Shown: positions 1 through 64,000 of the stretch, piece by piece
Layout of the letters: the number at the start of each line of letters is the position of its first letter
Numbering within the stretch: the stretch's first letter is position 1
NCBI GenBank assembly: GCA_024760545.1
Contig: CP060501.1
Span: forward strand, 744,001 to 808,000
Direction of reading: 5' to 3'
DNA from: Nitrospira sp.
GTDB lineage: Bacteria > Nitrospirota > Nitrospiria > Nitrospirales > Nitrospiraceae
Length of the DNA stretch: 64,000 nucleotides
Notes under the pieces: model-generated
Told to the model about the DNA's origin: nothing
What the model saw: the letters and a program-made list of their open reading frames with translations, nothing else
Databases searched by the model: none
Program-made: the position numbers and the translations under genes

Positions 1-357
1 ACTGACGACCTTCGTGACCGCCACGGACACATTCGGATTCGGGATATACTTCGTCAACCGCCTCACCAGGTCGCCACGGATGTCATCGACCGTCCGATCT
101 TCGGCCTGGATATCACCGACGAGAGGAAACGAAAACATCCCGTCAGGGCGGACGACGACTTCTCGTGTCAGCTGTTCATCCTTCCACACCGACACCAGCA
201 TGACATCCTCGGCACCTAGGCGGTATCCCGGATCAACCTGCGATGTCGGTGAAGCTGTGATCGCATCACCGGCTCGAGCTTGACCCGGTAACCAGGCTAC
301 GATTACGGCTGCTGCCACGAAACACCCACTTACCACCAATCGCATAAAGCGAGACAT
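1..357 (-). CDS. Polysaccharide export outer-membrane protein, Wza-like (3' end outside window)
   Basis: The visible 119 residues begin with a basic, hydrophobic signal peptide ending near AGQARA-type residues (LPGQARAGDA). They continue with DPGYRLGAEDVMLVSVWKDE, then VVVRPDGMFSFPLVGDIQAE and YIPNPNVSVAVTKV. This is the N-terminal Poly_export domain of Wza/EpsE-type proteins, which form the outer-membrane channel for exopolysaccharide; a following SLBB domain would lie outside the window. The ATG at 357 is only 9 bases after the stop of the TPR gene, so the two are probably co-transcribed. In exosortase-linked polysaccharide loci an exporter of this family normally sits beside the TPR protein. 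The family is clear; the exact subfamily cannot be judged from this fragment. Confidence 0.85.
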   Translation of the reverse strand, partial: MSRFMRLVVSGCFVAAAVIVAWLPGQARAGDAITASPTSQVDPGYRLGAEDVMLVSVWKDEQLTREVVVRPDGMFSFPLVGDIQAEDRTVDDIRGDLVRRLTKYIPNPNVSVAVTKVVS

Positions 358-366
358 GGATTCTCC

Positions 367-2796
367 TTACCCTCTTATCTGCGCGAGGATCTGTTCCGCC
401 TCTCGCCGTCCTTCGAATTGATCCGGACTCTTGAGAGCTTTCGATAGGTAGGTACGGGCTTCCGCCTGCTTCCCGGACTGAAAGAATGCTATCCCAAGAT
501 GATAATTCAGGACAGAGATTTCCGGAGATTTGGCAACAGCCTGCTTCATCAATCGAATCGCTTCTTCCTGTTGTCCCATTTTAAATCGCACCCAACCAAG
601 CGTATCGATAAACAGCGGATGTGGTGCTTCCTTCTCAAAATCGCGGCTCAACGCGAAGGCTCTGTGGAGACTTGATGGATCGCCTTTTCGCTCAACGAGC
701 AAAACAGCCAGGTTATTGGCTGCAAGCACATTGCGGGGATTCGCACGTAGCGCTGACTCATACGCGGCCATGGCGGAGTCAGTCTGTCCTTTGTCCGAAT
801 GAGCGGAGGCCAACAGCATGTACAACTCTTCACTGTCGGGATTAGCTTTCAGACCGTTTTCGAGAACCTGCACAGCCACATCAGGCATTTTCTGCGCCAA
901 GGCCAATGAGGCCCAGCTCAGCCATGGTGATATCCACTTCGGATTCAATCGCACGGCTTCGCGAAACTGAGCGGCCGCAGCTTCCTGCTCTCTCGTGATG
1001 GACAAGACCTCTCCGAGTAACCCATGGGCGAATGGATGGTTTGGACGTGAAGCCAGAATCGATTCCAAGCGAGCTCTCGCTTGGACGGTCTGACCTTGAG
1101 CCACTTCAAGCTTCACAAGAGACAGCAGCGGTTCTGGATCGTTTGGTGCCGCCACCACAGCACGTTCATAGGCGCTCCGAGCTTCCTCCACACGGCGTTG
1201 CCCCTCATAAAATCGCCCTTCAGCCATCGACGCCACGGAATTGCCGGCCGGTATCTGACGGATCCGCACCAAGGTCTGTTCAGCTCCCTGCCAGTTCTTC
1301 GTCGCCAAATCCAGCGTCATCAGCATGTCAAGAGCGGCCACATCATCCGGTCGCTGTTTCAGCAGTTCGTCGAGCCGGGCACGAGCCTGTTGGTAGCGCC
1401 CGCTTTTGCTTTCCAACACGGCAAGGGACCGTTTCGCATCCACCTGGTCGGGATACAACGCAACTGCCCGCTCAAAACTTTCCTTTGCAAGGTTGGTTTC
1501 ACCGGTCAGCTGATAGGCCTGACCAAGCAGATACTGAACCGTTGCCAGCTCGGGCTGATCGTGCAAGACCGTGCGAAATGCCTGTACGGCATCCTTCCCA
1601 TTCCGTCTGGCCAAAGCCATTCGACCTGATAGGATCAGCCCATCGGAAGAACGAGGATTGGCTTTTAACACTTCCTCCACTTGACGCTCAGCTTCGACTT
1701 CCCTCCCCGCGAGGAGATCCATCTCGGCCAACCTCACCTTGGCTTCCAGACTGACAGGCTTCCCCTTATATTCCTCAACCAACGCGGAATAGCGCTCCCG
1801 TGCTTTTGCGTCTTGCCCGCTCCTCTTATAGAGGGTCGCGAGTCCGAATTGAATGTGGCTTGAATACGGCAGATGTGCGGCAGCCTCGAGAAGTACCCGC
1901 TCGGCGGAAGGAACATCCCTTCGATTCATAAAAAAGTCGGCCAACATAAGGCGGCATTGCTCGCTGTCCGGATCCAGGGTTACCGCCTCGCGCAGGACCG
2001 ATTCCGCTTTCTCGTATGCGCCCTGACCCACATTGAAGCGGACAAGCCTTAGTCGATGATCCAAAGACTTAGGTTCAGCCTCGATCATCCGACGAATGGC
2101 CGCCTCGGCACCAACCCAATCTTTCGCTCCCGTCAACACGGCGTTCAAATTGTTCAGAAGATCCAGATTTCTTGGCTGCGCTTCCAGGGCTCTTCTGAGT
2201 GTGTTCTCCGCATCACGATACCGCCGCTGCTGACCGTATAACGTAGCCAGCAAGATGGCGACGTCCGGTTCTGTCGGAAACTCCCTCGCCAGCGCTTCCG
2301 CCTTTGGAATGGCCGGGGGAATGGCTTCTTCTGTCACAGCCTGTGCGGCGATCTTGAGCGCATTGGCCTGCGGCTGGTGCGGATCGGTTTTCAGCACCGT
2401 GTCGGCCACTTCCACCACGTGATCAGTCAGACGGGCTTCGAGATAGTATTTGCCGAGCGTGATCAGCGCAGCGGAGTGATCGGGGACCAATCTGACGGCT
2501 TCCTGATAGAGTTGGACGGCGTTGCGCCAGTTCTTTTCCTTCTCCTCAACGTGAGCAAAGAGGACATAGGCATCCGCATCCTTGGGGTCTATTTTCAGGA
2601 CATTTCTCAGGGCGACGCGAGCCTTGGGATAGTTGGCCGCTTCAATGTACTCATTGGCACGAGCAAAGTACTTTGCCTTTCTCTCCTCGGGACCACCACA
2701 AGCAGTCCATGCGAGTACCGACAGAAGAACAATCCCGATTTTTACACACATGCCGAGAGTCCATCCCCATCTGTGCTGTATGAAAGGCGTTGTCAT
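367..2796 (-). CDS. prsT: TPR-repeat lipoprotein of exosortase/EPS system (PrsT-like)
   Basis: Encodes 809 residues, almost entirely tandem tetratricopeptide repeats: 34-residue units such as ALVTLGKYYLEA, AFRTVLHDQPELATVQYLLG and AAYESALRANPRNVLAANNLA recur to the C-terminus. The N-terminus has a lipoprotein signal, a hydrophobic stretch ending in LAWTAC, so the mature protein probably carries a lipid on Cys33. A second ATG at 2751 (residue 16) would give a shorter, more typical lipoprotein leader, so the start is uncertain. Proteins of this size and layout, next to exosortase and Wza-like genes, are annotated as PrsT in PEP-CTERM/EPS loci. They are thought to act as periplasmic scaffolds for polysaccharide export. 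That role is inferred from family and context, not from a catalytic motif. Confidence 0.82.
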   Translation of the reverse strand: MTTPFIQHRWGWTLGMCVKIGIVLLSVLAWTACGGPEERKAKYFARANEYIEAANYPKARVALRNVLKIDPKDADAYVLFAHVEEKEKNWRNAVQLYQEAVRLVPDHSAALITLGKYYLEARLTDHVVEVADTVLKTDPHQPQANALKIAAQAVTEEAIPPAIPKAEALAREFPTEPDVAILLATLYGQQRRYRDAENTLRRALEAQPRNLDLLNNLNAVLTGAKDWVGAEAAIRRMIEAEPKSLDHRLRLVRFNVGQGAYEKAESVLREAVTLDPDSEQCRLMLADFFMNRRDVPSAERVLLEAAAHLPYSSHIQFGLATLYKRSGQDAKARERYSALVEEYKGKPVSLEAKVRLAEMDLLAGREVEAERQVEEVLKANPRSSDGLILSGRMALARRNGKDAVQAFRTVLHDQPELATVQYLLGQAYQLTGETNLAKESFERAVALYPDQVDAKRSLAVLESKSGRYQQARARLDELLKQRPDDVAALDMLMTLDLATKNWQGAEQTLVRIRQIPAGNSVASMAEGRFYEGQRRVEEARSAYERAVVAAPNDPEPLLSLVKLEVAQGQTVQARARLESILASRPNHPFAHGLLGEVLSITREQEAAAAQFREAVRLNPKWISPWLSWASLALAQKMPDVAVQVLENGLKANPDSEELYMLLASAHSDKGQTDSAMAAYESALRANPRNVLAANNLAVLLVERKGDPSSLHRAFALSRDFEKEAPHPLFIDTLGWVRFKMGQQEEAIRLMKQAVAKSPEISVLNYHLGIAFFQSGKQAEARTYLSKALKSPDQFEGRREAEQILAQIRG

Positions 2797-2825
2797 GGAC
2801 CTAGGTTATTACGTAACCGGGTTCG

Positions 2826-4454
2826 CTACAACAAAATCCGAATTCCGAGTCCGAAGAGGATCCAGAGCGAAACCAGTCCCAATTGACGGACGCGATGAGA
2901 AAAGGCGTGGAGGAGCAGTTCAAAGGAAAAGAACAGCACGAGTAGCTTGGCCGCAAAGACTCCCAGATGAGATATATCTGCATTCACTTCCGGGAGCAGC
3001 GGGAAGGTGATCGCCAAGAACACCATCAGATAATCGAGCGGGGTGGTCTGAAACCGGTTCTGTTCGTTAAACCGAAGACTCAACAGCACCATGACCGCGA
3101 CCACAACGAAAAATGCATTGTGGGCCATCGCGACGGCAGATACGGACGAGGATCGCGATCCCTCACAGACATAGAGCAGAAACGTCGTTCCCACATAGAG
3201 TCCGCCACGCACAAAATATGGTGCGACCTGTGTCGAAATGCCAAGCAAAACCACAACAAAGAGAGCGATCGAGAGATAGCCCACATCACTTGGCACGTTC
3301 GAGGGAATAAAGACGAGTGCGATCAAAAACAACGGAACGGCGGCAGCCAGGAACTGGATCGGCATATCCGTCAACAGCGGCCCATTCACAAAGCGCGTCA
3401 CGGCGACATTCGACATGAACAATCCCTCTCGTGATGTCGGAGTGGGAAGAAGACCGCGTCCAGCCGCTATAAAAAGCAACAGCACTGAAATCGCCAGGGC
3501 GAGATAGAGCGGCAGAATCAACGTGTCGGACTGCCATCTGAGGAGATAGGCCACCCCCAGCATGCTTGCCTGGATCAAGTAGATCACGGTCACAGCCTCA
3601 TAGTGAGTCAGTCCAGTCCGCAGCAACTTATGGTGGATATGCGCCCGGTCGCCGACGAATGGAGAGCGCCCTTCAGCCAATCGCTGACCTGTCACACCGA
3701 GTGTGTCTAGAAACGGCAGCCCCAATAGGAAAAGCGCGAGACTCGGACTGAATGGCCCACGTGACGAATCGGTCAACAGGATGGCGAGCACACCCATCAT
3801 GAAACCTAACAGTTGACTGCCGCCATCACCCATAAATATTCGTGCCGGATACGTGTTGTACCGCAAGAAACCCAAGAGCGCCCCAAGAAAGGGAACCGTG
3901 AGCGTGAGCACCACCGAGTCATTCGCGAGAAAGGCTAGATAGGCGATTCCCGACAGCGTCAAGAACGATAAGCCGCCGGCCAGTCCGTCCAAGCCATCGG
4001 TCAGATTCACCGCATTCGAGACTCCGACAAGAAAGACAATGGTCACGAGAGCGCCGACCCATGCCGGCACTTCAACGTCAGGCAAGAAGGGAAGCGTCGT
4101 AAACCAAATGTCACCGCCGATGACAACCGCCATGGCCGCGAGTATCTGCCCCACCAGTTTGGTCCGATAACTCAGGTCGACACGATCGTCCCAGACTCCG
4201 AATGCCACTATAATCACGCACCCGACCAGAACCGAGAACGTAGTCGCATCTCTCGCACCCCACCAGGCAATTGAAGCGCAGGCCCCCACGGCAAAGGCAA
4301 GCCCGCCGACGCGTGGGATCGGGTGCTCGTGGACTTTGCGTCCTCCCGGTAGATCCATGACCTGAAATCGTTCTGCCGCCAGCCGTAAGGGAGGGATCAG
4401 TGCCATGCACAGAAGTAACGCCGTCATGGAACTGAAAAACAATTCGTTCATCAT
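2826..4454 (-). CDS. WecA/MraY-family undecaprenyl-phosphate sugar-1-phosphate transferase with long C-terminal membrane extension
   Basis: A polytopic membrane protein of about 542 residues from the ATG at 4454; a second ATG follows directly. The first 330 or so residues have the family signatures: the DLPGGRKVHEHPIPRVGG loop, VWDDRVDLSYRTK, NAVNLTDGLDGLAGG, RIFMGDGGSQLLG and the cytoplasmic HIHHKLL motif. Such enzymes transfer GlcNAc-1-P or a related sugar phosphate to undecaprenyl phosphate and so start polysaccharide repeat-unit synthesis. WecA is usually about 350 residues. Here some 200 further residues with about six hydrophobic segments follow, and they match nothing I can name. The gene lies 31 bases downstream of the exosortase gene and 29 bases upstream of the TPR gene, so it probably shares their operon. 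Confidence 0.86.
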   Translation of the reverse strand: MMNELFFSSMTALLLCMALIPPLRLAAERFQVMDLPGGRKVHEHPIPRVGGLAFAVGACASIAWWGARDATTFSVLVGCVIIVAFGVWDDRVDLSYRTKLVGQILAAMAVVIGGDIWFTTLPFLPDVEVPAWVGALVTIVFLVGVSNAVNLTDGLDGLAGGLSFLTLSGIAYLAFLANDSVVLTLTVPFLGALLGFLRYNTYPARIFMGDGGSQLLGFMMGVLAILLTDSSRGPFSPSLALFLLGLPFLDTLGVTGQRLAEGRSPFVGDRAHIHHKLLRTGLTHYEAVTVIYLIQASMLGVAYLLRWQSDTLILPLYLALAISVLLLFIAAGRGLLPTPTSREGLFMSNVAVTRFVNGPLLTDMPIQFLAAAVPLFLIALVFIPSNVPSDVGYLSIALFVVVLLGISTQVAPYFVRGGLYVGTTFLLYVCEGSRSSSVSAVAMAHNAFFVVVAVMVLLSLRFNEQNRFQTTPLDYLMVFLAITFPLLPEVNADISHLGVFAAKLLVLFFSFELLLHAFSHRVRQLGLVSLWILFGLGIRILL

Positions 4455-4485
4455 AGATACGCTCGCATGCCTTGGCTGCCGCCGG

Positions 4486-6060
4486 TCAATCCGGCACAAA
4501 CCGGTTCAGCTCTTGGCCGATCTCAACCGCAAATGCTTGGAGACGTTGGTCGACGGCCGCCTCAGATTCACCAGGACTCACAAGCGACGCCAATCTGATC
4601 AGCGCCCCGTCGGTTCGATGGCGAATAAAGGCATCCCACAACAGATACAACTTGACCTGGTACTCGTCCGCGATCTGTCGATCGCGCTGTTTAAACCAGT
4701 AGAGGACGATCTGCTTCTGATCACCCTTCTGAATCACGGCGCGATTGACTATGACCGGCTGCCCCATCGTCGGTGACGACGGCAACTCCGTGCGTGACAA
4801 GGACGCAATCTCCCATCCCCCTCCAGGCAGACAACTTTGAGGCGAATGTGCCGATTGTCCTTTCCTTTGTGACCGATAGTAGGCGGCATAGAAATTCATC
4901 TGAGGTCCCTTGTCCGAATGGTAGTCGGCAAGGACGTAATCATCGAACCGAAGGGCATCGATATATTGCTTTTCCAGAGCGAAGCGGGCTCCTCGCCACG
5001 GACCAACCTGCATCGGGAACTCGATAAAGGGCGCCCGAGCTGGAGCAACCTCTTCCCGATCACCGAAGGCCGTCGACAGCAGAGTGAATGGCGCAAGCAG
5101 AGCAACACTGCATAGATAGGCGCGCCCTGGCGCGAATAGGAGACGGATCGGCTGGTTGAGGCTGGGCTCGTGGCCGTCAGTTTTCGCCTGATCTCTCCAG
5201 GTAAACTGTTCACGAAATGATCTCTGGGGTATCACCGCCGCGACTCGTCCTAGTAGTCTCATTTCAGCAATCAGCAGCCCAAAACTCGCCATGAAAATGA
5301 CCCATCCCTCGAACAGGTGATAAAACCCTTCGGCAGCTCCTTGCCCATAGAGTTCGACCAGAACTCCGATCATGCCGATACGAAAACCATTGATGAGGAT
5401 CGAGATCGGAATCGCGGAAAGCACCAGGACCACTCGCTTCCACATCTTGTCCTTGAACAGGTAGGCACAGAGCAGCGCCAGAGAAGTCAGAGGCAGCAGG
5501 TAGCGAATACCGCTACAAGCTTCGACCACTTGAAGCTGTACCGGTCCCAAGTCAATGACATTGCCTTCGCGAAACGCCATGACTCCGATCAGTTGTAGAC
5601 ACCCGACTCCCAAGGATGAAGACCACAGCTGAAGCTGGCTCGATAAACTCGCGTAGAAAAATACGGGCAAGGGAATCGCGGTCAAGAGATAGCCGAGTGG
5701 AAATGCGATCGCCTTCGCGCCGCTCATCCCGATGAGCGCAATCGCCAAACCAACGATCACCATCCACAAGGAGAGATGGAGGACAACATAGAGCGTGGAC
5801 AACTCACCAACTACATAGAGAACAAGACCCGCTGCGATGACCGCAAGACCCCACCATGAGGATTCTCTCGGCATTTGCAAGAGACGATGTCGGGATTGCC
5901 ATATTAAGAACCCACTGATCACCGGGACAAAGATTCCATGACTATAATCGTCACTGCCTAACCAGTGGTTGAACAAATAGATGAGGCTCTCCTCATACAT
6001 GTAGCCCAACAACACTGCGATCAGGACTGAGGTGAAGAGAAGGACCCGCGTACTAGTCAT
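4486..6060 (-). CDS. xrtD: Exosortase fused to EpsI domain, XrtD-type (VPLPA-CTERM sorting transpeptidase)
   Basis: The N-terminal half, about 280 residues, is a multi-pass exosortase. It shows the catalytic Cys in VVEACSGIRYLLPL, the conserved Arg in LINGFRIGMIG and the conserved His in EGFYHLFEGW. The C-terminal half is an EpsI domain (FPMQVGPWRGARFAL, YYRSQRKGQSAHSPQSCLPG). Exosortases cleave a C-terminal Pro-containing signal of exported proteins in the inner membrane. An EpsI fusion of this length is typical of XrtD, which recognises VPLPA-CTERM tails, and the gene just upstream encodes a protein with exactly that tail. The ATG at 6060 is preceded by a GAAGG; a TTG 21 bases earlier is also possible. 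The XrtD subtype is an inference from fusion plus substrate; exosortase identity is firm. Confidence 0.85.
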   Translation of the reverse strand: MTSTRVLLFTSVLIAVLLGYMYEESLIYLFNHWLGSDDYSHGIFVPVISGFLIWQSRHRLLQMPRESSWWGLAVIAAGLVLYVVGELSTLYVVLHLSLWMVIVGLAIALIGMSGAKAIAFPLGYLLTAIPLPVFFYASLSSQLQLWSSSLGVGCLQLIGVMAFREGNVIDLGPVQLQVVEACSGIRYLLPLTSLALLCAYLFKDKMWKRVVLVLSAIPISILINGFRIGMIGVLVELYGQGAAEGFYHLFEGWVIFMASFGLLIAEMRLLGRVAAVIPQRSFREQFTWRDQAKTDGHEPSLNQPIRLLFAPGRAYLCSVALLAPFTLLSTAFGDREEVAPARAPFIEFPMQVGPWRGARFALEKQYIDALRFDDYVLADYHSDKGPQMNFYAAYYRSQRKGQSAHSPQSCLPGGGWEIASLSRTELPSSPTMGQPVIVNRAVIQKGDQKQIVLYWFKQRDRQIADEYQVKLYLLWDAFIRHRTDGALIRLASLVSPGESEAAVDQRLQAFAVEIGQELNRFVPD

Positions 6061-6183
6061 AAGAGAGAGCCCTTCAAACAATGATTGGGAATGAGCCGAG
6101 CGAGCAACGTTTAGCCTGAAGCGGGGGGCGCAAGCTTCTATCTACGGCAATTTCTACCTATCGCTCCATCCAAGAGAAAGAAC

Positions 6184-6214
6184 GGGCTTGATACCTCCTT
6201 GAGGTATCAAGCCC
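6184..6214 (-). terminator. Strong hairpin after the VPLPA-CTERM gene
   Basis: A perfect 14-bp inverted repeat (arms 6184-6197 and 6201-6214, three-base loop) lies 25 bases beyond the stop of the VPLPA-CTERM gene. The minus-strand sequence after it is T-rich (GTTCTTTCTCTT). It probably ends or weakens the transcript of the sorted protein before the exosortase gene. Confidence 0.7.
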
Positions 6215-6238
6215 TCGCGATCACAAACACCGTCGCAC

Positions 6239-6928
6239 TTATGCCTGCGAGCTTCGAAGATTTCGCAGACCTCCCGCACCCAAACCAACCAAGGAGACGA
6301 GACCCGCACCGAACAGAAGGACCGCCGCCGGCAACGGCACGGCCGTCAAGCTCGTGATCGATCCGAGAAAAACGGCTGGATTACCTTCTGAATCCTCAAA
6401 AAAGAGCCGCCATCTCGCTGCAGTCAGACCGCTCAAACTATATACGCCATTCAATGAACTAAAACTTGGAGGGCCTTCTAGATCCGTGCTGGTAAACAAT
6501 GCCCCCCCCTTACTGTCGAGACGAAGATCCAAATTAAACGGCGAGTAGCCGGAATTCATAAAGTTGGGACCGCTAACTGCAGACGCCAATGCCCAACGAT
6601 TGCCACTACCACCGCCCATAGGAATATTCTGCGAAATCGTCACAGCGTTGGCGCCAGGCGCCAAAGATGACGTGTAGTTGAACCCGCCAAAATGCAGAGA
6701 GAAGCCCGTTACTGCACCATTATAAGCGCCACTGTTTACGGCAGTGTCACTGTTGAATTGAAACGCACCGGTAACCGGGACAATCATTGTGGACATACCA
6801 TCGATGCTACCGGTAAACGAATAATTCACCAGAGCAGCATGTGCCGCGTTCAAAGGAACCATCAATGAACACAGCGCAATCGCCGGCAACAGAGCTCTCC
6901 TGAGAAACAATCGCGTCATCATCGGCAT
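6239..6928 (-). CDS. VPLPA-CTERM exosortase-sorted secreted protein
   Basis: Encodes 229 residues from the ATG at 6928, which has a good ribosome site (CAGGAG about 8 bases upstream). It opens with a signal peptide (hydrophobic core, cleavage near NAAHA/A). The body is rich in Ser, Gly, Asn and Thr and lacks Cys after the leader; it has no catalytic motif I can name. The tail is a textbook VPLPA-CTERM signal: TAVPLPAAVLLFGAGLVSL, a transmembrane segment, then a short basic end (RNLRSSQA). The exosortase encoded next should cut at this tail and release the protein into the extracellular matrix. It stands alone between a sigma-54-like promoter and a hairpin, so it is probably regulated separately from the flanking genes. 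Confidence 0.85.
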   Translation of the reverse strand: MPMMTRLFLRRALLPAIALCSLMVPLNAAHAALVNYSFTGSIDGMSTMIVPVTGAFQFNSDTAVNSGAYNGAVTGFSLHFGGFNYTSSLAPGANAVTISQNIPMGGGSGNRWALASAVSGPNFMNSGYSPFNLDLRLDSKGGALFTSTDLEGPPSFSSLNGVYSLSGLTAARWRLFFEDSEGNPAVFLGSITSLTAVPLPAAVLLFGAGLVSLVGLGAGGLRNLRSSQA

Positions 6929-6988
6929 AACACTACTCCTGCTAGAGGTTGGTACATTAGGGACACGTATGAATTGGCGTATTGGTGA

Positions 6989-7003
6989 GCAAATCCTGGG
7001 CCA
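6989..7003 (-). promoter_or_regulatory. Sigma-54 (RpoN) -24/-12 promoter candidate for VPLPA-CTERM gene
   Basis: On the minus strand the site reads TGGCCCAGGATTTGCT. The consensus is TGGCACGN4TTGCW, so the invariant GG and GC have exactly the right spacing and only two consensus bases differ. Transcription would start about 50 bases before the ATG at 6928. Sigma-54 control of PEP-CTERM genes through PrsK/PrsR is known in other bacteria. Confidence 0.6.
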
Positions 7004-7163
7004 TCGAAGAATGTTTCTATACTCCTGATATCTCAACACGCAGGAAGGCCTTCCGGGCTCCACAATGTGTGCACTTTCCTACGAGGGCGTTCAAATATGT
7101 AGATATCACGCATATTCAAGGGGAAAAACCTTCCTCGTGACACTACCTATGTTTGGCAAAAAC

Positions 7164-7179
7164 GTTCCTATCGATGAAC
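7164..7179. promoter_or_regulatory. Possible activator site (GTTCC inverted repeat)
   Basis: GTTCCTATCGATGAAC carries GTTC and GAAC half-sites about 165 bases upstream of the -24 element. It resembles the GTTCCAATTGGAAC palindrome found upstream of wecB, but the spacer is two bases longer. This is a weak candidate for an enhancer-binding-protein site. Confidence 0.3.
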
Positions 7180-7258
7180 GGTCCTTCAGCACACATACTT
7201 ACTGCATCTATGACCTAATTTGGCGGCTTGTGCATCGTCCGTTCTTTGGGCAATACAC

Positions 7259-8524
7259 TCATGCAGCTTGTTCATAAGAATCATCTGCGGTTTCGATAGA
7301 CGGCTTGTGAGAAACAGATTCGAGAACAGACGCAAGCTTTCTGGCAAGTTCAATGCGATCGAAATGACGGAGAACGAATTTTCGCCCGTTTCTTCCCAGC
7401 TGCTGACACAATTCGGGGCGTTGAGACAGTTTCAATACACCGGCCGCCAATTCATCGGCCTGCTCGGGCTCGATGCACAGGCCGGCCTGGGCCGTTTGCA
7501 GAAGATCAGCGGTTTCTCCCTCTACCCCGAGAATAATCGGCTTTTCCATCGCGAGACTTTCAAAGATCTTCGAGGGGATGACCGTCTTGAACAAATCGGA
7601 CTTTTTGAGTAACACGAGGCTGACGTCGGACAGCGCCCAGAATTCGCGCATACGCTGTTTTGGTTGCTGATCCAGCATCATGACATTGTCGAGCTCCATC
7701 TCGTCTCGCATCCGGACGAGCGCCTTCCGTTCAGCTCCGTCTCCGACCATCAAGAAGATAATGTTTGTTGTACTGCTCAATTGGCGTGCCGCGTGGAGAA
7801 TCGTCTCAAGATGATGAGCCATTCCATGAGTGCCGAAATACGAAACGACAAACCGCCCCTTGATCCCAAGCTCTTGTGCAACGGAACTTGGCCCATCGAG
7901 TGGAGCATATTGGGCCAGATCGACTCCGTTCTTGACGACGACGACTTTCCCCGCCTCAATTCCCTTGCTGAGGATATAGGTCTTGAAGGAGTCCGTTACC
8001 GGCACAATCCGATCGGCTTTTCGGTATGCGAATCTCTCCGCCCATTCCAGGATCCTGATGATTGCAGGATTTTTGATGGCTCCTACGGCGACGATCGACT
8101 CCGGCCATAGGTCGCGAATCTCCAGCACCCACGGAATTCCCATCACCTTGCTAACAAAGTACCCCGCGAGCCCATTGAAGAATTGAGGAGAGGTCGAAAG
8201 GACAACATCTGCTTTCGGCAGAAAGAGAGACACAATAACCGCTGCGTACATGTACGAGATGTAATTCAACGTCCTTTTTAAGAAGCCTTCATTCGCTGTG
8301 ACGAATGTCCAAACCCGAACAACTGTGATCCCGTCCTTGGTTTCTTGTTGATACAATCGATTGCGATACCCGTCATAAACCTTTCCCTGCGGATGATTGG
8401 GCGCGCAGGTCACGACCGTGACCGTATGCCCATCCTTCACCCACTGCCGACAATGTTCATATGTTCTGGTTGCAGGAGCATTCACTTCGGGAGGGAAATA
8501 ATGTGACAAGAAGAGGATTCGCAT
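7259..8524 (-). CDS. Glycosyltransferase family 4 (WcaI-like)
   Basis: 421 residues from the ATG at 8524, where MRILFLSHYFPPEVNAPA is the usual first strand of this family. Other marks are VLEIRDLWPESIVAVGA, a nucleotide-sugar-binding C-terminal half with VSYFGTHGMAH and VLLKKSDLFKTVIPSK, and the donor-site motif IFESLAMEKPIILGVEG. It should transfer a sugar from a nucleotide donor to the lipid-linked repeat unit on the cytoplasmic face. The start overlaps the 3' end of the heparinase-like gene by 43 bases, so the two are translationally linked. It is the last gene before the long leader of the VPLPA-CTERM gene. The sugar specificity cannot be read from sequence. Confidence 0.85.
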   Translation of the reverse strand: MRILFLSHYFPPEVNAPATRTYEHCRQWVKDGHTVTVVTCAPNHPQGKVYDGYRNRLYQQETKDGITVVRVWTFVTANEGFLKRTLNYISYMYAAVIVSLFLPKADVVLSTSPQFFNGLAGYFVSKVMGIPWVLEIRDLWPESIVAVGAIKNPAIIRILEWAERFAYRKADRIVPVTDSFKTYILSKGIEAGKVVVVKNGVDLAQYAPLDGPSSVAQELGIKGRFVVSYFGTHGMAHHLETILHAARQLSSTTNIIFLMVGDGAERKALVRMRDEMELDNVMMLDQQPKQRMREFWALSDVSLVLLKKSDLFKTVIPSKIFESLAMEKPIILGVEGETADLLQTAQAGLCIEPEQADELAAGVLKLSQRPELCQQLGRNGRKFVLRHFDRIELARKLASVLESVSHKPSIETADDSYEQAA

Positions 8525-10269
8525 GGGCTTGGGGGATCGGGTTGCCGGGATGTCGCTCTCTGGATTCGATAACTCAGTTGGAGCGGGATTTCTCCGGAAC
8601 AAGAAAAGGCTATCACAAGGTTCTCCTGCCTCAAACCAAACTCAGAAAAATAGCATCCCTGCTCAATCTCCACCCGACAGGCGCTCATCGCTTCGATCGT
8701 GGCCACGACTTCCCCGTCTCGCTCTATCCTGAAACAGCCAGTCTCCGATTTGGCGATTGTGAAATCAGGATGAATATGAACAAAACTTTCCATTCGATGT
8801 GTTCCCTGACCTTCAACCTTGTCTGTAACGATCCAACTCCCCCGTCCATCACAAGCAATTCGTCTTGTATGGATGGGCTTTCCACTCAATCTCCTATATC
8901 CGTCATGACCGCCTTCGAACAAGGCCGACTCGTGTCCGGTTGCCGCGATATGAGCGCGAAGCGGCTTAGCCCGCCGTGCCACACGAAATACTCCCCATAC
9001 CTCGGATTGTTCCTCTCCGTCGACCATTACCGTGTTATGAGCTCTCGTACTTCTCGCATACGCCCGTTCAAGACTCGGCTCATAGTCATACACCCCGCTA
9101 TCGACAATAACCCGTCGCCCATCTATCGCTAACTCATAACTGAGCGTGTCGCTATGGGCATGCCCGGGCTGATAGTCGGGGCCGATCGGCCCACAGTCAA
9201 TAATAAGCATATCGTTCCCCTGACGGCAGACGTAGTAGCCAGTCGCCGGAAATGCATGTAACGTCATATCTGCTGTCGAACTTGAGGCCTTGTACCCGAT
9301 TATCCTGTCAGCATAGTCGAAAATCTGGTCAGGAGTTGGAGCGATACCGAACGCCGAATCATTGAAGAGAGGAGTATCCCCGTCTGGCATGCGGATGCCA
9401 CTCAGGAAATCAAGCGCAGCAGTGACCTTGCTTGTGAATGTGTCCGTTACGTCATGTGAAATCACCGCACGTGAGTTCCGGGCAAGATTCAACACGTCGA
9501 GATAATCGACCAGACAAATGGAGTGATACATAGGGCTTCGCTCAAAATGCCCGCCATCGGGGAGAAATTGTTCATCCAATTCTTCTTGCAATATCTGTTG
9601 GCCCTTCTGAATCCATCTGTCTGCATCCGCTCCTTCGAAATATATGCCGGCGAAGAACAGCGCCACACCATTTTTGAGGTAATGATTCGCCAAGAGGTGA
9701 TACTCAATGTTCTGTTCCAACCACAGCGCCTGTCGATACAGACTTTCCATCCACTCGAGCCTGAATACCTGTCCAGGGATATGATCAGGACTGGTCTTGC
9801 CAGCCTCCATGCGAGAACGGGGCGCGTCACTCGATAGGAAGAATTTTATCCAGTTCACGACCCTGAGCGAGACCGTATAGGGTTCCCACGCATCTTCAGT
9901 CCCGAGCGGATTGTGCCGGATCCAGTCCGTAACGAGAAGACGCTTATTTTCAGAAGAGCGCTGCGAATCATGCAAGTAGTCAAAATAGTGAAGGTTATAG
10001 CGCCACAGTTTTGGCATCTCCTTGGAGGCCCAATTTCCCGTTCCCGGATCAAACGGTTTCGATCTCCCAAGAAAACACAAATGTGAATCACCCTCTCTAT
10101 GGGCAGAGGCAAAGACTCCAGGGAGCATCGCAATCCCTGGGCGAAGACTGACATCAACAGTCTTGCTTATTGACTGAAACCGAGGAAAGATTCGCCGCTG
10201 AAGAAGGTACCCAACCTGTGAAGGGCGGAGATGAACCAGCGTCCTGGCGTAGAAAGACAGTCGATTCAT
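8482..10269 (-). CDS. Heparinase II/III-family polysaccharide lyase-like protein
   Basis: 595 residues from the ATG at 10269, at the usual length for the family. The N-terminal half is the alpha/alpha-toroid region (RYNLHYFDYLHD, WIRHNPLGTEDAWEPYTVSLR, NHYLKNGVALFFAG, HFERSPMYHSICLVDYLD). The C-terminal half is the beta-sheet region with PGHAHSDTLSYELAIDGRRV and YARSTRAHNTVMVDGEEQSE. Members cleave or trim uronic-acid-containing polysaccharides. No classical signal peptide is visible, which is common for copies in EPS operons. It lies between the bi-domain oxidoreductase and a glycosyltransferase, a set often kept together in exosortase-linked EPS loci. The substrate is probably the polymer made here. 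Confidence 0.85.
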   Translation of the reverse strand: MNRLSFYARTLVHLRPSQVGYLLQRRIFPRFQSISKTVDVSLRPGIAMLPGVFASAHREGDSHLCFLGRSKPFDPGTGNWASKEMPKLWRYNLHYFDYLHDSQRSSENKRLLVTDWIRHNPLGTEDAWEPYTVSLRVVNWIKFFLSSDAPRSRMEAGKTSPDHIPGQVFRLEWMESLYRQALWLEQNIEYHLLANHYLKNGVALFFAGIYFEGADADRWIQKGQQILQEELDEQFLPDGGHFERSPMYHSICLVDYLDVLNLARNSRAVISHDVTDTFTSKVTAALDFLSGIRMPDGDTPLFNDSAFGIAPTPDQIFDYADRIIGYKASSSTADMTLHAFPATGYYVCRQGNDMLIIDCGPIGPDYQPGHAHSDTLSYELAIDGRRVIVDSGVYDYEPSLERAYARSTRAHNTVMVDGEEQSEVWGVFRVARRAKPLRAHIAATGHESALFEGGHDGYRRLSGKPIHTRRIACDGRGSWIVTDKVEGQGTHRMESFVHIHPDFTIAKSETGCFRIERDGEVVATIEAMSACRVEIEQGCYFSEFGLRQENLVIAFSCSGEIPLQLSYRIQRATSRQPDPPSPCESSSCHIISLPK

Positions 10270-10281
10270 GCGAGACAACGC

Positions 10282-12438
10282 TTATCTCAGCGAATCCATG
10301 ATGTCGAAGGTAACTTGAGTCACTTCAACAAGTTCATGCCAGGGAATCGGCGAGCATTCGCCACGGCGAATCGCGCTCACGAATGCGTCGACGCATGAGG
10401 TATTTCCTTTGTCTTGACTCCAGAGATCCATTTTTCGAAAACCGGACCACCCATAGCCGCGAAGCTTTCGGAAATTATCCAATTGCAGCACTTTACCTGC
10501 GCAAAACACTTCCAATCGCTCTTTGGGGAACGATTTATGCCCATTCCCGAAATAGTGTATGGTTCCAATTGATCCATCTCTGAACTCTAAAGTGACAGTA
10601 ACGTTGTCTTCTCTGGCAGGAGCTCCTGACGATTTGCCCATTAGCATAGCCTGGACCGCAATAATCGGTGAACCTGCCAGAAAACGAAGAAGATCCACAA
10701 AATGACACCCTTCACCGATAATCCGCCCCCCTCCGATCATTCGATCCTGAGTCCAGTGTTCATCGGAAATGTGGCCGGCATTGACCGTCATGACAAACGT
10801 CTTGGGCTCCGTAATTCCGACAACCAACTCTTTCACCCGTCGAACCTGCGGAGCAAAACGACGATTGAACCCAACCATCAAGAGTGGTGGAGAATCCCGC
10901 TTCTCGATGCATTCCTCATAGAGATCAGCGACCGCTTTCAGCTCTTCCCTGGTGATGGCCAACGGCTTTTCAACAAACACATGTTTGCCAGCTTTCAGAG
11001 CTTCAGCGGTAAGCGTTGCATGACTGTCATGCCGGGTTGCGATTATGACGGTGTTGATATCGGATGATTCGATCACATTCTTACTGTCGCTCGTGATCTC
11101 CGAAAAGCCGAACTTGCGCCCTGCGTGGGCGGCAGTCACACCAGTGCTACTGGCAACAACCTTAAAAATGATCCCGGCGCGTTTAAACGCCGGCAGAAGC
11201 ACTTGCGTCGCATAGTTACCGGCACCAATACAGCCCATGACCGGTGAGGTGGCTGGATGACCCACCTCGATTGACTCCTCCGAACACCTTATCGTCCTGC
11301 TCAGCAATCTCTTATGGGCAAAGACATCTGGTTTCGGATATTGCAAGACAATTCCGAGTGACGGGACTCGGCTGGAAATAATGTCATAGGCGGTTGTAGC
11401 CTGCTCAAACGGAATACGATGCGATATGAGCAAGTCTGTCTGGAGACGGCCGTCTGCCAACATATCGAGAACCGCCTCAAAATTACGTTGCTCCGTCCAT
11501 CGGACGAAGCCAAGGGGATAATCGTGGCCGTGATCCTCGTATGAGCTATCGTAGCGTCCCGGCCCATAGGAGCAGGATACCTGGAACGTCAATTCCTTTT
11601 CATAGAAGTCGGCACGGGAAAGTTCTAACCCCGTCACACCGACGAGCACGATCCGTCCGCGCTTCCGGCACATGTGCGCTGCTTGATGAACAGGCTCGTT
11701 ACTCTTCGTAGACGCAGTGATGATGACTGCATCCACACCTCGGCCGCGGGAGAAGGCCATGGCTGCCCCCACGGGATCGGGGTTCTGACTGAGATCAACC
11801 GTTTCCGCTCCAAGTTTCTGCGCGAGTGCGATTTTACTTCCGTCATAGTCTAACCCCAGGACCCGACACCCATGAGACCTCAACAGTTGAACCGCCATCA
11901 ATCCGATCAATCCAAGTCCAGTAACCACGACAGCCTCGCCCAGGCTGGGCTGAATGAGGCGGATCCCCTGCAACCCAATCGCACCGATCACGGTGAACGA
12001 AGCAGCATCGTCGCTCACGGAGTCCGGAACTCTCGCACAGAGGTTTTTCGGGACACAGACAATTTCCGCATGCTTGCCATTCGACGCCACTCTGTCTCCA
12101 ACTGAAAAGCCGGTCACTCCCTGCCCGATCTCAAGCACCATCCCCACGTTGCAATACCCCATCGGGAGCGGTTGATCCAGCTTATTCCGGACCGCCTCGA
12201 GCGTGGGCAGCACTCCGTCTGTCTTGACCTTATCCAATACCATTCGAACCTTTTCCGGTTGCTGGCGAGCTTTTTCGAACACATTTGCCTTACCGAATTC
12301 GACCAGCATGCGCTCCGTTCCCACCGAAACAAGCGAGTGAGTCGTCCTGATCAGCAGGTGGTTCTCTCTGACCTTCGGGCTCGGAATATCGGCGAGACTG
12401 GTTTCACCCGATGAAAGATTCTGCAATATTTGTTTCAT
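10282..12438 (-). CDS. Bi-domain oxidoreductase: zinc-type dehydrogenase fused to Gfo/Idh/MocA dehydrogenase
   Basis: 718 residues. Residues 1-350 are a medium-chain alcohol-dehydrogenase-like domain (LPMGYCNVGMVLEIGQG, VVVTGLGLIGLMAVQLLRSHG, IVLVGVTGLEL). Residues 370-718 are a Gfo/Idh/MocA Rossmann domain (MGCIGAGNYATQVLLPAFK, VFVEKPLAI with the conserved EKP, MIGGGRIIGEGCHFVDLLRF). Such fusions are annotated as bi-domain-containing oxidoreductases in polysaccharide clusters and are thought to modify a nucleotide-activated or polymer-linked sugar. The stop lies 12 bases before the heparinase start, and the upstream PaaK-like gene ends on the base next to this ATG. Tight packing supports one operon. 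The substrate is unknown. Confidence 0.88.
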   Translation of the reverse strand: MKQILQNLSSGETSLADIPSPKVRENHLLIRTTHSLVSVGTERMLVEFGKANVFEKARQQPEKVRMVLDKVKTDGVLPTLEAVRNKLDQPLPMGYCNVGMVLEIGQGVTGFSVGDRVASNGKHAEIVCVPKNLCARVPDSVSDDAASFTVIGAIGLQGIRLIQPSLGEAVVVTGLGLIGLMAVQLLRSHGCRVLGLDYDGSKIALAQKLGAETVDLSQNPDPVGAAMAFSRGRGVDAVIITASTKSNEPVHQAAHMCRKRGRIVLVGVTGLELSRADFYEKELTFQVSCSYGPGRYDSSYEDHGHDYPLGFVRWTEQRNFEAVLDMLADGRLQTDLLISHRIPFEQATTAYDIISSRVPSLGIVLQYPKPDVFAHKRLLSRTIRCSEESIEVGHPATSPVMGCIGAGNYATQVLLPAFKRAGIIFKVVASSTGVTAAHAGRKFGFSEITSDSKNVIESSDINTVIIATRHDSHATLTAEALKAGKHVFVEKPLAITREELKAVADLYEECIEKRDSPPLLMVGFNRRFAPQVRRVKELVVGITEPKTFVMTVNAGHISDEHWTQDRMIGGGRIIGEGCHFVDLLRFLAGSPIIAVQAMLMGKSSGAPAREDNVTVTLEFRDGSIGTIHYFGNGHKSFPKERLEVFCAGKVLQLDNFRKLRGYGWSGFRKMDLWSQDKGNTSCVDAFVSAIRRGECSPIPWHELVEVTQVTFDIMDSLR

Positions 12439-13800
12439 TTACACCTTACTCACAACAAATCGAAGCTTTCCCGTCTTGCCGCGTTCCAGATGGGACACAT
12501 GATCAACTTTGATTGTTACATCGCGGCCTACACGCTTCTGCGCTTCATCCAGAAGGCGCCGTTCGTCAGCACCGCTATAGCCTTCGCGTTTGACGATTCT
12601 AAAGACGAGCGTCTCACGATCCGGTTGATAGATTTGAGCCTCTCTGATCTGAGTCAAATCTTTGAAAATATGATCGAGCCTGCCTAACCGGGCACCCGAC
12701 GGCAACACAACATAATCTTCCTTCCTGCCGTCGACGGACTCGACAACACGGCCGGTCATAGGACATGTCGGACGTTCTGCAGAAAGACGCGCAAAGTCCC
12801 CCGTGTCATAACGAAACAATGGAAAAGCTGGATTACTCCAATTGGTTCCCACAATTCTGTATACATCCGGTTGATCTTCCAGTGGGACAAATTCTACCCA
12901 AGAGAAGTCTTCGTCGACATGTAAGTGACCACTTGGACATTCTGAAATGTTCGCCACTGATTCTGCTTGACCATAGTGCTGGCGGACGGGACACCCGAAA
13001 GCCTTCTGCATGAGATCCTTTTGCTGCGGGAGCAAACTCTCAGCGCCCGTTGTCACCACGTTCGGAGCCTTGCGCAATGATTTTCCTCTTTCCAAAAGAT
13101 AGCCGGCGATGAGCGCCAGTAGTGACGGGTAGCCGTGAAGCCAAGATGGTAAATACTCGTCAAGGCCGGCGAGATAGTCTTGTGCAGTCGTCGGAGATAG
13201 ATGGTATCCACTGAATAGGATCTGCCGGCCTGGACGGTTGAGTCTCCAAAACGGCGGAACTGACTGTATCAAAGGAACAACCGACCGACCGCCAAAATAC
13301 CCGCACCACATATTGTGGGAGATTCGGTGCCAGGCGCGATACCGCCACCATACGGCCCATCGTTCTTTTTCTGCAGCTTGAGTTTCCCAAAACACCAGTC
13401 CCGAACCTGTTGTTCCGCTGGTATGGCTTGAAAGAAGTCCGTCCATTCCGATGGTTGGATTACGAATGGTTTTCGCCTCATCCTGAACCTCTGCCTTGGT
13501 TAGGATGGGGAGTTTCTTGAGTTCCTCCTCTAAGTTCTTGGCGGAGGGGTTTACCTCGTACTGCCTGAATCGCTTTTTCCAAAATGGACACTGGAGCGCA
13601 GTCTCGACATGAGTGCGAAGACGGGATTTTGTGACCCCTTCCGCTTCTGCCAGGGAAGAGATTGGCCGTTCAATCAACGCTCCACTGATCGCCCAAAACT
13701 CTTCGTTGTATCTCCTCTTCGAAAGCCTCCAGCCTTCAATAGAACACGCAACGTTTTGAAGCGTGATCGGAAGGTGTTTGTACACATCCTCGGCATTCAT
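12439..13800 (-). CDS. PaaK-like AMP-dependent ligase of polysaccharide biosynthesis
   Basis: 453 residues from the ATG at 13800. The adenylate-forming phosphate loop is visible as SSHTSGTTGSGLVF. RQHYGQAESVANISEC and FPLFRYDTGDFARL match phenylacetate-CoA ligase-like enzymes, as does the C-terminal GKTGKLRFVVSKV. Family members in capsule loci are called CapK or PaaK-like and may activate an acyl or sugar-acid group that decorates the polymer. The exact reaction is unknown. The gene starts 8 bases after the methyltransferase stop and abuts the bi-domain oxidoreductase. Confidence 0.85.
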   Translation of the reverse strand: MNAEDVYKHLPITLQNVACSIEGWRLSKRRYNEEFWAISGALIERPISSLAEAEGVTKSRLRTHVETALQCPFWKKRFRQYEVNPSAKNLEEELKKLPILTKAEVQDEAKTIRNPTIGMDGLLSSHTSGTTGSGLVFWETQAAEKERWAVWWRYRAWHRISHNMWCGYFGGRSVVPLIQSVPPFWRLNRPGRQILFSGYHLSPTTAQDYLAGLDEYLPSWLHGYPSLLALIAGYLLERGKSLRKAPNVVTTGAESLLPQQKDLMQKAFGCPVRQHYGQAESVANISECPSGHLHVDEDFSWVEFVPLEDQPDVYRIVGTNWSNPAFPLFRYDTGDFARLSAERPTCPMTGRVVESVDGRKEDYVVLPSGARLGRLDHIFKDLTQIREAQIYQPDRETLVFRIVKREGYSGADERRLLDEAQKRVGRDVTIKVDHVSHLERGKTGKLRFVVSKV

Positions 13801-13808
13801 GGATCGAT

Positions 13809-14642
13809 CTATTTTGTTACGAGCGCGCAAAGCCAGATGCTATCCGCTGAGACAGGAGTCACAAAGGAAAAGTCTTCATGGCGGTACTGTTGACCACCGC
13901 CTAGCCATCGATGAACCGGTTCTAGTCGCAAGGTTTTCCACGCCAGCCGAATTGGATCGGCCCAATACCACTCGCCAAGAAATCTGTAGTCCTTGATATT
14001 CCGCGCCACAATTCCCTGCTGCATCTCAAACAGCCGGTGATTGATGAATCGTTGCCCCCAAATTTGGACGTTGGTAAACCGCTGCTCAAGCATCGCGCGA
14101 AATTCTGGGAGGTTGTACTCCTTCAGATGTGTATGATTTACGGGAGACGGCTCAACATCTAAGGAAAACACTGGACGGTTGGGCGTAGAAATCAACGCCA
14201 CACCGGTGGTCCGAAGATGTCTGTAGATGGTTTCCAGCAGATGTTCAGGCCTGTTGACATGTTCGATGACTTCGCAGCATAGGACTACATCCCAGGCTTC
14301 CGATCCACAATCCAGATGCTCACTGCAGACATCGCCCTGCATAAACGATCCGTTCGGATTGGCGCGCTTCGCGTAAGCAACAGACGCTTCAGATATGTCC
14401 ACCCCAAGCACCTTACCGGATCCCAGTTTGTTCTTGGCGTAGGTATAATTAAAGCCTGTTCCACACCCGAGATCTAAAATCGATTTGTTTACGAGGTCGA
14501 CCGTTTCTGCGAAGAATCGTATCCGAGATATTTGTTCCTGAACCATCATCGACGGATCATCGTCTAAGTCACCCCCAGCCGCATGAGGAACTGCCCGCCC
14601 GGAACCCACACGTTCATCAAATCCCTGTCTAGAATCACTCAT
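13809..14642 (-). CDS. Class I SAM-dependent methyltransferase
   Basis: 277 residues with the SAM-binding motif I, ILDLGCGTGFNYTYAKN, followed by GKVLGVDISEASVAYAKR, WDVVLCCEVIEHVNRPEHLL and GVALISTPNRPVFSL. This is a UbiE/Methyltransf_11-type enzyme. In this operon it probably methylates a sugar of the exopolysaccharide or a lipid-linked precursor. It overlaps neither neighbour; the PaaK-like gene follows 8 bases later. The methyl acceptor cannot be identified from sequence. Confidence 0.85.
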   Translation of the reverse strand: MSDSRQGFDERVGSGRAVPHAAGGDLDDDPSMMVQEQISRIRFFAETVDLVNKSILDLGCGTGFNYTYAKNKLGSGKVLGVDISEASVAYAKRANPNGSFMQGDVCSEHLDCGSEAWDVVLCCEVIEHVNRPEHLLETIYRHLRTTGVALISTPNRPVFSLDVEPSPVNHTHLKEYNLPEFRAMLEQRFTNVQIWGQRFINHRLFEMQQGIVARNIKDYRFLGEWYWADPIRLAWKTLRLEPVHRWLGGGQQYRHEDFSFVTPVSADSIWLCALVTK

Positions 14643-14675
14643 GTTTTCTCACAATCATATCCAGAGGCAGTCCCA

Positions 14676-15731
14676 TCAGCGCAATTCAGCCTTCCAGTTG
14701 GCCGCCAATGCAGCGCTAATCAAGAGGTGTCGGCCTTTCACCCATAAGTCTTTGAGCCGATTGATCCGGCGCGATCGGCAGTCTTTGTAGATTGGAAGAA
14801 GAAGTTTCTTGCGGCGATGTAGCTTAAACCATTGCACATACTCCCGATGGCCCATTCCGACAAATGGAGTCAACTTCGCCACGGACCGAGAGTCTTGCAA
14901 CGCTTCTGACTGCTCGAAGTCGAGCGATCGTGTCCCACGATTGTAGGAGAACCAATGGCACCTCATTTCTTGAGTGGAAGGAATCCATTCAAATGCCAGT
15001 TGCCGCAGGGCAAAATCAGGGAACCGTAAATTTCTCCCAAAGATCATCCCTTCGGGTAAAAACCAGTTCCCCAGGCCATACACGATCGGACATCCTTTGT
15101 AGAGTTCAATTCCCTGAACACAGTGGCTATGGCAACCCACCACGGCAGAGACTCCCCGATCTACAGCCATTTGGGCGATTTGGCGATGCATCGGCTGGGG
15201 ATAAATTTCGAGTTCATAGTTCCAATGCATGAGTAATACGATAGGCTTGCCAGGGAAATTCTCCTTCGCCTTCTTGATCCCATCAAGGACAGAATCCAAG
15301 GCGAATGGATTCACACCGGCTCTGTCTGCAGACGCGATTCGACATCCAATGGTGTCCCACCCAAACCCGATAAACGCGACAGCCCCCTCTCGCTCTTCCA
15401 ACAATACTGGACGCGACGCTTCATCCAACGAATCCCCGGCCCCACAAGTGAGGATTCCGTGTTCTCGCAGAACACGAATCGTAGCTCGAGGTGAACCATC
15501 AATGTCGACAATATGGTTATTTGCAAGGGACAGCAAACGAAAATTGTTTTCCCGAAGGTATTCAATTACGGCGTGATCGTTGTACAAGCTCGTACCTTGA
15601 GGTTCGACCGATCTATCCAGAATCGCACCCTCAAGGTTGGCGATGACGGAGCTAGTTCCAAAATAGCCAGCGGTCGATGGCAGCGATGCACGAGCCTCCC
15701 TCGGAACAGCAATGTCTCCTACAAACACCAT
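14676..15731 (-). CDS. CapA-family metallophosphatase-like protein
   Basis: 351 residues with the CapA/PGA_cap signature elements: VFVGDIAVPREA, SVIANLEGAI, LLSLANNHIVDIDG, VLLMHWNYE, AVVGCHSHCVQGIELYKG and IVYGLGNWF. The clustered His and Asp residues mark the metallophosphatase fold. CapA was first described in poly-gamma-glutamate synthesis, but many copies occur in polysaccharide loci, where the substrate is unknown. The start has a good ribosome site (GCAGGAG) in the same operon. No signal peptide is obvious. Family is certain, function only tentative. Confidence 0.85.
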   Translation of the reverse strand: MVFVGDIAVPREARASLPSTAGYFGTSSVIANLEGAILDRSVEPQGTSLYNDHAVIEYLRENNFRLLSLANNHIVDIDGSPRATIRVLREHGILTCGAGDSLDEASRPVLLEEREGAVAFIGFGWDTIGCRIASADRAGVNPFALDSVLDGIKKAKENFPGKPIVLLMHWNYELEIYPQPMHRQIAQMAVDRGVSAVVGCHSHCVQGIELYKGCPIVYGLGNWFLPEGMIFGRNLRFPDFALRQLAFEWIPSTQEMRCHWFSYNRGTRSLDFEQSEALQDSRSVAKLTPFVGMGHREYVQWFKLHRRKKLLLPIYKDCRSRRINRLKDLWVKGRHLLISAALAANWKAELR

Positions 15732-15803
15732 CTCCCTACTCCTGCAGCCTCGCTGACCCCATGAAAGTGGGTCGCTGCTTCACGCCTGTCATAAACAAAG
15801 TCT

Positions 15804-16961
15804 CTATCTACTTCGGCCGAAATTACCGCCTCTCAATTTATGAATGCAGTTCGTATAAAGCTCGTACTTTTCTTCCTGGGTCGGCAAGGCTTGCAGAATG
15901 CCTTTCCCATGGTTCACGAGAGATTTCCAGAACACCTCATCCTTGCAGACGTCCGCAATCGCACGGGCCGCGTCACGTGCATTCATCGGCTCGAAATAGG
16001 AAGCTGCTTCCCTGCAGACTTCTCGTGCAAATGCCAGATCCGTGGTAACAATCGGCATACCCATAGCCATAGCCTCGGGGTAGTTCGCCGAGAACGTTTC
16101 CAACACAGACGGCAGAAACAGGATATGAGATGTGCGGTAGACCTCAGGTCCTCGACTGACCGGAACAGGGCCCATATTTACGATCCGATCTTCTACACCC
16201 AGCGCAGCGGCCTTTGAGAGAATCCGCTTGAGCCCAAGACTATCTTCCGGCAAGGTTATGGTAAACTCTACATACCGGTTGGGGAGTATTCCTTGAAGTT
16301 CTTTTGCCACAGCCGGAATAATCTCCAGGTTCTTGTGTCTATAGTAGGCAGATAGACACAGAACCCTGAGAGGGACTTGAGGCGACGGAATTTTCGCCGT
16401 AGCCTCAACGCGTAAGTAATGACTTGCACAATTATTGGGGACGACAACGATTCTGGATTCTGATACCCGCAATCTTCTCACCAAGCCCTCTTTTGCTGTC
16501 TCTGATTCCGTGACCCAAGCGTCAGCTTTTCTGAACATCACGGCCTTGTAGAAGATCGCTCCACACAGCCTAGCCGCGTCTATTGGGCTATGGACTGTCC
16601 GCCATGCCCATCGATCTCCGTGGGTGACCCAGCCGTCGGCAACGCCACAGAGATGCGGAACCTTGAACTCGACATAGGCCGGACCAAAAAATGTGAATAC
16701 AAGATCCGGTTGAAGTTCTCTCGCCAGCGTTCGAATTGCTTGTCTGCTTCGACTGCTTCGGGCCGGTGATTCTTCAATCACTGAAACCTGTGGCCCCTCT
16801 GGCAAACGACCCGCTTCGCGCAACTCATCGCATACACTCGCGGAAATCATGTAATGCCATTGGATGTCGTCGGCCTTCCTCATGGCAGTCTCGATGAATG
16901 ACACCGCTGCCTGCAACGCCCCGCCTTTGACCAACGTCGTACAATTAAGCAACACGCGCAC
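15804..16961 (-). CDS. Glycosyltransferase family 4
   Basis: 385 residues from a GTG at 16961 (VRVLLNCTTLVKGGALQAA), chosen because the family motif begins there and an AAGGG lies about 9 bases upstream; no in-frame ATG exists nearby. A GT-B fold is indicated by LRVLCLSAYYRHKNLEIIP, then the C-terminal donor site ILFLPSVLETFSANYPEAM followed by AMGMPIVTTD. The enzyme should add one sugar to the lipid-linked repeat. It lies between the Wzy-like polymerase and the CapA-like gene. The sugar specificity is not readable. Confidence 0.83.
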   Translation of the reverse strand: MRVLLNCTTLVKGGALQAAVSFIETAMRKADDIQWHYMISASVCDELREAGRLPEGPQVSVIEESPARSSRSRQAIRTLARELQPDLVFTFFGPAYVEFKVPHLCGVADGWVTHGDRWAWRTVHSPIDAARLCGAIFYKAVMFRKADAWVTESETAKEGLVRRLRVSESRIVVVPNNCASHYLRVEATAKIPSPQVPLRVLCLSAYYRHKNLEIIPAVAKELQGILPNRYVEFTITLPEDSLGLKRILSKAAALGVEDRIVNMGPVPVSRGPEVYRTSHILFLPSVLETFSANYPEAMAMGMPIVTTDLAFAREVCREAASYFEPMNARDAARAIADVCKDEVFWKSLVNHGKGILQALPTQEEKYELYTNCIHKLRGGNFGRSR

Positions 16962-17116
16962 GATCCGTTTTCCCTTCGGTTGAGGTATCCCAGGACCACA
17001 ACGCCTTGAAAGACAAGATGTCAAAAGCGCCAGGGGACCATAACCACATTCCAAGCCTCACCTTGTGAATCGAAACCGCATTCTGCAAAACACCTTCGCT
17101 CCTGACGTCGTTTTCC

Positions 17117-18460
17117 TTAAGTCACTAGAAGTGCGGACGAGTTGCCTACATCGTGGTCGGACGTGCGTTCGTCTCGTGGCTCCAGCTGCAACCTGCACAA
17201 TGTTGCCCCGCTTAGACCAAACCCCAATGTCATCACTATTGAATTGGCGAACACATCTGCCGTGTTTGACCACAGAAGAAGACAGACCATCCAGACGCAA
17301 AAAAACAGAGCACCAGACCCGACAGGCGTACCTCTTTGTGTCCTGCATAAATACCAGGCTCGAACAACTACGGTGAGGTAGGCCAGAACCATAGTCATAG
17401 CAACCAGCAGGCCTACTTCTCCGCAAAATCGGATCAGAGAGCTCTCACCCAAACCCTCCATCTTGATCCCTTCGTAGACGAGCGTACCTCCAAAGCTGCG
17501 TGAGCCAAAGGTGAAGTACCCAAGTCCTTTCCCATCGACGAGGTGGTCCTCCAGTATCGTCTGAATGGGAAGCCAAAGATTTCCCTCTAATCTGATCGGA
17601 ATCGCAGTGATAACACTTGCAAAACGGTCATAAACCGCCGTGGCAATGCCCGGTTTAGCGATCCACACACCGGCGAGTCCGGCCGTAATGAGCAGCCCCG
17701 GAGCAAGAACTCTTCGAAAAAGAACACCCTGCTGTCTGGAATAAAAGACGGCGATACTGATGGATAACACGAGAAACATGAGAGCCGCCCTCTGGCCCGA
17801 AATCAGGATCACGGCCAAGTCGAACAACATCAGAACGTACGGCCAGATAGATCGTCTGATATTCGAAAACCACAGGTAGCACCATTTGAAGAGAACTAAA
17901 GTGAAAATGACCTGCCCGAACTTGCCCGTATGAGTAAAAATTGATGTGGGACGAAACATTCCTGGGATCAGAACTCCTTTATCCGTGGTCGCAAAGTCAC
18001 CGACCCCCAATGCCGTTGTTCCCCACACCGCGTTGATCGGATGGCTCTTGCCAAGAATGACCTGCACGACTGCCATGATCCCGATAAGCAGAATCCACAC
18101 ATTAGCGCACAGAAAGATTCTCTCGTAGCCGTTCGTCACTACCGACACGTACCGAGCCGACACGAGCATGTAGATCAACGGCAGGAACGTTGCTCGCAAC
18201 CCAACTCCGTAGACCCCTATGTGATTGCCGCTCACGGCATGATTGACTGCCGTTGCAGCGACAAACACGCCGCTCAGTAAGAGGAAGGCAGGCGGTATAT
18301 TTCTAAGATGCAATCGACCTTGAAAACCGATAGCCACTGCCGTGGTCAGTGCTACGCCATCTCCCATCAGGAAAACGAAATCCGAATGGATCGAATACTT
18401 CCTGACGGCCTCCTGCAGAAGCGGCACGTTGAGTACGAACAGTAACCACCAATGGTTCAT
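17117..18460 (-). CDS. Wzy-like polysaccharide polymerase / O-antigen ligase family membrane protein
   Basis: 447 residues with ten or more hydrophobic segments spread over the whole length. A larger periplasmic loop and the LAVILISGQRAALMFL segment resemble O-antigen ligase/polymerase proteins. Sequence conservation in this family is low, so the call rests on topology, length and position directly after the Wzx-like flippase gene. Its likely role is to polymerise repeat units at the periplasmic face. The ATG at 18460 lies 25 bases after the flippase stop. Confidence 0.75.
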   Translation of the reverse strand: MNHWWLLFVLNVPLLQEAVRKYSIHSDFVFLMGDGVALTTAVAIGFQGRLHLRNIPPAFLLLSGVFVAATAVNHAVSGNHIGVYGVGLRATFLPLIYMLVSARYVSVVTNGYERIFLCANVWILLIGIMAVVQVILGKSHPINAVWGTTALGVGDFATTDKGVLIPGMFRPTSIFTHTGKFGQVIFTLVLFKWCYLWFSNIRRSIWPYVLMLFDLAVILISGQRAALMFLVLSISIAVFYSRQQGVLFRRVLAPGLLITAGLAGVWIAKPGIATAVYDRFASVITAIPIRLEGNLWLPIQTILEDHLVDGKGLGYFTFGSRSFGGTLVYEGIKMEGLGESSLIRFCGEVGLLVAMTMVLAYLTVVVRAWYLCRTQRGTPVGSGALFFCVWMVCLLLWSNTADVFANSIVMTLGFGLSGATLCRLQLEPRDERTSDHDVGNSSALLVT

Positions 18461-18485
18461 GTCAGACAGTTGGGAACGTCTTGGG

Positions 18486-19853
18486 CTATCCTTGGTTAAA
18501 CTTCAATGACCAGCCGGACCATGCCTTCGCCCCGAGCACATACCGTGAGGACGCGTAGGAGTACCCGACGAGCAACGTCAATTCAGTCACAATTCTGCTG
18601 ATAATGGCTCCATGCAACCCGTACTGAACGATAAGAATGTAGGCGGAAGAGACACCGATGATGGTTGACACGACTTGGCAATACAATCTGTGTTTTCTGT
18701 AGTCCCCTGACATTAAGGCGCTTTCAAAACTGCTGGAAACGAATCGGAGCACGATACACACGGACAGAAGCGAGAGGATTTCACCCGACTCTTTGTATTT
18801 CTCGCCAAAAAACAGATTCACAAGCGGCTGCCCCCATAAGTAAGTAGCTCCAGTACATGCAATGCCCAATAGGGTCATGACCGCGCAACCTAATCGGTAC
18901 ACCGACAGGAACTTCTGCCAGTCGCTGTAGAACCACCGATGAATTTTGGGCAAGAGAAACTTCTGATACATCGCCTGAGGCACGAGGAACGCCACCAAGA
19001 GAAACGCCGCCGCGACGGAAAATTGACCTGCAGCCGTGGGGCTTACGATACTTCCCAACAACACGATATCAACACGACCATAGAGCATGACCAATGCCGC
19101 AGTGCCTGCATACGGCCATGCGAGATTGAATAGCTCCCGATAACTGGGACTCTGGCTTGGCCTTTCACTGCGGTAAGGATTATCCGTCGTATGACCGGAC
19201 AGCTGCATCTTCGAAGGAGTCAGTGAAAGTAAGCCGATCCCAGAGGCGACAATGAGTGCCAGTGAAATAGCACAATAGCCTTGGGCGACCAGATCGACGC
19301 TCGATGCGGCCGAACAATATACGGTCGCTGCGACAATCAAACGACCCAGGTGAGGCAATATTTGCCAGATGGAAAGTGCCAGATATCTTGCCTCTAGTTG
19401 CAATTTGGCTGTCAGCAGCTCCACCATCACCTGCATGACAACCATCGCCTGTAACCATCCGATGGTGTTCAATAGACGCGCATCGTCGAAGAGCCAGAGG
19501 AGTCCGATCCAGGAAAGTGCTAACACGATCGGTCCCCAGACCATCAGAAACGTCAGCGATCGCCACACCCAAGGAAAGGCCTCCCACCCCTTCTGGCCGA
19601 AGATCAGCAGCCAGACACTCGGCATGCCAAATCCGATGGCGGCGGCCATAATGACTCCGACCGAGACTGCGGTGCTGACGATGCCAAACTCCTCGACCGT
19701 GAGACTGTGTCCGAGCAGTATTTGAGTGAGAAACGCCAGGAAGCCTGAGCCTGCCAGACTGACGAAGATTGGCAACACAGTCTTGATTCCTGCCTTAATG
19801 TCTAATGGAGCCAACTGGGCCCGTCCTTTGCCACAACAATCCGCTCTGCGCAC
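18486..19853 (-). CDS. Wzx-like oligosaccharide flippase (MATE/MVF superfamily)
   Basis: Up to 455 residues with about twelve hydrophobic segments and the family-like stretches FLAFLTQILLGHSLTVEEFG, AAGQFSVAAAFLLVAFLVPQ and WGQPLVNLFFGEKY. It should move lipid-linked repeat units across the inner membrane. No ATG is available: the open frame starts with GTG at 19853, while a TTG at 19808 has a better ribosome site (AAAGGAC). The true start is therefore uncertain. It directly precedes the Wzy-like polymerase, the usual pairing of a Wzx/Wzy system. Confidence 0.8.
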   Translation of the reverse strand: MRRADCCGKGRAQLAPLDIKAGIKTVLPIFVSLAGSGFLAFLTQILLGHSLTVEEFGIVSTAVSVGVIMAAAIGFGMPSVWLLIFGQKGWEAFPWVWRSLTFLMVWGPIVLALSWIGLLWLFDDARLLNTIGWLQAMVVMQVMVELLTAKLQLEARYLALSIWQILPHLGRLIVAATVYCSAASSVDLVAQGYCAISLALIVASGIGLLSLTPSKMQLSGHTTDNPYRSERPSQSPSYRELFNLAWPYAGTAALVMLYGRVDIVLLGSIVSPTAAGQFSVAAAFLLVAFLVPQAMYQKFLLPKIHRWFYSDWQKFLSVYRLGCAVMTLLGIACTGATYLWGQPLVNLFFGEKYKESGEILSLLSVCIVLRFVSSSFESALMSGDYRKHRLYCQVVSTIIGVSSAYILIVQYGLHGAIISRIVTELTLLVGYSYASSRYVLGAKAWSGWSLKFNQG

Positions 19854-19889
19854 TCCGGTAATAGAGAGGACAGACGACGGCCGTTACCT

Positions 19890-21668
19890 TCAAAAACTTC
19901 GCGGAACAGCGAAGGTTCCTGCGCTATCTGCCGAAGACAGCCGAAGGATGTGATGCGCAATTGCAGAACGCACTTCTCCCAGATTCGAGGGAAGATCTCC
20001 TCGCAAGTCTTCCAAATATTGGAGAGCCTCGAGGGCAGAAGGGGTGTATGGTTTAGGAAGCGCTTCGAGGATATCTTCCAAGGTTGTCACGTAGCGAACA
20101 TCGTCAATTCCTTCTCGAAATCCTTCCCACGCCAACGTATCAATCACACCGTCAACGGTCGGATATGTGAAGTTGTGGTCGCGATAACGGACATGATCGA
20201 AATCATTCCAGATGAATCCCATCGAATCCTGATAGGCATATGGCATGGCCCCATCATAGTCGTTTCTCCACAGTTCAAGCCCGTAATTGCGCCTGAATAT
20301 CTCTGGGTTTTCCGGCCCAGTCTGCGGATTCGCGTACGAGAAGATCTTGTGACCTGCACGATGAAAATTCTCCGCCTGCGATTTCTGCAGCTTACCCGCC
20401 ATCACAAGCAGGTCCAGCAGATCCCCAACCACTGGAAAGGCTTCTGCATATCCTGCAGTAAACACTTTGACTCCTTCATTCCTGGCCATTTGCCACGCTT
20501 TCCTTTGAGCGATAAGCTTTTCCCCTTTGGCTTCATCGATGCCATACAGATAGAGTTTCTCGATTCTCTGCTCACCGGCTATTTCTTTGATGACCTTCAA
20601 CCGACGTCTCAGCTCAGCGAGTTGCTCGTGGGTCTGAGGATTTCCCGTACCCGTACCAAGATAAAACAGGGTTGCGGAATCCATGCCGGCTTGTTTTCTG
20701 ACTTCCAATGTCTTGTTCAGCTCTGCCTTGTTCAAACGATGATACACGGTCGGATTCGTGACGCCGTGCGCAAACATATCGTTCAACTCGGCGGCAAATT
20801 GTGCTGAGTCTTTTCGTTCCGAGGAGATGCTTGGTGTATCCGAAAGGGTTCCGCGATAGTAGATACTGTATTGTATTTTGGGGAGATGAAGATCGATAGG
20901 AAGTACTTGAAGGATGAATTCCAAGCTGCCCAACGAACCTTGGTCATCAGTAAGAGTGATGCCCCCCTTATAGTTTCCTCCTTTGGCATCGGGCGGAATG
21001 TGAATCGTGATCCAGAGCTGCTTCGCTTCACCACGATGAATGCTTACTGGCTGAACATCAGCGGTGTCGTGAATTGGGAATTCGGCAACTGAAGCAACAA
21101 TCCGGCTTCTTAAGGCAGCTGGCTCGCTGATTGACACAAGCCTAGTCCTTGACGAGTACTTCAACCTGAGAAAATTGGTCTTCGACTCCTCGTTTGCCTG
21201 AACCAAGCCGTCATCTTTTAGTAGAAGCTCCGGCACCAAAACTTTGGTCCTCCCCATATGAGACAAACCGATGGTATTCCACCCTCCTCCCGCCTGAAAC
21301 CATACCTTCACGAACCGAAGATCAATGTGGGAACTTGAAATCATCTCGCCATCACTGACGAGATCGCTCATGGAAACCCGCAAATTGTCAATATCACGAG
21401 CCATAGGCCGAATAACGAAACTCGCAGGTTCGTATTCACCACGAGAGCCTACAATTTTTATGGTCGTAGACGGCTTTCCTGGCAGAGGAAAAGTTCTCGG
21501 GAGAATTTGTTCCCCGCTGATGGGATTCACGACATGCACGAGCAGAGGGCCCAGATTCGACGTCTCAGCATGTCCAGGCAAACTGAAGTAGAACGCTGCA
21601 CCGCCTCCCAGTAAAAGCACACCTGCTATCTGGGACAGAGCTTTGAAGACACTAGCTGAAATTTGCAC
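19890..21668 (-). CDS. Exported glycoside-hydrolase-like protein of unknown substrate
   Basis: 592 residues from the GTG at 21668, preceded by AAAGGTGG. The N-terminus has a signal peptide or anchor (ISQIAGVLLLGGG-type hydrophobic core). A beta-rich region follows (GEYEPASFVIRPMARDIDNL), resembling the carbohydrate-binding part of DUF4091-type proteins. The C-terminal half has barrel-like features and Trp/Tyr/Asp-rich stretches (LYGIDEAKGEKLIAQRKA, WRNDYDGAMPYAYQD, WEGFREGIDDVRYVTTLEDI). Related proteins are annotated only as glycoside hydrolase domain proteins. I infer a role in trimming the exported polymer. It starts just below the duplicated wecB remnant and a sigma-54-like site. Confidence 0.6.
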   Translation of the reverse strand: MQISASVFKALSQIAGVLLLGGGAAFYFSLPGHAETSNLGPLLVHVVNPISGEQILPRTFPLPGKPSTTIKIVGSRGEYEPASFVIRPMARDIDNLRVSMSDLVSDGEMISSSHIDLRFVKVWFQAGGGWNTIGLSHMGRTKVLVPELLLKDDGLVQANEESKTNFLRLKYSSRTRLVSISEPAALRSRIVASVAEFPIHDTADVQPVSIHRGEAKQLWITIHIPPDAKGGNYKGGITLTDDQGSLGSLEFILQVLPIDLHLPKIQYSIYYRGTLSDTPSISSERKDSAQFAAELNDMFAHGVTNPTVYHRLNKAELNKTLEVRKQAGMDSATLFYLGTGTGNPQTHEQLAELRRRLKVIKEIAGEQRIEKLYLYGIDEAKGEKLIAQRKAWQMARNEGVKVFTAGYAEAFPVVGDLLDLLVMAGKLQKSQAENFHRAGHKIFSYANPQTGPENPEIFRRNYGLELWRNDYDGAMPYAYQDSMGFIWNDFDHVRYRDHNFTYPTVDGVIDTLAWEGFREGIDDVRYVTTLEDILEALPKPYTPSALEALQYLEDLRGDLPSNLGEVRSAIAHHILRLSSADSAGTFAVPRSF

Positions 21669-21749
21669 GTTCCACCTTTCTGTTGCCCTTGTCACTTATA
21701 CAGTTCCATAGAAAGCAGTCGTATTCGTCGACTATTTCAGCAGCGTTTT

Positions 21750-21918
21750 GCTCGTCCATTCGTAAAAGAATGGCATCCCATTTCTCTCCCACCATTCGAG
21801 GTCAAAACAGCATACGAGTTTGCTTGGGTCAGTTCGTTCGTTCCACTGATAGCGATTCCGAGCCGATCCGTATTTCACGCAGATCGAGACAAGAGGCGCC
21901 CCGGACAGCGGTTTCCTC
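21750..21918 (-). pseudogene. Decayed C-terminal fragment of a wecB paralogue
   Basis: Translating the minus strand from 21918 gives EETAVRGASCLDLRE, which aligns with EETTVLGVPCLTLRD of the intact WecB encoded at 22224-23324. The frame ends at a stop at 21829-21831. Nucleotide similarity continues below it (AGTTTGCTTGG, TCCCATTTC) with a 10-base and a larger deletion. It is thus a frameshifted remnant of the last quarter of a second wecB gene. Confidence 0.7.
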
Positions 21919-21992
21919 CAATTTAGTTAGGAAGACTGCTGTGATGATATGAGCTGTACACGCATGTGACAAACTAAAACGGTTTTATAACA

Positions 21993-22007
21993 GCAAGAGT
22001 TGGTCCA
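21993..22007 (-). promoter_or_regulatory. Sigma-54 -24/-12 candidate in repeat R1
   Basis: The minus strand reads TGGACCAACTCTTGCT with the correct GG-N10-GC spacing. It is conserved at the same place in repeat R2 although the flanks have diverged. It could drive the glycoside-hydrolase-like gene starting at 21668, through the wecB remnant. Confidence 0.5.
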
Positions 22008-22101
22008 TACGGAGGACTCAAGATCGCGTGATGAATCAGTAGATTGGGGCAATGATCGGGAACGTAGCCCGGAGCGAATGGAGGTAGGACGATACAGATG
22101 C

Positions 22102-22115
22102 GTTCGAATTGGAAC
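22102..22115. promoter_or_regulatory. Near-palindrome upstream of R1 sigma-54 site
   Basis: GTTCGAATTGGAAC, one mismatch from the perfect palindrome in R2, is centred about 100 bases upstream of the -24 element. That is the usual place for an enhancer-binding activator. Confidence 0.45.
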
Positions 22116-22223
22116 GGACAGGGATGCGGAGCTGTTTTGCACTACGCGTCCGTATTCAATTGACGGACTATCATCAGCTCGGCGTGACTGACCAACGACA
22201 GCGCTCCAGAACATGGATGACAG

Positions 22224-23324
22224 TTACTCATCGCATAACACTCTCTCCAAACACTCGACGATCCGTTCGGCTGTCTTACCGTCCCATTTCGGTGGGATTG
22301 CCCCTTTCTTCCACTGTCCGGCCATCAATCGAGCCAGGGCCGGAGCAAGTTTGCTTGGATCGGTCCCGATCAGTTCGTTCGTCCCAATCGTGATGGTTTC
22401 AGGCCGCTCGGTGTTGTCACGGAGCGTCAGGCACGGCACCCCGAGTACCGTCGTTTCTTCGGTAATCCCGCCGGAATCGGTAATCACACCTTTGGCGTGC
22501 TTTACTAAGTAATTGAATTCCAGGTAGCCGAGCGGGTCGACATAGTGAAGTTGAGGTATCTTGTCGTCAAGATCTCGAAGACTTTTAGCGGTTCGTGGAT
22601 GGACCGGAAATACCACGGGCAATCCTTTCGTGCCTTCAACAATGGCGCGGAGGAGAGAGACCAATTGATGCTCTCCATCAACATTGGCCGGCCGATGAAG
22701 CGTGACGACAAAATACTGTCCAGGTTCGAGGTGGAGCGATTGCCAACAGGTAGGAGGTCGCAACCGCGACAAGTGCTTGAGCAGCGTGTCGATCATGGTA
22801 TTGCCGACAAAAAAGATTCGCTCATCGATCACGCCGGCACGCCGAAGATTTTCGTTGGCCGTCTCACTTGTCGTAAAAAACCAATTGGTGATGGCGTCGG
22901 TCACTACCCGGTTGATTTCTTCCGGCATCGTCCAATCGCCGGACCGAATCCCGCCTTCCACATGGGCCACCGGCACGCCAAGTTTTCGCGCCGCGATCGA
23001 GCAAGCCATGGTGGACGTCACGTCGCCGACCACGAGACAGAGGTCGCTCTTTTCCTTGAGTAGAACCTTCTCGTACGCGACCATGATACCGGCCGTTTGT
23101 TCGGCTTGAGTGCCAGAACCCACTTCTAAATTGATATCCGGTTTGGGAATTCCGAGTTCTTCGAAGAAACTGCCAGACATGGCACGATCATAATGCTGGC
23201 CTGTATGGATCAATCGATACCGCAGAGGACCACCTCGCTCCGCAGCCTCTTGTAGCGCGTCGATGATCGGCGCGATCTTCATAAAATTGGGGCGCGCTCC
23301 GGCAATGATATCGATATGCTTCAC
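22224..23324 (-). CDS. wecB: UDP-N-acetylglucosamine 2-epimerase (non-hydrolysing)
   Basis: 366 residues from a GTG at 23324, preceded by TTGAGGTG; the next residues KHIDIIAGARPNFMKIAPI are the standard WecB start. Other family marks are LIHTGQHYDRAMSGSFFEEL, VVGDVTSTMACSIAARK, VAHVEGGIRSGDWTMPEEIN with the catalytic acidic residues, VTLHRPANVD, ITDSGGITEE and LRDNTERPETI. The enzyme interconverts UDP-GlcNAc and UDP-ManNAc, supplying a sugar for the exopolysaccharide. It is flanked by the two copies of a 200-base repeat, and a degraded relative of its 3' end lies at 21750-21918. Its promoter is probably the sigma-54-like site at 23533-23547. Confidence 0.93.
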   Translation of the reverse strand: MKHIDIIAGARPNFMKIAPIIDALQEAAERGGPLRYRLIHTGQHYDRAMSGSFFEELGIPKPDINLEVGSGTQAEQTAGIMVAYEKVLLKEKSDLCLVVGDVTSTMACSIAARKLGVPVAHVEGGIRSGDWTMPEEINRVVTDAITNWFFTTSETANENLRRAGVIDERIFFVGNTMIDTLLKHLSRLRPPTCWQSLHLEPGQYFVVTLHRPANVDGEHQLVSLLRAIVEGTKGLPVVFPVHPRTAKSLRDLDDKIPQLHYVDPLGYLEFNYLVKHAKGVITDSGGITEETTVLGVPCLTLRDNTERPETITIGTNELIGTDPSKLAPALARLMAGQWKKGAIPPKWDGKTAERIVECLERVLCDE

Positions 23325-23532
23325 CCAACACCTCAACGACGCGAGTAGATCCCTCGCATCAGACTGGATCGTCGCCTACTCAAAGCATCCTTCAATGACT
23401 CGAGCTTCTGACAAGCCGCTGACCAGTGATGCGATCAAGGCGCTGCCCCGACTCATACAAATTTAGTTAGGAAGACGATTGTGATGGTATTGGGTCTAAG
23501 CGTACCTGGCAAACCAAAACCGTTTTTATGAC

Positions 23533-23547
23533 AGCAAGACTCGGTCC
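23533..23547 (-). promoter_or_regulatory. Sigma-54 -24/-12 promoter candidate for wecB
   Basis: The minus strand reads TGGACCGAGTCTTGCT, matching TGGCACGN4TTGCW except for the two bases after TGG. Spacing of the invariant GG and GC is exact. Transcription would start near 23521, leaving a leader of about 200 bases before the GTG of wecB. Confidence 0.55.
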
Positions 23548-23642
23548 ACGGATAACAATCTGAATGGTATGACGAATCAATGAATTAAGAGATTAAGATG
23601 ACAAGTCTTCCCGCATGAATGGATGAAACACCGTACAGACGC

Positions 23643-23656
23643 GTTCCAATTGGAAC
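23643..23656. promoter_or_regulatory. Perfect 14-bp palindrome, candidate activator-binding site
   Basis: GTTCCAATTGGAAC is a perfect palindrome about 100 bases upstream of the -24 box, conserved with one change in R1. It fits the position of a sigma-54 enhancer site. Confidence 0.5.
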
Positions 23657-23671
23657 GGACAGAGAGAATAT

Positions 23672-24604
23672 CTAGAAGTGCACTTCGCGGATCGATTCGC
23701 GGTTGGTTCGAAACCATTGGACGGTTTTCTTTAGCCCTTCGCGCAGGTTATGTCGCGATTGAAACCCGAAGAGCTGCTTGGCCCGGCTCACGTCAAGACA
23801 TCTCCTGGGCTGGCCGTTCGGTTTCGAGGCATCCCACAGAATCTGACCGGTAAATCCCACCTCGGAGGCAATCAACCTAGCCAGATCGCGAATGGCAACC
23901 TCTTCTCCGGTTCCCAAATTGATGGGCAGATCGCCCTGATACTCTTCCGCAGCAAGAAGAATCCCCTCGGCCGCATCCTCAACGTACAAAAACTCTCGCG
24001 TGGGCGACCCATCTCCCCAGAGGGTAATCGACGCGTGCCCTGCATCTTTTGCCGTCGCACATTTCCGTACGAGCGCCGGAATGACGTGAGAGGTCTCCAG
24101 ATCGAAGTTGTCACGCGGTCCATACAGATTGACGGGAAACAGCACGATCGAATTAAACCCATATTGTTGACGATACGCCTGCGACTGGACCAGCATCATC
24201 TTCTTTGCCAGCCCATATGGGGCATTGGTTTCTTCGGGATACCCAGTCCAGATATCATCCTCCCTGAATGGGATCGGCGCGAACTTGGGATAGGCGCAAA
24301 TCGTCCCGAGTGCGACAAACTTCTTGAGCCCCCGTTGACGGCCTACCTCGATCAGCTGCGTGCCCATCATCAGATTATCGTAAAAGAACCGTCCCGGATT
24401 GGCTTGGTTTGCGCCGATTCCGCCCACACGAGCCGCCAGATGGATCACCATATCGGGCTTCGCGTCGCTGTACAGTTGCCGTACGGCATCCATCTGCACC
24501 AGATCGTAGTCCTTGCTACGCGGGACAACGACTTGCCGACAGCCTTTCACCCGCAGCTGCTCGACGACGAACGAACCGAGAAACCCGGCACCACCCGTCA
24601 CCAC
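23672..24604 (-). CDS. fcl: GDP-L-fucose synthase
   Basis: Short-chain dehydrogenase of the extended type: [16 protein letters not shown] is the NADP-binding glycine motif, and [16 protein letters not shown] holds the catalytic Tyr-x3-Lys. [20 protein letters not shown] and [16 protein letters not shown] are typical of Fcl/WcaG. It converts GDP-4-keto-6-deoxymannose to GDP-L-fucose, directly after Gmd in the pathway and in the operon. The start is a problem. The GTG at 24604 removes conserved upstream residues (SFWEDQCV), which are encoded in frame back to the Gmd stop at 24656. No ATG, GTG or TTG is available for them; a CTG at 24643 follows a GAGGGGG. The true N-terminus is probably longer. 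Confidence 0.92.
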
Positions 24605-24655
24605 GACACACTGATCTTCCCAAAATGAAGTTCCGGTGGTCAGAGCACACCCCCT

Positions 24656-25663
24656 CTAGGTTCGCTTTCTCGTCCCATCCAACTTTTCTTTTTCCGCTGC
24701 CAAATCCGCATCGACCATCATGGCGATTAACTCTTCGAACCGTACCTTGGGCTGCCAACCGAGTTGTTTTTTCGCCTTAGTCGCGTCCCCGATGAGCAGA
24801 TCGACTTCGGTCGGTCGATAATATTTCTCATCGATCTTCACATGTTTCTTCCAGTCCAATTGGAGCCGGTCAAAGGCCAGCTCCAACATTTCCTTGACCG
24901 TATGGGTTTCACCCGTTGCGATGACATAGTCTTCAGGCTGTGGAGCTTGGAGCATCATCCACATGGCTTCGACATAGTCGCCGGCGTACCCCCAGTCGCG
25001 CTTCGCATCGAGGTTTCCCAGGAACAAATCGTGTTGGGTCCCAAGCTTGATGCGCGCCGCCGCTTTGGTGATTTTCCTCGTGACGAAGGTTTCACCCCGT
25101 CGCGGCGATTCATGATTGAACAGAATTCCATTGCATGCAAACAGATCGTACGCCTCCCGATAGTTCACTGTAATCCAATAAGAATAGACCTTCGCCGCCC
25201 CATACGGGCTCCTGGGATAGAAGGGAGTCGTTTCCTTCTGCGGGACCTCCAGCACCTTGCCGAACATTTCGCTGGACGACGCTTGATAAAATTTTGGTTT
25301 GAGCCCCGATTCGCGGATGGCCTCGAGAAGCCGAATCGTGCCGAGCCCCGTGATCTCTCCGGTGTACTCGGGAATATCGAAGCTCACACGGACGTGACTC
25401 TGCGCTCCGAGATTATAGATTTCATCGGGTTGGACGGTGCGCAAGATCCGATTCAGCGAACTGGCGTCGTTCAGGTCTCCGTAAATCAAGTGGAGGCGCC
25501 GGTGAGGTACATGCGGATCTTCATAAATCGGATCGATGCGGCCCGTGTTAAAGGAGCTGGAGCGGCGGATGATGCCGTACACTTCATAGTCTCTGCCGAG
25601 TAGAAACTCCGACAGATAGGATCCATCTTGGCCCGTAATCCCCGTGATCAATGCTTTTTTCAC
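24656..25663 (-). CDS. gmd: GDP-mannose 4,6-dehydratase
   Basis: 335 residues from a GTG at 25663 with a GGGGG element upstream. The N-terminal [16 protein letters not shown] is the NADP-binding loop characteristic of Gmd. [20 protein letters not shown] and [12 protein letters not shown] give the catalytic Thr/Ser, Glu and Tyr-x3-Lys. [15 protein letters not shown] is the family signature, and [17 protein letters not shown] follows. It makes GDP-4-keto-6-deoxy-D-mannose, the precursor used by the neighbouring Fcl, so the polymer probably contains fucose or another 6-deoxyhexose. It is the first gene of the minus-strand locus, divergent from the type II secretion operon. Confidence 0.95.
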
Positions 25664-25761
25664 GTGTGAGGTCCCCCTGAGCCTTGAATGAGGAAGGGAT
25701 TATTGCGTGCTTCCATCCGTTTGTCTACTCTACATGCGAAAGGATCGTTAACAAAAGATTC

Positions 25762-25791
25762 TTGCGACCACCGATACCGACCAGGTACGAT
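25762..25791 (+). promoter_or_regulatory. Sigma-70-like promoter candidate for gsp operon
   Basis: TTGCGA and TACGAT, each four of six consensus bases, are separated by 18 bases and lie about 30 bases before the TTG start of gspC. The match is modest. Confidence 0.3.
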
Positions 25792-25820
25792 GCAGAACAA
25801 GTAGCGAGAAAGGCAACACC

Positions 25821-26741
25821 TTGGCCGCATTACCTCCGCAACACGCGCGTCGCGTCGGAATGTTTTTCTGTATGGTTGTGTGCGGTCTGCTCATCGCGCA
25901 CTCAATCAATGCCTTCGTTGCCGAGGCACTATATGTGATCCCCGAGCATCCGTCTGGCTCCGGCAGCGGTGGATTTCCAGGCTCTCCGTTGCTGGCATCC
26001 TATTCACCGACTCAGGCGGTGGACGATGTGCAGGCCAGCGGTCTGTTCGTACTCCCTCCAACACCTCAGAACGGACAAACGAATGCGACGAATTCTGATA
26101 GACGCGGTCTCTCCGGGACTCCGGTTCGCGCGTCCCTCGGATTGGCGGCAAGGATTCGCTTGATCGGTATCGTGTTCGGCGATCAGCGCGGCATCTTTGC
26201 AATCGTTGAGGAGCTGTCGTCCAAACAACAATCATTATATCGCCTCCATGATTCAATTCTCGATATGGGAGAAGTGAGCGAGATTCGTCGAAACGGACTC
26301 CTGGTCCGTCAAGGCAATGTCGAGGAGTTGTTGGAACTGGCGGTAACCGACAACCCGACCGCACCGGCCGGTTCTTCCGGCACGGTTCCTACTGCCGCCC
26401 AGGCACCGACACCCGGCGCTCCTCTGCGAAAAATCGTCGACCGCCGTGAAGTGGAACAAGCCATGAATGATCTGCCGAAACTCTTGTCGCAGGCCAGAGC
26501 CGCCCCATTCATGGTGAACGGGACTATAAACGGATTCCGCCTGGACTACGTCGCTCCGGCCAGCTTCTATGAAAAAATCGGGGTTCAGGCGGGGGACGTG
26601 CTGCAACGGGTCAATGGCGTCGATATCCGTGATCCCAGCACCATGTTGAGCTTACTGCAGCAACTCAAGAATGAGCAGATCGTCAAGCTCGACGTGGTTC
26701 GAAATAATCAACGCTCCACGATCACGTACGAGCTTCGCTGA
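25821..26741 (+). CDS. gspC: Type II secretion system inner-membrane protein GspC
   Basis: 306 residues from a TTG at 25821 with GAAAGG upstream. One N-terminal transmembrane segment (FFCMVVCGLLIAHSINAFVA) is followed by a proline-rich linker. The GspC homology region comes next (IRLIGIVFGDQRGIFAIVEE), and the C-terminal PDZ-like domain contains NGFRLDYVAPASFYEKIGVQ and GDVLQRVNGVDIRDPSTML. GspC links the inner-membrane platform to the outer-membrane secretin. In most operons gspD follows; here a 203-base spacer and gspE follow instead. Confidence 0.88.
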   Translation: MAALPPQHARRVGMFFCMVVCGLLIAHSINAFVAEALYVIPEHPSGSGSGGFPGSPLLASYSPTQAVDDVQASGLFVLPPTPQNGQTNATNSDRRGLSGTPVRASLGLAARIRLIGIVFGDQRGIFAIVEELSSKQQSLYRLHDSILDMGEVSEIRRNGLLVRQGNVEELLELAVTDNPTAPAGSSGTVPTAAQAPTPGAPLRKIVDRREVEQAMNDLPKLLSQARAAPFMVNGTINGFRLDYVAPASFYEKIGVQAGDVLQRVNGVDIRDPSTMLSLLQQLKNEQIVKLDVVRNNQRSTITYELR

Positions 26742-26944
26742 GACCATCGTTCCTGCTTCGTGTGTGTATTGTCCTTGACCCTCGCTCCTAACGGTTCTGG
26801 GCTACGGCCACTTTCAGCCCGCATTCTCAGTGATCGACAACTCCACAAGGCAGCGCTTAACTTTACGTTAAGAATGCACGGTGTCCTTGCCAGGCCGTTG
26901 GAAGGGAGAGTATCTTTACCAATTGAGGGAAAGGCCAGGCGAAA
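26742..26944. other. 203-bp spacer between gspC and gspE
   Basis: No gene is visible where gspD is usually found. The stretch holds a small inverted repeat (CTTAAC/GTTAAG with a five-base loop) near 26858. Confidence 0.4.
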
Positions 26945-28696
26945 TTGTCTGAAACACTGCACAACGATCAACCCAGTCCGGGCTCCGGCCGACCACGGCT
27001 GGGACGCATTCTCGAAGAAAAGTTCAATTTATTGGAGTCGAAACTCGAGGAGGCACTGGCCTATCAACAGGACAAGGGTGGCCGATTGGGAGAAGTCCTC
27101 CTGCATCTGCGCTCACTGCGGGAGGAACAACTCTTGGAAGCACTCGCGCAGCAATTTGAGATGGCCTGGATGCCTCAGCTGGATACCACTTCTGTCGACC
27201 ATGAACTGATCAAAAGAGTCCCGATCGCCTTTTGCCGGCGATACCGCGTCTTGCCGCTCCGATCTGAAGACGGGGCCATCTTGACCGCCTCGACTGACCC
27301 CCTGGAAACCGTCGCGCTGGATGACCTTCGACTGCTGCTGGGCAAACCGATTAAGCCGGTTTTGACGACGAGCGTCGTCCTCCTTGCCTGTTTAAACCGG
27401 GCCTATGACGAGATCGCCAACCCGGCCGGCGCCGAGCAAGTCATGGAAGATATCGCCGCCAGCAAGAGCCTCGACCAGCTGGCGCACGAACTTGATGAGC
27501 CGCAAGACTTGCTGGACTCGACCGATGAGGCCCCGATCATCCGGTTGGTCAACTCGGTGTTGTTTCAGGCCGTTCGGCAACGAGCGAGCGACATCCATTT
27601 CGAATCGTTCGAACGCGGACTGGTGGTCAGGTATCGCATCGACGGTGTGCTGTATCCGGTTCTTACACCACCCAAGCATTTGCAAGCCAGCATTATCGCG
27701 CGCCTGAAAATCATGGCCGGCCTCAACATCGCCGAAAAGCGCTTGCCGCAGGACGGCCGGTTCGCCATTCGCACTGCCGGGAAGGACATCGACCTCCGGG
27801 TCTCCGTGCTGCCTACCTCGCACGGCGAGCGGGTCGTCTTGCGATTACTGGAGAAGGAAAACCGCCTCTTGAACCTGTCGGAGATGGGCTTCTCGAAGGA
27901 ACGTCTCGCGGTAATTCATCAGCTGATCCAACTCGCTCACGGGATCATTCTCGTCACCGGCCCCACGGGGAGCGGCAAGACCACCACCCTGTATGCCGCC
28001 CTGAGCCACATCAATGCCCCGGACAAGAACATCATCACGGTCGAAGATCCGGTGGAATACCAGCTACTCGGCGTCGGGCAAATGCAGGTGAACCCCAAGA
28101 TCAATTTGTCGTTCGCGGCCGGACTGCGGTCCATCCTCCGGCAAGATCCTGATGTCATCATGATCGGCGAAATTCGCGACCGCGAAACGGCGGAGATCGC
28201 CATCCACGCATCGTTGACCGGACATCTGGTGTTCTCCACTCTGCATACAAACGACGCCGCGAGCGCGGCCACTCGGCTGATCGATATGGGGATCGAGCCT
28301 TTTCTGGTCGCGTCATCGGTCGTCGCCGTCCTGGCTCAACGACTGCTCAGAAAGATTTGCCCGGACTGCAAACACCCCTATACACCGAGCGAGGAAGAAT
28401 TGAGCCGGCTCGACCTTGCGCCTGGTTCAAACATCACCCTCTATCGAGGAGTCGGATGCGCCGCCTGTTCTCAGACCGGCTATCGTGGGCGCACCGGCAT
28501 CTTCGAGCTCATGGTGCTCGACGACGAAATCAGACGCCTCATCGGAAGCAAGGCTGACTCGACGGCCATCAAGCACGCGGCGATCGCCAAAGGGGTCGTG
28601 ACGCTGAAGCAAGAAGGCGCTGAACGTGTCATCCAAGGCCACACCACGATGGAGGAATTCATGAGGATCACTCAACAAGAGATTGAAGTCGACTAA
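26945..28696 (+). CDS. gspE: Type II secretion system ATPase GspE
   Basis: 583 residues from a TTG at 26945 with AAAGG upstream. The N-terminal domain is of the T2SSE_N/MshEN type (GGRLGEVLLHLRSLREEQL). The ATPase core has ASDIHFESFERGLVVRYRID, Walker A LVTGPTGSGKTTTLYA, the Asp box TVEDPVEYQL, Walker B DPDVIMIGEIRDRETAEIA and the His box HTNDAA. A zinc-binding CPDC...CAAC motif follows near residue 500. GspE powers pseudopilus assembly from the cytoplasm by docking on GspL and GspF. Confidence 0.95.
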   Translation: MSETLHNDQPSPGSGRPRLGRILEEKFNLLESKLEEALAYQQDKGGRLGEVLLHLRSLREEQLLEALAQQFEMAWMPQLDTTSVDHELIKRVPIAFCRRYRVLPLRSEDGAILTASTDPLETVALDDLRLLLGKPIKPVLTTSVVLLACLNRAYDEIANPAGAEQVMEDIAASKSLDQLAHELDEPQDLLDSTDEAPIIRLVNSVLFQAVRQRASDIHFESFERGLVVRYRIDGVLYPVLTPPKHLQASIIARLKIMAGLNIAEKRLPQDGRFAIRTAGKDIDLRVSVLPTSHGERVVLRLLEKENRLLNLSEMGFSKERLAVIHQLIQLAHGIILVTGPTGSGKTTTLYAALSHINAPDKNIITVEDPVEYQLLGVGQMQVNPKINLSFAAGLRSILRQDPDVIMIGEIRDRETAEIAIHASLTGHLVFSTLHTNDAASAATRLIDMGIEPFLVASSVVAVLAQRLLRKICPDCKHPYTPSEEELSRLDLAPGSNITLYRGVGCAACSQTGYRGRTGIFELMVLDDEIRRLIGSKADSTAIKHAAIAKGVVTLKQEGAERVIQGHTTMEEFMRITQQEIEVD

Positions 28697-28794
28697 ATGC
28701 CGCACCGAGTCTCCGACCCCCTCCCTCGGCCATTTCCAGATTGGACTGTCGGACCGCCTTCAGTGGCGTGTGACGCCTCCGGAGCCTGCTGACC

Positions 28795-30033
28795 ATGCCC
28801 GTCTATCAATACCACGGGTACCGCAACGACGGCGGGACCGCAGCCGGAATCATCGATGCGGAGAACGTCAAGGTTGCGCGGCTGAAGCTGAGAAAAGAAG
28901 GCGTCTATCCGACGGACGTCGTCGAGCAGAGCCAGTCCACGGTTCGGTCACCGGACAAACCCCGTGCCACCACCGGGCGCACGATCGGACGGTCGTCCGT
29001 CCTGACGGCCAACGACCTGTCCTTGCTGACCAGGCAGTTTGCGACGCTCTTAGTGGCCGGGCTCCCACTCGTCGACGCCCTCGGCGTGCTCGTGGATCAA
29101 GCGGAGAAGAAATCCATCAAAGCACTCCTCGCGGACATCCGCGAGCAAATTCGCGGAGGAAAAGCCTTGAGCGCGGTCCTTGAATCCTATGACAAGGATT
29201 TTTCCGCCATCTATGTCCACATGGTACGAGCCGGCGAGGCCAGCGGCGCGCTCGATCAGATTTTATTCAGGCTTGCGGAGTTTTTGGAGAAACAACTGGC
29301 CTTGAAGAACAAAGTCACCAACGCCATCCTCTATCCTGTGCTCATGCTCATCGTCGGAATGTCGGTTCTGTTTTTCTTGGTGACCTTCGTCGTCCCGAAG
29401 ATCACGGCGGTCTTTGTCAGCATGAAACAGGCGCTTCCCTGGCCGACGGTCGCCCTGATGTCGGCGAGCGGATTCCTCGCCGACTATTGGATGGTGCTGC
29501 TGACCCTGGTGGGTGCAAGCCTGTATATGACCCGGCGATTTATCCGGACCGGGCCAGGCCGAATGGTCGCAGACCGTATAATACTGAGACTCCCCTTAGT
29601 CGGAGATGTCGCGCGCATGGTATCGATTTCCAGGCTCACGAGTACGCTGGCGACGATGCTGGCGAGCGGCGTTCAATTGCTCGATGCGCTGGATGTCTCT
29701 AAACGAGTCATGAACAATCGGGTACTTGAAGCCACAGTGGAAGGGGCCCGGCAGAATATCCGCGAGGGTGAGACCATCGCGGACCCCTTGAAGCGAAGTG
29801 GAGAATTTCCCGCGCTCGTCACCCACATGATCGCCGTCGGTGAGAAAAGCGGTGAGATGGAAGAAATGTTGCGTCGTGTCAGTCAAATTTACGACGGCGA
29901 AGTCGAGCGAGTCATCACGCGGTTGACCTCGCTGATGGAACCGATCATGATTCTGGTCATGGGCGTCATAGTGTTTTTTATTGTCGTCGCGATTCTGTTG
30001 CCCATCTTTGAGATGGGTCAGATGATCCACTAA
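28795..30033 (+). CDS. gspF: Type II secretion system platform protein GspF
   Basis: 412 residues, the usual length. It has two T2SSF repeats, each with a helical cytoplasmic bundle, and three transmembrane segments near residues 180-205, 225-245 and 380-405. Typical motifs are LLTRQFATLLVAGLPLVDAL, VRAGEASGALDQILFRLAEF and GVQLLDALDVSKRVMNN followed by HMIAVGEKSGEMEEML. GspF is the inner-membrane core on which GspE acts. The ATG at 28795 lies 98 bases after gspE. Confidence 0.94.
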   Translation: MPVYQYHGYRNDGGTAAGIIDAENVKVARLKLRKEGVYPTDVVEQSQSTVRSPDKPRATTGRTIGRSSVLTANDLSLLTRQFATLLVAGLPLVDALGVLVDQAEKKSIKALLADIREQIRGGKALSAVLESYDKDFSAIYVHMVRAGEASGALDQILFRLAEFLEKQLALKNKVTNAILYPVLMLIVGMSVLFFLVTFVVPKITAVFVSMKQALPWPTVALMSASGFLADYWMVLLTLVGASLYMTRRFIRTGPGRMVADRIILRLPLVGDVARMVSISRLTSTLATMLASGVQLLDALDVSKRVMNNRVLEATVEGARQNIREGETIADPLKRSGEFPALVTHMIAVGEKSGEMEEMLRRVSQIYDGEVERVITRLTSLMEPIMILVMGVIVFFIVVAILLPIFEMGQMIH

Positions 30034-30092
30034 GATGGGCGATCTGCAACACGGTAGAGGGAGAGCTGGAACGAGACAAAGGGGGACTGACG

Positions 30093-30629
30093 ATGACTGA
30101 TTCGGCAATGCAGAGCCGGGACACCACACCTGTCGGCGAAGAAAACCGACTGCTTCGCGTATTCGTCTACCTGGCCCGGCGGACTTCAAGGAACTCCGCC
30201 GGTTTTACGTTCATTGAAATCATGGTGGTCGTGGCCATCTTGGCCATTCTTGCCGCCTTGGTGGTTCCGCGCATTATGGGCAGAACGGATGACGCCAAAC
30301 GAACCGCGGCAAAGGTGCAGATTCGAAATATCGAGGGTGCGCTCCAGCTCTACAAGTTGGATAACGGCGTCTACCCCACGACCGAACAGGGCCTCAAGGC
30401 GCTGATCGAAAAACCGTCGGTCGGGGTTGTGCCCAAGAAGTGGAAGATCGGAGGGTACCTGCCGAAACTCCCGGAAGATCCGTGGGGCAATCCCTACAAG
30501 TATCTCAGCCCGGTCCAACGGGGAGATCAAAAGATCGACTATGAAGTCACCTCCTTGGGAACAGACGGCGAAGTCGGCGGTGAAGGTGTGAACGCCGACA
30601 TCACCAATTGGAATCTGGACAAAGAATAG
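30093..30629 (+). CDS. gspG: Type II secretion major pseudopilin GspG
   Basis: 178 residues with the prepilin cleavage motif SAG/FTFIEIMVVVAILAIL, including Glu at +5, and the GspG C-terminal signature TTEQGLKALIEKP and LPEDPWGNPYKYLSP with the calcium-binding loop. The leader before the cleavage site is unusually long, 36 residues rather than the usual 6-10. The ATG at 30093 has a strong ribosome site (AAAGGGGGA), so the long leader is probably real. GspG forms the body of the pseudopilus. Confidence 0.94.
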   Translation: MTDSAMQSRDTTPVGEENRLLRVFVYLARRTSRNSAGFTFIEIMVVVAILAILAALVVPRIMGRTDDAKRTAAKVQIRNIEGALQLYKLDNGVYPTTEQGLKALIEKPSVGVVPKKWKIGGYLPKLPEDPWGNPYKYLSPVQRGDQKIDYEVTSLGTDGEVGGEGVNADITNWNLDKE

Positions 30630-30634
30630 GCTCA

Positions 30635-31303
30635 ATGCTCAGGCGCGATGCACCATCGAATCGAAAGCGGCAGGTTCGAGGACTCAGTTGCGCCTCACGC
30701 CCTACGCGTCGCCCATTACGTTCTTCCGGCGGCTTCACTCTCCTTGAAATGCTGATTGCCCTGTTTCTCCTGGCCGGAGTCGTCGTCATCGTTCTCCCTC
30801 GGATCAGTCTCGACGAAGATTTACGTTCCACTGGAAGAAAACTGGTCGGGATCCTACGAACCTTACAAGGTATGGCCATTACGAGTCAGACGCCCATCAA
30901 GCTCTACCTCGATCTGGATCAGGGGAAATACTGGATGATGACCGTGGAAGGAAAGGAAGAGCGCATCCCGCTTGATCCGGGTTGGAAAACACCCCGTACA
31001 CTCCCTGAATCGATCCGCTTTACGGAGGTCTCCATCGGACAAGACAAGCGCTTCTCCGGAAGAGTCGCGGTGACGTTTTTTACCAGCGGGCGTATTGAAC
31101 CGGTCACCATGTATCTGATGGACGGCAAGAGCAATCTCTTGGCATTGGCAGTCGATTCTTTGACCGGGGGAATTCGAGTCAGCGACGAACGACTCGATCC
31201 TCCACCCAACCGGATCATCCCCGACCGCGTAAAACTTCTATTGAAAGCCAGTGCGCAAGCCGGTGTCGGAGGGGCGCCGAGGGGGATATTACCCAATCAG
31301 TGA
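30635..31303 (+). CDS. gspH: Type II secretion minor pseudopilin GspH
   Basis: 222 residues from the ATG at 30635, six bases after the gspG stop region. The cleavage motif SSGG/FTLLEMLIALFLLAG with Glu at +5 follows a basic leader of about 30 residues. The C-terminal part (QGMAITSQTPIKLYLDLDQG, VTFFTSGRIEPVTMYLMDG) is the GspH beta domain. It joins GspI, J and K in the pseudopilus tip. The long leader mirrors that of GspG. Confidence 0.82.
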   Translation: MLRRDAPSNRKRQVRGLSCASRPTRRPLRSSGGFTLLEMLIALFLLAGVVVIVLPRISLDEDLRSTGRKLVGILRTLQGMAITSQTPIKLYLDLDQGKYWMMTVEGKEERIPLDPGWKTPRTLPESIRFTEVSIGQDKRFSGRVAVTFFTSGRIEPVTMYLMDGKSNLLALAVDSLTGGIRVSDERLDPPPNRIIPDRVKLLLKASAQAGVGGAPRGILPNQ

Positions 31304-31312
31304 CACGTCGCA

Positions 31313-31750
31313 ATGGGACGGAATGTACACCACCCCAATTTCGATGAACGCGGTTTCACGTTGCTCGAAGTGCTGCTGGCAATCGCCTTATTGGCGATCG
31401 CACTTCCGATTCTCCTCGGCCTCAGAAATTTCGACCTGGATCTTCAGGGTCGAGCGACCGAACTGACTGCCGCGACCCTCTTGGCCCAAGAGAAATTAGT
31501 GGAAACTGAACTCTCTGGACAATATTCCATAGGAGAGACTGTCGGGGATTTTCCGAACCTCCCGCTCGGAGCCCAGACCACAACCCAAGCGGTCCCCAGG
31601 GCCGTCGGTTACAAATGGAAGCGTACCATCGCGCCGACCCCGCTGGAGTTGATTCGAGAGATTCGCATCAAGGTGTTTTGGCCGCGTGGCGAGCTTGAAG
31701 AAAGTGTGGAGGTGAGTACCTATGTCTTTGCCGGGCGTCTCACCTTCTAA
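31313..31750 (+). CDS. gspI: Type II secretion minor pseudopilin GspI
   Basis: 145 residues with the cleavage motif DERG/FTLLEVLLAIALLAIALP after a 14-residue leader. The downstream QEKLVETELSG and YKWKRTIAPTPLELIREIRI stretches suit GspI, the smallest tip pseudopilin. The end overlaps the gspJ start by 29 bases. Confidence 0.85.
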   Translation: MGRNVHHPNFDERGFTLLEVLLAIALLAIALPILLGLRNFDLDLQGRATELTAATLLAQEKLVETELSGQYSIGETVGDFPNLPLGAQTTTQAVPRAVGYKWKRTIAPTPLELIREIRIKVFWPRGELEESVEVSTYVFAGRLTF

Positions 31751-32375
31751 ACAGCAAAGTGGTTTTACGCTTGTCGAGGTCTTGGTTGCCATTGCCCTGC
31801 TGGGCCTCATTGGCGCCATGGTCTTTGGATCACTCATCACGACAACGCGAACCATCGATGCCGGAAGAGATCATGCGGCAAGGGAAGAAACCGTCAGAAA
31901 GCTGTTGCGCCTTATGGCAGAGGAAATCTCACTCAGTAAGCGCAATCTCGCATACCCGTGGGTCGGGATGAACGGGACATGGGAAGGGTATCCGGCCGAT
32001 ACACTCGCGTTCCTCGCGATGAGTCAGGAGTTGAGTACCTCAACCGCCAAAGAGACCGATCCCACAAATATGATGAGCAAGGAGAGCGAAACCGTTCGAG
32101 TCGTGTACACGCGGGAACGCGACCGGCTGATCCGCTTCGTCCGCAAAAACGTCTACACATTGACCGACACCAACGAATCGTTGGATCAGATGGAGTTGGC
32201 GGATCGTGTGCAAGCCTTCAACGTCCGGTACTACGACGACCAGAACAGGCTCTGGCTCGATGAATGGCCGACGGCCAGCAAAATGCCCAAGGCCGTACTG
32301 CTTGAAGTAACGTTTCAGGATCCCGATACCGAGCCTTGGACGGTGCGGGAATGGGTGGCGATCGGAACACCATGA
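31722..32375 (+). CDS. gspJ: Type II secretion minor pseudopilin GspJ
   Basis: 217 residues with the cleavage motif QQSG/FTLVEVLVAIALLGLIGA after a 14-residue leader. MAEEISLSKRNL and the C-terminal domain (VVYTRERDRLIRFVRKNVYT, FNVRYYDDQNRLWLDEWP) fit GspJ. It overlaps gspI upstream and shares an ATGA-type stop/start with gspN. Confidence 0.85.
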   Translation: MSLPGVSPSKQQSGFTLVEVLVAIALLGLIGAMVFGSLITTTRTIDAGRDHAAREETVRKLLRLMAEEISLSKRNLAYPWVGMNGTWEGYPADTLAFLAMSQELSTSTAKETDPTNMMSKESETVRVVYTRERDRLIRFVRKNVYTLTDTNESLDQMELADRVQAFNVRYYDDQNRLWLDEWPTASKMPKAVLLEVTFQDPDTEPWTVREWVAIGTP

Positions 32376-33256
32376 CCTTTAAATGGACTGACGCATGGAG
32401 AGAGATCCTGGCGTGGACCGTGGGCGGAGTCTGCATCTTGGCTGTGTGCGTGATGGCCACCTTTCCGTATGGAATGCTCCAGGCCAGGTTGGTTGCGGAG
32501 CTCAAGCGAGCCACCGGTATGGATGTCCGAGTGGCCGATTGGACCCTGGGATTGCCGCTGAGCCTGGAATGGAGGAACGTCACTCTATCGAAGCAGAACT
32601 TGGCTCCCTTCCAGATGGCCGTTCTGCAAGCCAAGCTCGGAATCATGAAGGCCTTGAGCGGCGCGCTCGGACTCGACCTAGTCGTGCAGTTGGATGAGAA
32701 CTCATCGCATACCAGTCTTGCCAAGGGCACGCTCACGGCCTCGTCGTTTTCGTTCTCCGGCCCCGTCACGGCAAAGGGTCAGTTTCAGCAGGTGGATCTC
32801 TCCAAAGTCGTCCGCCGCTATGTCACTCACGGCACGCTCAACGGAGATTTCTCTCATCGGGTCGACTCCGGCTTGGGAGCCGGAACCAGGATGAAGGGCG
32901 AAGGGACATGGACCGCGGACGCAACGGACCTGGTCATCGACCAGATTCCACTCGGCAACGGCCGAACCTTGTCGCTGACGTTCAGCAAAGTCTCGGCAGG
33001 GCTGGCGTGCCGGGACCTCCTCTGCGAAGTCACCCAGTTGAAGGGCGAGGGAATCGACGGCTCGTTCTCGGGCGAAGGGAACATCACCCTTCAGCAGCCG
33101 ATGCCGAACAGCCAATTGCACCTCACGGTGACGGTAATCCCAGGCCCCGGCTTTGTGGCGAAAGCCGGGACACTCGGCCTCCCCTCACCGCCTCCTGGAA
33201 CCCCCATGACCGTGAAGATCGTCGGAACCTTGGCACAGGCGAGGATTGCATTGTAA
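32372..33256 (+). CDS. gspN: Type II secretion protein GspN
   Basis: 294 residues from the ATG at 32372, which overlaps the gspJ stop by four bases. One N-terminal transmembrane segment (WTVGGVCILAVCVMATFPYG) is followed by a long periplasmic beta-rich domain with AsmA-like character (LPLSLEWRNVTLSKQNL, GTLNGDFSHRVDSGLGAG). GspN is an accessory, non-universal component of type II systems. Its position between J and L, and the length, support the call, though overall similarity to classical GspN is limited. Confidence 0.72.
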   Translation: MTFKWTDAWREILAWTVGGVCILAVCVMATFPYGMLQARLVAELKRATGMDVRVADWTLGLPLSLEWRNVTLSKQNLAPFQMAVLQAKLGIMKALSGALGLDLVVQLDENSSHTSLAKGTLTASSFSFSGPVTAKGQFQQVDLSKVVRRYVTHGTLNGDFSHRVDSGLGAGTRMKGEGTWTADATDLVIDQIPLGNGRTLSLTFSKVSAGLACRDLLCEVTQLKGEGIDGSFSGEGNITLQQPMPNSQLHLTVTVIPGPGFVAKAGTLGLPSPPPGTPMTVKIVGTLAQARIAL

Positions 33257-33293
33257 AGTAGGATCCTTGTAGGACTATTCATCCGAGACTGTT

Positions 33294-34877
33294 ATGTCAA
33301 TCGTGAACGAATGTGTGGGGCTGGATATCGGGCAAACGGGCTTGAAAGCCGTCCGTTTCCGCCGCCGTCTGAGCGGACGCGAAACCGTCGACTACTTTCA
33401 ACACCCCATGCCGTTTTCCCGTCCGGAAGATCTTGAACCGGCTCGACGCGTGCAGTCGCTGCGGGGATTCCTCTGGAAGAATGGACTCTATGCCACAGAT
33501 CGATTGGTCACCGCGATTCCCTGCCAGGACCTCTTCGTCAGAACGCTCTCGTTTCCCTTCAAGGATTCAGCCAAGCTAGCCCAAGTCGTGCCCTTTGAAG
33601 TCGAGAATCTTGTGCCCATGCCGCTCGAAGATCTCGCGGTCGGAAGCCTGGTCTTACCGCCTGGACAGCTGGTTGAAGGGGCTTCCCGCGAGTCCAAGGG
33701 CTCGGAGGTTCTGGTCACGGCAGCGCCAAGAGACAAGGTCGACGAGCATCTCAAGTTTTTGGCCCAAGCCGATGTGGAACCGTCGGCAATCAATGTCGAT
33801 GCCATGGCGCTCTTTTCCGTCACTCAATTTCTGCAGGAAGAAGGAGCCGCCGTCCCGCAAGATTTGGCCATCATCGACGTCGGAGCTTCGAAAACCACCC
33901 TCTGTCTGGTGCAGGGGGGACGTCCCGTCATGCTCCGGACGATTCTCTGGGGCGGTAACCATGTGACGCACGCCCTGGCTGTCCGGCACGCCTGCAGCTT
34001 CGCCGACGCGGAACGTCACAAGCGCACGATGGCCGTGGATCAAGTACACGGCATGTTGGAGCCTATCCTGAGAGAGCTTCGGATCACATTACAGGGCTAT
34101 CAAGGAAACGACCGTAGTCGCTTGACTCACTGCTGGGTATGCGGAGGAGGGTCGAAGCTCCAGGACATCGGAGGTTACATCTCTCGTCAATTAGGACTCT
34201 ATCCGGTAGGGCCGCGCCAAGGATTTGGCGCCGATACTCCGAGAGCATTTTCCATCGCATTCGGTTTGGCCATTCACCCGAAAATCATCCGACCCCGCTG
34301 GCGGTTCAAATCGTCTCCGCTAGGGCTCGCGCTTGATCTGAAAGGGGTCTCGGAAGCGGGTTCACCGGACTCCGCCATGACCAAACGAGACCGCCGGTTG
34401 GCGACGGCCGCCGGCTTGGTGATCGCCGTCTTTGCTCTCGTGGATTTCTCGATTCACTTCATGCTGCAGGATCAACGAGTGACCAGGCTGAAAACCGCCC
34501 TGCACAGCCAATATGAGCAACTCTTCGGACCAGGCGCCGCCTCCGGAGAAGAACTTGATCAAGCACAATACCGACTCGGAGTCCTCGACAAGTCACTCGG
34601 CCTTGTCGATGCTACGAACGGGAAGGCCTTGCTCACGCTCTCGACATTCGTGAAACAACTGCCGCCGGGAACGATGGTCAAGGTCCGCGAGCTGACCGTC
34701 GATGGCGCGGTTATTATCCTGGAGGGAGAGGCCACGTCTTTTGACGCGGTGGAACGCATCAAACAAACCTTCATATCGAGCCCGCGGCTGACGGACGTGT
34801 CGGTGACGGAAACGCGAGTGGGCGCGACTTCCAATCAAGTTGTGTTTCGCATGACGGTGACGGTGCAGCAACCATGA
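33294..34877 (+). CDS. gspL: Type II secretion protein GspL (PilM-like actin-fold plus PilN-like domain)
   Basis: 527 residues. Residues 1-350 are an actin/PilM-like ATPase fold (CVGLDIGQTGLKAVRFRR, ALFSVTQFLQ, LAIIDVGASKTTLCLVQGG, HCWVCGGGSKLQDIGGYI). A transmembrane segment near residues 367-388 (AGLVIAVFALVDFSIHFML) is followed by a coiled-coil and ferredoxin-like periplasmic part. GspL recruits GspE to the membrane and pairs with GspM. PilM-like proteins of type IV pili share the fold, but the fused membrane/periplasmic half and the following GspM favour GspL. Confidence 0.85.
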   Translation: MSIVNECVGLDIGQTGLKAVRFRRRLSGRETVDYFQHPMPFSRPEDLEPARRVQSLRGFLWKNGLYATDRLVTAIPCQDLFVRTLSFPFKDSAKLAQVVPFEVENLVPMPLEDLAVGSLVLPPGQLVEGASRESKGSEVLVTAAPRDKVDEHLKFLAQADVEPSAINVDAMALFSVTQFLQEEGAAVPQDLAIIDVGASKTTLCLVQGGRPVMLRTILWGGNHVTHALAVRHACSFADAERHKRTMAVDQVHGMLEPILRELRITLQGYQGNDRSRLTHCWVCGGGSKLQDIGGYISRQLGLYPVGPRQGFGADTPRAFSIAFGLAIHPKIIRPRWRFKSSPLGLALDLKGVSEAGSPDSAMTKRDRRLATAAGLVIAVFALVDFSIHFMLQDQRVTRLKTALHSQYEQLFGPGAASGEELDQAQYRLGVLDKSLGLVDATNGKALLTLSTFVKQLPPGTMVKVRELTVDGAVIILEGEATSFDAVERIKQTFISSPRLTDVSVTETRVGATSNQVVFRMTVTVQQP

Positions 34878-35422
34878 TACAGAGCTTCCGGGAACGATGG
34901 CATCATATGTCACAGCGCGAGCGCGTCATCATGCTGACCGGCGGAATCGTGCTCGGACTCAGCCTGCTCTTTGTGCTGATTGTGGATCCCCTGCTGGACA
35001 AGCTCGATCGCCTCGAACGCCAGGCGGTGCGGAAACAGAAAGACCTCGCCGAGCTGACTGTGCTCGGCCAAACCTATCTTGCCAAACGAGACCGCTTGAC
35101 CAAGGTCGAAAGTCGCATGCCCGGAGCCGACAGCCATTTCTCTCTCCTCACGTTTATGGAAGAAGCGGCGACCACCGCGCACGTGCGCGAGCGAATTGCC
35201 GGCATGCAGCCGCAAGTACAGTCGCTGGCGCAAGGGTATGAAGAAACAGCCGTCGATCTCCGGTTGGAAGGCGTTCAACTTCCGGAGTTACTGGCGTTAC
35301 TGGTCGCCATCGATCAAGCTCCATACGACCTTCATGTTCGCCACCTGCAAATTCGCCCGAAATTCGATAATCCCGTCAATATCGACGCAACCATTCGTGT
35401 CTTGAGCTATGCCAAGAGCTGA
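34874..35422 (+). CDS. gspM: Type II secretion protein GspM
   Basis: 182 residues with the GspM pattern: a short cytoplasmic start (MSQRERVIML), one transmembrane segment (GIVLGLSLLFVLIVDPLLDK), a coiled coil (LERQAVRKQKDLAELTVLG) and a small ferredoxin-like domain. The ATG overlaps the gspL stop (ATGA). It binds and stabilises GspL in the assembly platform. Confidence 0.85.
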   Translation: MIQSFRERWHHMSQRERVIMLTGGIVLGLSLLFVLIVDPLLDKLDRLERQAVRKQKDLAELTVLGQTYLAKRDRLTKVESRMPGADSHFSLLTFMEEAATTAHVRERIAGMQPQVQSLAQGYEETAVDLRLEGVQLPELLALLVAIDQAPYDLHVRHLQIRPKFDNPVNIDATIRVLSYAKS

Positions 35423-36353
35423 TGAACGGGGCGTCGCGCTTCTACTGGCGCTGCTGATACTGACCCTGCTGACAGCGCTCATCCTTGAATTTGACGCGGA
35501 AGCTCGCCGTGAGTACAGAGCTGCCGCCACCTTTCGCGACGACTATAAGGCCAGCATGCTGACGCGGGCCGCCGTGCAGGCAGCGCGGGCGGTGCTGCAG
35601 CAGGATCTCATGCGCGAAAAGATGACCGGTCAAAAATACGACGGCCCCACCGATATTTGGGCCATGCCGATCAAGAATTATGCGATCGGAGACGGATTCC
35701 TGACCGCGCAAATCCAAGACGAGATGGGGAAATTGAACCTGAACGACCTCGCGTCAAGTTCGGGAAGCGAGGTGGAGCAGAAAAAGAAGGTCCTCCGGGT
35801 CAAACGATTATTCGAACTGCTCAGGGTCAACCCGAACCTGGTCGATGCGCTCATCGATTGGGTCGACCAGGATGAAGTGCCCCAACCGACCGGCGCGGAG
35901 AGCCTGTACTACCAATCGCTGAGGCCGCCTTACCGATCCGCCAACAGTCCGCTGCCGGGCCTAGGAGATCTGCGGCTCATCAAGGGATTTACTCCGGACA
36001 TTATCGAGCGAATCTCTCCATATGTCACCGTGTACCCGTTGGAGGGTGGCGCAGCGGTGAATCTCAACACGGCTGATCCCATCGTCATCCAAACGCTCGA
36101 CCCGAGCATCAGCCAGACCGTCGCGATTGAAATCGTGCAGGGACGCCCCTACAAAACCAAGGTTGAACTCGACCGGATCGGAAACTTTCAAGAAATCGGT
36201 CGAGCGTTGAGGAACGACTACGATGTGAGGTCGGACTATTTCTCCGCGCGCCTCACCATCACCATCAACGAAACAACCAAGAGTTCCCTTGCAATCTTGA
36301 GGCGAGACGCCGGTAAAGGCGAGAGCACCGTGGAGTACTTGCGGGTGCTTTAG
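35409..36353 (+). CDS. gspK: Type II secretion minor pseudopilin GspK
   Basis: 314 residues. The N-terminus ADERG/VALLLALLILTLL is a short prepilin leader and hydrophobic helix lacking Glu at +5, as usual for GspK. The body has LNLNDLAS, LVDALIDWVDQDEVPQPTGAE with an acidic calcium-binding stretch, and a helix-hairpin-helix-like segment AVNLNTADPIVIQTLDPSI. GspK caps the pseudopilus tip with I and J. It overlaps gspM by 14 bases. Its place at the end, after M rather than after J, is less common than the classical order. Confidence 0.9.
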   Translation: MPRADERGVALLLALLILTLLTALILEFDAEARREYRAAATFRDDYKASMLTRAAVQAARAVLQQDLMREKMTGQKYDGPTDIWAMPIKNYAIGDGFLTAQIQDEMGKLNLNDLASSSGSEVEQKKKVLRVKRLFELLRVNPNLVDALIDWVDQDEVPQPTGAESLYYQSLRPPYRSANSPLPGLGDLRLIKGFTPDIIERISPYVTVYPLEGGAAVNLNTADPIVIQTLDPSISQTVAIEIVQGRPYKTKVELDRIGNFQEIGRALRNDYDVRSDYFSARLTITINETTKSSLAILRRDAGKGESTVEYLRVL

Positions 36354-36366
36354 TGATACAGACTGA

Positions 36367-36463
36367 GTTTCAGGTTGCGTGTTTCTGGTTTCGCGAGGCG
36401 AGTGTTTCTCTTTTGGGTTCCCGTTTCTTGTTGGCGCAATACCACAAACTCGAAACATGAAAC
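36367..36463. repeat. Long imperfect inverted repeat between convergent genes
   Basis: Arms 36367-36395 and 36435-36463 match at about 23 of 29 positions and consist of GTTTCA/TGTTTC-type words. It sits exactly between gspK and the convergent receiver-kinase gene and may act as a bidirectional terminator. It is one of two sequence families of palindromic repeats in the window. Confidence 0.65.
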
Positions 36464-36469
36464 GGGAGT

Positions 36470-37369
36470 CTACTCAAGCGGCACCGTAATCATCGCCTCA
36501 TTCCCCCGTTCGTTGTATGTCAAGCAAGGAAAGAACGATCGGGCCAAAAAGATCCCTCGCCCGTTCGCGCCTACGGACTCACAACCGTCCTGGGATCGCG
36601 TGAGCAGACTCCGCCACTTGAAGCCCTTTCCCTCATCGGTGATGCGGTACACCAAGTTGTTGGCACTCTTGTCGTGAAGCACATGAATGACCACCCGGCG
36701 GTCTCGGAGCCGAGATTGGGCGAGGCGGTTGGCGAGGAGTTGCTCATAGTGGCCGTTAATCAGAGCTTCCCGCTTCTCCTGATAAAAGATCTCGAGATTC
36801 CCATGTTCGATCGCGTTGAAGAGCAACTCCTGAAGGGTTCCCCGAAGATGGAGCCGTTGTATCGGAGGCAAGGTCGAGGCCGTCGTCTTGATCAACCAGG
36901 AAATGACCCCCGGAATGTGTGTGGGGTCGGAATCGACCGTCAGTCGATATTCCGACAGGCAAAGTCCAGGCAGCTCCGCCAGGTCTCCAGGCAGTAGATC
37001 CTGAGCACGCTGCAGCGCGCGGGCCAGTTCTTCCTCGACGATGGGCTTGTGGAGATAGTCGGCAGCCCCGACGCGAAGCGCCTCGACAATGATGGGTTCC
37101 GGCGCATCTCTCGCCATCACGATGACCGGACAGAGCTCATGCCGGGCCCTGATCTCTTTGACCAGTCTGAGACCGGCTGCTTCCGGAAGAAACGCGTCGG
37201 TGATAACAATGTCCGGCGAAGCCAGATCGATCGCAGTCAGAGCGGTCGCCGGATCAGACGCGGCGACGACCGAAAATCCTCTCCCCTCCAGATGTCGGAC
37301 GATACGTGCCTGCGTTTCTCGACATGGATCGATGATCAAGAGCTGGTTGCGAGCATCGAGCATGCTCAT
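36470..37369 (-). CDS. Receiver domain fused to RsbW-like HATPase (partner-switch kinase)
   Basis: 299 residues. Residues 1-125 are a receiver domain with the phospho-acceptor Asp in DIVITDAFLPEAAG and the conserved Lys in YLHKPI; the usual acidic pair is reduced to one Asp (LLIIDPC). Residues 150-299 are an HATPase_c_2 domain like RsbW/SpoIIAB: N box LRGTLQELLFNAIEHGN, then ITDEGKGFKW and NGRGIFLARSF. Such kinases phosphorylate and inactivate STAS antagonists. It overlaps the Hpt gene by four bases. With the receiver-PP2C gene it would form a kinase/phosphatase pair acting on the STAS proteins encoded nearby; that pairing is inference. Confidence 0.85.
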   Translation of the reverse strand: MSMLDARNQLLIIDPCRETQARIVRHLEGRGFSVVAASDPATALTAIDLASPDIVITDAFLPEAAGLRLVKEIRARHELCPVIVMARDAPEPIIVEALRVGAADYLHKPIVEEELARALQRAQDLLPGDLAELPGLCLSEYRLTVDSDPTHIPGVISWLIKTTASTLPPIQRLHLRGTLQELLFNAIEHGNLEIFYQEKREALINGHYEQLLANRLAQSRLRDRRVVIHVLHDKSANNLVYRITDEGKGFKWRSLLTRSQDGCESVGANGRGIFLARSFFPCLTYNERGNEAMITVPLE

Positions 37370-37725
37370 GCGGCGATTCCCTCGTCGAGTACCCGGCGGA
37401 GCGCCGCCAGAAGGCGAAGAAGTTCGCGTTCCAACGCGTCGTAGTGTTCTCCGGCTTGCGTTAAATTTCCGGCTTTCGCCGCTTCTTCCAGGTCTTTGCA
37501 GGCGTGAAGGGCAGCCGGAGCGCAGAACTGGAGAATCGCTCCCTTCAAGCGGTGACTGGATCGCGCCAACCCTACGGCATTCTGGCCGCTCAGCGCCGCC
37601 TGAGCTTCGCCCAAGTCCTTCGGGCCATGCTCGACAAACAATTCCACCATCATCTGAAAGATCTCTCGATCGTGATCCACGCGGGCGAGGGCCTCGTCGA
37701 GGTTGAAGACGGGGTCAAGAGTCAT
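37366..37725 (-). CDS. Hpt phosphotransfer protein
   Basis: 119 residues, all one Hpt four-helix bundle. The phosphorylatable His is in ARSSHRLKGAILQFCAP, and the rest is helical with REIFQMMVELFVEHGP and LLRLLAALRRVL. Stand-alone Hpt proteins carry phosphate between hybrid kinases and receivers. Being encoded between two receiver-containing partner-switch proteins, overlapping both, it probably phosphorylates one or both of them, as HptB does to HsbR in Pseudomonas. Confidence 0.88.
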   Translation of the reverse strand: MTLDPVFNLDEALARVDHDREIFQMMVELFVEHGPKDLGEAQAALSGQNAVGLARSSHRLKGAILQFCAPAALHACKDLEEAAKAGNLTQAGEHYDALERELLRLLAALRRVLDEGIAA

Positions 37726-38947
37726 GAAAGGTCTCTCTCAATTCGGAGATTTCGAGACCCATCAACGCCACATCATCGGGAAATTGTTCGTGCCCCAGCC
37801 ACCCGATCGCCGTCTCGATGGTCCCCGAGACGACCTCTTCCAGAGGGCGATCGCCGAATGAACGAATCGTCTTCTCCAGACGATCTTGCCCCCACAGTTC
37901 GCCGCTCGACGACGGCACTTCATAGAGACCGTCACTCAGAAGGTACAGGCGATCACCCGGCTCAACAGGGACCTTTTCTGTGAGGTAGGTCATCGACCCA
38001 TCGAAGCCAAGCGGAAAATTTGGTCGAGCCATCCGACAGATTTCACCCGACCGGCGGTGAAGAAGCGCCCCATTGTGTCCGGCTGTCGAATAAGAGAGTG
38101 TGCGAGAGCGGGTATCGAGTCTGGCAAAGATGATCGTAAAGTAGTTTCCATCCTCCGTCAGAGGAAACTGTTTATTTGCTTCTGTCAGGATGGCGCCCGG
38201 ATCGTTCGATCCGACGGCATGCAGCAGGCTGTCCCTCCGCAAAAAGGTCGAAAACGACGCGGAGCGCAGAGCCGGAGAGACACCGTGCCCGGACGCATCG
38301 AGCAAATACAGCCCCAGCACGTCTTCGCTCCACGGGACGACATTGAAGAGATCACCCCCCAACGCAAGCGACGGTCGATAGGCATGCACCATGCGAACAC
38401 CGTGCAAGAGCGTCCCCGCAACGGGAAGGAGTGATTCGACATAGCGTGCGGCAGACTGGAGTTCCCGTTCGATGGCCTCCTGTTTTCGCTGGATTTCTTC
38501 CGTCACATGCTCCAGCCTTCTGATCAACGTCGCCGCGCGCATCCCGGCCTGGACTCGAGCGGTAATTTCATACTTGCTTGCGGCCTTGCTGAGAAAGTCA
38601 TCCGCACCGCGGGCCAGCCCTTCAGCGATTTGCTCGGGCTGATCATGACTCGTCATCATGAGAATCTGGCTCGTCAGGAGTTCCGGATCTTGACGAACCA
38701 GTTCGCAGAAGGACGGGCCATCCATTTCCGGCATCATCCAGTCCAAGATGGTCAGATCCGGCCGCTCGCGTCGAAGCATATCGAGTCCGGCCTTTCCATC
38801 GCCGGCTTCGATCACACGATAACCGAGCCGTTTGAGCCGAGCCGCCAATGCGATGCGCGCAACAGGCTCGTCGTCCACAACCAGAACGGTTTGCTCTTTC
38901 CCACCTTCTGAATGGCGGAGCATAGTCACGGGTAATGGAGTCGGCAT
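37715..38947 (-). CDS. Receiver domain fused to PP2C/SpoIIE phosphatase (RsbU-like)
   Basis: 410 residues. Residues 15-140 form a receiver (VLVVDDEPVARIAL, LTILDWMMPEMDG with the acceptor Asp, FLSKAAS). A coiled-coil linker (EIQRKQEAIERELQSAARYV) follows. Residues 190-405 are the SpoIIE/PP2C domain with the metal-binding Asp residues in LALGGDLFNVV, LLDASGHGVSPAL, LLSDGLYEV and FPDDVALMGLE. Such proteins dephosphorylate STAS antagonists when their receiver is phosphorylated. The gene overlaps hpt by 11 bases. It is encoded just downstream of two STAS genes. Confidence 0.9.
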   Translation of the reverse strand: MPTPLPVTMLRHSEGGKEQTVLVVDDEPVARIALAARLKRLGYRVIEAGDGKAGLDMLRRERPDLTILDWMMPEMDGPSFCELVRQDPELLTSQILMMTSHDQPEQIAEGLARGADDFLSKAASKYEITARVQAGMRAATLIRRLEHVTEEIQRKQEAIERELQSAARYVESLLPVAGTLLHGVRMVHAYRPSLALGGDLFNVVPWSEDVLGLYLLDASGHGVSPALRSASFSTFLRRDSLLHAVGSNDPGAILTEANKQFPLTEDGNYFTIIFARLDTRSRTLSYSTAGHNGALLHRRSGEICRMARPNFPLGFDGSMTYLTEKVPVEPGDRLYLLSDGLYEVPSSSGELWGQDRLEKTIRSFGDRPLEEVVSGTIETAIGWLGHEQFPDDVALMGLEISELRETFHDS

Positions 38948-39026
38948 TGGGTGATGCTCTAATGAGAGAGACGTTGCGCGTCAGGAGGAACGGCCACGCG
39001 TGCCGTCAGACAATTCCACGAGCGAT

Positions 39027-39377
39027 CTAGGCTGCGCGTTGGTGTCCGGCCAATGCGTCTTGCTCGTTGTCGTAGACAGGAATCAACTTCTGAATATTCG
39101 CCAGGCTCATGATCTCCCGCACATAGCTTTGAGGCTTCAACATACTCACTTTCGCCTGACTCAACTTGAAGTTCTGCGAGACGAGGGCCAATAATCCGAG
39201 GCCGGAGCTGTCCACGAATCGGACCTCGGCCATGTTCAAGATCAAATGCCGACAGCCTTTTTGCCGGATGGTTTCCACGGCCGTCTTGAATTGTTCGCGA
39301 TTGGCATAGGTGAGATCGCCCGTCATCTCGAGAATGACACCGTTCGGCACGGGGCGCTCTTTCGTCTGCATCGACAT
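39027..39377 (-). CDS. STAS-domain anti-sigma-factor antagonist
   Basis: 116 residues from the ATG at 39377, preceded by a strong ribosome site (AAGGAGG). A single STAS domain has the phosphorylatable Ser in the canonical loop FVDSSGLGLLALVSQ. It is probably the substrate of the receiver-kinase and receiver-phosphatase encoded downstream. The unphosphorylated form would bind its partner, perhaps an anti-sigma factor or a diguanylate cyclase. The partner is not in the window. Confidence 0.88.
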   Translation of the reverse strand: MSMQTKERPVPNGVILEMTGDLTYANREQFKTAVETIRQKGCRHLILNMAEVRFVDSSGLGLLALVSQNFKLSQAKVSMLKPQSYVREIMSLANIQKLIPVYDNEQDALAGHQRAA

Positions 39378-39425
39378 GGGATCCTCCTTCATTCGGATGA
39401 GTCCGGACCAGGTTACTTGTTTCGA

Positions 39426-39764
39426 TCAAGCGGCGCGAGCATCAACCGCAGCCTGCTCGCTGGGAAATACTGCGATCATCCGGTCTATATTCGCCATCTC
39501 CAAAATCTGCTTCACCGTACCTTGCGGGTCCACGAGGCTGATGCTTCGGTTGTCCGCCGTGAGCTGCTGAGACGTCAACGCCAGGAGACCCACTGCGGCA
39601 CTATCCATGTAGGTCACCTCGTGCAGATTGACGATGAGATGCCTGCCTCCGGACTCCCTGAAATGCGTCACCGCAGAGGAGAAATCCTTGCGATTACGGT
39701 ACGTGAAGACGTCGTCGATGTCTATCAATGTCGCGTTGTGTGTGATCCGTTGAGTGATCGCCAT
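39426..39764 (-). CDS. STAS-domain protein, second copy
   Basis: 112 residues, a STAS domain paralogous to the next gene downstream (VTYMDSAAVGLLALTSQQL against VRFVDSSGLGLLALVSQNF). The phosphorylatable Ser is kept, but the following residues differ (DSAAVG). Both copies also share a C-terminal pattern, IDRMIAVFPSEQAAVDA against IQKLIPVYDNEQDALAG. It lies 13 bases after cheB, so the partner-switching set appears to be transcribed with the chemotaxis genes. Confidence 0.87.
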   Translation of the reverse strand: MAITQRITHNATLIDIDDVFTYRNRKDFSSAVTHFRESGGRHLIVNLHEVTYMDSAAVGLLALTSQQLTADNRSISLVDPQGTVKQILEMANIDRMIAVFPSEQAAVDARAA

Positions 39765-39777
39765 AGCGACTCCGGGG

Positions 39778-40851
39778 TCAACCGCGGCTCACGTGGGTAA
39801 GGATGGCGCCGGCAATGTCATCCAGCGGTAGAACCTTGTCGACGGCGCCCGCTTTGATCGCCTCTTTCGGCATACCGAATACGACGCAACTCGCTTCATC
39901 TTGTGCAATCGTAAACGCGCCGGCCTGCTTCATCGTCAACATTTCCTTGGCGCCGTCGCCTCCCATTCCGGTCAAGATCACCCCAATCGCGTTGGCGCCG
40001 GCATAGCGCGCTACCGATGCAAACATCACATCGACCGACGGGCGATGACGATTGACCGGTGGCTCTTGGTTGATGCGCGCCGTGTACCGGGCCCCGCTCC
40101 TGACCAACGTCATGTGATAATTTCCTGGGGCGATCAACGCATGTCCAGGCAATACACTGTCTCCATCTTGAGCTTCCTTTACGGAGATCCGGCAGAGGCT
40201 GTTTAACCGATCAGCCCATGTCTTCGTAAAGCGTTCCGGCATGTGCTGCGTGATCAGGATGGGGGGTGTATGAGGCGGAAGCATTTCCAACACTTGCTTC
40301 ACCGCCTCTGTTCCGCCGGTCGATGAGCCGATGGCAATGATGGTGTCGGTCGTCTTGATCATCGCGGAAGAAGAATTATATACCGTCTCTCGCCATTCAC
40401 TTCTTGTCGCAGATCCTTCCGCTCCTCGATTCGGCGTTGAAGCCCGGATGCGGGCTACCGCGGCCGCTTTAACCTTGGCGATCAGATCTTGCGCGAGCTC
40501 CTCCATGCCTTCTCGAAGGTCGATCTTGGGCTTCGTAATGAAATCCACGGCGCCGAGCTCCAGTGCACGCAACGTCGTTTGACAGCCGGCTTCCGTCAGA
40601 GAGCTGACCATCACCACCGGCATCGGATGCCCACGCATCAACTTCTCCAAGAACGTCAGGCCGTCCATTTTTGGCATTTCTACATCGAGCGTCAGCACGT
40701 CAGGACTCAAGGCCTTAATCTTTTCTCGCGCGATATAGGGGTCAGGCGCGGCCCCGATCACTTCAATTTCCGGATCCTTCGATAAGAGAGTCGCCAGGAC
40801 TTGCCGAATCAGCGCTGAATCGTCGATCGTCAAGACGCGAATCTTCTTCAT
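39778..40851 (-). CDS. cheB: Chemotaxis methylesterase CheB
   Basis: 357 residues from the ATG at 40851 with GAGGTACGG upstream. The N-terminal receiver has VLTIDDSALIRQVL and VLTLDVEMPKMDGLTFLEKL with the acceptor Asp and Lys in VDFITKPK. The C-terminal esterase has the Ser in AIGSSTGGTEAVKQVL, the His in ITQHMPERFTKTWADRLN and the Asp in GVILTGMGGDGAKEML. CheB demethylates or deamidates chemoreceptors when phosphorylated by CheA. It is the counterpart of the neighbouring CheR. Confidence 0.95.
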   Translation of the reverse strand: MKKIRVLTIDDSALIRQVLATLLSKDPEIEVIGAAPDPYIAREKIKALSPDVLTLDVEMPKMDGLTFLEKLMRGHPMPVVMVSSLTEAGCQTTLRALELGAVDFITKPKIDLREGMEELAQDLIAKVKAAAVARIRASTPNRGAEGSATRSEWRETVYNSSSAMIKTTDTIIAIGSSTGGTEAVKQVLEMLPPHTPPILITQHMPERFTKTWADRLNSLCRISVKEAQDGDSVLPGHALIAPGNYHMTLVRSGARYTARINQEPPVNRHRPSVDVMFASVARYAGANAIGVILTGMGGDGAKEMLTMKQAGAFTIAQDEASCVVFGMPKEAIKAGAVDKVLPLDDIAGAILTHVSRG

Positions 40852-40926
40852 CCGTACCTCGTGATTCGTGAAGCATCTCGCTCCATCCCTGCAAGCGACG
40901 GGATCTAAACCATGCCTCACGATCGA

Positions 40927-41538
40927 TCAGAACAGTGTCACGTCCTCCGCCGGCTGTTGCTCACGTTGCTGGATGCGTGTGGCGTATTCATTTTCGCGTT
41001 CGAAGATCGTTCGATTTTTGATCCGCTCGAGTTTTTTCAAGAGCACACGCCCCGATTCGGTGAAGTAATACACCTTTCTTGGGAAGACATCCCCCAAATC
41101 GGTTTTCAACACGGTCAGACCTTCGCTCTTCAGGTACTGAATCACCCATTTCGCGTTCTTGTCTCCCACGTCGATGTGTCCGTCGTAAATTCTCCCCGCC
41201 CCAAACAGTTTGATCTCCAAGCGACTTTTGATCCCGCCGCGTTTGAGGATTTCATTGATGAGAGACTCCATGGCAAAGGAGCCATAACGAGTCGATTCCC
41301 CCCAAGAGTCATGGGCATTCTCTTTCGGTTCCGGGAGCATGAAATGGTTCATCCCGCCCACTCTGACGATCGGATCCCGGATACACGCTGAGATGCATGA
41401 GCCGAGCACGGTATAGACGACCATCGGTTCACGGCTGACAAAGAATTCTCCAGGAAGAATCGATGCGATTTCGTGAGGGAAGCGCCTGTCACGCATCCGT
41501 CGGATATGGGAAAATTGATCGGCTTCAGGCTGTGACAT
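40927..41538 (-). CDS. cheD: Chemoreceptor glutamine deamidase CheD
   Basis: 203 residues with the catalytic Cys in VVYTVLGSCISACIRDP, the His in GGMNHFMLPEP and the Thr region near RYGSFAMESLINEILKRGG. FGAGRIYDGHIDVGDKN is also typical. CheD deamidates receptor glutamines and can bind CheC-like phosphatases. The protein has an extra 50-residue C-terminal part ending in EDVTLF. The same end, DSVTLF, occurs in the CheZ-like protein encoded at 48482-49009. Confidence 0.93.
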   Translation of the reverse strand: MSQPEADQFSHIRRMRDRRFPHEIASILPGEFFVSREPMVVYTVLGSCISACIRDPIVRVGGMNHFMLPEPKENAHDSWGESTRYGSFAMESLINEILKRGGIKSRLEIKLFGAGRIYDGHIDVGDKNAKWVIQYLKSEGLTVLKTDLGDVFPRKVYYFTESGRVLLKKLERIKNRTIFERENEYATRIQQREQQPAEDVTLF

Positions 41539-41544
41539 GCGCGG

Positions 41545-42513
41545 TCATCGCTCTCTTTGATAAATTGTCGGCTCCAAGGCTTTGAAGGCATGCTTGACCC
41601 ATTGAAGGCTTTCAGAGTGTCCAATGAACAAATATCCGCCCGGTTTCAGGTACCGGTAAAATTTATTGACGAGTGTTTCTTGGGTCGGACGGTCGAAATA
41701 GATCATGACGTTTCGACAGAAAATCAAATCCAGCGGGTTCTTGATGGGGAAATCATCATCCATCAAATTGAGTCGCCGAAAGCGGATCATGGAAGCCAAG
41801 TGCGGCTTGACCTTATAGCAACCCTTGCTCTCGCCGCACCCGCGAAGAAAATGCCGCCTCAGCATGGTCGGAGGCACGTCTCGAAATCGGTCTTCGTCGT
41901 AAACACCCGCTGATGCCTTGGCCAGAACGCGTGTCGACAGGTCGGACGCCAGAATCTTGAAATCCCATTCCAGCGGGTTATGAACGCCCTCAAAGAGCGT
42001 CATCGCGATCGTGTAAGGTTCTTCCCCGGTCGAGCAGGCAGACGACCAAATACGGATACGTTTCTGCGGCATCAACTCCGGCAGAATGACGTCACGGAGA
42101 AAGTCAAAGTGTTTGGGCTCGCGGAAGAAATCGGTCTTGTTGGTTGAAATTAAATCCAGCATCCGAGTGAACTCTTCCTGCGTCGGATCCACCGTCACCT
42201 TGTCGTAATACTGCGAAAAGGTCTCGAGCCCGAGCTCCCGCAGGCGTTTAGCTAACCTGGACTCCAGCAAACTTTGCTTTTGCTCGTTGAGCGAGATTCC
42301 GCTCTCGTCATAAATAAGTGTCCGGAAATGTTCAAATTCCTTGGCTGTGATTTTGTAATCCACTTGGTATGCCCCTGACTGGACCTGAAATTCAGGCTGA
42401 TGAGCTGTTACGCAACCAGCCTCCGCAGCCTCGCATTGGCTGGCCCCGGCTGCCCCGTCGAATCGTATCTCGCAGCCGGCGTGATGTCCCGCGCTCCACT
42501 GAACATTGGACAT
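41545..42513 (-). CDS. cheR: Chemoreceptor methyltransferase CheR
   Basis: 322 residues. An N-terminal helical domain (FEHFRTLIYDESGISLNEQK, SRLAKRLRELGL) precedes the SAM-binding domain with ISTNKTDFFREPKHFDFL, RIRIWSSACSTGEEPYTIAM, LASDLSTRVLAKASAG and LIFCRNVMIYFDRPTQE. It methylates glutamates of chemoreceptors. The first 50 or so residues are poorly conserved and Ala/Gly-rich, so an internal start is possible. It lies six bases upstream of cheD. Confidence 0.94.
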   Translation of the reverse strand: MSNVQWSAGHHAGCEIRFDGAAGASQCEAAEAGCVTAHQPEFQVQSGAYQVDYKITAKEFEHFRTLIYDESGISLNEQKQSLLESRLAKRLRELGLETFSQYYDKVTVDPTQEEFTRMLDLISTNKTDFFREPKHFDFLRDVILPELMPQKRIRIWSSACSTGEEPYTIAMTLFEGVHNPLEWDFKILASDLSTRVLAKASAGVYDEDRFRDVPPTMLRRHFLRGCGESKGCYKVKPHLASMIRFRRLNLMDDDFPIKNPLDLIFCRNVMIYFDRPTQETLVNKFYRYLKPGGYLFIGHSESLQWVKHAFKALEPTIYQRER

Positions 42514-42571
42514 CCGGCCTGCCGTAACCCAATCACTTCATCATCCATACTCTGAGGAGATGACCGCCTCT

Positions 42572-44974
42572 TTAAAACTCCTCAAACTCGTCTGCCTTGT
42601 CGCGACGGTCCCTGCCGCTGCCCGATGTCAGAGCGACCGGCTGATGCTCTTCGGCTGATCGGGCAGAGGTCGCCGGCCTCTTCGTCGTCTTCAGATTGTA
42701 TGTGCTCACCGCCGGCTTGGCCGGTTGTTTGCCGGCCACCGCGCTCTTCGTCGCCTCTACTGCGCGCCTGTTTTCAGACTGCTGGACCTTGAATACCTCC
42801 ACTTGCCGCATCAACTCTTTGGCCTGTTCCTTCATCGACTGGCTGGCAGAGGCGGTTTCCTCGACCAGAGCGGCATTCTGCTGGGTGCCCTCGTCCATCT
42901 GCATAATCGCCTTGTTCACCTGATCGATACCGCTGGCTTGCTCCTGTGACGCCGCGCTGATCTCGGCGATGATGTCGGTGACGCGCTTGACGGACCCGAC
43001 GATCTCCTCAAGCGTCTTCCCGGACTGATTGACCAATTCGGTGCCGTCCGTAACGCGTTGGATGGACTCATTGATCAAGCCCTTGATCTCTTTGGCAGCG
43101 GTCGCGGAGCGCTGGGCTAAATTCCGCACCTCGGCTGCCACCACCGCGAACCCTCGCCCATGTTCCCCCGCTCGAGCCGCTTCCACGGCGGCATTCAATG
43201 CCAACAGATTCGTCTGGAAGGCGATTTCGTCGATAACGGTGATGATATCGGCGATTTTTTTGCTGCTCTTGTTGATCTCTCCCATCGCATCGACCGCCCT
43301 GGTGGTAACCGCTCCTCCCTTGTTGGCGATATCTCGCGCCGCGATGGCCAACTGATTCGCTTGCTTGGAGTTATCGGCGTTCTGTTTGACGGTGGACGTC
43401 ATTTCTTCCATTGATGCGGAAGTTTCCTCCAAGGCCCCGGCCTGCTCGCTGGTCCGTTGCGCGAGATCATCACTGCCCTTGCTGATTTCTTCCGCTCCGG
43501 CTGTGACGGCTTCGACCGCGTCGCGCACAAGCGACACCGTTTGAGTCAATTGCGTGATCGCCGTATTGAGGCTCATCTTCATCTGGTCGAACTCGCCTTG
43601 ATACGCGCCCGTCATTTGCTTGGTCAGGTCGCCGGAGGCGAGCGCCGTCAAGACGATCTGCGCTTCGTGCAGCGGCTTAGAGACGGCATCGAGCAGCTGG
43701 TTAAAGCTGGACACGAGATCCTTCGCTGACCCTTGGAACCGTCCGGTATTGATTCGATCCGAGAGATTCCCTGTGGCGGCGGCGCCGATAAGTTTTTCCA
43801 CCTCGTTCTGCGCCTGCTTTTGGCCGGTGATGTCGGCGGCGAACATGACAACCTTTGACACTTTTCCATCGCCGTCCAACATCGGGTTGTAGGAGGCCTG
43901 AATCCAAATTTCCTTGCTTCCCTTCCCAACCCGGCGATAGACACCGGCATCGAACTCCCCACGGTTGAGTTTGGCCCAAAAAGCCTGATATTCGGTCGAC
44001 GCGGCATACGCGGGCTCGGCGAACATCCGATGATGATGGCCTTTGATTTCGTCGAGGGTGTAGCCCAAACAGCTGAGGAAGTTCTGGTTGGCTGTGATAA
44101 TGGTGCCGTCTGTATTCAATTCAATCACGGCTTCCGCTCGATCCAGTGCGGCCATCTTGTATTTGGACTCGAGCGACTCCTTCACATTCGATTCGATCTG
44201 TTCCCCCATCCGGTTGAATGCTTCGGCGAGGCCGCCGATATCGTCCTTGGTCGTGATGCTTGATCGTGCCGTCAGGTTGCCCGCTCCCAGCGCTTGCGCC
44301 GCCTTCAAAATATCGCTCAATCCTCCGGCTACTGAGCGCGAGATGAGCCAACCTAAGAACATTCCTAAGAGCAGGCCGGCACCCATGATGATGATATTGG
44401 TGGTATGAAGAGTAGAGGCCATTTCTAAACTGGTGTCGAACGTTTCCTTGGCTTGGACTTCGTTCTCGTGAGTCAGGCCGTTGATCGCTTCCAGAATACC
44501 GGCAAGTTTCTGGGCCAACTCGGTCCGCTGGATCTCAGCCGCACCATCTTTGCTGAAGTTCGAGCTCAGCTGCATGACTTTTGTGCGGATCTCTTTATAT
44601 TCAGCCCAGCTGGTTTTGAAACGCTCATAGATCCCACGTTCCGATTCCGCGACGATAAGCGGCTGATACTCTGTTACAAAGCGATCGACATCTTCGTCGA
44701 GCTTGCCGATTTCCTGGGTCCATTTGGCCATCGTCGTCGAGTCATACGCGAGAATGTGCCAGGCCACGAGCGCGCTCATCCGTTCAGCCTGCCCATGCAG
44801 ATCTCCAAGCAGCTTGAGCGAGGTCAGATTCACCTTGTAAATTACGTTCATTCGCTGATTCAGCTTGTCGATGCCGGTGATCGACAGCACTCCGACCGCT
44901 ACCAAAAGCAGCCCCACGAGCCCGAAGCTGATCAGCAGCTTGGATCTGGTCTTAAGATTCCGCAGGGTATTCAC
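42572..44974 (-). CDS. Methyl-accepting chemotaxis protein with PAS domain
   Basis: 800 residues. TM1 lies near 13-35 and TM2 near 193-215, bracketing a four-helix-bundle periplasmic sensor. A HAMP domain (about 215-268) and a PAS domain (about 280-390, VIELNTDGTIITANQNFL, WIQASYNPMLDGDG) follow. Next come a second HAMP-like segment (LASGDLTKQMTGAYQGEFDQ) and the signalling hairpin with the tip EIAFQTNLLALNAAVEAARA and [18 protein letters not shown]. The C-terminus ends in a flexible tail and EFEEF, which fits the x-[FWY]-x-x-[FWY] tether for CheR/CheB. It is the only full-size receptor in the cluster. The signal sensed is unknown. Confidence 0.93.
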   Translation of the reverse strand: MNTLRNLKTRSKLLISFGLVGLLLVAVGVLSITGIDKLNQRMNVIYKVNLTSLKLLGDLHGQAERMSALVAWHILAYDSTTMAKWTQEIGKLDEDVDRFVTEYQPLIVAESERGIYERFKTSWAEYKEIRTKVMQLSSNFSKDGAAEIQRTELAQKLAGILEAINGLTHENEVQAKETFDTSLEMASTLHTTNIIIMGAGLLLGMFLGWLISRSVAGGLSDILKAAQALGAGNLTARSSITTKDDIGGLAEAFNRMGEQIESNVKESLESKYKMAALDRAEAVIELNTDGTIITANQNFLSCLGYTLDEIKGHHHRMFAEPAYAASTEYQAFWAKLNRGEFDAGVYRRVGKGSKEIWIQASYNPMLDGDGKVSKVVMFAADITGQKQAQNEVEKLIGAAATGNLSDRINTGRFQGSAKDLVSSFNQLLDAVSKPLHEAQIVLTALASGDLTKQMTGAYQGEFDQMKMSLNTAITQLTQTVSLVRDAVEAVTAGAEEISKGSDDLAQRTSEQAGALEETSASMEEMTSTVKQNADNSKQANQLAIAARDIANKGGAVTTRAVDAMGEINKSSKKIADIITVIDEIAFQTNLLALNAAVEAARAGEHGRGFAVVAAEVRNLAQRSATAAKEIKGLINESIQRVTDGTELVNQSGKTLEEIVGSVKRVTDIIAEISAASQEQASGIDQVNKAIMQMDEGTQQNAALVEETASASQSMKEQAKELMRQVEVFKVQQSENRRAVEATKSAVAGKQPAKPAVSTYNLKTTKRPATSARSAEEHQPVALTSGSGRDRRDKADEFEEF

Positions 44975-45147
44975 GATACTCCTCCTTTATGGCGTCCACT
45001 CGTATGAGAGCAGCACCGGGCTAATCGCGATCCATTCCACGTGTTTCTTCCCCACCACACATCCACCTTTTCTGGCTCCATCCTCACTTCACGGTGCAAA
45101 CGCACGCGTCATCCTTCGCCTTGTGATGCAGTTCCGGCCATCGATAA

Positions 45148-45666
45148 CTAAGCAGCAGCCGAGCCGCCGTTCTCCGGCAACTCTCCGTCCATCAGCAACC
45201 GGTCGATATCCAGCAAAGCCACGAGTTTATCGCCGGACTTCCCGATGCCGCTGATAAAGGTCACATCGACTTTGGCCCCAAATTTTGGGGGAGATTGAAT
45301 CTCTTTCGCGTCGATGTTCAGGACGTCGGAAACTGAATCGACGACGAGCCCCATGACCTTGTCACGCACCACGACGACGATAATGACTGTGAAGGGTGTG
45401 TACTCGATTGTCGGCAAGCTGAATTTGGTGCGAAGCTCGACGATGGGAACGATGGTCCCGCGCAGATTAAGGACGCCCTTGATATGGGCCGGAGTGTTGG
45501 GGATCTTGGTGACAGCGGTATACCCCTTGATCTCTTGCACGCGCAGAATATCGACGCCGTAGAATTCGTCACCCAGATTGAACGTCAAAAACTGACTGCC
45601 GTCCGTGGTCAGCCCGATCCGCTGATTGAGCTCTTTGGTCGCGCTTTCTGTCGTCGATGCTGCCAT
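45148..45666 (-). CDS. cheW: Chemotaxis coupling protein CheW
   Basis: 172 residues with the CheW SH3-like fold: QFLTFNLGDEFYGVDILRVQ, TKIPNTPAHIKGVLNLRGTI, TPFTVIIVVVVRDKVMGLVV and DVTFISGIGKSGDKLVALLD. It couples CheA to chemoreceptors in the signalling array. It lies between cheA and the receptor gene. Confidence 0.95.
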   Translation of the reverse strand: MAASTTESATKELNQRIGLTTDGSQFLTFNLGDEFYGVDILRVQEIKGYTAVTKIPNTPAHIKGVLNLRGTIVPIVELRTKFSLPTIEYTPFTVIIVVVVRDKVMGLVVDSVSDVLNIDAKEIQSPPKFGAKVDVTFISGIGKSGDKLVALLDIDRLLMDGELPENGGSAAA

Positions 45667-45743
45667 CGGCCCTCCTTTACGACGAATCGTCCTGTCGAGC
45701 TATTCAAGCTCCTCGTTGATATGCCTCACTATTCGGGATGGTC

Positions 45744-47927
45744 TCACGCTGCCACCGCTTCGCCTCTGCGGGCGATTTCCAGCATTCCCCGCACGTCCAG
45801 AATAAAGCCCACCGTGCCGTCTCCGAGAATGGTGGCGCCGGCAATTCCTTCGACCTTGTGGAAGTTTTGCTCCATGCTCTTGATGACGACCTGCTGCTGG
45901 CCAATAATTTCATCCACCATCACTGCCACTCGCTCGCCCTCCGTCTCCAGGATGAGCAGAATGCTCTTCGCCGGATCCGTATACTCCGGTTGTAGATTGA
46001 ATACCTCGTACAGACGCACCATCGACAGAAAGGTGCCGCGGACATTGATCAGCTCCCCTTTGCCGACGACGGTTTTCACCGCTTCTCGCTTCGGCTGAAT
46101 GGACTCCAGAATCGAGAGCAGCGGCACGATGTATGTTTCTCGCCCGATCCGGACGGTCATGCCTTCGATGATCGCCAGGGTGAGGGGCAGTTTCAAGGTG
46201 AAGGTCGTCCCCTTTCCCGCCATGGTCTTGATGCTGATCGTGCCTCCCAGAGCATCGATGTTCCGCTTCACGACATCCATCCCGACCCCTCGCCCGGATA
46301 CGTCCGTCACTTTCTCCGCGGTCGAGAACCCGGGTTTGAAAATGAGCAGCCAGATCTGATCGTCCGTCAGCTTGTCGTTCTCCCCGATCAGCCCTTGTTT
46401 GATCGCCTTCGCGACGATCTTCTCACGGCTCAGGCCACGCCCGTCGTCTTCCACCGTGATGCAGATGTTTCCGCCCTCATGAAATGCATTCAGCTTGATC
46501 GTGCCGGTTTCGTGCTTGTTGCTGTCGAGGCGTTCCTCCGGCAGCTCCACGCCATGGTCGGCTGAGTTCCTGACGAGATGCGTCAGAGGATCGCCGATGG
46601 ATTCGATGACGGTTTTGTCCAATTCGGTTTCTTCACCCGATAAAACCAACTGAATTTTCTTCCCCATCTTCGCCGATAGATCGCGCACCAGCCGAGGGAA
46701 GCGGCTGAATGCCGTTCCGATTGGAAGCATGCGGATCCCCATGACACGCTCTTGAATCTCGCGGGTGTTCCTCTCCAGCTCCACCATTCGCTCAAGCAGC
46801 ACCGGCAGCTGCCGCATCTCGAACCGTGCTCCCAGATCACTCAACATCGACTGGGTGATCACGAGTTCACCCACCAAATTGATGAGCTTGTCGATCTTGG
46901 CTGTATCCACACGAATGGACGTCGTGTCGGTTTTCTTGGCTTGAGCCGTGGATTCCTGTTGCCGCTGTTTTTGCAGCGCCTGCTCGACCTGCTGTGGCGT
47001 AGCGGCGTGTTGTTCGATGAGGATCTGGCCGACCCGCTTTTGCTGTGCCAGCGCGCTGTCCAACGTTTCGCGGGACACCACGCCGCTCTCGACCAGAATC
47101 TCTCCGAGGGGCTTCGGCTCTCCGTCTTCGACGCGTTGCTCGTCGTTCGTACCTCGTGAAGCGTTCCAATCCGAGGACGAAATACGTTTCACGGATGACG
47201 ATTCACGTTCTTCAATCGTCAGCTTGCTGTCTTCCCGGACAAACTCGAATACCGCCTCAACGACTTTTCGGTCCTTGGCGGTAGCGAGCTGCATCTTCCA
47301 CGTCAAGTAGCACTTCTCCGGGTCCACCTCATCCAAATCCGGTAACCTGGAGGCATCCACCTCTACTTGCAATAATGTGCCGAGATCCTGTAGCTCTTTG
47401 AAGACTTGCAGCGGGTCGAGGCCGCGCTGAAACATCCATTCTGGCGGGGTCCAGTCAATAGCAAAGAGATGCGACCCGTCAGCCGATGGCGAAGACGACG
47501 GCTTCTCTGATTCTCCTGTGGAACCGTCCGACGGAGTTTTTAACACACTGGCAGCGGTCAATTCCGTCGTGAGCCGTTGGGCCGCCTCGTTGTCCACCGA
47601 CACACCGGTTTTGACGGCATCGATCAACGTCTTGAGACAGTCTATGGACCGGAGCAACAGATCGGCAATCGCCGGTGACACGGCCTTCTGCCCATTTCTG
47701 AGCAGATCGAGCAGCGTCTCCATCTTATGGGTAAACTGTGCGACGGCGTTGAAACCGAACATGCCGCTCGTGCCCTTAATGGAGTGGGCGGAGCGAAAGA
47801 TCTTGTTTAGCAGGTCTAAGTCTTCAGGATGCCGTTCCAGTTGCAACAATCCCTCTTCGACCACCGCGAGATGTTCGGCGGCTTCTTCAAAGAACGCATC
47901 CTGAAATTGCGCGAAATCGCTGCTCAT
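45744..47927 (-). CDS. cheA: Chemotaxis histidine kinase CheA with an extra MshEN-like segment
   Basis: 727 residues. The P1 Hpt domain carries His48 in IFRSAHSIKGTSGMFGF. An unassigned domain follows at about 153-232. Residues 240-264 are a low-complexity linker encoded by a REP-like palindrome. Residues 273-320 are two helical repeats (LGEILVESGVVSRETLDSA, VGQILIEQHAATPQQVEQA) resembling the MshEN/T2SSE_N motif. The dimerisation helix contains TAKIDKLINLVGELVITQSM. The ATPase has THLVRNSADHGVELPEERL, DDGRGLSREKI and VSGRGVGMDVVKRNI, and a CheW-like domain ends the protein. It phosphorylates the CheY proteins and CheB. The classical P2 domain is not evident; the extra segments replace it. 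Confidence 0.94.
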   Translation of the reverse strand: MSSDFAQFQDAFFEEAAEHLAVVEEGLLQLERHPEDLDLLNKIFRSAHSIKGTSGMFGFNAVAQFTHKMETLLDLLRNGQKAVSPAIADLLLRSIDCLKTLIDAVKTGVSVDNEAAQRLTTELTAASVLKTPSDGSTGESEKPSSSPSADGSHLFAIDWTPPEWMFQRGLDPLQVFKELQDLGTLLQVEVDASRLPDLDEVDPEKCYLTWKMQLATAKDRKVVEAVFEFVREDSKLTIEERESSSVKRISSSDWNASRGTNDEQRVEDGEPKPLGEILVESGVVSRETLDSALAQQKRVGQILIEQHAATPQQVEQALQKQRQQESTAQAKKTDTTSIRVDTAKIDKLINLVGELVITQSMLSDLGARFEMRQLPVLLERMVELERNTREIQERVMGIRMLPIGTAFSRFPRLVRDLSAKMGKKIQLVLSGEETELDKTVIESIGDPLTHLVRNSADHGVELPEERLDSNKHETGTIKLNAFHEGGNICITVEDDGRGLSREKIVAKAIKQGLIGENDKLTDDQIWLLIFKPGFSTAEKVTDVSGRGVGMDVVKRNIDALGGTISIKTMAGKGTTFTLKLPLTLAIIEGMTVRIGRETYIVPLLSILESIQPKREAVKTVVGKGELINVRGTFLSMVRLYEVFNLQPEYTDPAKSILLILETEGERVAVMVDEIIGQQQVVIKSMEQNFHKVEGIAGATILGDGTVGFILDVRGMLEIARRGEAVAA
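47135..47210. repeat. REP-like palindrome read in frame inside cheA
   Basis: TCGTGAAGCGT at 47154-47164 is inverted at 47184-47194 (ACGTTTCACGG, nine of eleven complementary). The words match the intergenic palindromes at 47981-48027 and 50294-50367. Translated, it gives the Ser/Arg/Asp/Asn-rich linker SSVKRISSSDWNASRGTN of CheA. Confidence 0.6.
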
Positions 47928-47980
47928 CTTGAATCCTGTCGTTCGTGAGGCTCGCCTCGACTCAGCGAGACGAGCGTCGT

Positions 47981-48027
47981 TCGTGAAGCGCTTGATTGAT
48001 CCGATTCGGACACTTCACGCTTCACGA
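47981..48027. repeat. REP-like intergenic palindrome between cheA and cheY
   Basis: TCGTGAAGCG at 47981-47990 and its perfect complement CGCTTCACGA at 48018-48027 flank a 27-base loop. A related TTCGTGAGGCTCG word lies just before it. Confidence 0.65.
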
Positions 48028-48042
48028 GATACATGTGACCCA

Positions 48043-48414
48043 TCATGCCGGCAGCACCTTGGCGATGGTTTTTAGCAACAGTTCAGGATTAAACGGCTTC
48101 ACGATCCATCCAGTGGCCCCGGCTTCTTTCCCCGCCTGCTTCTTCTCCACCGCAGACTCGGTGGTCAGCATAAGAATGGGGGTAAACTTGAACGCCGCCA
48201 GCTTGCGCAGTTCCTTGATGAGCGTAATGCCGTCCATCTCCGGCATATTGAGATCGGTGACGACGATGTCCATCTTCGGACCGGCTGCGACCTTGTTGAC
48301 GGCATCCTTCCCGTGTTCGGCCTCGACGACCGTGAACCCGGCGTTGGTAAGCGTGAACGCCACCATTTGGCGCATGGTGGGTGAATCATCGACAACGAGG
48401 GCTGTCTTGCTCAT
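48043..48414 (-). CDS. cheY: CheY-like response regulator (first copy)
   Basis: 123 residues, a single receiver domain: ALVVDDSPTMRQMVAFTL with the acidic pair, MDIVVTDLNMPEMDGITLI with the acceptor Asp, MLTTESAVEKKQAGKEAGAT with the conserved Thr, and WIVKPFNPELLL with Lys. It lies between cheA and a CheZ-like gene, so phosphate flow CheA to CheY to phosphatase is likely. Whether it or the second CheY binds the motor cannot be told from sequence. Confidence 0.93.
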   Translation of the reverse strand: MSKTALVVDDSPTMRQMVAFTLTNAGFTVVEAEHGKDAVNKVAAGPKMDIVVTDLNMPEMDGITLIKELRKLAAFKFTPILMLTTESAVEKKQAGKEAGATGWIVKPFNPELLLKTIAKVLPA

Positions 48415-48481
48415 GCTGATCCTCCACCGTCATGTGCCTGTCTTTTTTGAGGCCTTCCTGCTGGTTTCATGGGTGACTCGC

Positions 48482-49009
48482 CTAGAACAGCGTGACGGAA
48501 TCGGGCTCCTTCACCGGCATGTCGACCGGCACCGGCTCTTGATAGTCGGGCGTCAACGCTGCCGTGTGAAGACGGCGTTCTTCTTCCATCGTGTAGTGTT
48601 GCTCAAGCTGTTCCAGCGCGGCGATTTCCTGCTTCGCGCTGTCGTCATCCGGTCCTCGCATCAGCGCCTGAAGATGTCGGCTCCATTGATCCAACGCTTG
48701 CCCGACATGTTCCAGCTTTTGTCGCGTGATATCTTGAAACTGCATCGCCATCACGATTTTTGACACACAGGCCGACCTCTCGTGCGGCGAAGCCTCCACT
48801 TCTGGAGATGCCAGCAGGTGGAGATTCAGCACTAAGTCCATCGTAGCCCGCTCGGTTTCGTCGGTGACGGCCGTCATCTGAGCTTTCAACACCGGTATCA
48901 AGCGCACGGCGCACGCCGCAAATGCCTCCCACGCCTGTCGATGCTCGTGGAGCTTGGCTACGTCGCCCATCTCGCCGCTGCCGGCTGAACATTCAACATT
49001 GTCGGTCAT
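48482..49009 (-). CDS. CheZ-like phosphatase with VTLF tail
   Basis: 175 residues, mainly helical. MAMQFQDITRQKLEHVGQAL carries the Asp-x3-Gln pair of the CheZ active site in a long helix, and there is a second helical half. The C-terminus is a linker ending in KEPDSVTLF. In E. coli CheZ a C-terminal peptide docks on CheY, so the tail may do the same here. It is adjacent to cheY at 48043-48414. Full-length similarity to CheZ is weak; the second candidate at 51158-51745 is closer to classical CheZ. Confidence 0.65.
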   Translation of the reverse strand: MTDNVECSAGSGEMGDVAKLHEHRQAWEAFAACAVRLIPVLKAQMTAVTDETERATMDLVLNLHLLASPEVEASPHERSACVSKIVMAMQFQDITRQKLEHVGQALDQWSRHLQALMRGPDDDSAKQEIAALEQLEQHYTMEEERRLHTAALTPDYQEPVPVDMPVKEPDSVTLF

Positions 49010-49042
49010 CGTCTTCTGTCCAATCGTAAACCCGGCGTCGAA

Positions 49043-49345
49043 CTATTCGCTGAGCGGTTCGGAAAATCCGAGTTGAGTCAATCTTGCTTGCAGATCTCGG
49101 GAAAGACCCGTGACAAACATCCGGCCCCGTTTCCGCGCGGCCCATAGCAACTGGATGATTGCGGTATCTGCCCGTGAGACTTTCCCAAGATCGAGTGAAA
49201 CCAGCCCATCGTTCTGAAATAGTTTGAGCAAGTCCGCCTTGAACTCCGCCGCCTCGAAAATGGTGAGATCGCCGTCTGGAGCCAGGTGCCTGCCGTTCGG
49301 CTCTTCCGCCCGGTGTGCCTTAGATGCAATCGGTTCCTCCGTCAT
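49043..49345 (-). CDS. STAS-domain protein (third copy)
   Basis: 100 residues with a STAS fold: DGDLTIFEAAEFKADLLKLF, LVSLDLGKVSRADTAIIQLL, then RKRGRMFVTGLSRDLQARL. The loop Ser of antagonist proteins is replaced by Thr (ADTAIIQ), so phosphorylation may differ from that of the other two copies. STAS proteins of this small type occur inside chemotaxis operons; their partner is unknown. It lies between motB and the CheZ-like gene. Confidence 0.8.
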   Translation of the reverse strand: MTEEPIASKAHRAEEPNGRHLAPDGDLTIFEAAEFKADLLKLFQNDGLVSLDLGKVSRADTAIIQLLWAARKRGRMFVTGLSRDLQARLTQLGFSEPLSE

Positions 49346-49439
49346 CGTGATCTCTCTCCCCTGTAGTCACTAAGACATATTGTCGGCTGCTTCTGATCAA
49401 GACTTGAGAGTCCACCTGCCGTAAAAACCCCGAGATGCG

Positions 49440-50279
49440 CTAAGGTGTCCGGCCATTGCCGGACGTCTCCGGAGGCGGCTGCAAGGAGTTCAGCGGCCCA
49501 TCATCCGATGGCCCGGATTGATCCGTCTCATTTCCCGTCTGGAGAAGAGGCGCGGGAGGCGGCTGCTCAAGAATGACGACCTCTACTCGACGATTCTTAG
49601 CCCGCTGTTCAGGATCCAGATTGGCTGTCACAGGCCTGGTGTCGGCATGCCCCACCGCAGCGAGATGATCCGATTGGACTCCATAGAGCTCGGACAGAAC
49701 CCTGACGACCATCACAGCCCGGGTGGATGACAGTTCCCAATTGGAAGGAAATTGCGCTGTCCGAATCGGCACATTATCCGTATGTCCTTCAACGCGGGCA
49801 TGTCGGTTCAATTCCAGAATGGCCCCGCTCAATCCTTCAAGAAATGGAAGAGCTTCTGCTCGTATCGTCGCTTCCCCACTGTTAAAAAGCAGTTTATCTG
49901 GGATCGTAATGACGATGTCTCCATTAACGGTCTGGACGACGGTGACGAACGCCGCCAAGTCTTTCAGTTGCTTATCCTTGATACCTTGGAACACTTGGCG
50001 GATATGTCGAATCGTGACTTCCTTGGCGTCCGTTGGATTCCTCCCCTGCTGCACCAGCCTTGCCTCACCGACGCCGAATACCCGGTTCGCACCCGAACGA
50101 TTGGCGAGCGGATTCAGCGCAGCCTTGATCGATTCGCTGACGGTTCGGTACTTTCCTTCATTGATCGAAGAAATCGAGTACATGACGACGAAGAACGCAA
50201 ACAACAAGGTGATGAAGTCGGCATACGAGACCAGCCAACGCTCGTGGTTTTCATGCTCCTCGTGCTTGTGCTTCGCCAT
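49440..50279 (-). CDS. motB: Flagellar stator protein MotB
   Basis: 279 residues. The single transmembrane helix has the proton-carrying Asp in SYADFITLLFAFFVVMYSIS. The plug/linker follows, then the OmpA-like peptidoglycan-binding domain with ARVEGHTDNVPIRTAQFPSN, WELSSTRAVMVVRVLSE and GHADTRPVTANLDPEQRAKN. The C-terminus is Pro/Gln-rich. It forms the stator with MotA, encoded 95 bases upstream. Confidence 0.95.
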   Translation of the reverse strand: MAKHKHEEHENHERWLVSYADFITLLFAFFVVMYSISSINEGKYRTVSESIKAALNPLANRSGANRVFGVGEARLVQQGRNPTDAKEVTIRHIRQVFQGIKDKQLKDLAAFVTVVQTVNGDIVITIPDKLLFNSGEATIRAEALPFLEGLSGAILELNRHARVEGHTDNVPIRTAQFPSNWELSSTRAVMVVRVLSELYGVQSDHLAAVGHADTRPVTANLDPEQRAKNRRVEVVILEQPPPAPLLQTGNETDQSGPSDDGPLNSLQPPPETSGNGRTP

Positions 50280-50293
50280 TTATTACCGCACCG

Positions 50294-50367
50294 CGTGAAG
50301 CGTGACTCGCGAAGCGTCGTCATAGTTTCCGCTCATGACGTCGACAAGATACGAACCACGCTTCACG
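50294..50367. repeat. REP-like palindrome between motA and motB
   Basis: CGTGAAGCGTGACTCG at 50294-50309 pairs with 50352-50367 at 14 of 16 positions. It belongs to the same family as the copies near and inside cheA. Confidence 0.65.
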
Positions 50368-50374
50368 AAGGACC

Positions 50375-51145
50375 TCATTTCTTCGTTTCCTTTGTCCGCT
50401 CATTGTGCGGCAGAAAACCTTCCAGCTTTTCCTGTAGCAGTCGAGGGTTTTCCCCTTGGGCAAGTCCGACAAGTCCCATGATGACCAAATTACGGGAGCC
50501 TGCCTCCTCCTTCAGCTTGAGCTTGATCTTGTTCGCAATGGGTAAGAAGAAGAGGTTGGCGGCTCCCACACCATAGACCGTGGCGACGAAGGCCACCGCG
50601 ATACCACTGCCGAGCTTTGAGGGGTCGGCCAAATTTTCCATCACGTGAATCAGTCCGAGGACGGCGCCAAGAATCCCGACGGTCGGCGAATACCCTCCTG
50701 CGGCTTCCCACACTTTGGCCGCCAAGATGCCTTGCTCCTCATGCTGCTCCACCTCGATCTCGAGGATCTCATGCACGGCTTTCGGGTCGGTTCCATCGAC
50801 AATGAGTTGAATCCCCTTTTTCATGAACGCATCATGGATGTCTTTCAGCTTTCCCTCGAGCGCGAGCAGACCTTGTTTTCGTGAGACGTTCGCGAGGTCG
50901 ATGATGAGTTTGATGTTCCCCTTGTTGTCGACGCGGGGACCGGCGAAGGCGAGAGACAGACTACCGGCTGCCTTGACGATGACCGGCAAGGGACTCTGCA
51001 CGCAAATGGCGCCGACTGTGCCGCCGATCACAATGATAAAGGCGGTCAACTGCATGATCGAACCCAGATGGCCGCCTTCGAGCGCCTGGCCTCCGACGAT
51101 GGAGCCGATTGCAATCACCACTCCAAGAATTGTCGCAATATCCAT
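50375..51145 (-). CDS. motA: Flagellar stator protein MotA
   Basis: 256 residues with four transmembrane segments: TILGVVIAIGSIVGGQALEG, MQLTAFIIVIGGTVGAICVQ, YSPTVGILGAVLGLIHVMEN and IAVAFVATVYGVGAANLFFLP. The cytoplasmic loop between the second and third is rich in charged residues. The motif PTVGILGAVLGLI includes the Pro typical of MotA. Together with MotB it forms the ion channel that drives the motor. Confidence 0.95.
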   Translation of the reverse strand: MDIATILGVVIAIGSIVGGQALEGGHLGSIMQLTAFIIVIGGTVGAICVQSPLPVIVKAAGSLSLAFAGPRVDNKGNIKLIIDLANVSRKQGLLALEGKLKDIHDAFMKKGIQLIVDGTDPKAVHEILEIEVEQHEEQGILAAKVWEAAGGYSPTVGILGAVLGLIHVMENLADPSKLGSGIAVAFVATVYGVGAANLFFLPIANKIKLKLKEEAGSRNLVIMGLVGLAQGENPRLLQEKLEGFLPHNERTKETKK

Positions 51146-51157
51146 TGCGTGAGCGCC

Positions 51158-51745
51158 TCATTTGAACCCGAATTGAGCCAAGATATCGTCGGCGACTTTT
51201 TGCTTCATGGCCGTCGTTTTGGAGTCCTCGAGTTGTTTGAGCAAGTGGCCGGCCGTTCCGGTGGAAGTGACTTGTTCGCCGTTTTGTTGGAGCCCGAAGA
51301 CGACGACCAGTTCCATCAGCTTGTTCTGCACCTCATCAAGGATGGTCACAAGCTTCTTGACTCGTTGAGCGACAAGATCTTGAAAGGAGAGAGCGGTCAT
51401 GATTTCCGTCAAGTGCTTGGCGTCCTGCGCGATCACGATGCTCACCTTCTCCAGACGTTCTGCGAGCTTCACGCAATCGATTGCCTGTAGCGTGTCGACG
51501 ACGGAACAGAGATCCTTCGCCACTCGGTCGCGATTGTCTTGGATCATCTCGGTCAGACGCATGACCTCGAGGGTTCCGGTCTCCGTCATCCGATTGAGCT
51601 CGCTGAGATGTGATGAGGCCGCCGGCAATTGCGCGCTGCTGGCCACGATCTGAGGACCGGCGTGCGAAATCGTCGTCATCGCCTTCTCGACAAAGCGAGC
51701 CAGTTCACCGAGTTCTCCGTACAACTTGTGTCCCTGGTTCTCCAC
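51158..51745 (-). CDS. cheZ: Protein phosphatase CheZ
   Basis: 195 residues from a GTG at 51745 preceded by GGAGG. It is almost all helical; LTEIMTALSFQDLVAQRVKKL carries the catalytic Asp-x3-Gln pair. The C-terminus ADDILAQFGF closely resembles the CheY-binding tail of E. coli CheZ (DDLLDSLGF). It removes phosphate from CheY. It is 46 bases after a cheY gene and 12 bases before motA. This is the better CheZ of the two candidates in the window. Confidence 0.85.
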   Translation of the reverse strand: MENQGHKLYGELGELARFVEKAMTTISHAGPQIVASSAQLPAASSHLSELNRMTETGTLEVMRLTEMIQDNRDRVAKDLCSVVDTLQAIDCVKLAERLEKVSIVIAQDAKHLTEIMTALSFQDLVAQRVKKLVTILDEVQNKLMELVVVFGLQQNGEQVTSTGTAGHLLKQLEDSKTTAMKQKVADDILAQFGFK

Positions 51746-51791
51746 ACGACCTCCATCCCCGACGGCTCGGATGCCCTTTGGTCGCCCGAAT

Positions 51792-52172
51792 CTATTTGAA
51801 GATCTTCGCGATCTTTTCCTGCAGTGTCTCAGCCGTAAAGGGTTTGACGATGTAATTGCTCACTCCCGCCTGCACGGCCTCAACCAAGTTGCTTTGCTGA
51901 GCCTCGGCCGTCACCATCAGCACAGGCGTGGCCTTGAGCTTCTCGTCCGCACGGATCGCGCGAAGCATGTCGATACCCGTCATGACCGGCATGTTCCAAT
52001 CCGAGACGACGAATCCATACGTGTCTGCCCGCAACTTTTGCAGAGCTTCCTGTCCGTTTTCTGCCTCTTCTAAATTGGCAAACCCAAGCTGCTTCAAAAT
52101 GTTCTTGACGATTCTCCTCATCGTCACCATGTCATCGACGACGAGGATCTTCATGTTCGGATCGGCTGGCAT
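51792..52172 (-). CDS. cheY: Chemotaxis response regulator CheY (second copy)
   Basis: 126 residues. [55 protein letters not shown] with the acceptor Asp, [20 protein letters not shown], and [15 protein letters not shown] with Lys closely match enterobacterial CheY. Similarity to classical CheY is greater than for the copy beside cheA. It is the likely motor-binding regulator, being encoded with cheZ and motAB. Confidence 0.94.
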
Positions 52173-52498
52173 AACGCCTCCTTTGTCTCATACGGCGGTC
52201 ACAGCGGTAGTGGCCCATGGTCCGGCGATCACGCGACGATTCGGTCTTCCAGCGACCTCGCAACGCCTCGCCACATATCGGCACATTCGCCACACGACCT
52301 GACCCCCGGAAAGCTCGGTGGGTCATCGATTTCACTAGGCCTGCAGGAGATAGTCGACTTGCGTGGAGAAATGTGCGTTCCAGCGATGACAGTGCCGGCA
52401 GGATCATGCCCACCGCTCATGTCCTGAGTACCCTCTGGAACGTGAGAGCGAAGGAATGGTCGTTCTGCCGATGAACCTGACAGCACCTCATAGAGCCA
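52173..52498. other. Gene-free region upstream of cheY
   Basis: 326 bases without a convincing gene; the open frames have no recognisable product. The minus strand at 52275-52282 reads GCCGATAT, near the sigma-28 -10 box, but no matching -35 is seen. Confidence 0.4.
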
Positions 52499-52729
52499 CT
52501 AGCCTTGCCTGGATCGGCTGTGCATCCACTCATGAATGTCACGGCGCAGGAATCGCCAATGTTTACCGATCTTGGACGCCGGCAGTTCACCGACCCGTGC
52601 GAGTTTGTAGACGGTGGATTTCGGCACCCGTAGAAACCGCGCCACTTCCATGACGGTTAAGATTTCTCCGTCCCGGGCGGGACTTCCTTCCAGCTGGCTC
52701 GTCGTTGCTGCTGATACGTCATTATTCAT
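52499..52729 (-). CDS. Small helix-turn-helix DNA-binding protein (excisionase/MerR-like)
   Basis: 76 residues. ILTVMEVARFLRVPKSTVYKLARVGELPA and WRFLRRDIHEWM form the winged helix-turn-helix of the excisionase (HTH_17) family. The first 22 residues look disordered. Such proteins often act as small regulators outside phages. It is divergent from the FlhG-like gene and upstream of the cheY block. No integrase or phage gene is nearby, so a regulatory role in motility is plausible but unproven. Confidence 0.82.
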   Translation of the reverse strand: MNNDVSAATTSQLEGSPARDGEILTVMEVARFLRVPKSTVYKLARVGELPASKIGKHWRFLRRDIHEWMHSRSRQG

Positions 52730-52906
52730 GCCGACTGTGGTATCGGCGTAGCGGTTCGGAAACTTGAGCGCCCTGCCATGATCGGCTTTCCATCATGCCG
52801 TCACCTTCCTCTGGCCGCACCGGGATGGGCCGCGTCTATTCAGGATTCTCAGCCGGTTACCGAAGAAGGTGTGGTATTCACCCCGAACGAATAGGAACTG
52901 AACTCA

Positions 52907-53806
52907 ATGGCACGCATCATCTCCGTCGCGTCCGGCAAAGGAGGGGTTGGCAAAAGTGTGGTCGCAGCCAACCTGGCTCTGGTCTTAGCGCAAAAAGGCA
53001 GGCAGGTGGTCCTCGCCGACCTCGACATTGGAGGCGCCGACGCCCATGTGCTGCTGGGCCTCCCCAACCCTGCGCGTACCCTCACTGACTTTCTCAACCG
53101 TCGAGTCGAACAGCTGGACGCACTAGCTCAACAGCTTCCCATTCACCCATCGTTGCGCATTATTCCAGGGACAGGCGACACCCTTGCGACTGCCAATATG
53201 TCCTATTCACAAAAGCGGCGTCTTATTCGAAACTTCCAAGATATCCACGCCGACGTGATCGTCGTCGATATTGGGGCGGGAACGAGCTACCATACGCTGG
53301 ATTTTTTTCTGATGGCCGACCATCACCTCGCCGTGGCTACGCCGGACCCCACCTCCGTCCTGGACCTCTATCGCTTCATCAAACTGGCCGCAATCCGTCG
53401 AGTCTTGTCGATGTTCTTGACGCGCGATGTCATGGCAGAAGGACTGGCGAACCGGGATTACAGCAGCGTGGAGGAAGTATTGGACGTTGCGGGCAAGACC
53501 GATGAATCCGGCCGGTCGATTGCGGAGGCTACCTTGAGCGTGTTTCAACCGGCTCTCATCCTCAATCGTGTTACCGGGCGTGCTCGCGTCAATGTGCCGC
53601 AGCTCAAGAAGCTGCTCAAAGAATATGTGGGAGGTGACTTGACATTATTAGGCGAGATTCCCGAGGACTCCGCAATGGAGCAAGCGGTACGAGCGTACGT
53701 CCCGGTGGTTCAGCATGCGCCATCATCTCCGGCTGCCGTCGCGCTCACGAAAACCGCCGAAGCGCTGGCACAGTTGCTGCGCGGCTCCTTGCCGCAAGCA
53801 GCTTGA
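52907..53806 (+). CDS. flhG: MinD/ParA-family ATPase, FlhG-like
   Basis: 299 residues. The deviant Walker A ISVASGKGGVGKSVVAANLA, the LADLDIGGADAHVLLGLPNP switch region and VDIGAGTSYHTLDFFLMADH fit the MinD/FlhG family. The C-terminus lacks a clear amphipathic membrane helix. FlhG-type proteins set flagellar number and place. Most characterised FlhG proteins act with FlhF, which is not in this window. The gene is alone on the plus strand between two minus-strand motility blocks. Confidence 0.8.
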   Translation: MARIISVASGKGGVGKSVVAANLALVLAQKGRQVVLADLDIGGADAHVLLGLPNPARTLTDFLNRRVEQLDALAQQLPIHPSLRIIPGTGDTLATANMSYSQKRRLIRNFQDIHADVIVVDIGAGTSYHTLDFFLMADHHLAVATPDPTSVLDLYRFIKLAAIRRVLSMFLTRDVMAEGLANRDYSSVEEVLDVAGKTDESGRSIAEATLSVFQPALILNRVTGRARVNVPQLKKLLKEYVGGDLTLLGEIPEDSAMEQAVRAYVPVVQHAPSSPAAVALTKTAEALAQLLRGSLPQAA

Positions 53807-53932
53807 TTCGGTTGAACGGCCTGAATGTTCCTGGCGGTGTTTCCTGTCAATCGTCATTCGTGATCTTCACATGCGGAGCCGTTCTTCCAGCGCGCGTACA
53901 CTGGACACTTGCACGGCGTTTGCGCCTTCTCA
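53807..53932. other. Convergent intergenic region
   Basis: 126 bases between the FlhG-like gene and a convergent gene. It contains a TCGTCATTCGTGATCTTCAC word reminiscent of the REP-like family, but no good hairpin. Confidence 0.3.
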
Positions 53933-54943
53933 TCATCGAAGCCCTTGCACGATCACCGCATACCATCCGAGGCCGTCGTATTCCTGATAGCCGAGCGTTT
54001 TGGCATACGCGACCACGTCGTGTTTGTCGTTCACGTAATGGCCTCGTTCACGTCCTTGATGTTGGAGCGCGAAGGGCAACAGTATTCCTTGATCATCGGA
54101 TGCCGCGATCACCCGCAGCTTGTTGTCCAGCAGGATCACGCGGGTACGTTTCCATGCAGCTTCGGATATCGCCGGTTCTTTTTGAACAATAATTCTGGCT
54201 TGCTCTTCCCAATCAAACACCACTCCTAGAACACCGATGATCTTTCCGTTCGGCTTCCCCTCCTTCCGAACGGCGGCGGCATACACCGCGACCAGTTTGT
54301 CGCCGTGGAGTGAGTCATGACCGATGTCGTCGACCACGTACTGGTCGCCGTTCGTCGTCGCCATGGCTTTCTGAAACCACGCGCATCTGGTCGCATCGGC
54401 CCTGGTGACCTTGGGAAACTTCTCCGGGTGCGAGCAGGCCATGATCTTTCCGTCGATTCCGACCAAGACAAGGTTGAGATAGACCGAATAATATCGATTG
54501 ATCAGCCCGAGTCGTTCGGCTGCATGATGGAGAGCAGTTCCATCGGCAGCTTCGAGACCGTTGACCAAGGCTTCATCCATCGCCCACCACCGAACGTCGG
54601 CGGTGCGTTCGTACAGATTGCGTACGATCAACTGCACCAGTGTCTGTGCCATCTCTGAAAGGCGATCGTGTTCTTTATCCATGAATCGCCGATTCAATTC
54701 GCTCGTTTCCTCCCGTATTGAGCTCAATGCTTTGGAAGCGTCGGCGGCTTGCGTGGCCAGGTTTTTCACCTCTGTCGCAACCACGGCAAATCCTCTGCCT
54801 GCATCACCGGCTCTCGCCGCTTCTATGGTCGCGTTCAGCGAAAGAATGGTGATCTCGCTTGTGATTCTTGCGTTCACAAGCCGATGGTCGTCGATCCGAT
54901 TCTCAATGTTGCCGATGATCTCTTTAATATTGAGCTGGTTCAT
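53933..54943 (-). CDS. Soluble chemoreceptor-like protein: N-terminal signalling tip, C-terminal Cache-like sensor
   Basis: 336 residues from the ATG at 54943. Residues 20-65 match the chemoreceptor signalling tip ([38 protein letters not shown]), but the coiled-coil arms are only about 25-40 residues each. Residues 120-336 look like a double Cache sensor ([60 protein letters not shown]). There is no transmembrane segment, so it should be cytoplasmic. The order is reversed compared with ordinary receptors. It lies 85 bases after the PilZ gene. Role and ligand are unknown. Confidence 0.75.
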
Positions 54944-55028
54944 GAACGTTCCCTGGGTTTGTCTCCGCTCGTGCGGTGCCGCCTGGATCCCTCCGTGAGG
55001 CCCGCGGTTTCCATGAACTCTTTTTCTC

Positions 55029-55655
55029 CTAGCCGGGATGTGCACGACGTGCACGCAAGCGTTCCGCCTGTGTGTGGAGGATGTGGCGGATGAGGTGCTC
55101 CTGACCGTCCACGCTGATCTCAACAAACTCTGTGGCCAAATCCCAGCCCTGTCCCTGAGGATTCAGCGTCGATCGGATAACTTGCGCGACAGCATGCACG
55201 GGAGTAAAGGGAGGCAGGATCATCTTGACCGATAATCGGTCTCCGGCGGCGAATTCACGGGAGGACACGAAGCCCACTCCTCCTCCGCTCAGATTGACAT
55301 CCATCAGCCTCGCCATCGCGACACTGGACGGCGCGATCGTCGCGAGAGAGTTGAGGATGACTCCGAGGAGATAGTCGACCTTCATCATCCAAGGCAACAC
55401 CGGTGAGTCCATCAACGATTCGCCGGATCGAGCCAAAAGATCCGCTGTCGGTTTCGTCACTGCCGCCGTGATCGTGTCCGGGGTGGCGCCCCCCTCATCG
55501 ACACCGGTTGCAATCACCGGCTCGTCCACCAGGCGGTATTCCATGAGCACCCGATCCTCGATTCTGATCCATTCACGCCGTTCGTCTACGGCGTGCTTGG
55601 GTTTGGGTGATGAGGGGACGGTCGGTGGTGCCATGGTCATCTTGCTTTCAGGCAT
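55029..55655 (-). CDS. PilZ-domain c-di-GMP-binding protein
   Basis: 208 residues from the ATG at 55655, which overlaps the stop of the upstream gene as TAATG. The PilZ features are an N-terminal Arg cluster ([17 protein letters not shown]) and the [17 protein letters not shown] motif (D-x-S-x-x-G), with a beta-barrel ([35 protein letters not shown]). It should bind c-di-GMP and pass the signal to motility or surface functions. Translational coupling to a degenerate GGDEF protein is notable. Confidence 0.85.
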
Positions 55656-57253
55656 TATGCCGCAAGACTCAGCGAGGCCACGCATGCCAAAGCTGGCGGT
55701 TTCGGCGTATGGAGGACGACACAGTTCCGACCCTGAGCTTTGGCATGATTCAGCGCAGAGTCAGCGGCACCCATCCAATCCGCACAAGACGCAACGGCGA
55801 TGTCGGGAATGGCAGCCAAACCTATGCTGGCAGTGGTACGGACTTGTCCCGCCTCGACTGCAAACAGGTGTTGCTCGATGCGCGCTCGCAACCGTTCCGC
55901 TAGGACACGAGTCTGCCCCCGATCAGTATGCGGAAGGATGACTGCGAATGTGTTGCCCTCGTATCGACCGACAACATCAATATCACGTACCGTGTTTCGT
56001 ATCACCTCGGCAGCCGTCCGGAGCACATGATCTCCGGCTGCGTGCCCAAGACGCTCGTTCACGGTCTTGAAATAATCCAGATCCAATAACAAAAGACAGG
56101 CCGGAACTCCGTAGCGAAGCCCGACTTTCAATTCCCGTGTCAACGCCCCCTCAAACGCATGTCTGTTGAGTATTTCCGTCAGCGGATCACGCATGGCGAT
56201 ATCCTGTGTGCGATGATTCGCGTCGAGATTCTGCAAAGAAAGCGCGAGCGCGGTACCGACAGTATCGAGTAATTGCCGTTCCTGCTGGGTGAGGGGTTCT
56301 ACGCCCCTCTTACGAACGAGGAAAAGACCCGCTTCCTGCCCAATAGCCAAACTACTTTCATGGCTGTTCGCCGGCGCCTCGATCGGCTGCGGTCGTTGAG
56401 ACCCTGAACGTGGTACGAGACGAAGATGCCGCGCGTGCGCGCGCTGATGCGGAGTCGACGGACGAGTACTCTCGGCAGGCAGGCGACCGAGGCGGCGAAG
56501 CAAATAGCGCCGTGCGCGCGCTTCAGGTTCCAGATCTTGGGTATCACACCAGACCCATACTTGTCTGCGGTTTGATCTGGCGATCCCGATCATATCCGTA
56601 TCGACCAAGGTCCGTAACCCGCGGGTCAGCGTTTTGCCGATCCCATTCTCATCACGCGATGCCGCCAGTTCTTCGGTAAGTTGGTGCAGCGCCGAAAGCT
56701 GTCGGCCGTACGATTGCGGTGCACCGCGATCATGTGCCGGTTCCTGTGTGACCCGGGGCCGTTCGCCGGATAGATGCCTCACCTCGCGGATGGCACGCTG
56801 GTACGTCACACCACGCGCTATCGACTCCGTCACTCTGGCCGCAGTGCACGGCCAGGTCAGATAGTCAAACGCACCATCCCGTAACAGCCTGGCAGTTCGA
56901 TCTGAGCCGATGGGTCCGCCGAGCAGAATGATACAGAGGTTGTGTCGCGCCTGGACCATGCGGGCGAGAGACTTACGTGCATCGGCAAAACGGGCGCCGA
57001 TCTGATAGATCACGAGTGTACGGTCATCTGAGGTATCTCGGTCGAGCGAAAAGTCCTTATGCCCATATGATTGGACCGTCACGCCCGGGCCGAGTTTTTT
57101 CCAGATGGACGCTCGAAGGATGATCGGAGCGGCGACAAGTAGAACCGTTGTTGAGGAGGCCGACTCTGGGCGAAGGGAGGAGGCACCGCCCTCCGAGACT
57201 TGTGGGCTGGACAAACGGACAAGGTTGTGAAGCATTTTCACATCGATGGCCAT
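55655..57253 (-). CDS. Pseudo-receiver, GAF-like and degenerate GGDEF protein
   Basis: 532 residues from the ATG at 57253. The N-terminal 150 residues resemble a receiver, but the acceptor Asp and the Lys are missing (LVIYQIGAR, FDYLTWPC). The middle is GAF-like (QLSALHQLTEELAAS to QQERQLLDTVGTALALSLQN). The C-terminal domain is a GGDEF fold (RDPLTEILNRHAFEGAL, LLLLDLDYFKTVNERLGHAA), yet the signature is EGNTF (VVGRYEGNTFAVILP) instead of GGDEF. It is therefore unlikely to make c-di-GMP. It may bind GTP or c-di-GMP, or act as a scaffold. It is encoded between a FliT-like gene and PilZ. Confidence 0.85.
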   Translation of the reverse strand: MAIDVKMLHNLVRLSSPQVSEGGASSLRPESASSTTVLLVAAPIILRASIWKKLGPGVTVQSYGHKDFSLDRDTSDDRTLVIYQIGARFADARKSLARMVQARHNLCIILLGGPIGSDRTARLLRDGAFDYLTWPCTAARVTESIARGVTYQRAIREVRHLSGERPRVTQEPAHDRGAPQSYGRQLSALHQLTEELAASRDENGIGKTLTRGLRTLVDTDMIGIARSNRRQVWVWCDTQDLEPEARARRYLLRRLGRLPAESTRPSTPHQRAHARHLRLVPRSGSQRPQPIEAPANSHESSLAIGQEAGLFLVRKRGVEPLTQQERQLLDTVGTALALSLQNLDANHRTQDIAMRDPLTEILNRHAFEGALTRELKVGLRYGVPACLLLLDLDYFKTVNERLGHAAGDHVLRTAAEVIRNTVRDIDVVGRYEGNTFAVILPHTDRGQTRVLAERLRARIEQHLFAVEAGQVRTTASIGLAAIPDIAVASCADWMGAADSALNHAKAQGRNCVVLHTPKPPALACVASLSLAA

Positions 57254-57272
57254 TGCCCGTTCCTGATTCCGG

Positions 57273-57602
57273 CTATGCTTCAACCGACACGGTCTTGGGC
57301 GTTGAAGCAGCCGCACCAAGTCGCTGACGCAGTCCGTGCAATCGCCGCCTGGTCGCCGCGACCTCGCCCAAGAGCGACGCCATCACGGCTTGAACGATAT
57401 GCGCGCGGTGACGGACTTGTTCATCGAGTTTCAGGAGATCACCGGCATCCCCCATCGGACTCTGCATTGCCTCCAAAAGCACGCCGCGATCTCGGTAACA
57501 TTGAACCACGGCATCCCATCGTCCGAGTTCTGCCGCCTCAACCGCAGACTTGGTCAGTCTCAAGATGTCCGCCTGACATTCACGTCTTGTTGAGATTGTC
57601 AT
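57273..57602 (-). CDS. fliT: FliT-like flagellar chaperone
   Basis: 109 residues, all helical (QADILRLTKSAVEAAELGRW, LDEQVRHRAHIVQAVMASLL). There is no strong motif, but position directly after fliS, with a four-base overlap, and the length agree with FliT, the export chaperone of FliD. The call is mostly from context. Confidence 0.6.
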   Translation of the reverse strand: MTISTRRECQADILRLTKSAVEAAELGRWDAVVQCYRDRGVLLEAMQSPMGDAGDLLKLDEQVRHRAHIVQAVMASLLGEVAATRRRLHGLRQRLGAAASTPKTVSVEA

Positions 57603-57988
57603 ACCCCTGCCATTCGAGCTGGTTGTGCCGCGATTTCACGCCAGCCCTCTCGTAACGTGGTCAAGCACCGCAGTGGGCCATCAAGGTGGTGTGCCTTGTT
57701 GCGGGCGTTCGCCGCGACCAGTTCATTGAGCATGTAGTCGTAAAGCCTGTGCAACGAATGCGCGATCTCGCCGCCCTGCTCGAAATCGAGGACGCTGTTG
57801 AGCTCTCCAATAATGGAAATGGCTCGACCCAAAAACCGCGCTTTTTCTTTCGTGTCGTTCGACTCGATCCCCGCCCGAGCCAGTTCGATCGATTGGATGG
57901 CCGCGTCATAGAGCAGCACGACGATCTGAACTCTCGACGAGGTCATCACCTGGGTCTGCTGATACTGTCTCACATTTTGAGTAAGCAT
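57599..57988 (-). CDS. fliS: Flagellar export chaperone FliS
   Basis: 129 residues with the FliS pattern: NVRQYQQTQVMTSSRVQIVV, LLYDAAIQSIELARAGIESN, ISIIGELNSVLDFEQGGEIA and LHRLYDYMLNELVAANARN. It binds the C-terminal end of flagellin to keep it unfolded before export. It starts 20 bases after the fliD stop. Confidence 0.92.
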   Translation of the reverse strand: MLTQNVRQYQQTQVMTSSRVQIVVLLYDAAIQSIELARAGIESNDTKEKARFLGRAISIIGELNSVLDFEQGGEIAHSLHRLYDYMLNELVAANARNKAHHLDGPLRCLTTLREGWREIAAQPARMAGV

Positions 57989-58008
57989 AGGTCCCTTCCC
58001 TGGACGAT

Positions 58009-59412
58009 TTAGTTTCCTCCTGTCAACGCGGAATTGCTCTGGAGGAAACTAAGCTGACTTTGCTGTTGTTTAAGCAGCCCATCGAGCGCAGCGTACTGTT
58101 GACGGAGCCGCTCTTCATACTGCGCAAGGACATCCTCTTTCCGCGTAATCTCGTCGGTCAGATCCGAGATCTGGTTGGTAAGGCCCTTCTTCCGCAGTGT
58201 CAACGCGCCGGACTCGATGTCATCGAGCGAATCCACCGACACGTTCAGGAGCTGCGCGATCCCGACGCTGTCGGTTTGATTCACAAACAGATCCTTGACG
58301 GCTGTGTAATTTGAACTGAGCGCCGCACTCAGCTTGGCCTCGTCGACGGTCAGTGTGCCGTCGCGCTCCGTTTTAAAGCCGATCTCACCCACTGAGGTGT
58401 AGGTGGTCAATCCCGGCACGACAGAGGAGAGTGCGGTCCTCAATTGGCTGAGCACGGTCCGTACGGTTGGCTCGTTGAAAAAGATCCCGCCCTTCTTGGT
58501 GGTGACGTCATACGTGTTCCGCTCGTTGATGAACTTGACCACCTCATTGTAGGCCGTCGCCAGATCTTTGATATTGGTCTGGACGGCCGCTACATCCCGT
58601 GAGACATTGACCGCGACGGTACTCGAGCCTGTCGTCTTGGCCAGCGTCAATGTTACACCGGCAATGGCATCGGTAATGGTGTTGCTGCTCCGCTGAAACG
58701 TCAGCGGATTCAGATTGGGGTCTCCCACGCTGATAACGGCGTCTTGCGCCGCCTGCAAGGTATCGGTTCCTCCGGTTCCGCTAGCGTTCAGGAAATCGAG
58801 GTCGGTGTCGTCCGCCACAATCGTCACGCCGCTACTGGCGCCTGTACTGGCGGCCGTTAACACCAGCCGGTAGGCGGGAGAGGACTCGCTGCCCGCGTTG
58901 ACGACCGACGCTGTGACACCGGCACCGAGGTCGTTGATGGCGGTTTTAAGATCCTCAATCGTCGCGGTGGCGCCCAGGTTGACGGTTTGATTGCTGCCAC
59001 TGCCGACACGAAACGTAAAGGTCCCGGAGGCACCACTCACAATATCGGTTGTGGTCGACGCGACCGCTTTCGCGGCCTTATTCGTCACCTGATGCGACTG
59101 CGCCAGTTGTGTGACCTTGACGGTATAGCTTCCCTGAACGGCCGTGGACGCGCCCGTGGCTGTGAGTACGGTCGAGTCGCTCGCCGACACGCTGGAGCGG
59201 TCGAAATTGGAAACCAGACGCATTTTATCGGCCGCGCTTTGTAAGGCAATCAACTTTGTGCTCAGCGTGGCGTAATCAGTTGATTTCGAATTGAGGTCGG
59301 CCTTCTTGGTGGTGAGCCGATCGACGGGTGTGTGCGCCGCCTTGACGAGTTGGTCGACGACCTGACCGAAATCCAGTCCGTTCCCAAGGCCGCCAAAACT
59401 TATCGCCGCCAT
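58009..59412 (-). CDS. fliD: Flagellar hook-associated (cap) protein FliD
   Basis: 467 residues. The N-terminus ISFGGLGNGLDFGQVVDQLV and KADLNSKSTDYATLSTKLIA match FliD_N. The centre is a Thr/Ser/Ala-rich exposed domain, and the C-terminus (GIFFNEPTVRTVLSQLRTAL, DEITRKEDVLAQYEERLRQQ, then YAALDGLLKQQQSQLSFLQS) is FliD_C with the terminal coiled coil. It caps the filament and directs flagellin folding. The gene follows flaG by 21 bases. Confidence 0.94.
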   Translation of the reverse strand: MAAISFGGLGNGLDFGQVVDQLVKAAHTPVDRLTTKKADLNSKSTDYATLSTKLIALQSAADKMRLVSNFDRSSVSASDSTVLTATGASTAVQGSYTVKVTQLAQSHQVTNKAAKAVASTTTDIVSGASGTFTFRVGSGSNQTVNLGATATIEDLKTAINDLGAGVTASVVNAGSESSPAYRLVLTAASTGASSGVTIVADDTDLDFLNASGTGGTDTLQAAQDAVISVGDPNLNPLTFQRSSNTITDAIAGVTLTLAKTTGSSTVAVNVSRDVAAVQTNIKDLATAYNEVVKFINERNTYDVTTKKGGIFFNEPTVRTVLSQLRTALSSVVPGLTTYTSVGEIGFKTERDGTLTVDEAKLSAALSSNYTAVKDLFVNQTDSVGIAQLLNVSVDSLDDIESGALTLRKKGLTNQISDLTDEITRKEDVLAQYEERLRQQYAALDGLLKQQQSQLSFLQSNSALTGGN

Positions 59413-59433
59413 TCCATAACCCTCGCGACTGAG

Positions 59434-59796
59434 CTAGGCTTCCTCACTCAGCAACAACCCTTTCGGGCTCGACAGGTACTTGTCCAATTTCAACAGCTCT
59501 TCGGGGGGAATCTGGCGAATCACCTCGCCGGAATTTTGCTCGACCACTTTCACGACTACTCGCTCGGTCTCATCGTCCACTTTGATTTGGAGTCGCGGAT
59601 CCCCCAAAACCAGCATCTCGTTGACCTTCGCCGCAGCCCGATCGACCACGGCGCGATCAGCGGCTTGCTGGGACGTCGACTTATTGTCCGGGGCGCTTGC
59701 CTTCGTGCCCGGCTTTAGCCCTGCGGCAGGCGAGACCTCTTCCTCGCGAACCCGCCCAACGCGTGGATCTGCCTTTGGTGTAACGCTGTGTATCAT
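59434..59796 (-). CDS. flaG: FlaG-family flagellar protein
   Basis: 120 residues from the ATG at 59796, preceded by GGGAGG. The first half is polar and probably disordered. The second half (LQIKVDDETERVVVKVVEQN, SGEVIRQIPPEELLKLDKYL) is the FlaG domain. FlaG affects filament length in other bacteria; its mechanism is not settled. It sits between fliC and fliD. Confidence 0.9.
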   Translation of the reverse strand: MIHSVTPKADPRVGRVREEEVSPAAGLKPGTKASAPDNKSTSQQAADRAVVDRAAAKVNEMLVLGDPRLQIKVDDETERVVVKVVEQNSGEVIRQIPPEELLKLDKYLSSPKGLLLSEEA

Positions 59797-59824
59797 GGCA
59801 GCCTCCCTACGATCCAACGATCGC

Positions 59825-59854
59825 CGCACCCTCTCGTTCATCCGAGAGGGTGCG
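59825..59854 (-). terminator. Hairpin after fliC
   Basis: A perfect 12-bp stem (59825-59836 with 59843-59854, six-base loop) lies about 20 bases beyond the fliC stop and before flaG. It lacks a clear T-run, so it may only reduce read-through into flaG and protect the abundant flagellin mRNA. Confidence 0.6.
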
Positions 59855-59872
59855 ACGCCGATGGCTTATTAC

Positions 59873-60697
59873 TTACCGAAGTAGCGCCAACGCCTGCTGC
59901 GGCAATGAATTCGCCTGCGCAAGTATGGCGATACCTGTTTGCACGAGGACCTGGTTCTTGGTGAACTGAGAAGTCTCATAGGCAATGTCCGCATCGCGGA
60001 TCCGGGATTCGGCCGCGGTGAGGTTCTCGCTGGAGATCTCCAGATTCGCGATCGTGGCTTCGAACCGATTCTGGAGTGATCCATATTCGGCGCGAGCGGT
60101 GGCCACGGCGCTGATGGCGCTGTCGATGTTGCTCAACGCGCTCTGCGCATTGGCCGATGTGGACACGTTCACGCTGCTGATGCCCAGCGCGGAAATCGTC
60201 AGCTGGTTCAGGTCCATCGTCAGCGTGTTCCCCGTGCCGCTCTTGAAGCCCACCTGCATCGTGAAACTGATCGTACTGCCGCTGGTCAAGGCTTGCCCGT
60301 TGAATTCCGTCACCGTTGCGATACGATCGATTTCCGAACGCAACGCCACAAACTCCTGGTCGATGTACGACCGTTCGGTGGCGCCCACCGTTCCGCTGGA
60401 CGACTGCGAAGCCAGTTCGCGGAGCCGGCTCATCAGATTGCCGATCGTGGCAGCCGCACCGTCGGCGATCTGGGTCAAACTGATGCCGTCTGACGAGTTC
60501 CGAACGGCTTGGTTGATGCTGCGAATGTGCGCCCGCAACGTCTCGGACAATCCGAGACCGGCAGCGTCATCCGCGGCACGCGTGATTCGGAGACCGGACG
60601 AGAGGCGCTCGACTGAGCGTCCCAGGCTCCCCGTACTCACGCCTAGATTGCGCTGGGCCGAAATGGATGCAGGATTGTTGTTGACGATAATGGACAT
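59873..60697 (-). CDS. fliC: Flagellin
   Basis: 274 residues from the ATG at 60697 with AAGGAGG upstream. The N-terminal D0/D1 (SIIVNNNPASISAQRNLGVS, VERLSSGLRITRAADDAAGL) and C-terminal D1/D0 (ESRIRDADIAYETSQFTKNQ, VLVQTGIAILAQANSLPQQA, LALLR end) are classical. The central variable region is very short (GSTISFTMQVGFKSGTGNT), so this is a minimal flagellin. The central stretch is rich in Ser/Thr, possible glycosylation sites given the glycosyltransferase genes upstream. A sigma-28-like promoter lies upstream. Confidence 0.95.
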   Translation of the reverse strand: MSIIVNNNPASISAQRNLGVSTGSLGRSVERLSSGLRITRAADDAAGLGLSETLRAHIRSINQAVRNSSDGISLTQIADGAAATIGNLMSRLRELASQSSSGTVGATERSYIDQEFVALRSEIDRIATVTEFNGQALTSGSTISFTMQVGFKSGTGNTLTMDLNQLTISALGISSVNVSTSANAQSALSNIDSAISAVATARAEYGSLQNRFEATIANLEISSENLTAAESRIRDADIAYETSQFTKNQVLVQTGIAILAQANSLPQQALALLR

Positions 60698-60798
60698 TGA
60701 CACGTCCTCCTTGAGACAAAAACTTGATCCAACTCTTCGCCTCCGGCATCCGTGCAGAGGCACATGCCCCGCTCATACCCATGAGCCGGTCTGGTGTC

Positions 60799-60825
60799 TT
60801 ATCGGTAGAGTCGGGCGGGACTTGA
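60799..60825 (-). promoter_or_regulatory. Sigma-28 (FliA) promoter of fliC
   Basis: On the minus strand TCAAGTCC (60818-60825) and ACCGATAA (60799-60806) are spaced by 11 bases; the consensus is TAAAGTTT-N11-GCCGATAA. The -10 differs at one base. The leader before the ATG would be about 95 bases. Confidence 0.65.
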
Positions 60826-60886
60826 GCCGCCCGCCAATTGAGCACGAAGAGACGCTAAGGCTGTACCAACGGACACCAATCTGCCG

Positions 60887-61420
60887 TCACCACGGGATAT
60901 CCAGACGGGGTAGTATTTCATACTCCAACAAATCCGCCAGACGGACCATGTCTTGGGCCGCACGAGCCTCCAACAATTGCTGCACCCATGGCGCCAATGC
61001 AGAGGCGCCGGTTCCCGCTCGCATCGCGACCGAAGCCTGGTCTACGAACTCCAGATAATCTGCCAGCCGGCCCATCCAGGCATCGAGCGGGGAAAGCGGC
61101 GACGGTCCAAATCTCAACTTGGAGATCAAGGCGGTTCCATCGGCGCGTAGCGTCTCGGTGAATTTCCTGATGGACCCCTCGGCAGCCCGCATGAGCTCCG
61201 GCATCGGCTGCGACAACGCCGTGAGCCGTTGGAACCGCATGGCGGGTTCGGCGAGAAACGCCGAATCCAGGTCTCGGTCAGTAATCGTGCGATGATCGAG
61301 CTGCAGCGTGGTCACGATACGCGCGCGGGCATGGGCCCGTTCACTGACTTCCGTCAACACATCCTCCATCGTCAGGGGCGCGTCGACTTCCCAGTGATCT
61401 TGATCCAGCGTGATATGCAT
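60887..61420 (-). CDS. Conserved-looking protein of unknown function upstream of flagellin
   Basis: 177 residues from the ATG at 61420, which has a clear GAGGAG ribosome site. It is acidic and helical after a short beta start (HITLDQDHWEVDAPLTMEDV); LRFGPSPLSPLDAWMGRLAD and EARAAQDMVRLADLLEYEIL are probably helices. I recognise no domain. It lies 13 bases after the GT9 gene and just before flagellin, so it is probably co-transcribed with the glycosyltransferases. A role with flagellar assembly or flagellin modification is a guess from position only. Confidence 0.6.
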   Translation of the reverse strand: MHITLDQDHWEVDAPLTMEDVLTEVSERAHARARIVTTLQLDHRTITDRDLDSAFLAEPAMRFQRLTALSQPMPELMRAAEGSIRKFTETLRADGTALISKLRFGPSPLSPLDAWMGRLADYLEFVDQASVAMRAGTGASALAPWVQQLLEARAAQDMVRLADLLEYEILPRLDIPW

Positions 61421-61433
61421 GGTCGGTCTCCTC

Positions 61434-63098
61434 TTATCTGATACCGGCATACGAAGCGGGCACAATTGGGCTTGGGTTAACGGTATCCGAAACGGACGCA
61501 AGTCGGGAGGCCACAATGCCTATCTCGCGGCGCCAGCGATGATAGGCCGCCGCGTGATGCCGCGCCATCTGTTCCAGTCCTTGCACATTGTCCTGATGCA
61601 GCAGGCGGAGCGCGGCCGTGGTCACTGGCCTTGTGGCCCACGTCGCCGTGCCGGCCATGGCGACTTTCTGACGATCCTCCGCCTGGGTCCGCTGTAGTGA
61701 TTGAACGGCTTGGACAGGAATGGGTGCTTGCCCAATAAGCGTCACGATATGGTCGGCGCGTTGGCAGAGCGTGTCGAGCAGGGGCACCATGGCTCCGATG
61801 CACGCCGATGCCTCCCGGGTATCGGGAGGAAGACCGTTCAATACCGGCAGCCGGCTGGGCTGTCCGGTAAACGACGCATACCATCGGCGTCGCCAGAAAG
61901 CCGCATACCAGGCTATGGCAGCGTCCTCGCGGCCGGAGACGAGCTGGAAACAGCCCAACTGATCGTCGTCGATGCCCGATCGATACAAGCGATAACCAGG
62001 GGCAACCGTGGGCAGCGGCCCTTCCCCCACCACATGTCGCATGACCTCGACGATGGAGTCGATCGGCAAACGGTCCTTACAGGCGTGGTGCGGACAGACC
62101 TGGTCGAACCCGCAGGGGGCACAGTCCAAATCCGGTTGCACAACCCAGTGCCCCGTTCCATACGGGCCGGTTTCCTGAAAATCCACGTGGCCGACAGACA
62201 GATCGATCACCGGAGTCTGGACGCCGACGGCCAAGTGCATCGGTCCTGTGTCGTTCGTGAGCAGCAGCCGGCACCGCGCCAGGAGGGCGGCGAGTTGCGC
62301 CAGCGTCGTCTGACCCACGGCATTCTTGATCGAGCTGCGCCCACCCGCCTCTCGATACGTCCTGATGACATGAGCAACGGTTTCCCGCTCCGATGCGGCT
62401 CCGACAAACAGAATGCCGCCGTTCCAGCGTGCGCTGAAACGGGCCAGCGTCTCGCCGAAATGCTGTGGGCGCCATGCCTTCATGACGTCGCTCGCTCCGG
62501 CTTGTACCGCAATCCATTTGGCGTCCGGTCGTTCCGGGTTGGACAAAAAGCGCTGCGCCCAGTCTCCGCTTTCGGCCGGTGCCGTCACATGCAGCGGCGC
62601 AAACGAGCCGGGCCGGCTCCCAGCCAGCGCATAGACATCGACGAGGTTGAATCGATTGATCCGGCGGATCTGGTGAATGTCGGTAAAGTAGGCCATCCAG
62701 GGATTGTCGATGACCGTGCCCCCATCCCACGCGCTCCGCGCCCCACGGATATCCGGAGCGCCGACGTAGTCAGCCAGCAGCGCGCTCGGACGGTTGAACG
62801 TGAGGTTGATGATGCGGTCATAGCGGCGCTCGTGCAGATCTCCGGCCCATGCCGCGACTTCTCGATACAGCGCGACGGTATCTTTGACGCAGGCGCGGCT
62901 TTCGTCGATTAACGCATGGAAATCATAGGCGATGATGTCGCGCAATCCATTCAGCATGGAGGCCACCGGCGCGAATTGCCGATCCACCACCAGGTCCACT
63001 GCCACACCCGGCCATTCTTCTCGAAGGCGAGCCAACAGCGTGCCCATTTGCACGAGATCTCCCATGCGGGTGATGTTTACAATCAACACTTGCTTCAT
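61434..63098 (-). CDS. Glycosyltransferase family 9 (heptosyltransferase-like) with C-terminal extension
   Basis: 554 residues from the ATG at 63098 with AGGG upstream. Residues 1-340 are a GT9 enzyme: VLIVNITRMGDLVQMGTLLA, IINLTFNRPSALLADYVGAP, IAVQAGASDVMKAWRPQHFG, LLLTNDTGPMHLAVGVQTPV and the Cys-rich DCAPCGFDQVCPHHACKD. About 180 more residues with no recognised motif follow. Family enzymes transfer heptoses or related sugars. Beside flagellin and a CgeB-like enzyme it may glycosylate flagellin rather than lipopolysaccharide. Confidence 0.87.
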   Translation of the reverse strand: MKQVLIVNITRMGDLVQMGTLLARLREEWPGVAVDLVVDRQFAPVASMLNGLRDIIAYDFHALIDESRACVKDTVALYREVAAWAGDLHERRYDRIINLTFNRPSALLADYVGAPDIRGARSAWDGGTVIDNPWMAYFTDIHQIRRINRFNLVDVYALAGSRPGSFAPLHVTAPAESGDWAQRFLSNPERPDAKWIAVQAGASDVMKAWRPQHFGETLARFSARWNGGILFVGAASERETVAHVIRTYREAGGRSSIKNAVGQTTLAQLAALLARCRLLLTNDTGPMHLAVGVQTPVIDLSVGHVDFQETGPYGTGHWVVQPDLDCAPCGFDQVCPHHACKDRLPIDSIVEVMRHVVGEGPLPTVAPGYRLYRSGIDDDQLGCFQLVSGREDAAIAWYAAFWRRRWYASFTGQPSRLPVLNGLPPDTREASACIGAMVPLLDTLCQRADHIVTLIGQAPIPVQAVQSLQRTQAEDRQKVAMAGTATWATRPVTTAALRLLHQDNVQGLEQMARHHAAAYHRWRREIGIVASRLASVSDTVNPSPIVPASYAGIR

Positions 63099-63117
63099 GT
63101 TCAAGCCCTAGAAAGAC

Positions 63118-63170
63118 GAGCTTCGAACTTCCGTTTCATGATCACCGAGAAACCCGAGACGAGAAACGTT
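63118..63170. repeat. REP-like GTTTC/GAAAC element between glycosyltransferase genes
   Basis: CGTTTCATG followed by repeated GAGAAAC words resembles the arms of the inverted repeat at 36367-36463. The pairing is imperfect. Confidence 0.4.
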
Positions 63171-63173
63171 GAT

Positions 63174-64000
63174 TCAGACAAGGTCCCTCGTTTCAGCGCG
63201 ATAACAATCCAACATCAGGATCAACAGCTCTTCCCTCGCCAACTTGTGGCCTGCGCCTTTCGCCTTGATCTGGGCCGCCACTTCTTTGAGCTCCACACGT
63301 TGACCTGGCGGAAAGCTGCGAAGCAGCGCCGCAAGCTCAGGAGGCGCGTCTCCCCGCTGCGCCAATGCGCCGGCGTCACGCCCTCCACGCATGATCGTCC
63401 CGATCCGGTCAGGCTGCTGCAGACCGATCGCAGCCAACAACTCTCTCATACGATGTCCATACGTATGGTGCGCAAGCACCCGGCGGCGCGCCGCCTCGGC
63501 AATCGCGCGCCGCCCGGATGCATCAGCGAGCCACGTGCGGATGAGTGACGGGACCTCAGCCAGAGTGGTAAACCGGGCCATCTCGTGGGGAGCGAAGAGG
63601 TCGGGAAAGAGTGCCCGCTCATCAACCAGTTGAAACGCGCCGCACGCCGCCAATTCAAACGTCCGTGGATTGACAAAGTCGGCCTCCGGATCGAGCCCAT
63701 CACCCGCACAGGAATGAAGGTTCAAATTGATGGCTGTGGCATTGAAGACCTTCATACAGGTCTCGGTATCGATGCGGGCGCCGCCGCGCTGGAGAACCGG
63801 CGCGAGATCATCCGCTCCTTCCCATTCATTACCCCAAAGCTTGAACGACCAATCCTTCGACAGCCATGTGGGAAGGACCGCGCGACGATTGGCATATCCT
63901 GCGCCGACGAACGACACGTCTGCGCCATATTCACTCTGTTCGGCTGGGGTGAGCGTACGCGGCCGATGCAGCGCAGGGTCAGCCGCCATCGGCAGATAGC
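63174..64000 (-). CDS. CgeB-family glycosyltransferase (5' end outside window)
   Basis: The frame is open to the window edge: YLPMAADPALHRPRTL lies before SEYGADVSFVGAGYANRRAV, a signature of CgeB/Glyco_trans_1_2 proteins. Other marks are WGNEWEGADDLAPVLQ, INLNLHSCAGDGLDPEADFV and NPRTFELAACGAFQLVDERA. The visible part is about 275 residues, the C-terminal half. CgeB-type enzymes are often found in flagellin-glycosylation islands. The ATG at 63989 is internal to the domain and is not the true start. Confidence 0.85.
   Translation of the reverse strand, partial: YLPMAADPALHRPRTLTPAEQSEYGADVSFVGAGYANRRAVLPTWLSKDWSFKLWGNEWEGADDLAPVLQRGGARIDTETCMKVFNATAINLNLHSCAGDGLDPEADFVNPRTFELAACGAFQLVDERALFPDLFAPHEMARFTTLAEVPSLIRTWLADASGRRAIAEAARRRVLAHHTYGHRMRELLAAIGLQQPDRIGTIMRGGRDAGALAQRGDAPPELAALLRSFPPGQRVELKEVAAQIKAKGAGHKLAREELLILMLDCYRAETRDLV

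Follow-up and report, generated by a model that had tools for sequence, protein, structure and literature searches.

The window is the whole stretch of DNA that was analysed, 64,000 nucleotides of Nitrospira sp. (contig CP060501.1, positions 744,001 to 808,000). Its minus strand carries, in order, gmd, fcl, promoter module copy A, wecB, promoter module copy B, a wecB relic and a GH123-like gene. Beyond the GH123-like gene the same strand continues with Wzx/Wzy-like and further polysaccharide genes. The labels Wzx and Wzy are our assumption from knowledge of these families (the Wzy-like ORF has no Pfam match), and the name fcl for 23672..24604 is likewise taken over from the initial annotation and family knowledge. 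NCBIfam named one of the ten proteins submitted to it (TIGR00305). A type II secretion-like cluster adjoins gmd in divergent orientation at 25821-36353, and GspC-like genes lie beside the polysaccharide locus in many of the compared loci. The features are as follows.

23672..24604, minus strand: fcl (GDP-fucose synthase type; Pfam PF01370/PF16363), its 3' end bordering copy A
23460..23689, minus strand: putative promoter module copy A, between fcl and wecB (pairwise alignment; model search)
23642..23657, no strand assigned: palindrome CGTTCCAATTGGAACG, exact in copy A (pattern search)
23534..23548, minus strand: -24/-12-like sequence of copy A, TGGACCGAGTCTTGC (from the sequence)
23484..23512, minus strand: sigma-70-like site of copy A, TTGCCA, 17 bases, TACCAT (genus alignment, scanner)
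22224..23336, minus strand: wecB (UDP-GlcNAc 2-epimerase; Pfam PF02350, E 2e-100)
21920..22148, minus strand: putative promoter module copy B, 3' of wecB (pairwise alignment; model search)
22101..22116, no strand assigned: palindrome of copy B, one mismatch (pattern search)
21993..22007, minus strand: -24/-12-like sequence of copy B, TGGACCAACTCTTGC (from the sequence)
21944..21972, minus strand: sigma-70-like site of copy B, TTGTCA, 17 bases, TATCAT (genus alignment, scanner)
21768..21918, minus strand: wecB relic, codons 293-348, not in one frame (nhmmer E 5e-10)
19890..21695, minus strand: GH123-like gene, the first gene past copy B and the relic (Pfam PF22680, E 1.9e-10)

The likely start of wecB is the GTG at 23324, judging by comparison with relatives. 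Codons are numbered from the TTG at 23336.

The initial annotation proposed a tandem duplication of the fcl end, the promoter and wecB, with later loss of most of one wecB. The repeat of about 200 bases upstream of wecB on which it built aligns at 69% identity over 208 columns (E 2e-18, in a small pairwise search space). The alignment of the two stretches is significant and in its extended form pairs 23689-23460 with 22148-21920 on the minus strand. Similarity was also said to reach into the 3' end of fcl. This is right for the last 18 bases of the gene, which ends at 23672, and for nothing further. A profile of 34 fcl 3' ends has no match upstream of copy B at E<=1; it no longer detects the fcl part of this copy. 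A model search recovers copy A at 23460-23588 (E 4.2e-28) and copy B (E 5.7e-26), with a model partly built from these same copies. A third copy was sought and only two were found in the genome; one search adds two chance matches of 16-18 bases. Copy B does run into a wecB C-terminal relic. A DNA profile from 38 intact wecB 3' ends matches codons 293.0-348 at 21918-21768, and pairwise tblastn gives a weak match (E 0.009). Loss of most of the second wecB is supported as well, codons 293-348 being what remains in the window.

The best support for the tandem duplication comes from the relative G053, where a second unit is complete and in order. It has an fcl 3' end, matched by the same profile upstream of the module (E 1.6e-12), then the module and then a wecB relic from codon 290 (E 3e-33). 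Copies of the module lie on one or both sides of wecB in many of the examined loci. This means the duplication seems older than the compared species, unless it was spread by exchange. Since the window relic lies on the far side of B, it does not correspond to the displaced native end described below for other genomes; the best reading is that it is what is left of the duplicated wecB.

G065 is a genome of the same species as the window. Its locus (L028, 9133-9640 of the reversed locus) has fcl, then a wecB 3' relic and the module, and a search of the genome yielded no intact wecB of this type. Its gmd and fcl proteins are 99% and 95% identical to those of the window, as if the polysaccharide block had been exchanged.

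What kind of promoter the module might be can be judged from its relatives. With the 221-base module as query it is found in 13 of the 79 genomes of the genus, and a model from 14 copies finds 38 places in 29 of the 79. We aligned 36 copies by nhmmer from the loci of the 39 compared genomes (alignment A1, without L018 and L009, in which the module is broken at contig ends). The near-invariant columns are TTG..A (35/36 rows) and TA..AT (35/35 rows), at a model spacing of 17 bases and preceded by a run of A. Hexamers of the -35 and -10 type, 16-18 bases apart as in sigma-70 promoters, are present in the same fractions of rows. Because the copies were gathered for their likeness to A and B, conserved columns are favoured in general, though not these hexamers specifically. 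TTG and TA..AT are kept in all 19 rows outside the seed set, of which 18 come from genomes without a seed and the last is a second copy in seed genome G052. A scanner run over 21600-23800 reports two sigma-70-like sites only, one per copy, with 10 and 9 of 12 matches. Shuffled sequence gives 1.5 such sites on average, so the scanner alone proves nothing. Both sites (23512-23484 and 21972-21944) had been overlooked in the initial annotation. We read the module as a putative sigma-70 promoter with a conserved upstream part, and we infer its activity from sequence. Like sigma-70 housekeeping promoters, the module has TTGYCA-17-TAYCAT. Unlike them, its site sits in a longer conserved stretch of about 130 bases. 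A YTGATTCRTC block in the upstream part (23571-23580 and 22030-22039 of the window) is kept in several genomes, as judged by eye. An RNA element was considered and rejected, as RNAalifold gives 0 pairs and 21500-24000 has no Rfam match at E<=1.

The other way to read the module is the one first proposed, a sigma-54 promoter with the palindrome as its upstream activator site, duplicated together with wecB. One can see why it was proposed. In either window copy a TGGACC-N5-CTTGC-like sequence occupies the equivalent position, 108 bases away from the palindrome (TGGACCGAGTCTTGC at 23548-23534 and TGGACCAACTCTTGC at 22007-21993), and the genome has one rpoN match. There is a precedent too, in the sigma-54 motif that PMC1569441 describes upstream of PEP-CTERM genes in exopolysaccharide producers. 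However, GG and GC 10 bases apart are a feature of the window copies that is not conserved across the genus. Both are present in 12 of the 27 rows that cover them, compared to sigma-70 hexamers in all but one of 36. Column conservation is 0.81 and 0.78 for GG and 0.78 and 0.85 for GC, and several neighbouring columns do as well (0.81, 0.81, 0.89). The palindrome is degenerate in other genomes (by eye). The claim that the -24/-12 site and the palindrome survived best has to be given up, since the near-invariant columns are the sigma-70 hexamers instead. We consider a sigma-54 promoter improbable. With up to 3 mismatches the palindrome has 4 matches in the window against 0.38 expected. A genome-wide palindrome regulon was rejected: at up to 2 mismatches there are 4 places in the window's own genome, two here and two elsewhere.

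It is plausible that copy B was recruited by the GH123-like gene. Copy B also precedes a GH123-like gene and other polysaccharide genes in several species, so a recruitment does not look recent. In G052 two contig ends (L025 and L024, contigs C37 and C52) cut through module B. By eye the two end in a common reverse-complementary sequence, as would be seen if an insertion sequence separated the -24-like from the -12-like part.

The wider comparison covers the window and 42 loci from 38 other Nitrospira genomes (39 in total), chosen for module or wecB matches. L032 (G008) was left out because its match is only 26 bases. We find that the 3' end of wecB is an insertion hot spot in Nitrospira. A tblastn search with the whole gene returns 38 long matches and, off contig edges, 42 shorter pieces, of which one relic may yield two or three, and every piece is from codon 289 or later. 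The DNA profile finds 45 wecB stretches, none starting before codon 288, in 22 of the 39 genomes, the window included. G021 is a weak member of the 22, and two contig-edge stretches in G068 are not counted as fragments. The control count of non-edge fragments is 40 for wecB, 3 for fcl, 1 for gmd, 0 for GspC and 3 for GspE, the last all in one locus. Breakpoints fall at codons 288-305, with some later, so they are clustered yet variable; fragments from codon 316 or beyond blur the breakpoint zone. The gene is also a mosaic between species. In a set of 80 loci from named genomes that carry close wecB relatives, short 3' fragments are present in 5 of the 12 titled Nitrospira and in 0 of the 68 others, with flanks of up to 8 kb and many short contigs. 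Four of these 68 have a second long wecB-like gene. A literature search of titles and abstract openings returned no report of wecB 3' fragments, which is no proof of absence.

Two further observations concern these fragments. One locus (L089 of G023, 5955-11711) has two intact wecB genes with wecB fragments in between. In L078 (G059) and L074 (G078), CCAGACAGACCAGAA-type low-complexity repeats lie directly before fragments from about codon 319-333. In oriented-locus coordinates these fragments are near 7633, 8867 and 9211.

It is worth asking what sits in the slot behind wecB. We surveyed 195 ORFs from 26 loci, many of which are surely chance ORFs. The commonest Pfam families are DUF2442 (8), DUF4160 (6), PIN (5), methyltransferase (4) and DUF433 (3). 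Rarer among the matches listed are DUF5615, PemK and DUF2283 (2 each) and ParE, DUF6883 and DUF4926 (1 each). DUF4258 is also found between wecB fragments, beside DUF2283. Neighbouring small genes pair DUF433 with DUF5615, DUF4160 with DUF2442 and DUF2283 with DUF4258, as toxin-antitoxin genes do. We take the first and last of these pairs to be toxin-antitoxin systems. The table of putative toxin-antitoxin systems in PMC8198452 includes DUF4160/DUF2442 under the name dhiTA, from Dickeya dadantii. The slot of G017 holds four wecB fragments with DUF2442, DUF433 and DUF5615, PIN and ParE genes. Some slots hold other genes, and G078 has an IS-type rve domain there. By hand count, this few-kilobase slot accounts for at least 20 of the genus's 210 DUF2442 genes, spread over 17 genomes.

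The end of wecB that adjoins promoter B is informative. The spacing from codon 367 to B is 152-192 bases where the neighbour is an intact gene (eight cases) and 165-198 bases where it is a relic (seven cases). The junction between a wecB end and B is found both with and without an intact gene in front. In seven genomes a relic wecB end is attached to B, and six of these retain an intact wecB. An eighth relic before B, in G077, is seen by the DNA profile only. By eye, codon 366 is Val in 7 of the 8 intact ends and all 7 relic ends that adjoin B, compared to 2 of the 30 other intact wecB genes. It is Leu in the intact wecB of the six genomes that have a relic before B. The sequences behind the stop codon agree with these allele types, again by eye. 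Based on the alleles and the sequences behind the stop, the native wecB end seems to have stayed with promoter B and the intact gene to have taken another end. This is the pattern of a displaced native end and a gene completed by another 3' end, in seven genomes. Polysaccharide genes lie at very different distances behind wecB: the same genes start at 727 bases in G021 vs 4,879 in G031, and those shared by G006 and G033 start at 1,180 vs 4,015 bases.

The trees give weaker signal. A tree of codons 306-367 with all rows has 7 label changes, compared to 10.2 in shuffles, and 1 shuffle in 500 is as low; its rows are related by descent and the B-neighbouring ends are not one group. Among intact genes only there are 5 changes on the 3' tree vs 7 on the gene-body tree. 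Rows shorter than 140 bases and three oddly gapped fragments (G067, G068a, G059) were excluded and one row is unlabelled. The 3' tree is too short for a clean split of native and cassette ends. On these results it is chiefly the last codons that show the exchange of ends. The array genomes G015, G034 and G023 have no relic directly before B.

The pattern is not confined to wecB. We examined 80 of the 210 DUF2442 loci, outside the slot and hand-picked among the places listed, so not a random sample. Direct repeats straddle DUF2442 in 20 of the 80; at control points within these loci the count is 26 of 307. The other 60 of the 80 have no flanking repeat. Taking ORFs of 120 codons or more, 11 of the 27 straddling pairs (10 loci) have their end no further than 12 bases from the stop codon, as have 2 of the 25 other repeat pairs. 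In these 10 of the 80 loci the repeat consists of the final 78-257 bases of the gene preceding the cassette, copied beyond the cassette. The inserted pieces between repeats are 0.4-1.1 kb in 10 of 12 and longer in 2 of 12. A conserved motif was sought at the cassette ends and none was found.

In 4 of these 10 loci, from different species, the host gene is DsbA-like, an identity that we presume from its CGFC motif. A fragment lies behind this gene in 4 of 30 loci. In three of the four occupied loci, those of G013, G015 and G005, sequence past the fragment is similar to what directly follows the gene where no fragment is present, as expected if the native end was displaced; one of these matches is short. 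One of the four fails this test. Also against displacement, the DNA behind the gene in occupied loci matches G052 or G064 over 264-391 bases, and there are short matches of 32-60 bases to G000, G004, G053 and G065, all of them loci that yielded no fragment. G064 has a DUF2442 gene at its DsbA-like locus, so it may carry a cassette without a repeat. DUF433 genes are straddled in 10 of 26 cases, 2 of them at the stop codon, compared to 9 of 52 controls with shorter flanks. In other genera of the phylum DUF2442 is straddled in 2 of 19 cases, none at a stop codon, compared to 0 of 38 controls; these are small numbers with shorter flanks. Seven contig-edge loci (four DUF433, three DUF2442) and eight loci from within the genus are excluded from this set.

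We argue that an old duplication and recombination-driven insertion of cassettes at the wecB 3' end together account for the locus, and we hold this with moderate confidence as a whole explanation. An old tandem duplication of fcl 3' end, sigma-70-type promoter and wecB put promoter copies on both sides of wecB. Copy A would drive wecB. Copy B would have outlived its own wecB and become a promoter for strain-variable polysaccharide genes. Small cassettes, many with toxin-antitoxin-type genes, would enter behind the wecB stop codon. The 3' end carried by the cassette would complete wecB and the native 3' end would be left as a fragment. Repeated insertion would build arrays in which wecB is followed by toxin-antitoxin genes, a wecB fragment, more toxin-antitoxin genes and another fragment. 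One can imagine a circular or circularised piece, a gene 3' end with its toxin-antitoxin genes, that joins the chromosomal gene by single-crossover homologous recombination. Such a piece would not need its own recombinase, and a second single-crossover event would make an array. Since breakpoints vary, no phage- or integron-type integrase is seen among the families listed for the slot and wecB is a mosaic, we think homologous recombination the likeliest route. We give it somewhat more weight than site-specific integration.

Site-specific integration would have a tyrosine or serine recombinase that we do not see place non-autonomous toxin-antitoxin cassettes at a core sequence in the 3' part of the gene. 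Islands integrate in this manner at the 3' ends of tRNA genes. All the fragments are 3' ends and they form tandem arrays. In addition, the window, the DUF2442 type (G001, G006, G014, G015 and G017) and G065 have differing upstream sequences that all join wecB at codon 293, give or take about 2 bases. These upstream sequences are unrelated by eye, though those of the window and G065 may share some bases. The window relic starts at codon 293 in common with cassette fragments, which suggests the same breakpoint from few independent cases. A site-specific system would explain the joins near codon 293 better. However, breakpoints fall at several codons (288-305 and later), the cassette ends show no shared motif and several different host genes are involved. 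Among the Pfam families listed for the slot there is no phage or integron integrase, with one IS-type rve domain only. TIGR02249, the integron integrase, is above cut-off in 8 of the 79 genomes; the array carriers G017, G078, G015 and G059 are not among these, and G068, a fragment carrier, is. Wherever such a genome has a wecB match the integrase is on another contig. With none adjoining the slot, we reject the integron integrase as the cause. We regard site-specific integration in general as unlikely. Several Nitrospira genomes contain short C-terminal integron integrase pieces; in two places (G055 C3 and G018 C6) a DUF2442 gene lies no more than 3 kb away.

A simpler scenario is plain tandem duplication with decay, in which locus exchange would have left the other fragments of the genus, unconnected with the duplication. 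It explains the window and G053 fully, and a wecB that is mosaic between species fits it too. Even so, no fragment starts in the first 287 codons, toxin-antitoxin-type genes lie between many fragments and the same pattern is seen behind other genes. This makes plain duplication a poor candidate for the whole. That wecB fragments and copy B are assembly errors we consider very unlikely: many of the genomes are MAGs, but the window genome has two contigs, fragment carriers G017, G001 and G064 have 8, one and one, A and B differ (69% identity) and similar layouts are present in several species.

Cassette insertion by homologous recombination may reach beyond this locus. We tentatively suggest, with more reserve than for wecB itself, that Nitrospira has minimal mobile cassettes. 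Each would be a toxin-antitoxin pair with the end of a host gene, recombinase-free, that keeps the host gene intact and at wecB forms integron-like arrays. If this is true, toxin-antitoxin genes can spread through the genome without harm to the genes in front of them. It would also help account for the variability of the polysaccharide locus in an environmentally important nitrifier. For the window itself, the sigma-54 reading is replaced by what looks like an ordinary promoter long kept on both sides of wecB. The literature search of titles and abstract openings gave no toxin-antitoxin cassettes with host-gene 3' repeats, which again is no proof of absence.

Three known systems invite comparison. 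Chromosomal integron arrays are rich in toxin-antitoxin pairs. PMC3856429 describes them as small genes between repeats, altered by insertion, deletion and rearrangement. The wecB slot also has small genes separated by repeats. Unlike integron arrays, it has a resident gene's 3' end as its repeat in place of a known attC site; the arrays are short and no integron integrase adjoins them. Elements that integrate at 3' ends complete the host gene with their own 3' end and can accrete in tandem. For islands and mobilizable elements of this sort, PMC5704250 describes an attB located at the end of a gene and direct repeats on both sides of the element. The Nitrospira cassettes likewise lie at a gene end between direct repeats, but the pieces are mostly 0.4-1.1 kb, they are behind several host genes and no such recombinase is seen. 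With DhiTA (DUF4160/DUF2442) the likeness is in content, since the commonest cassette families here are these two. The cassettes here are putative toxin-antitoxin genes by sequence, and their association with host-gene 3' ends is a trait absent from the table and the start of the abstract of PMC8198452.
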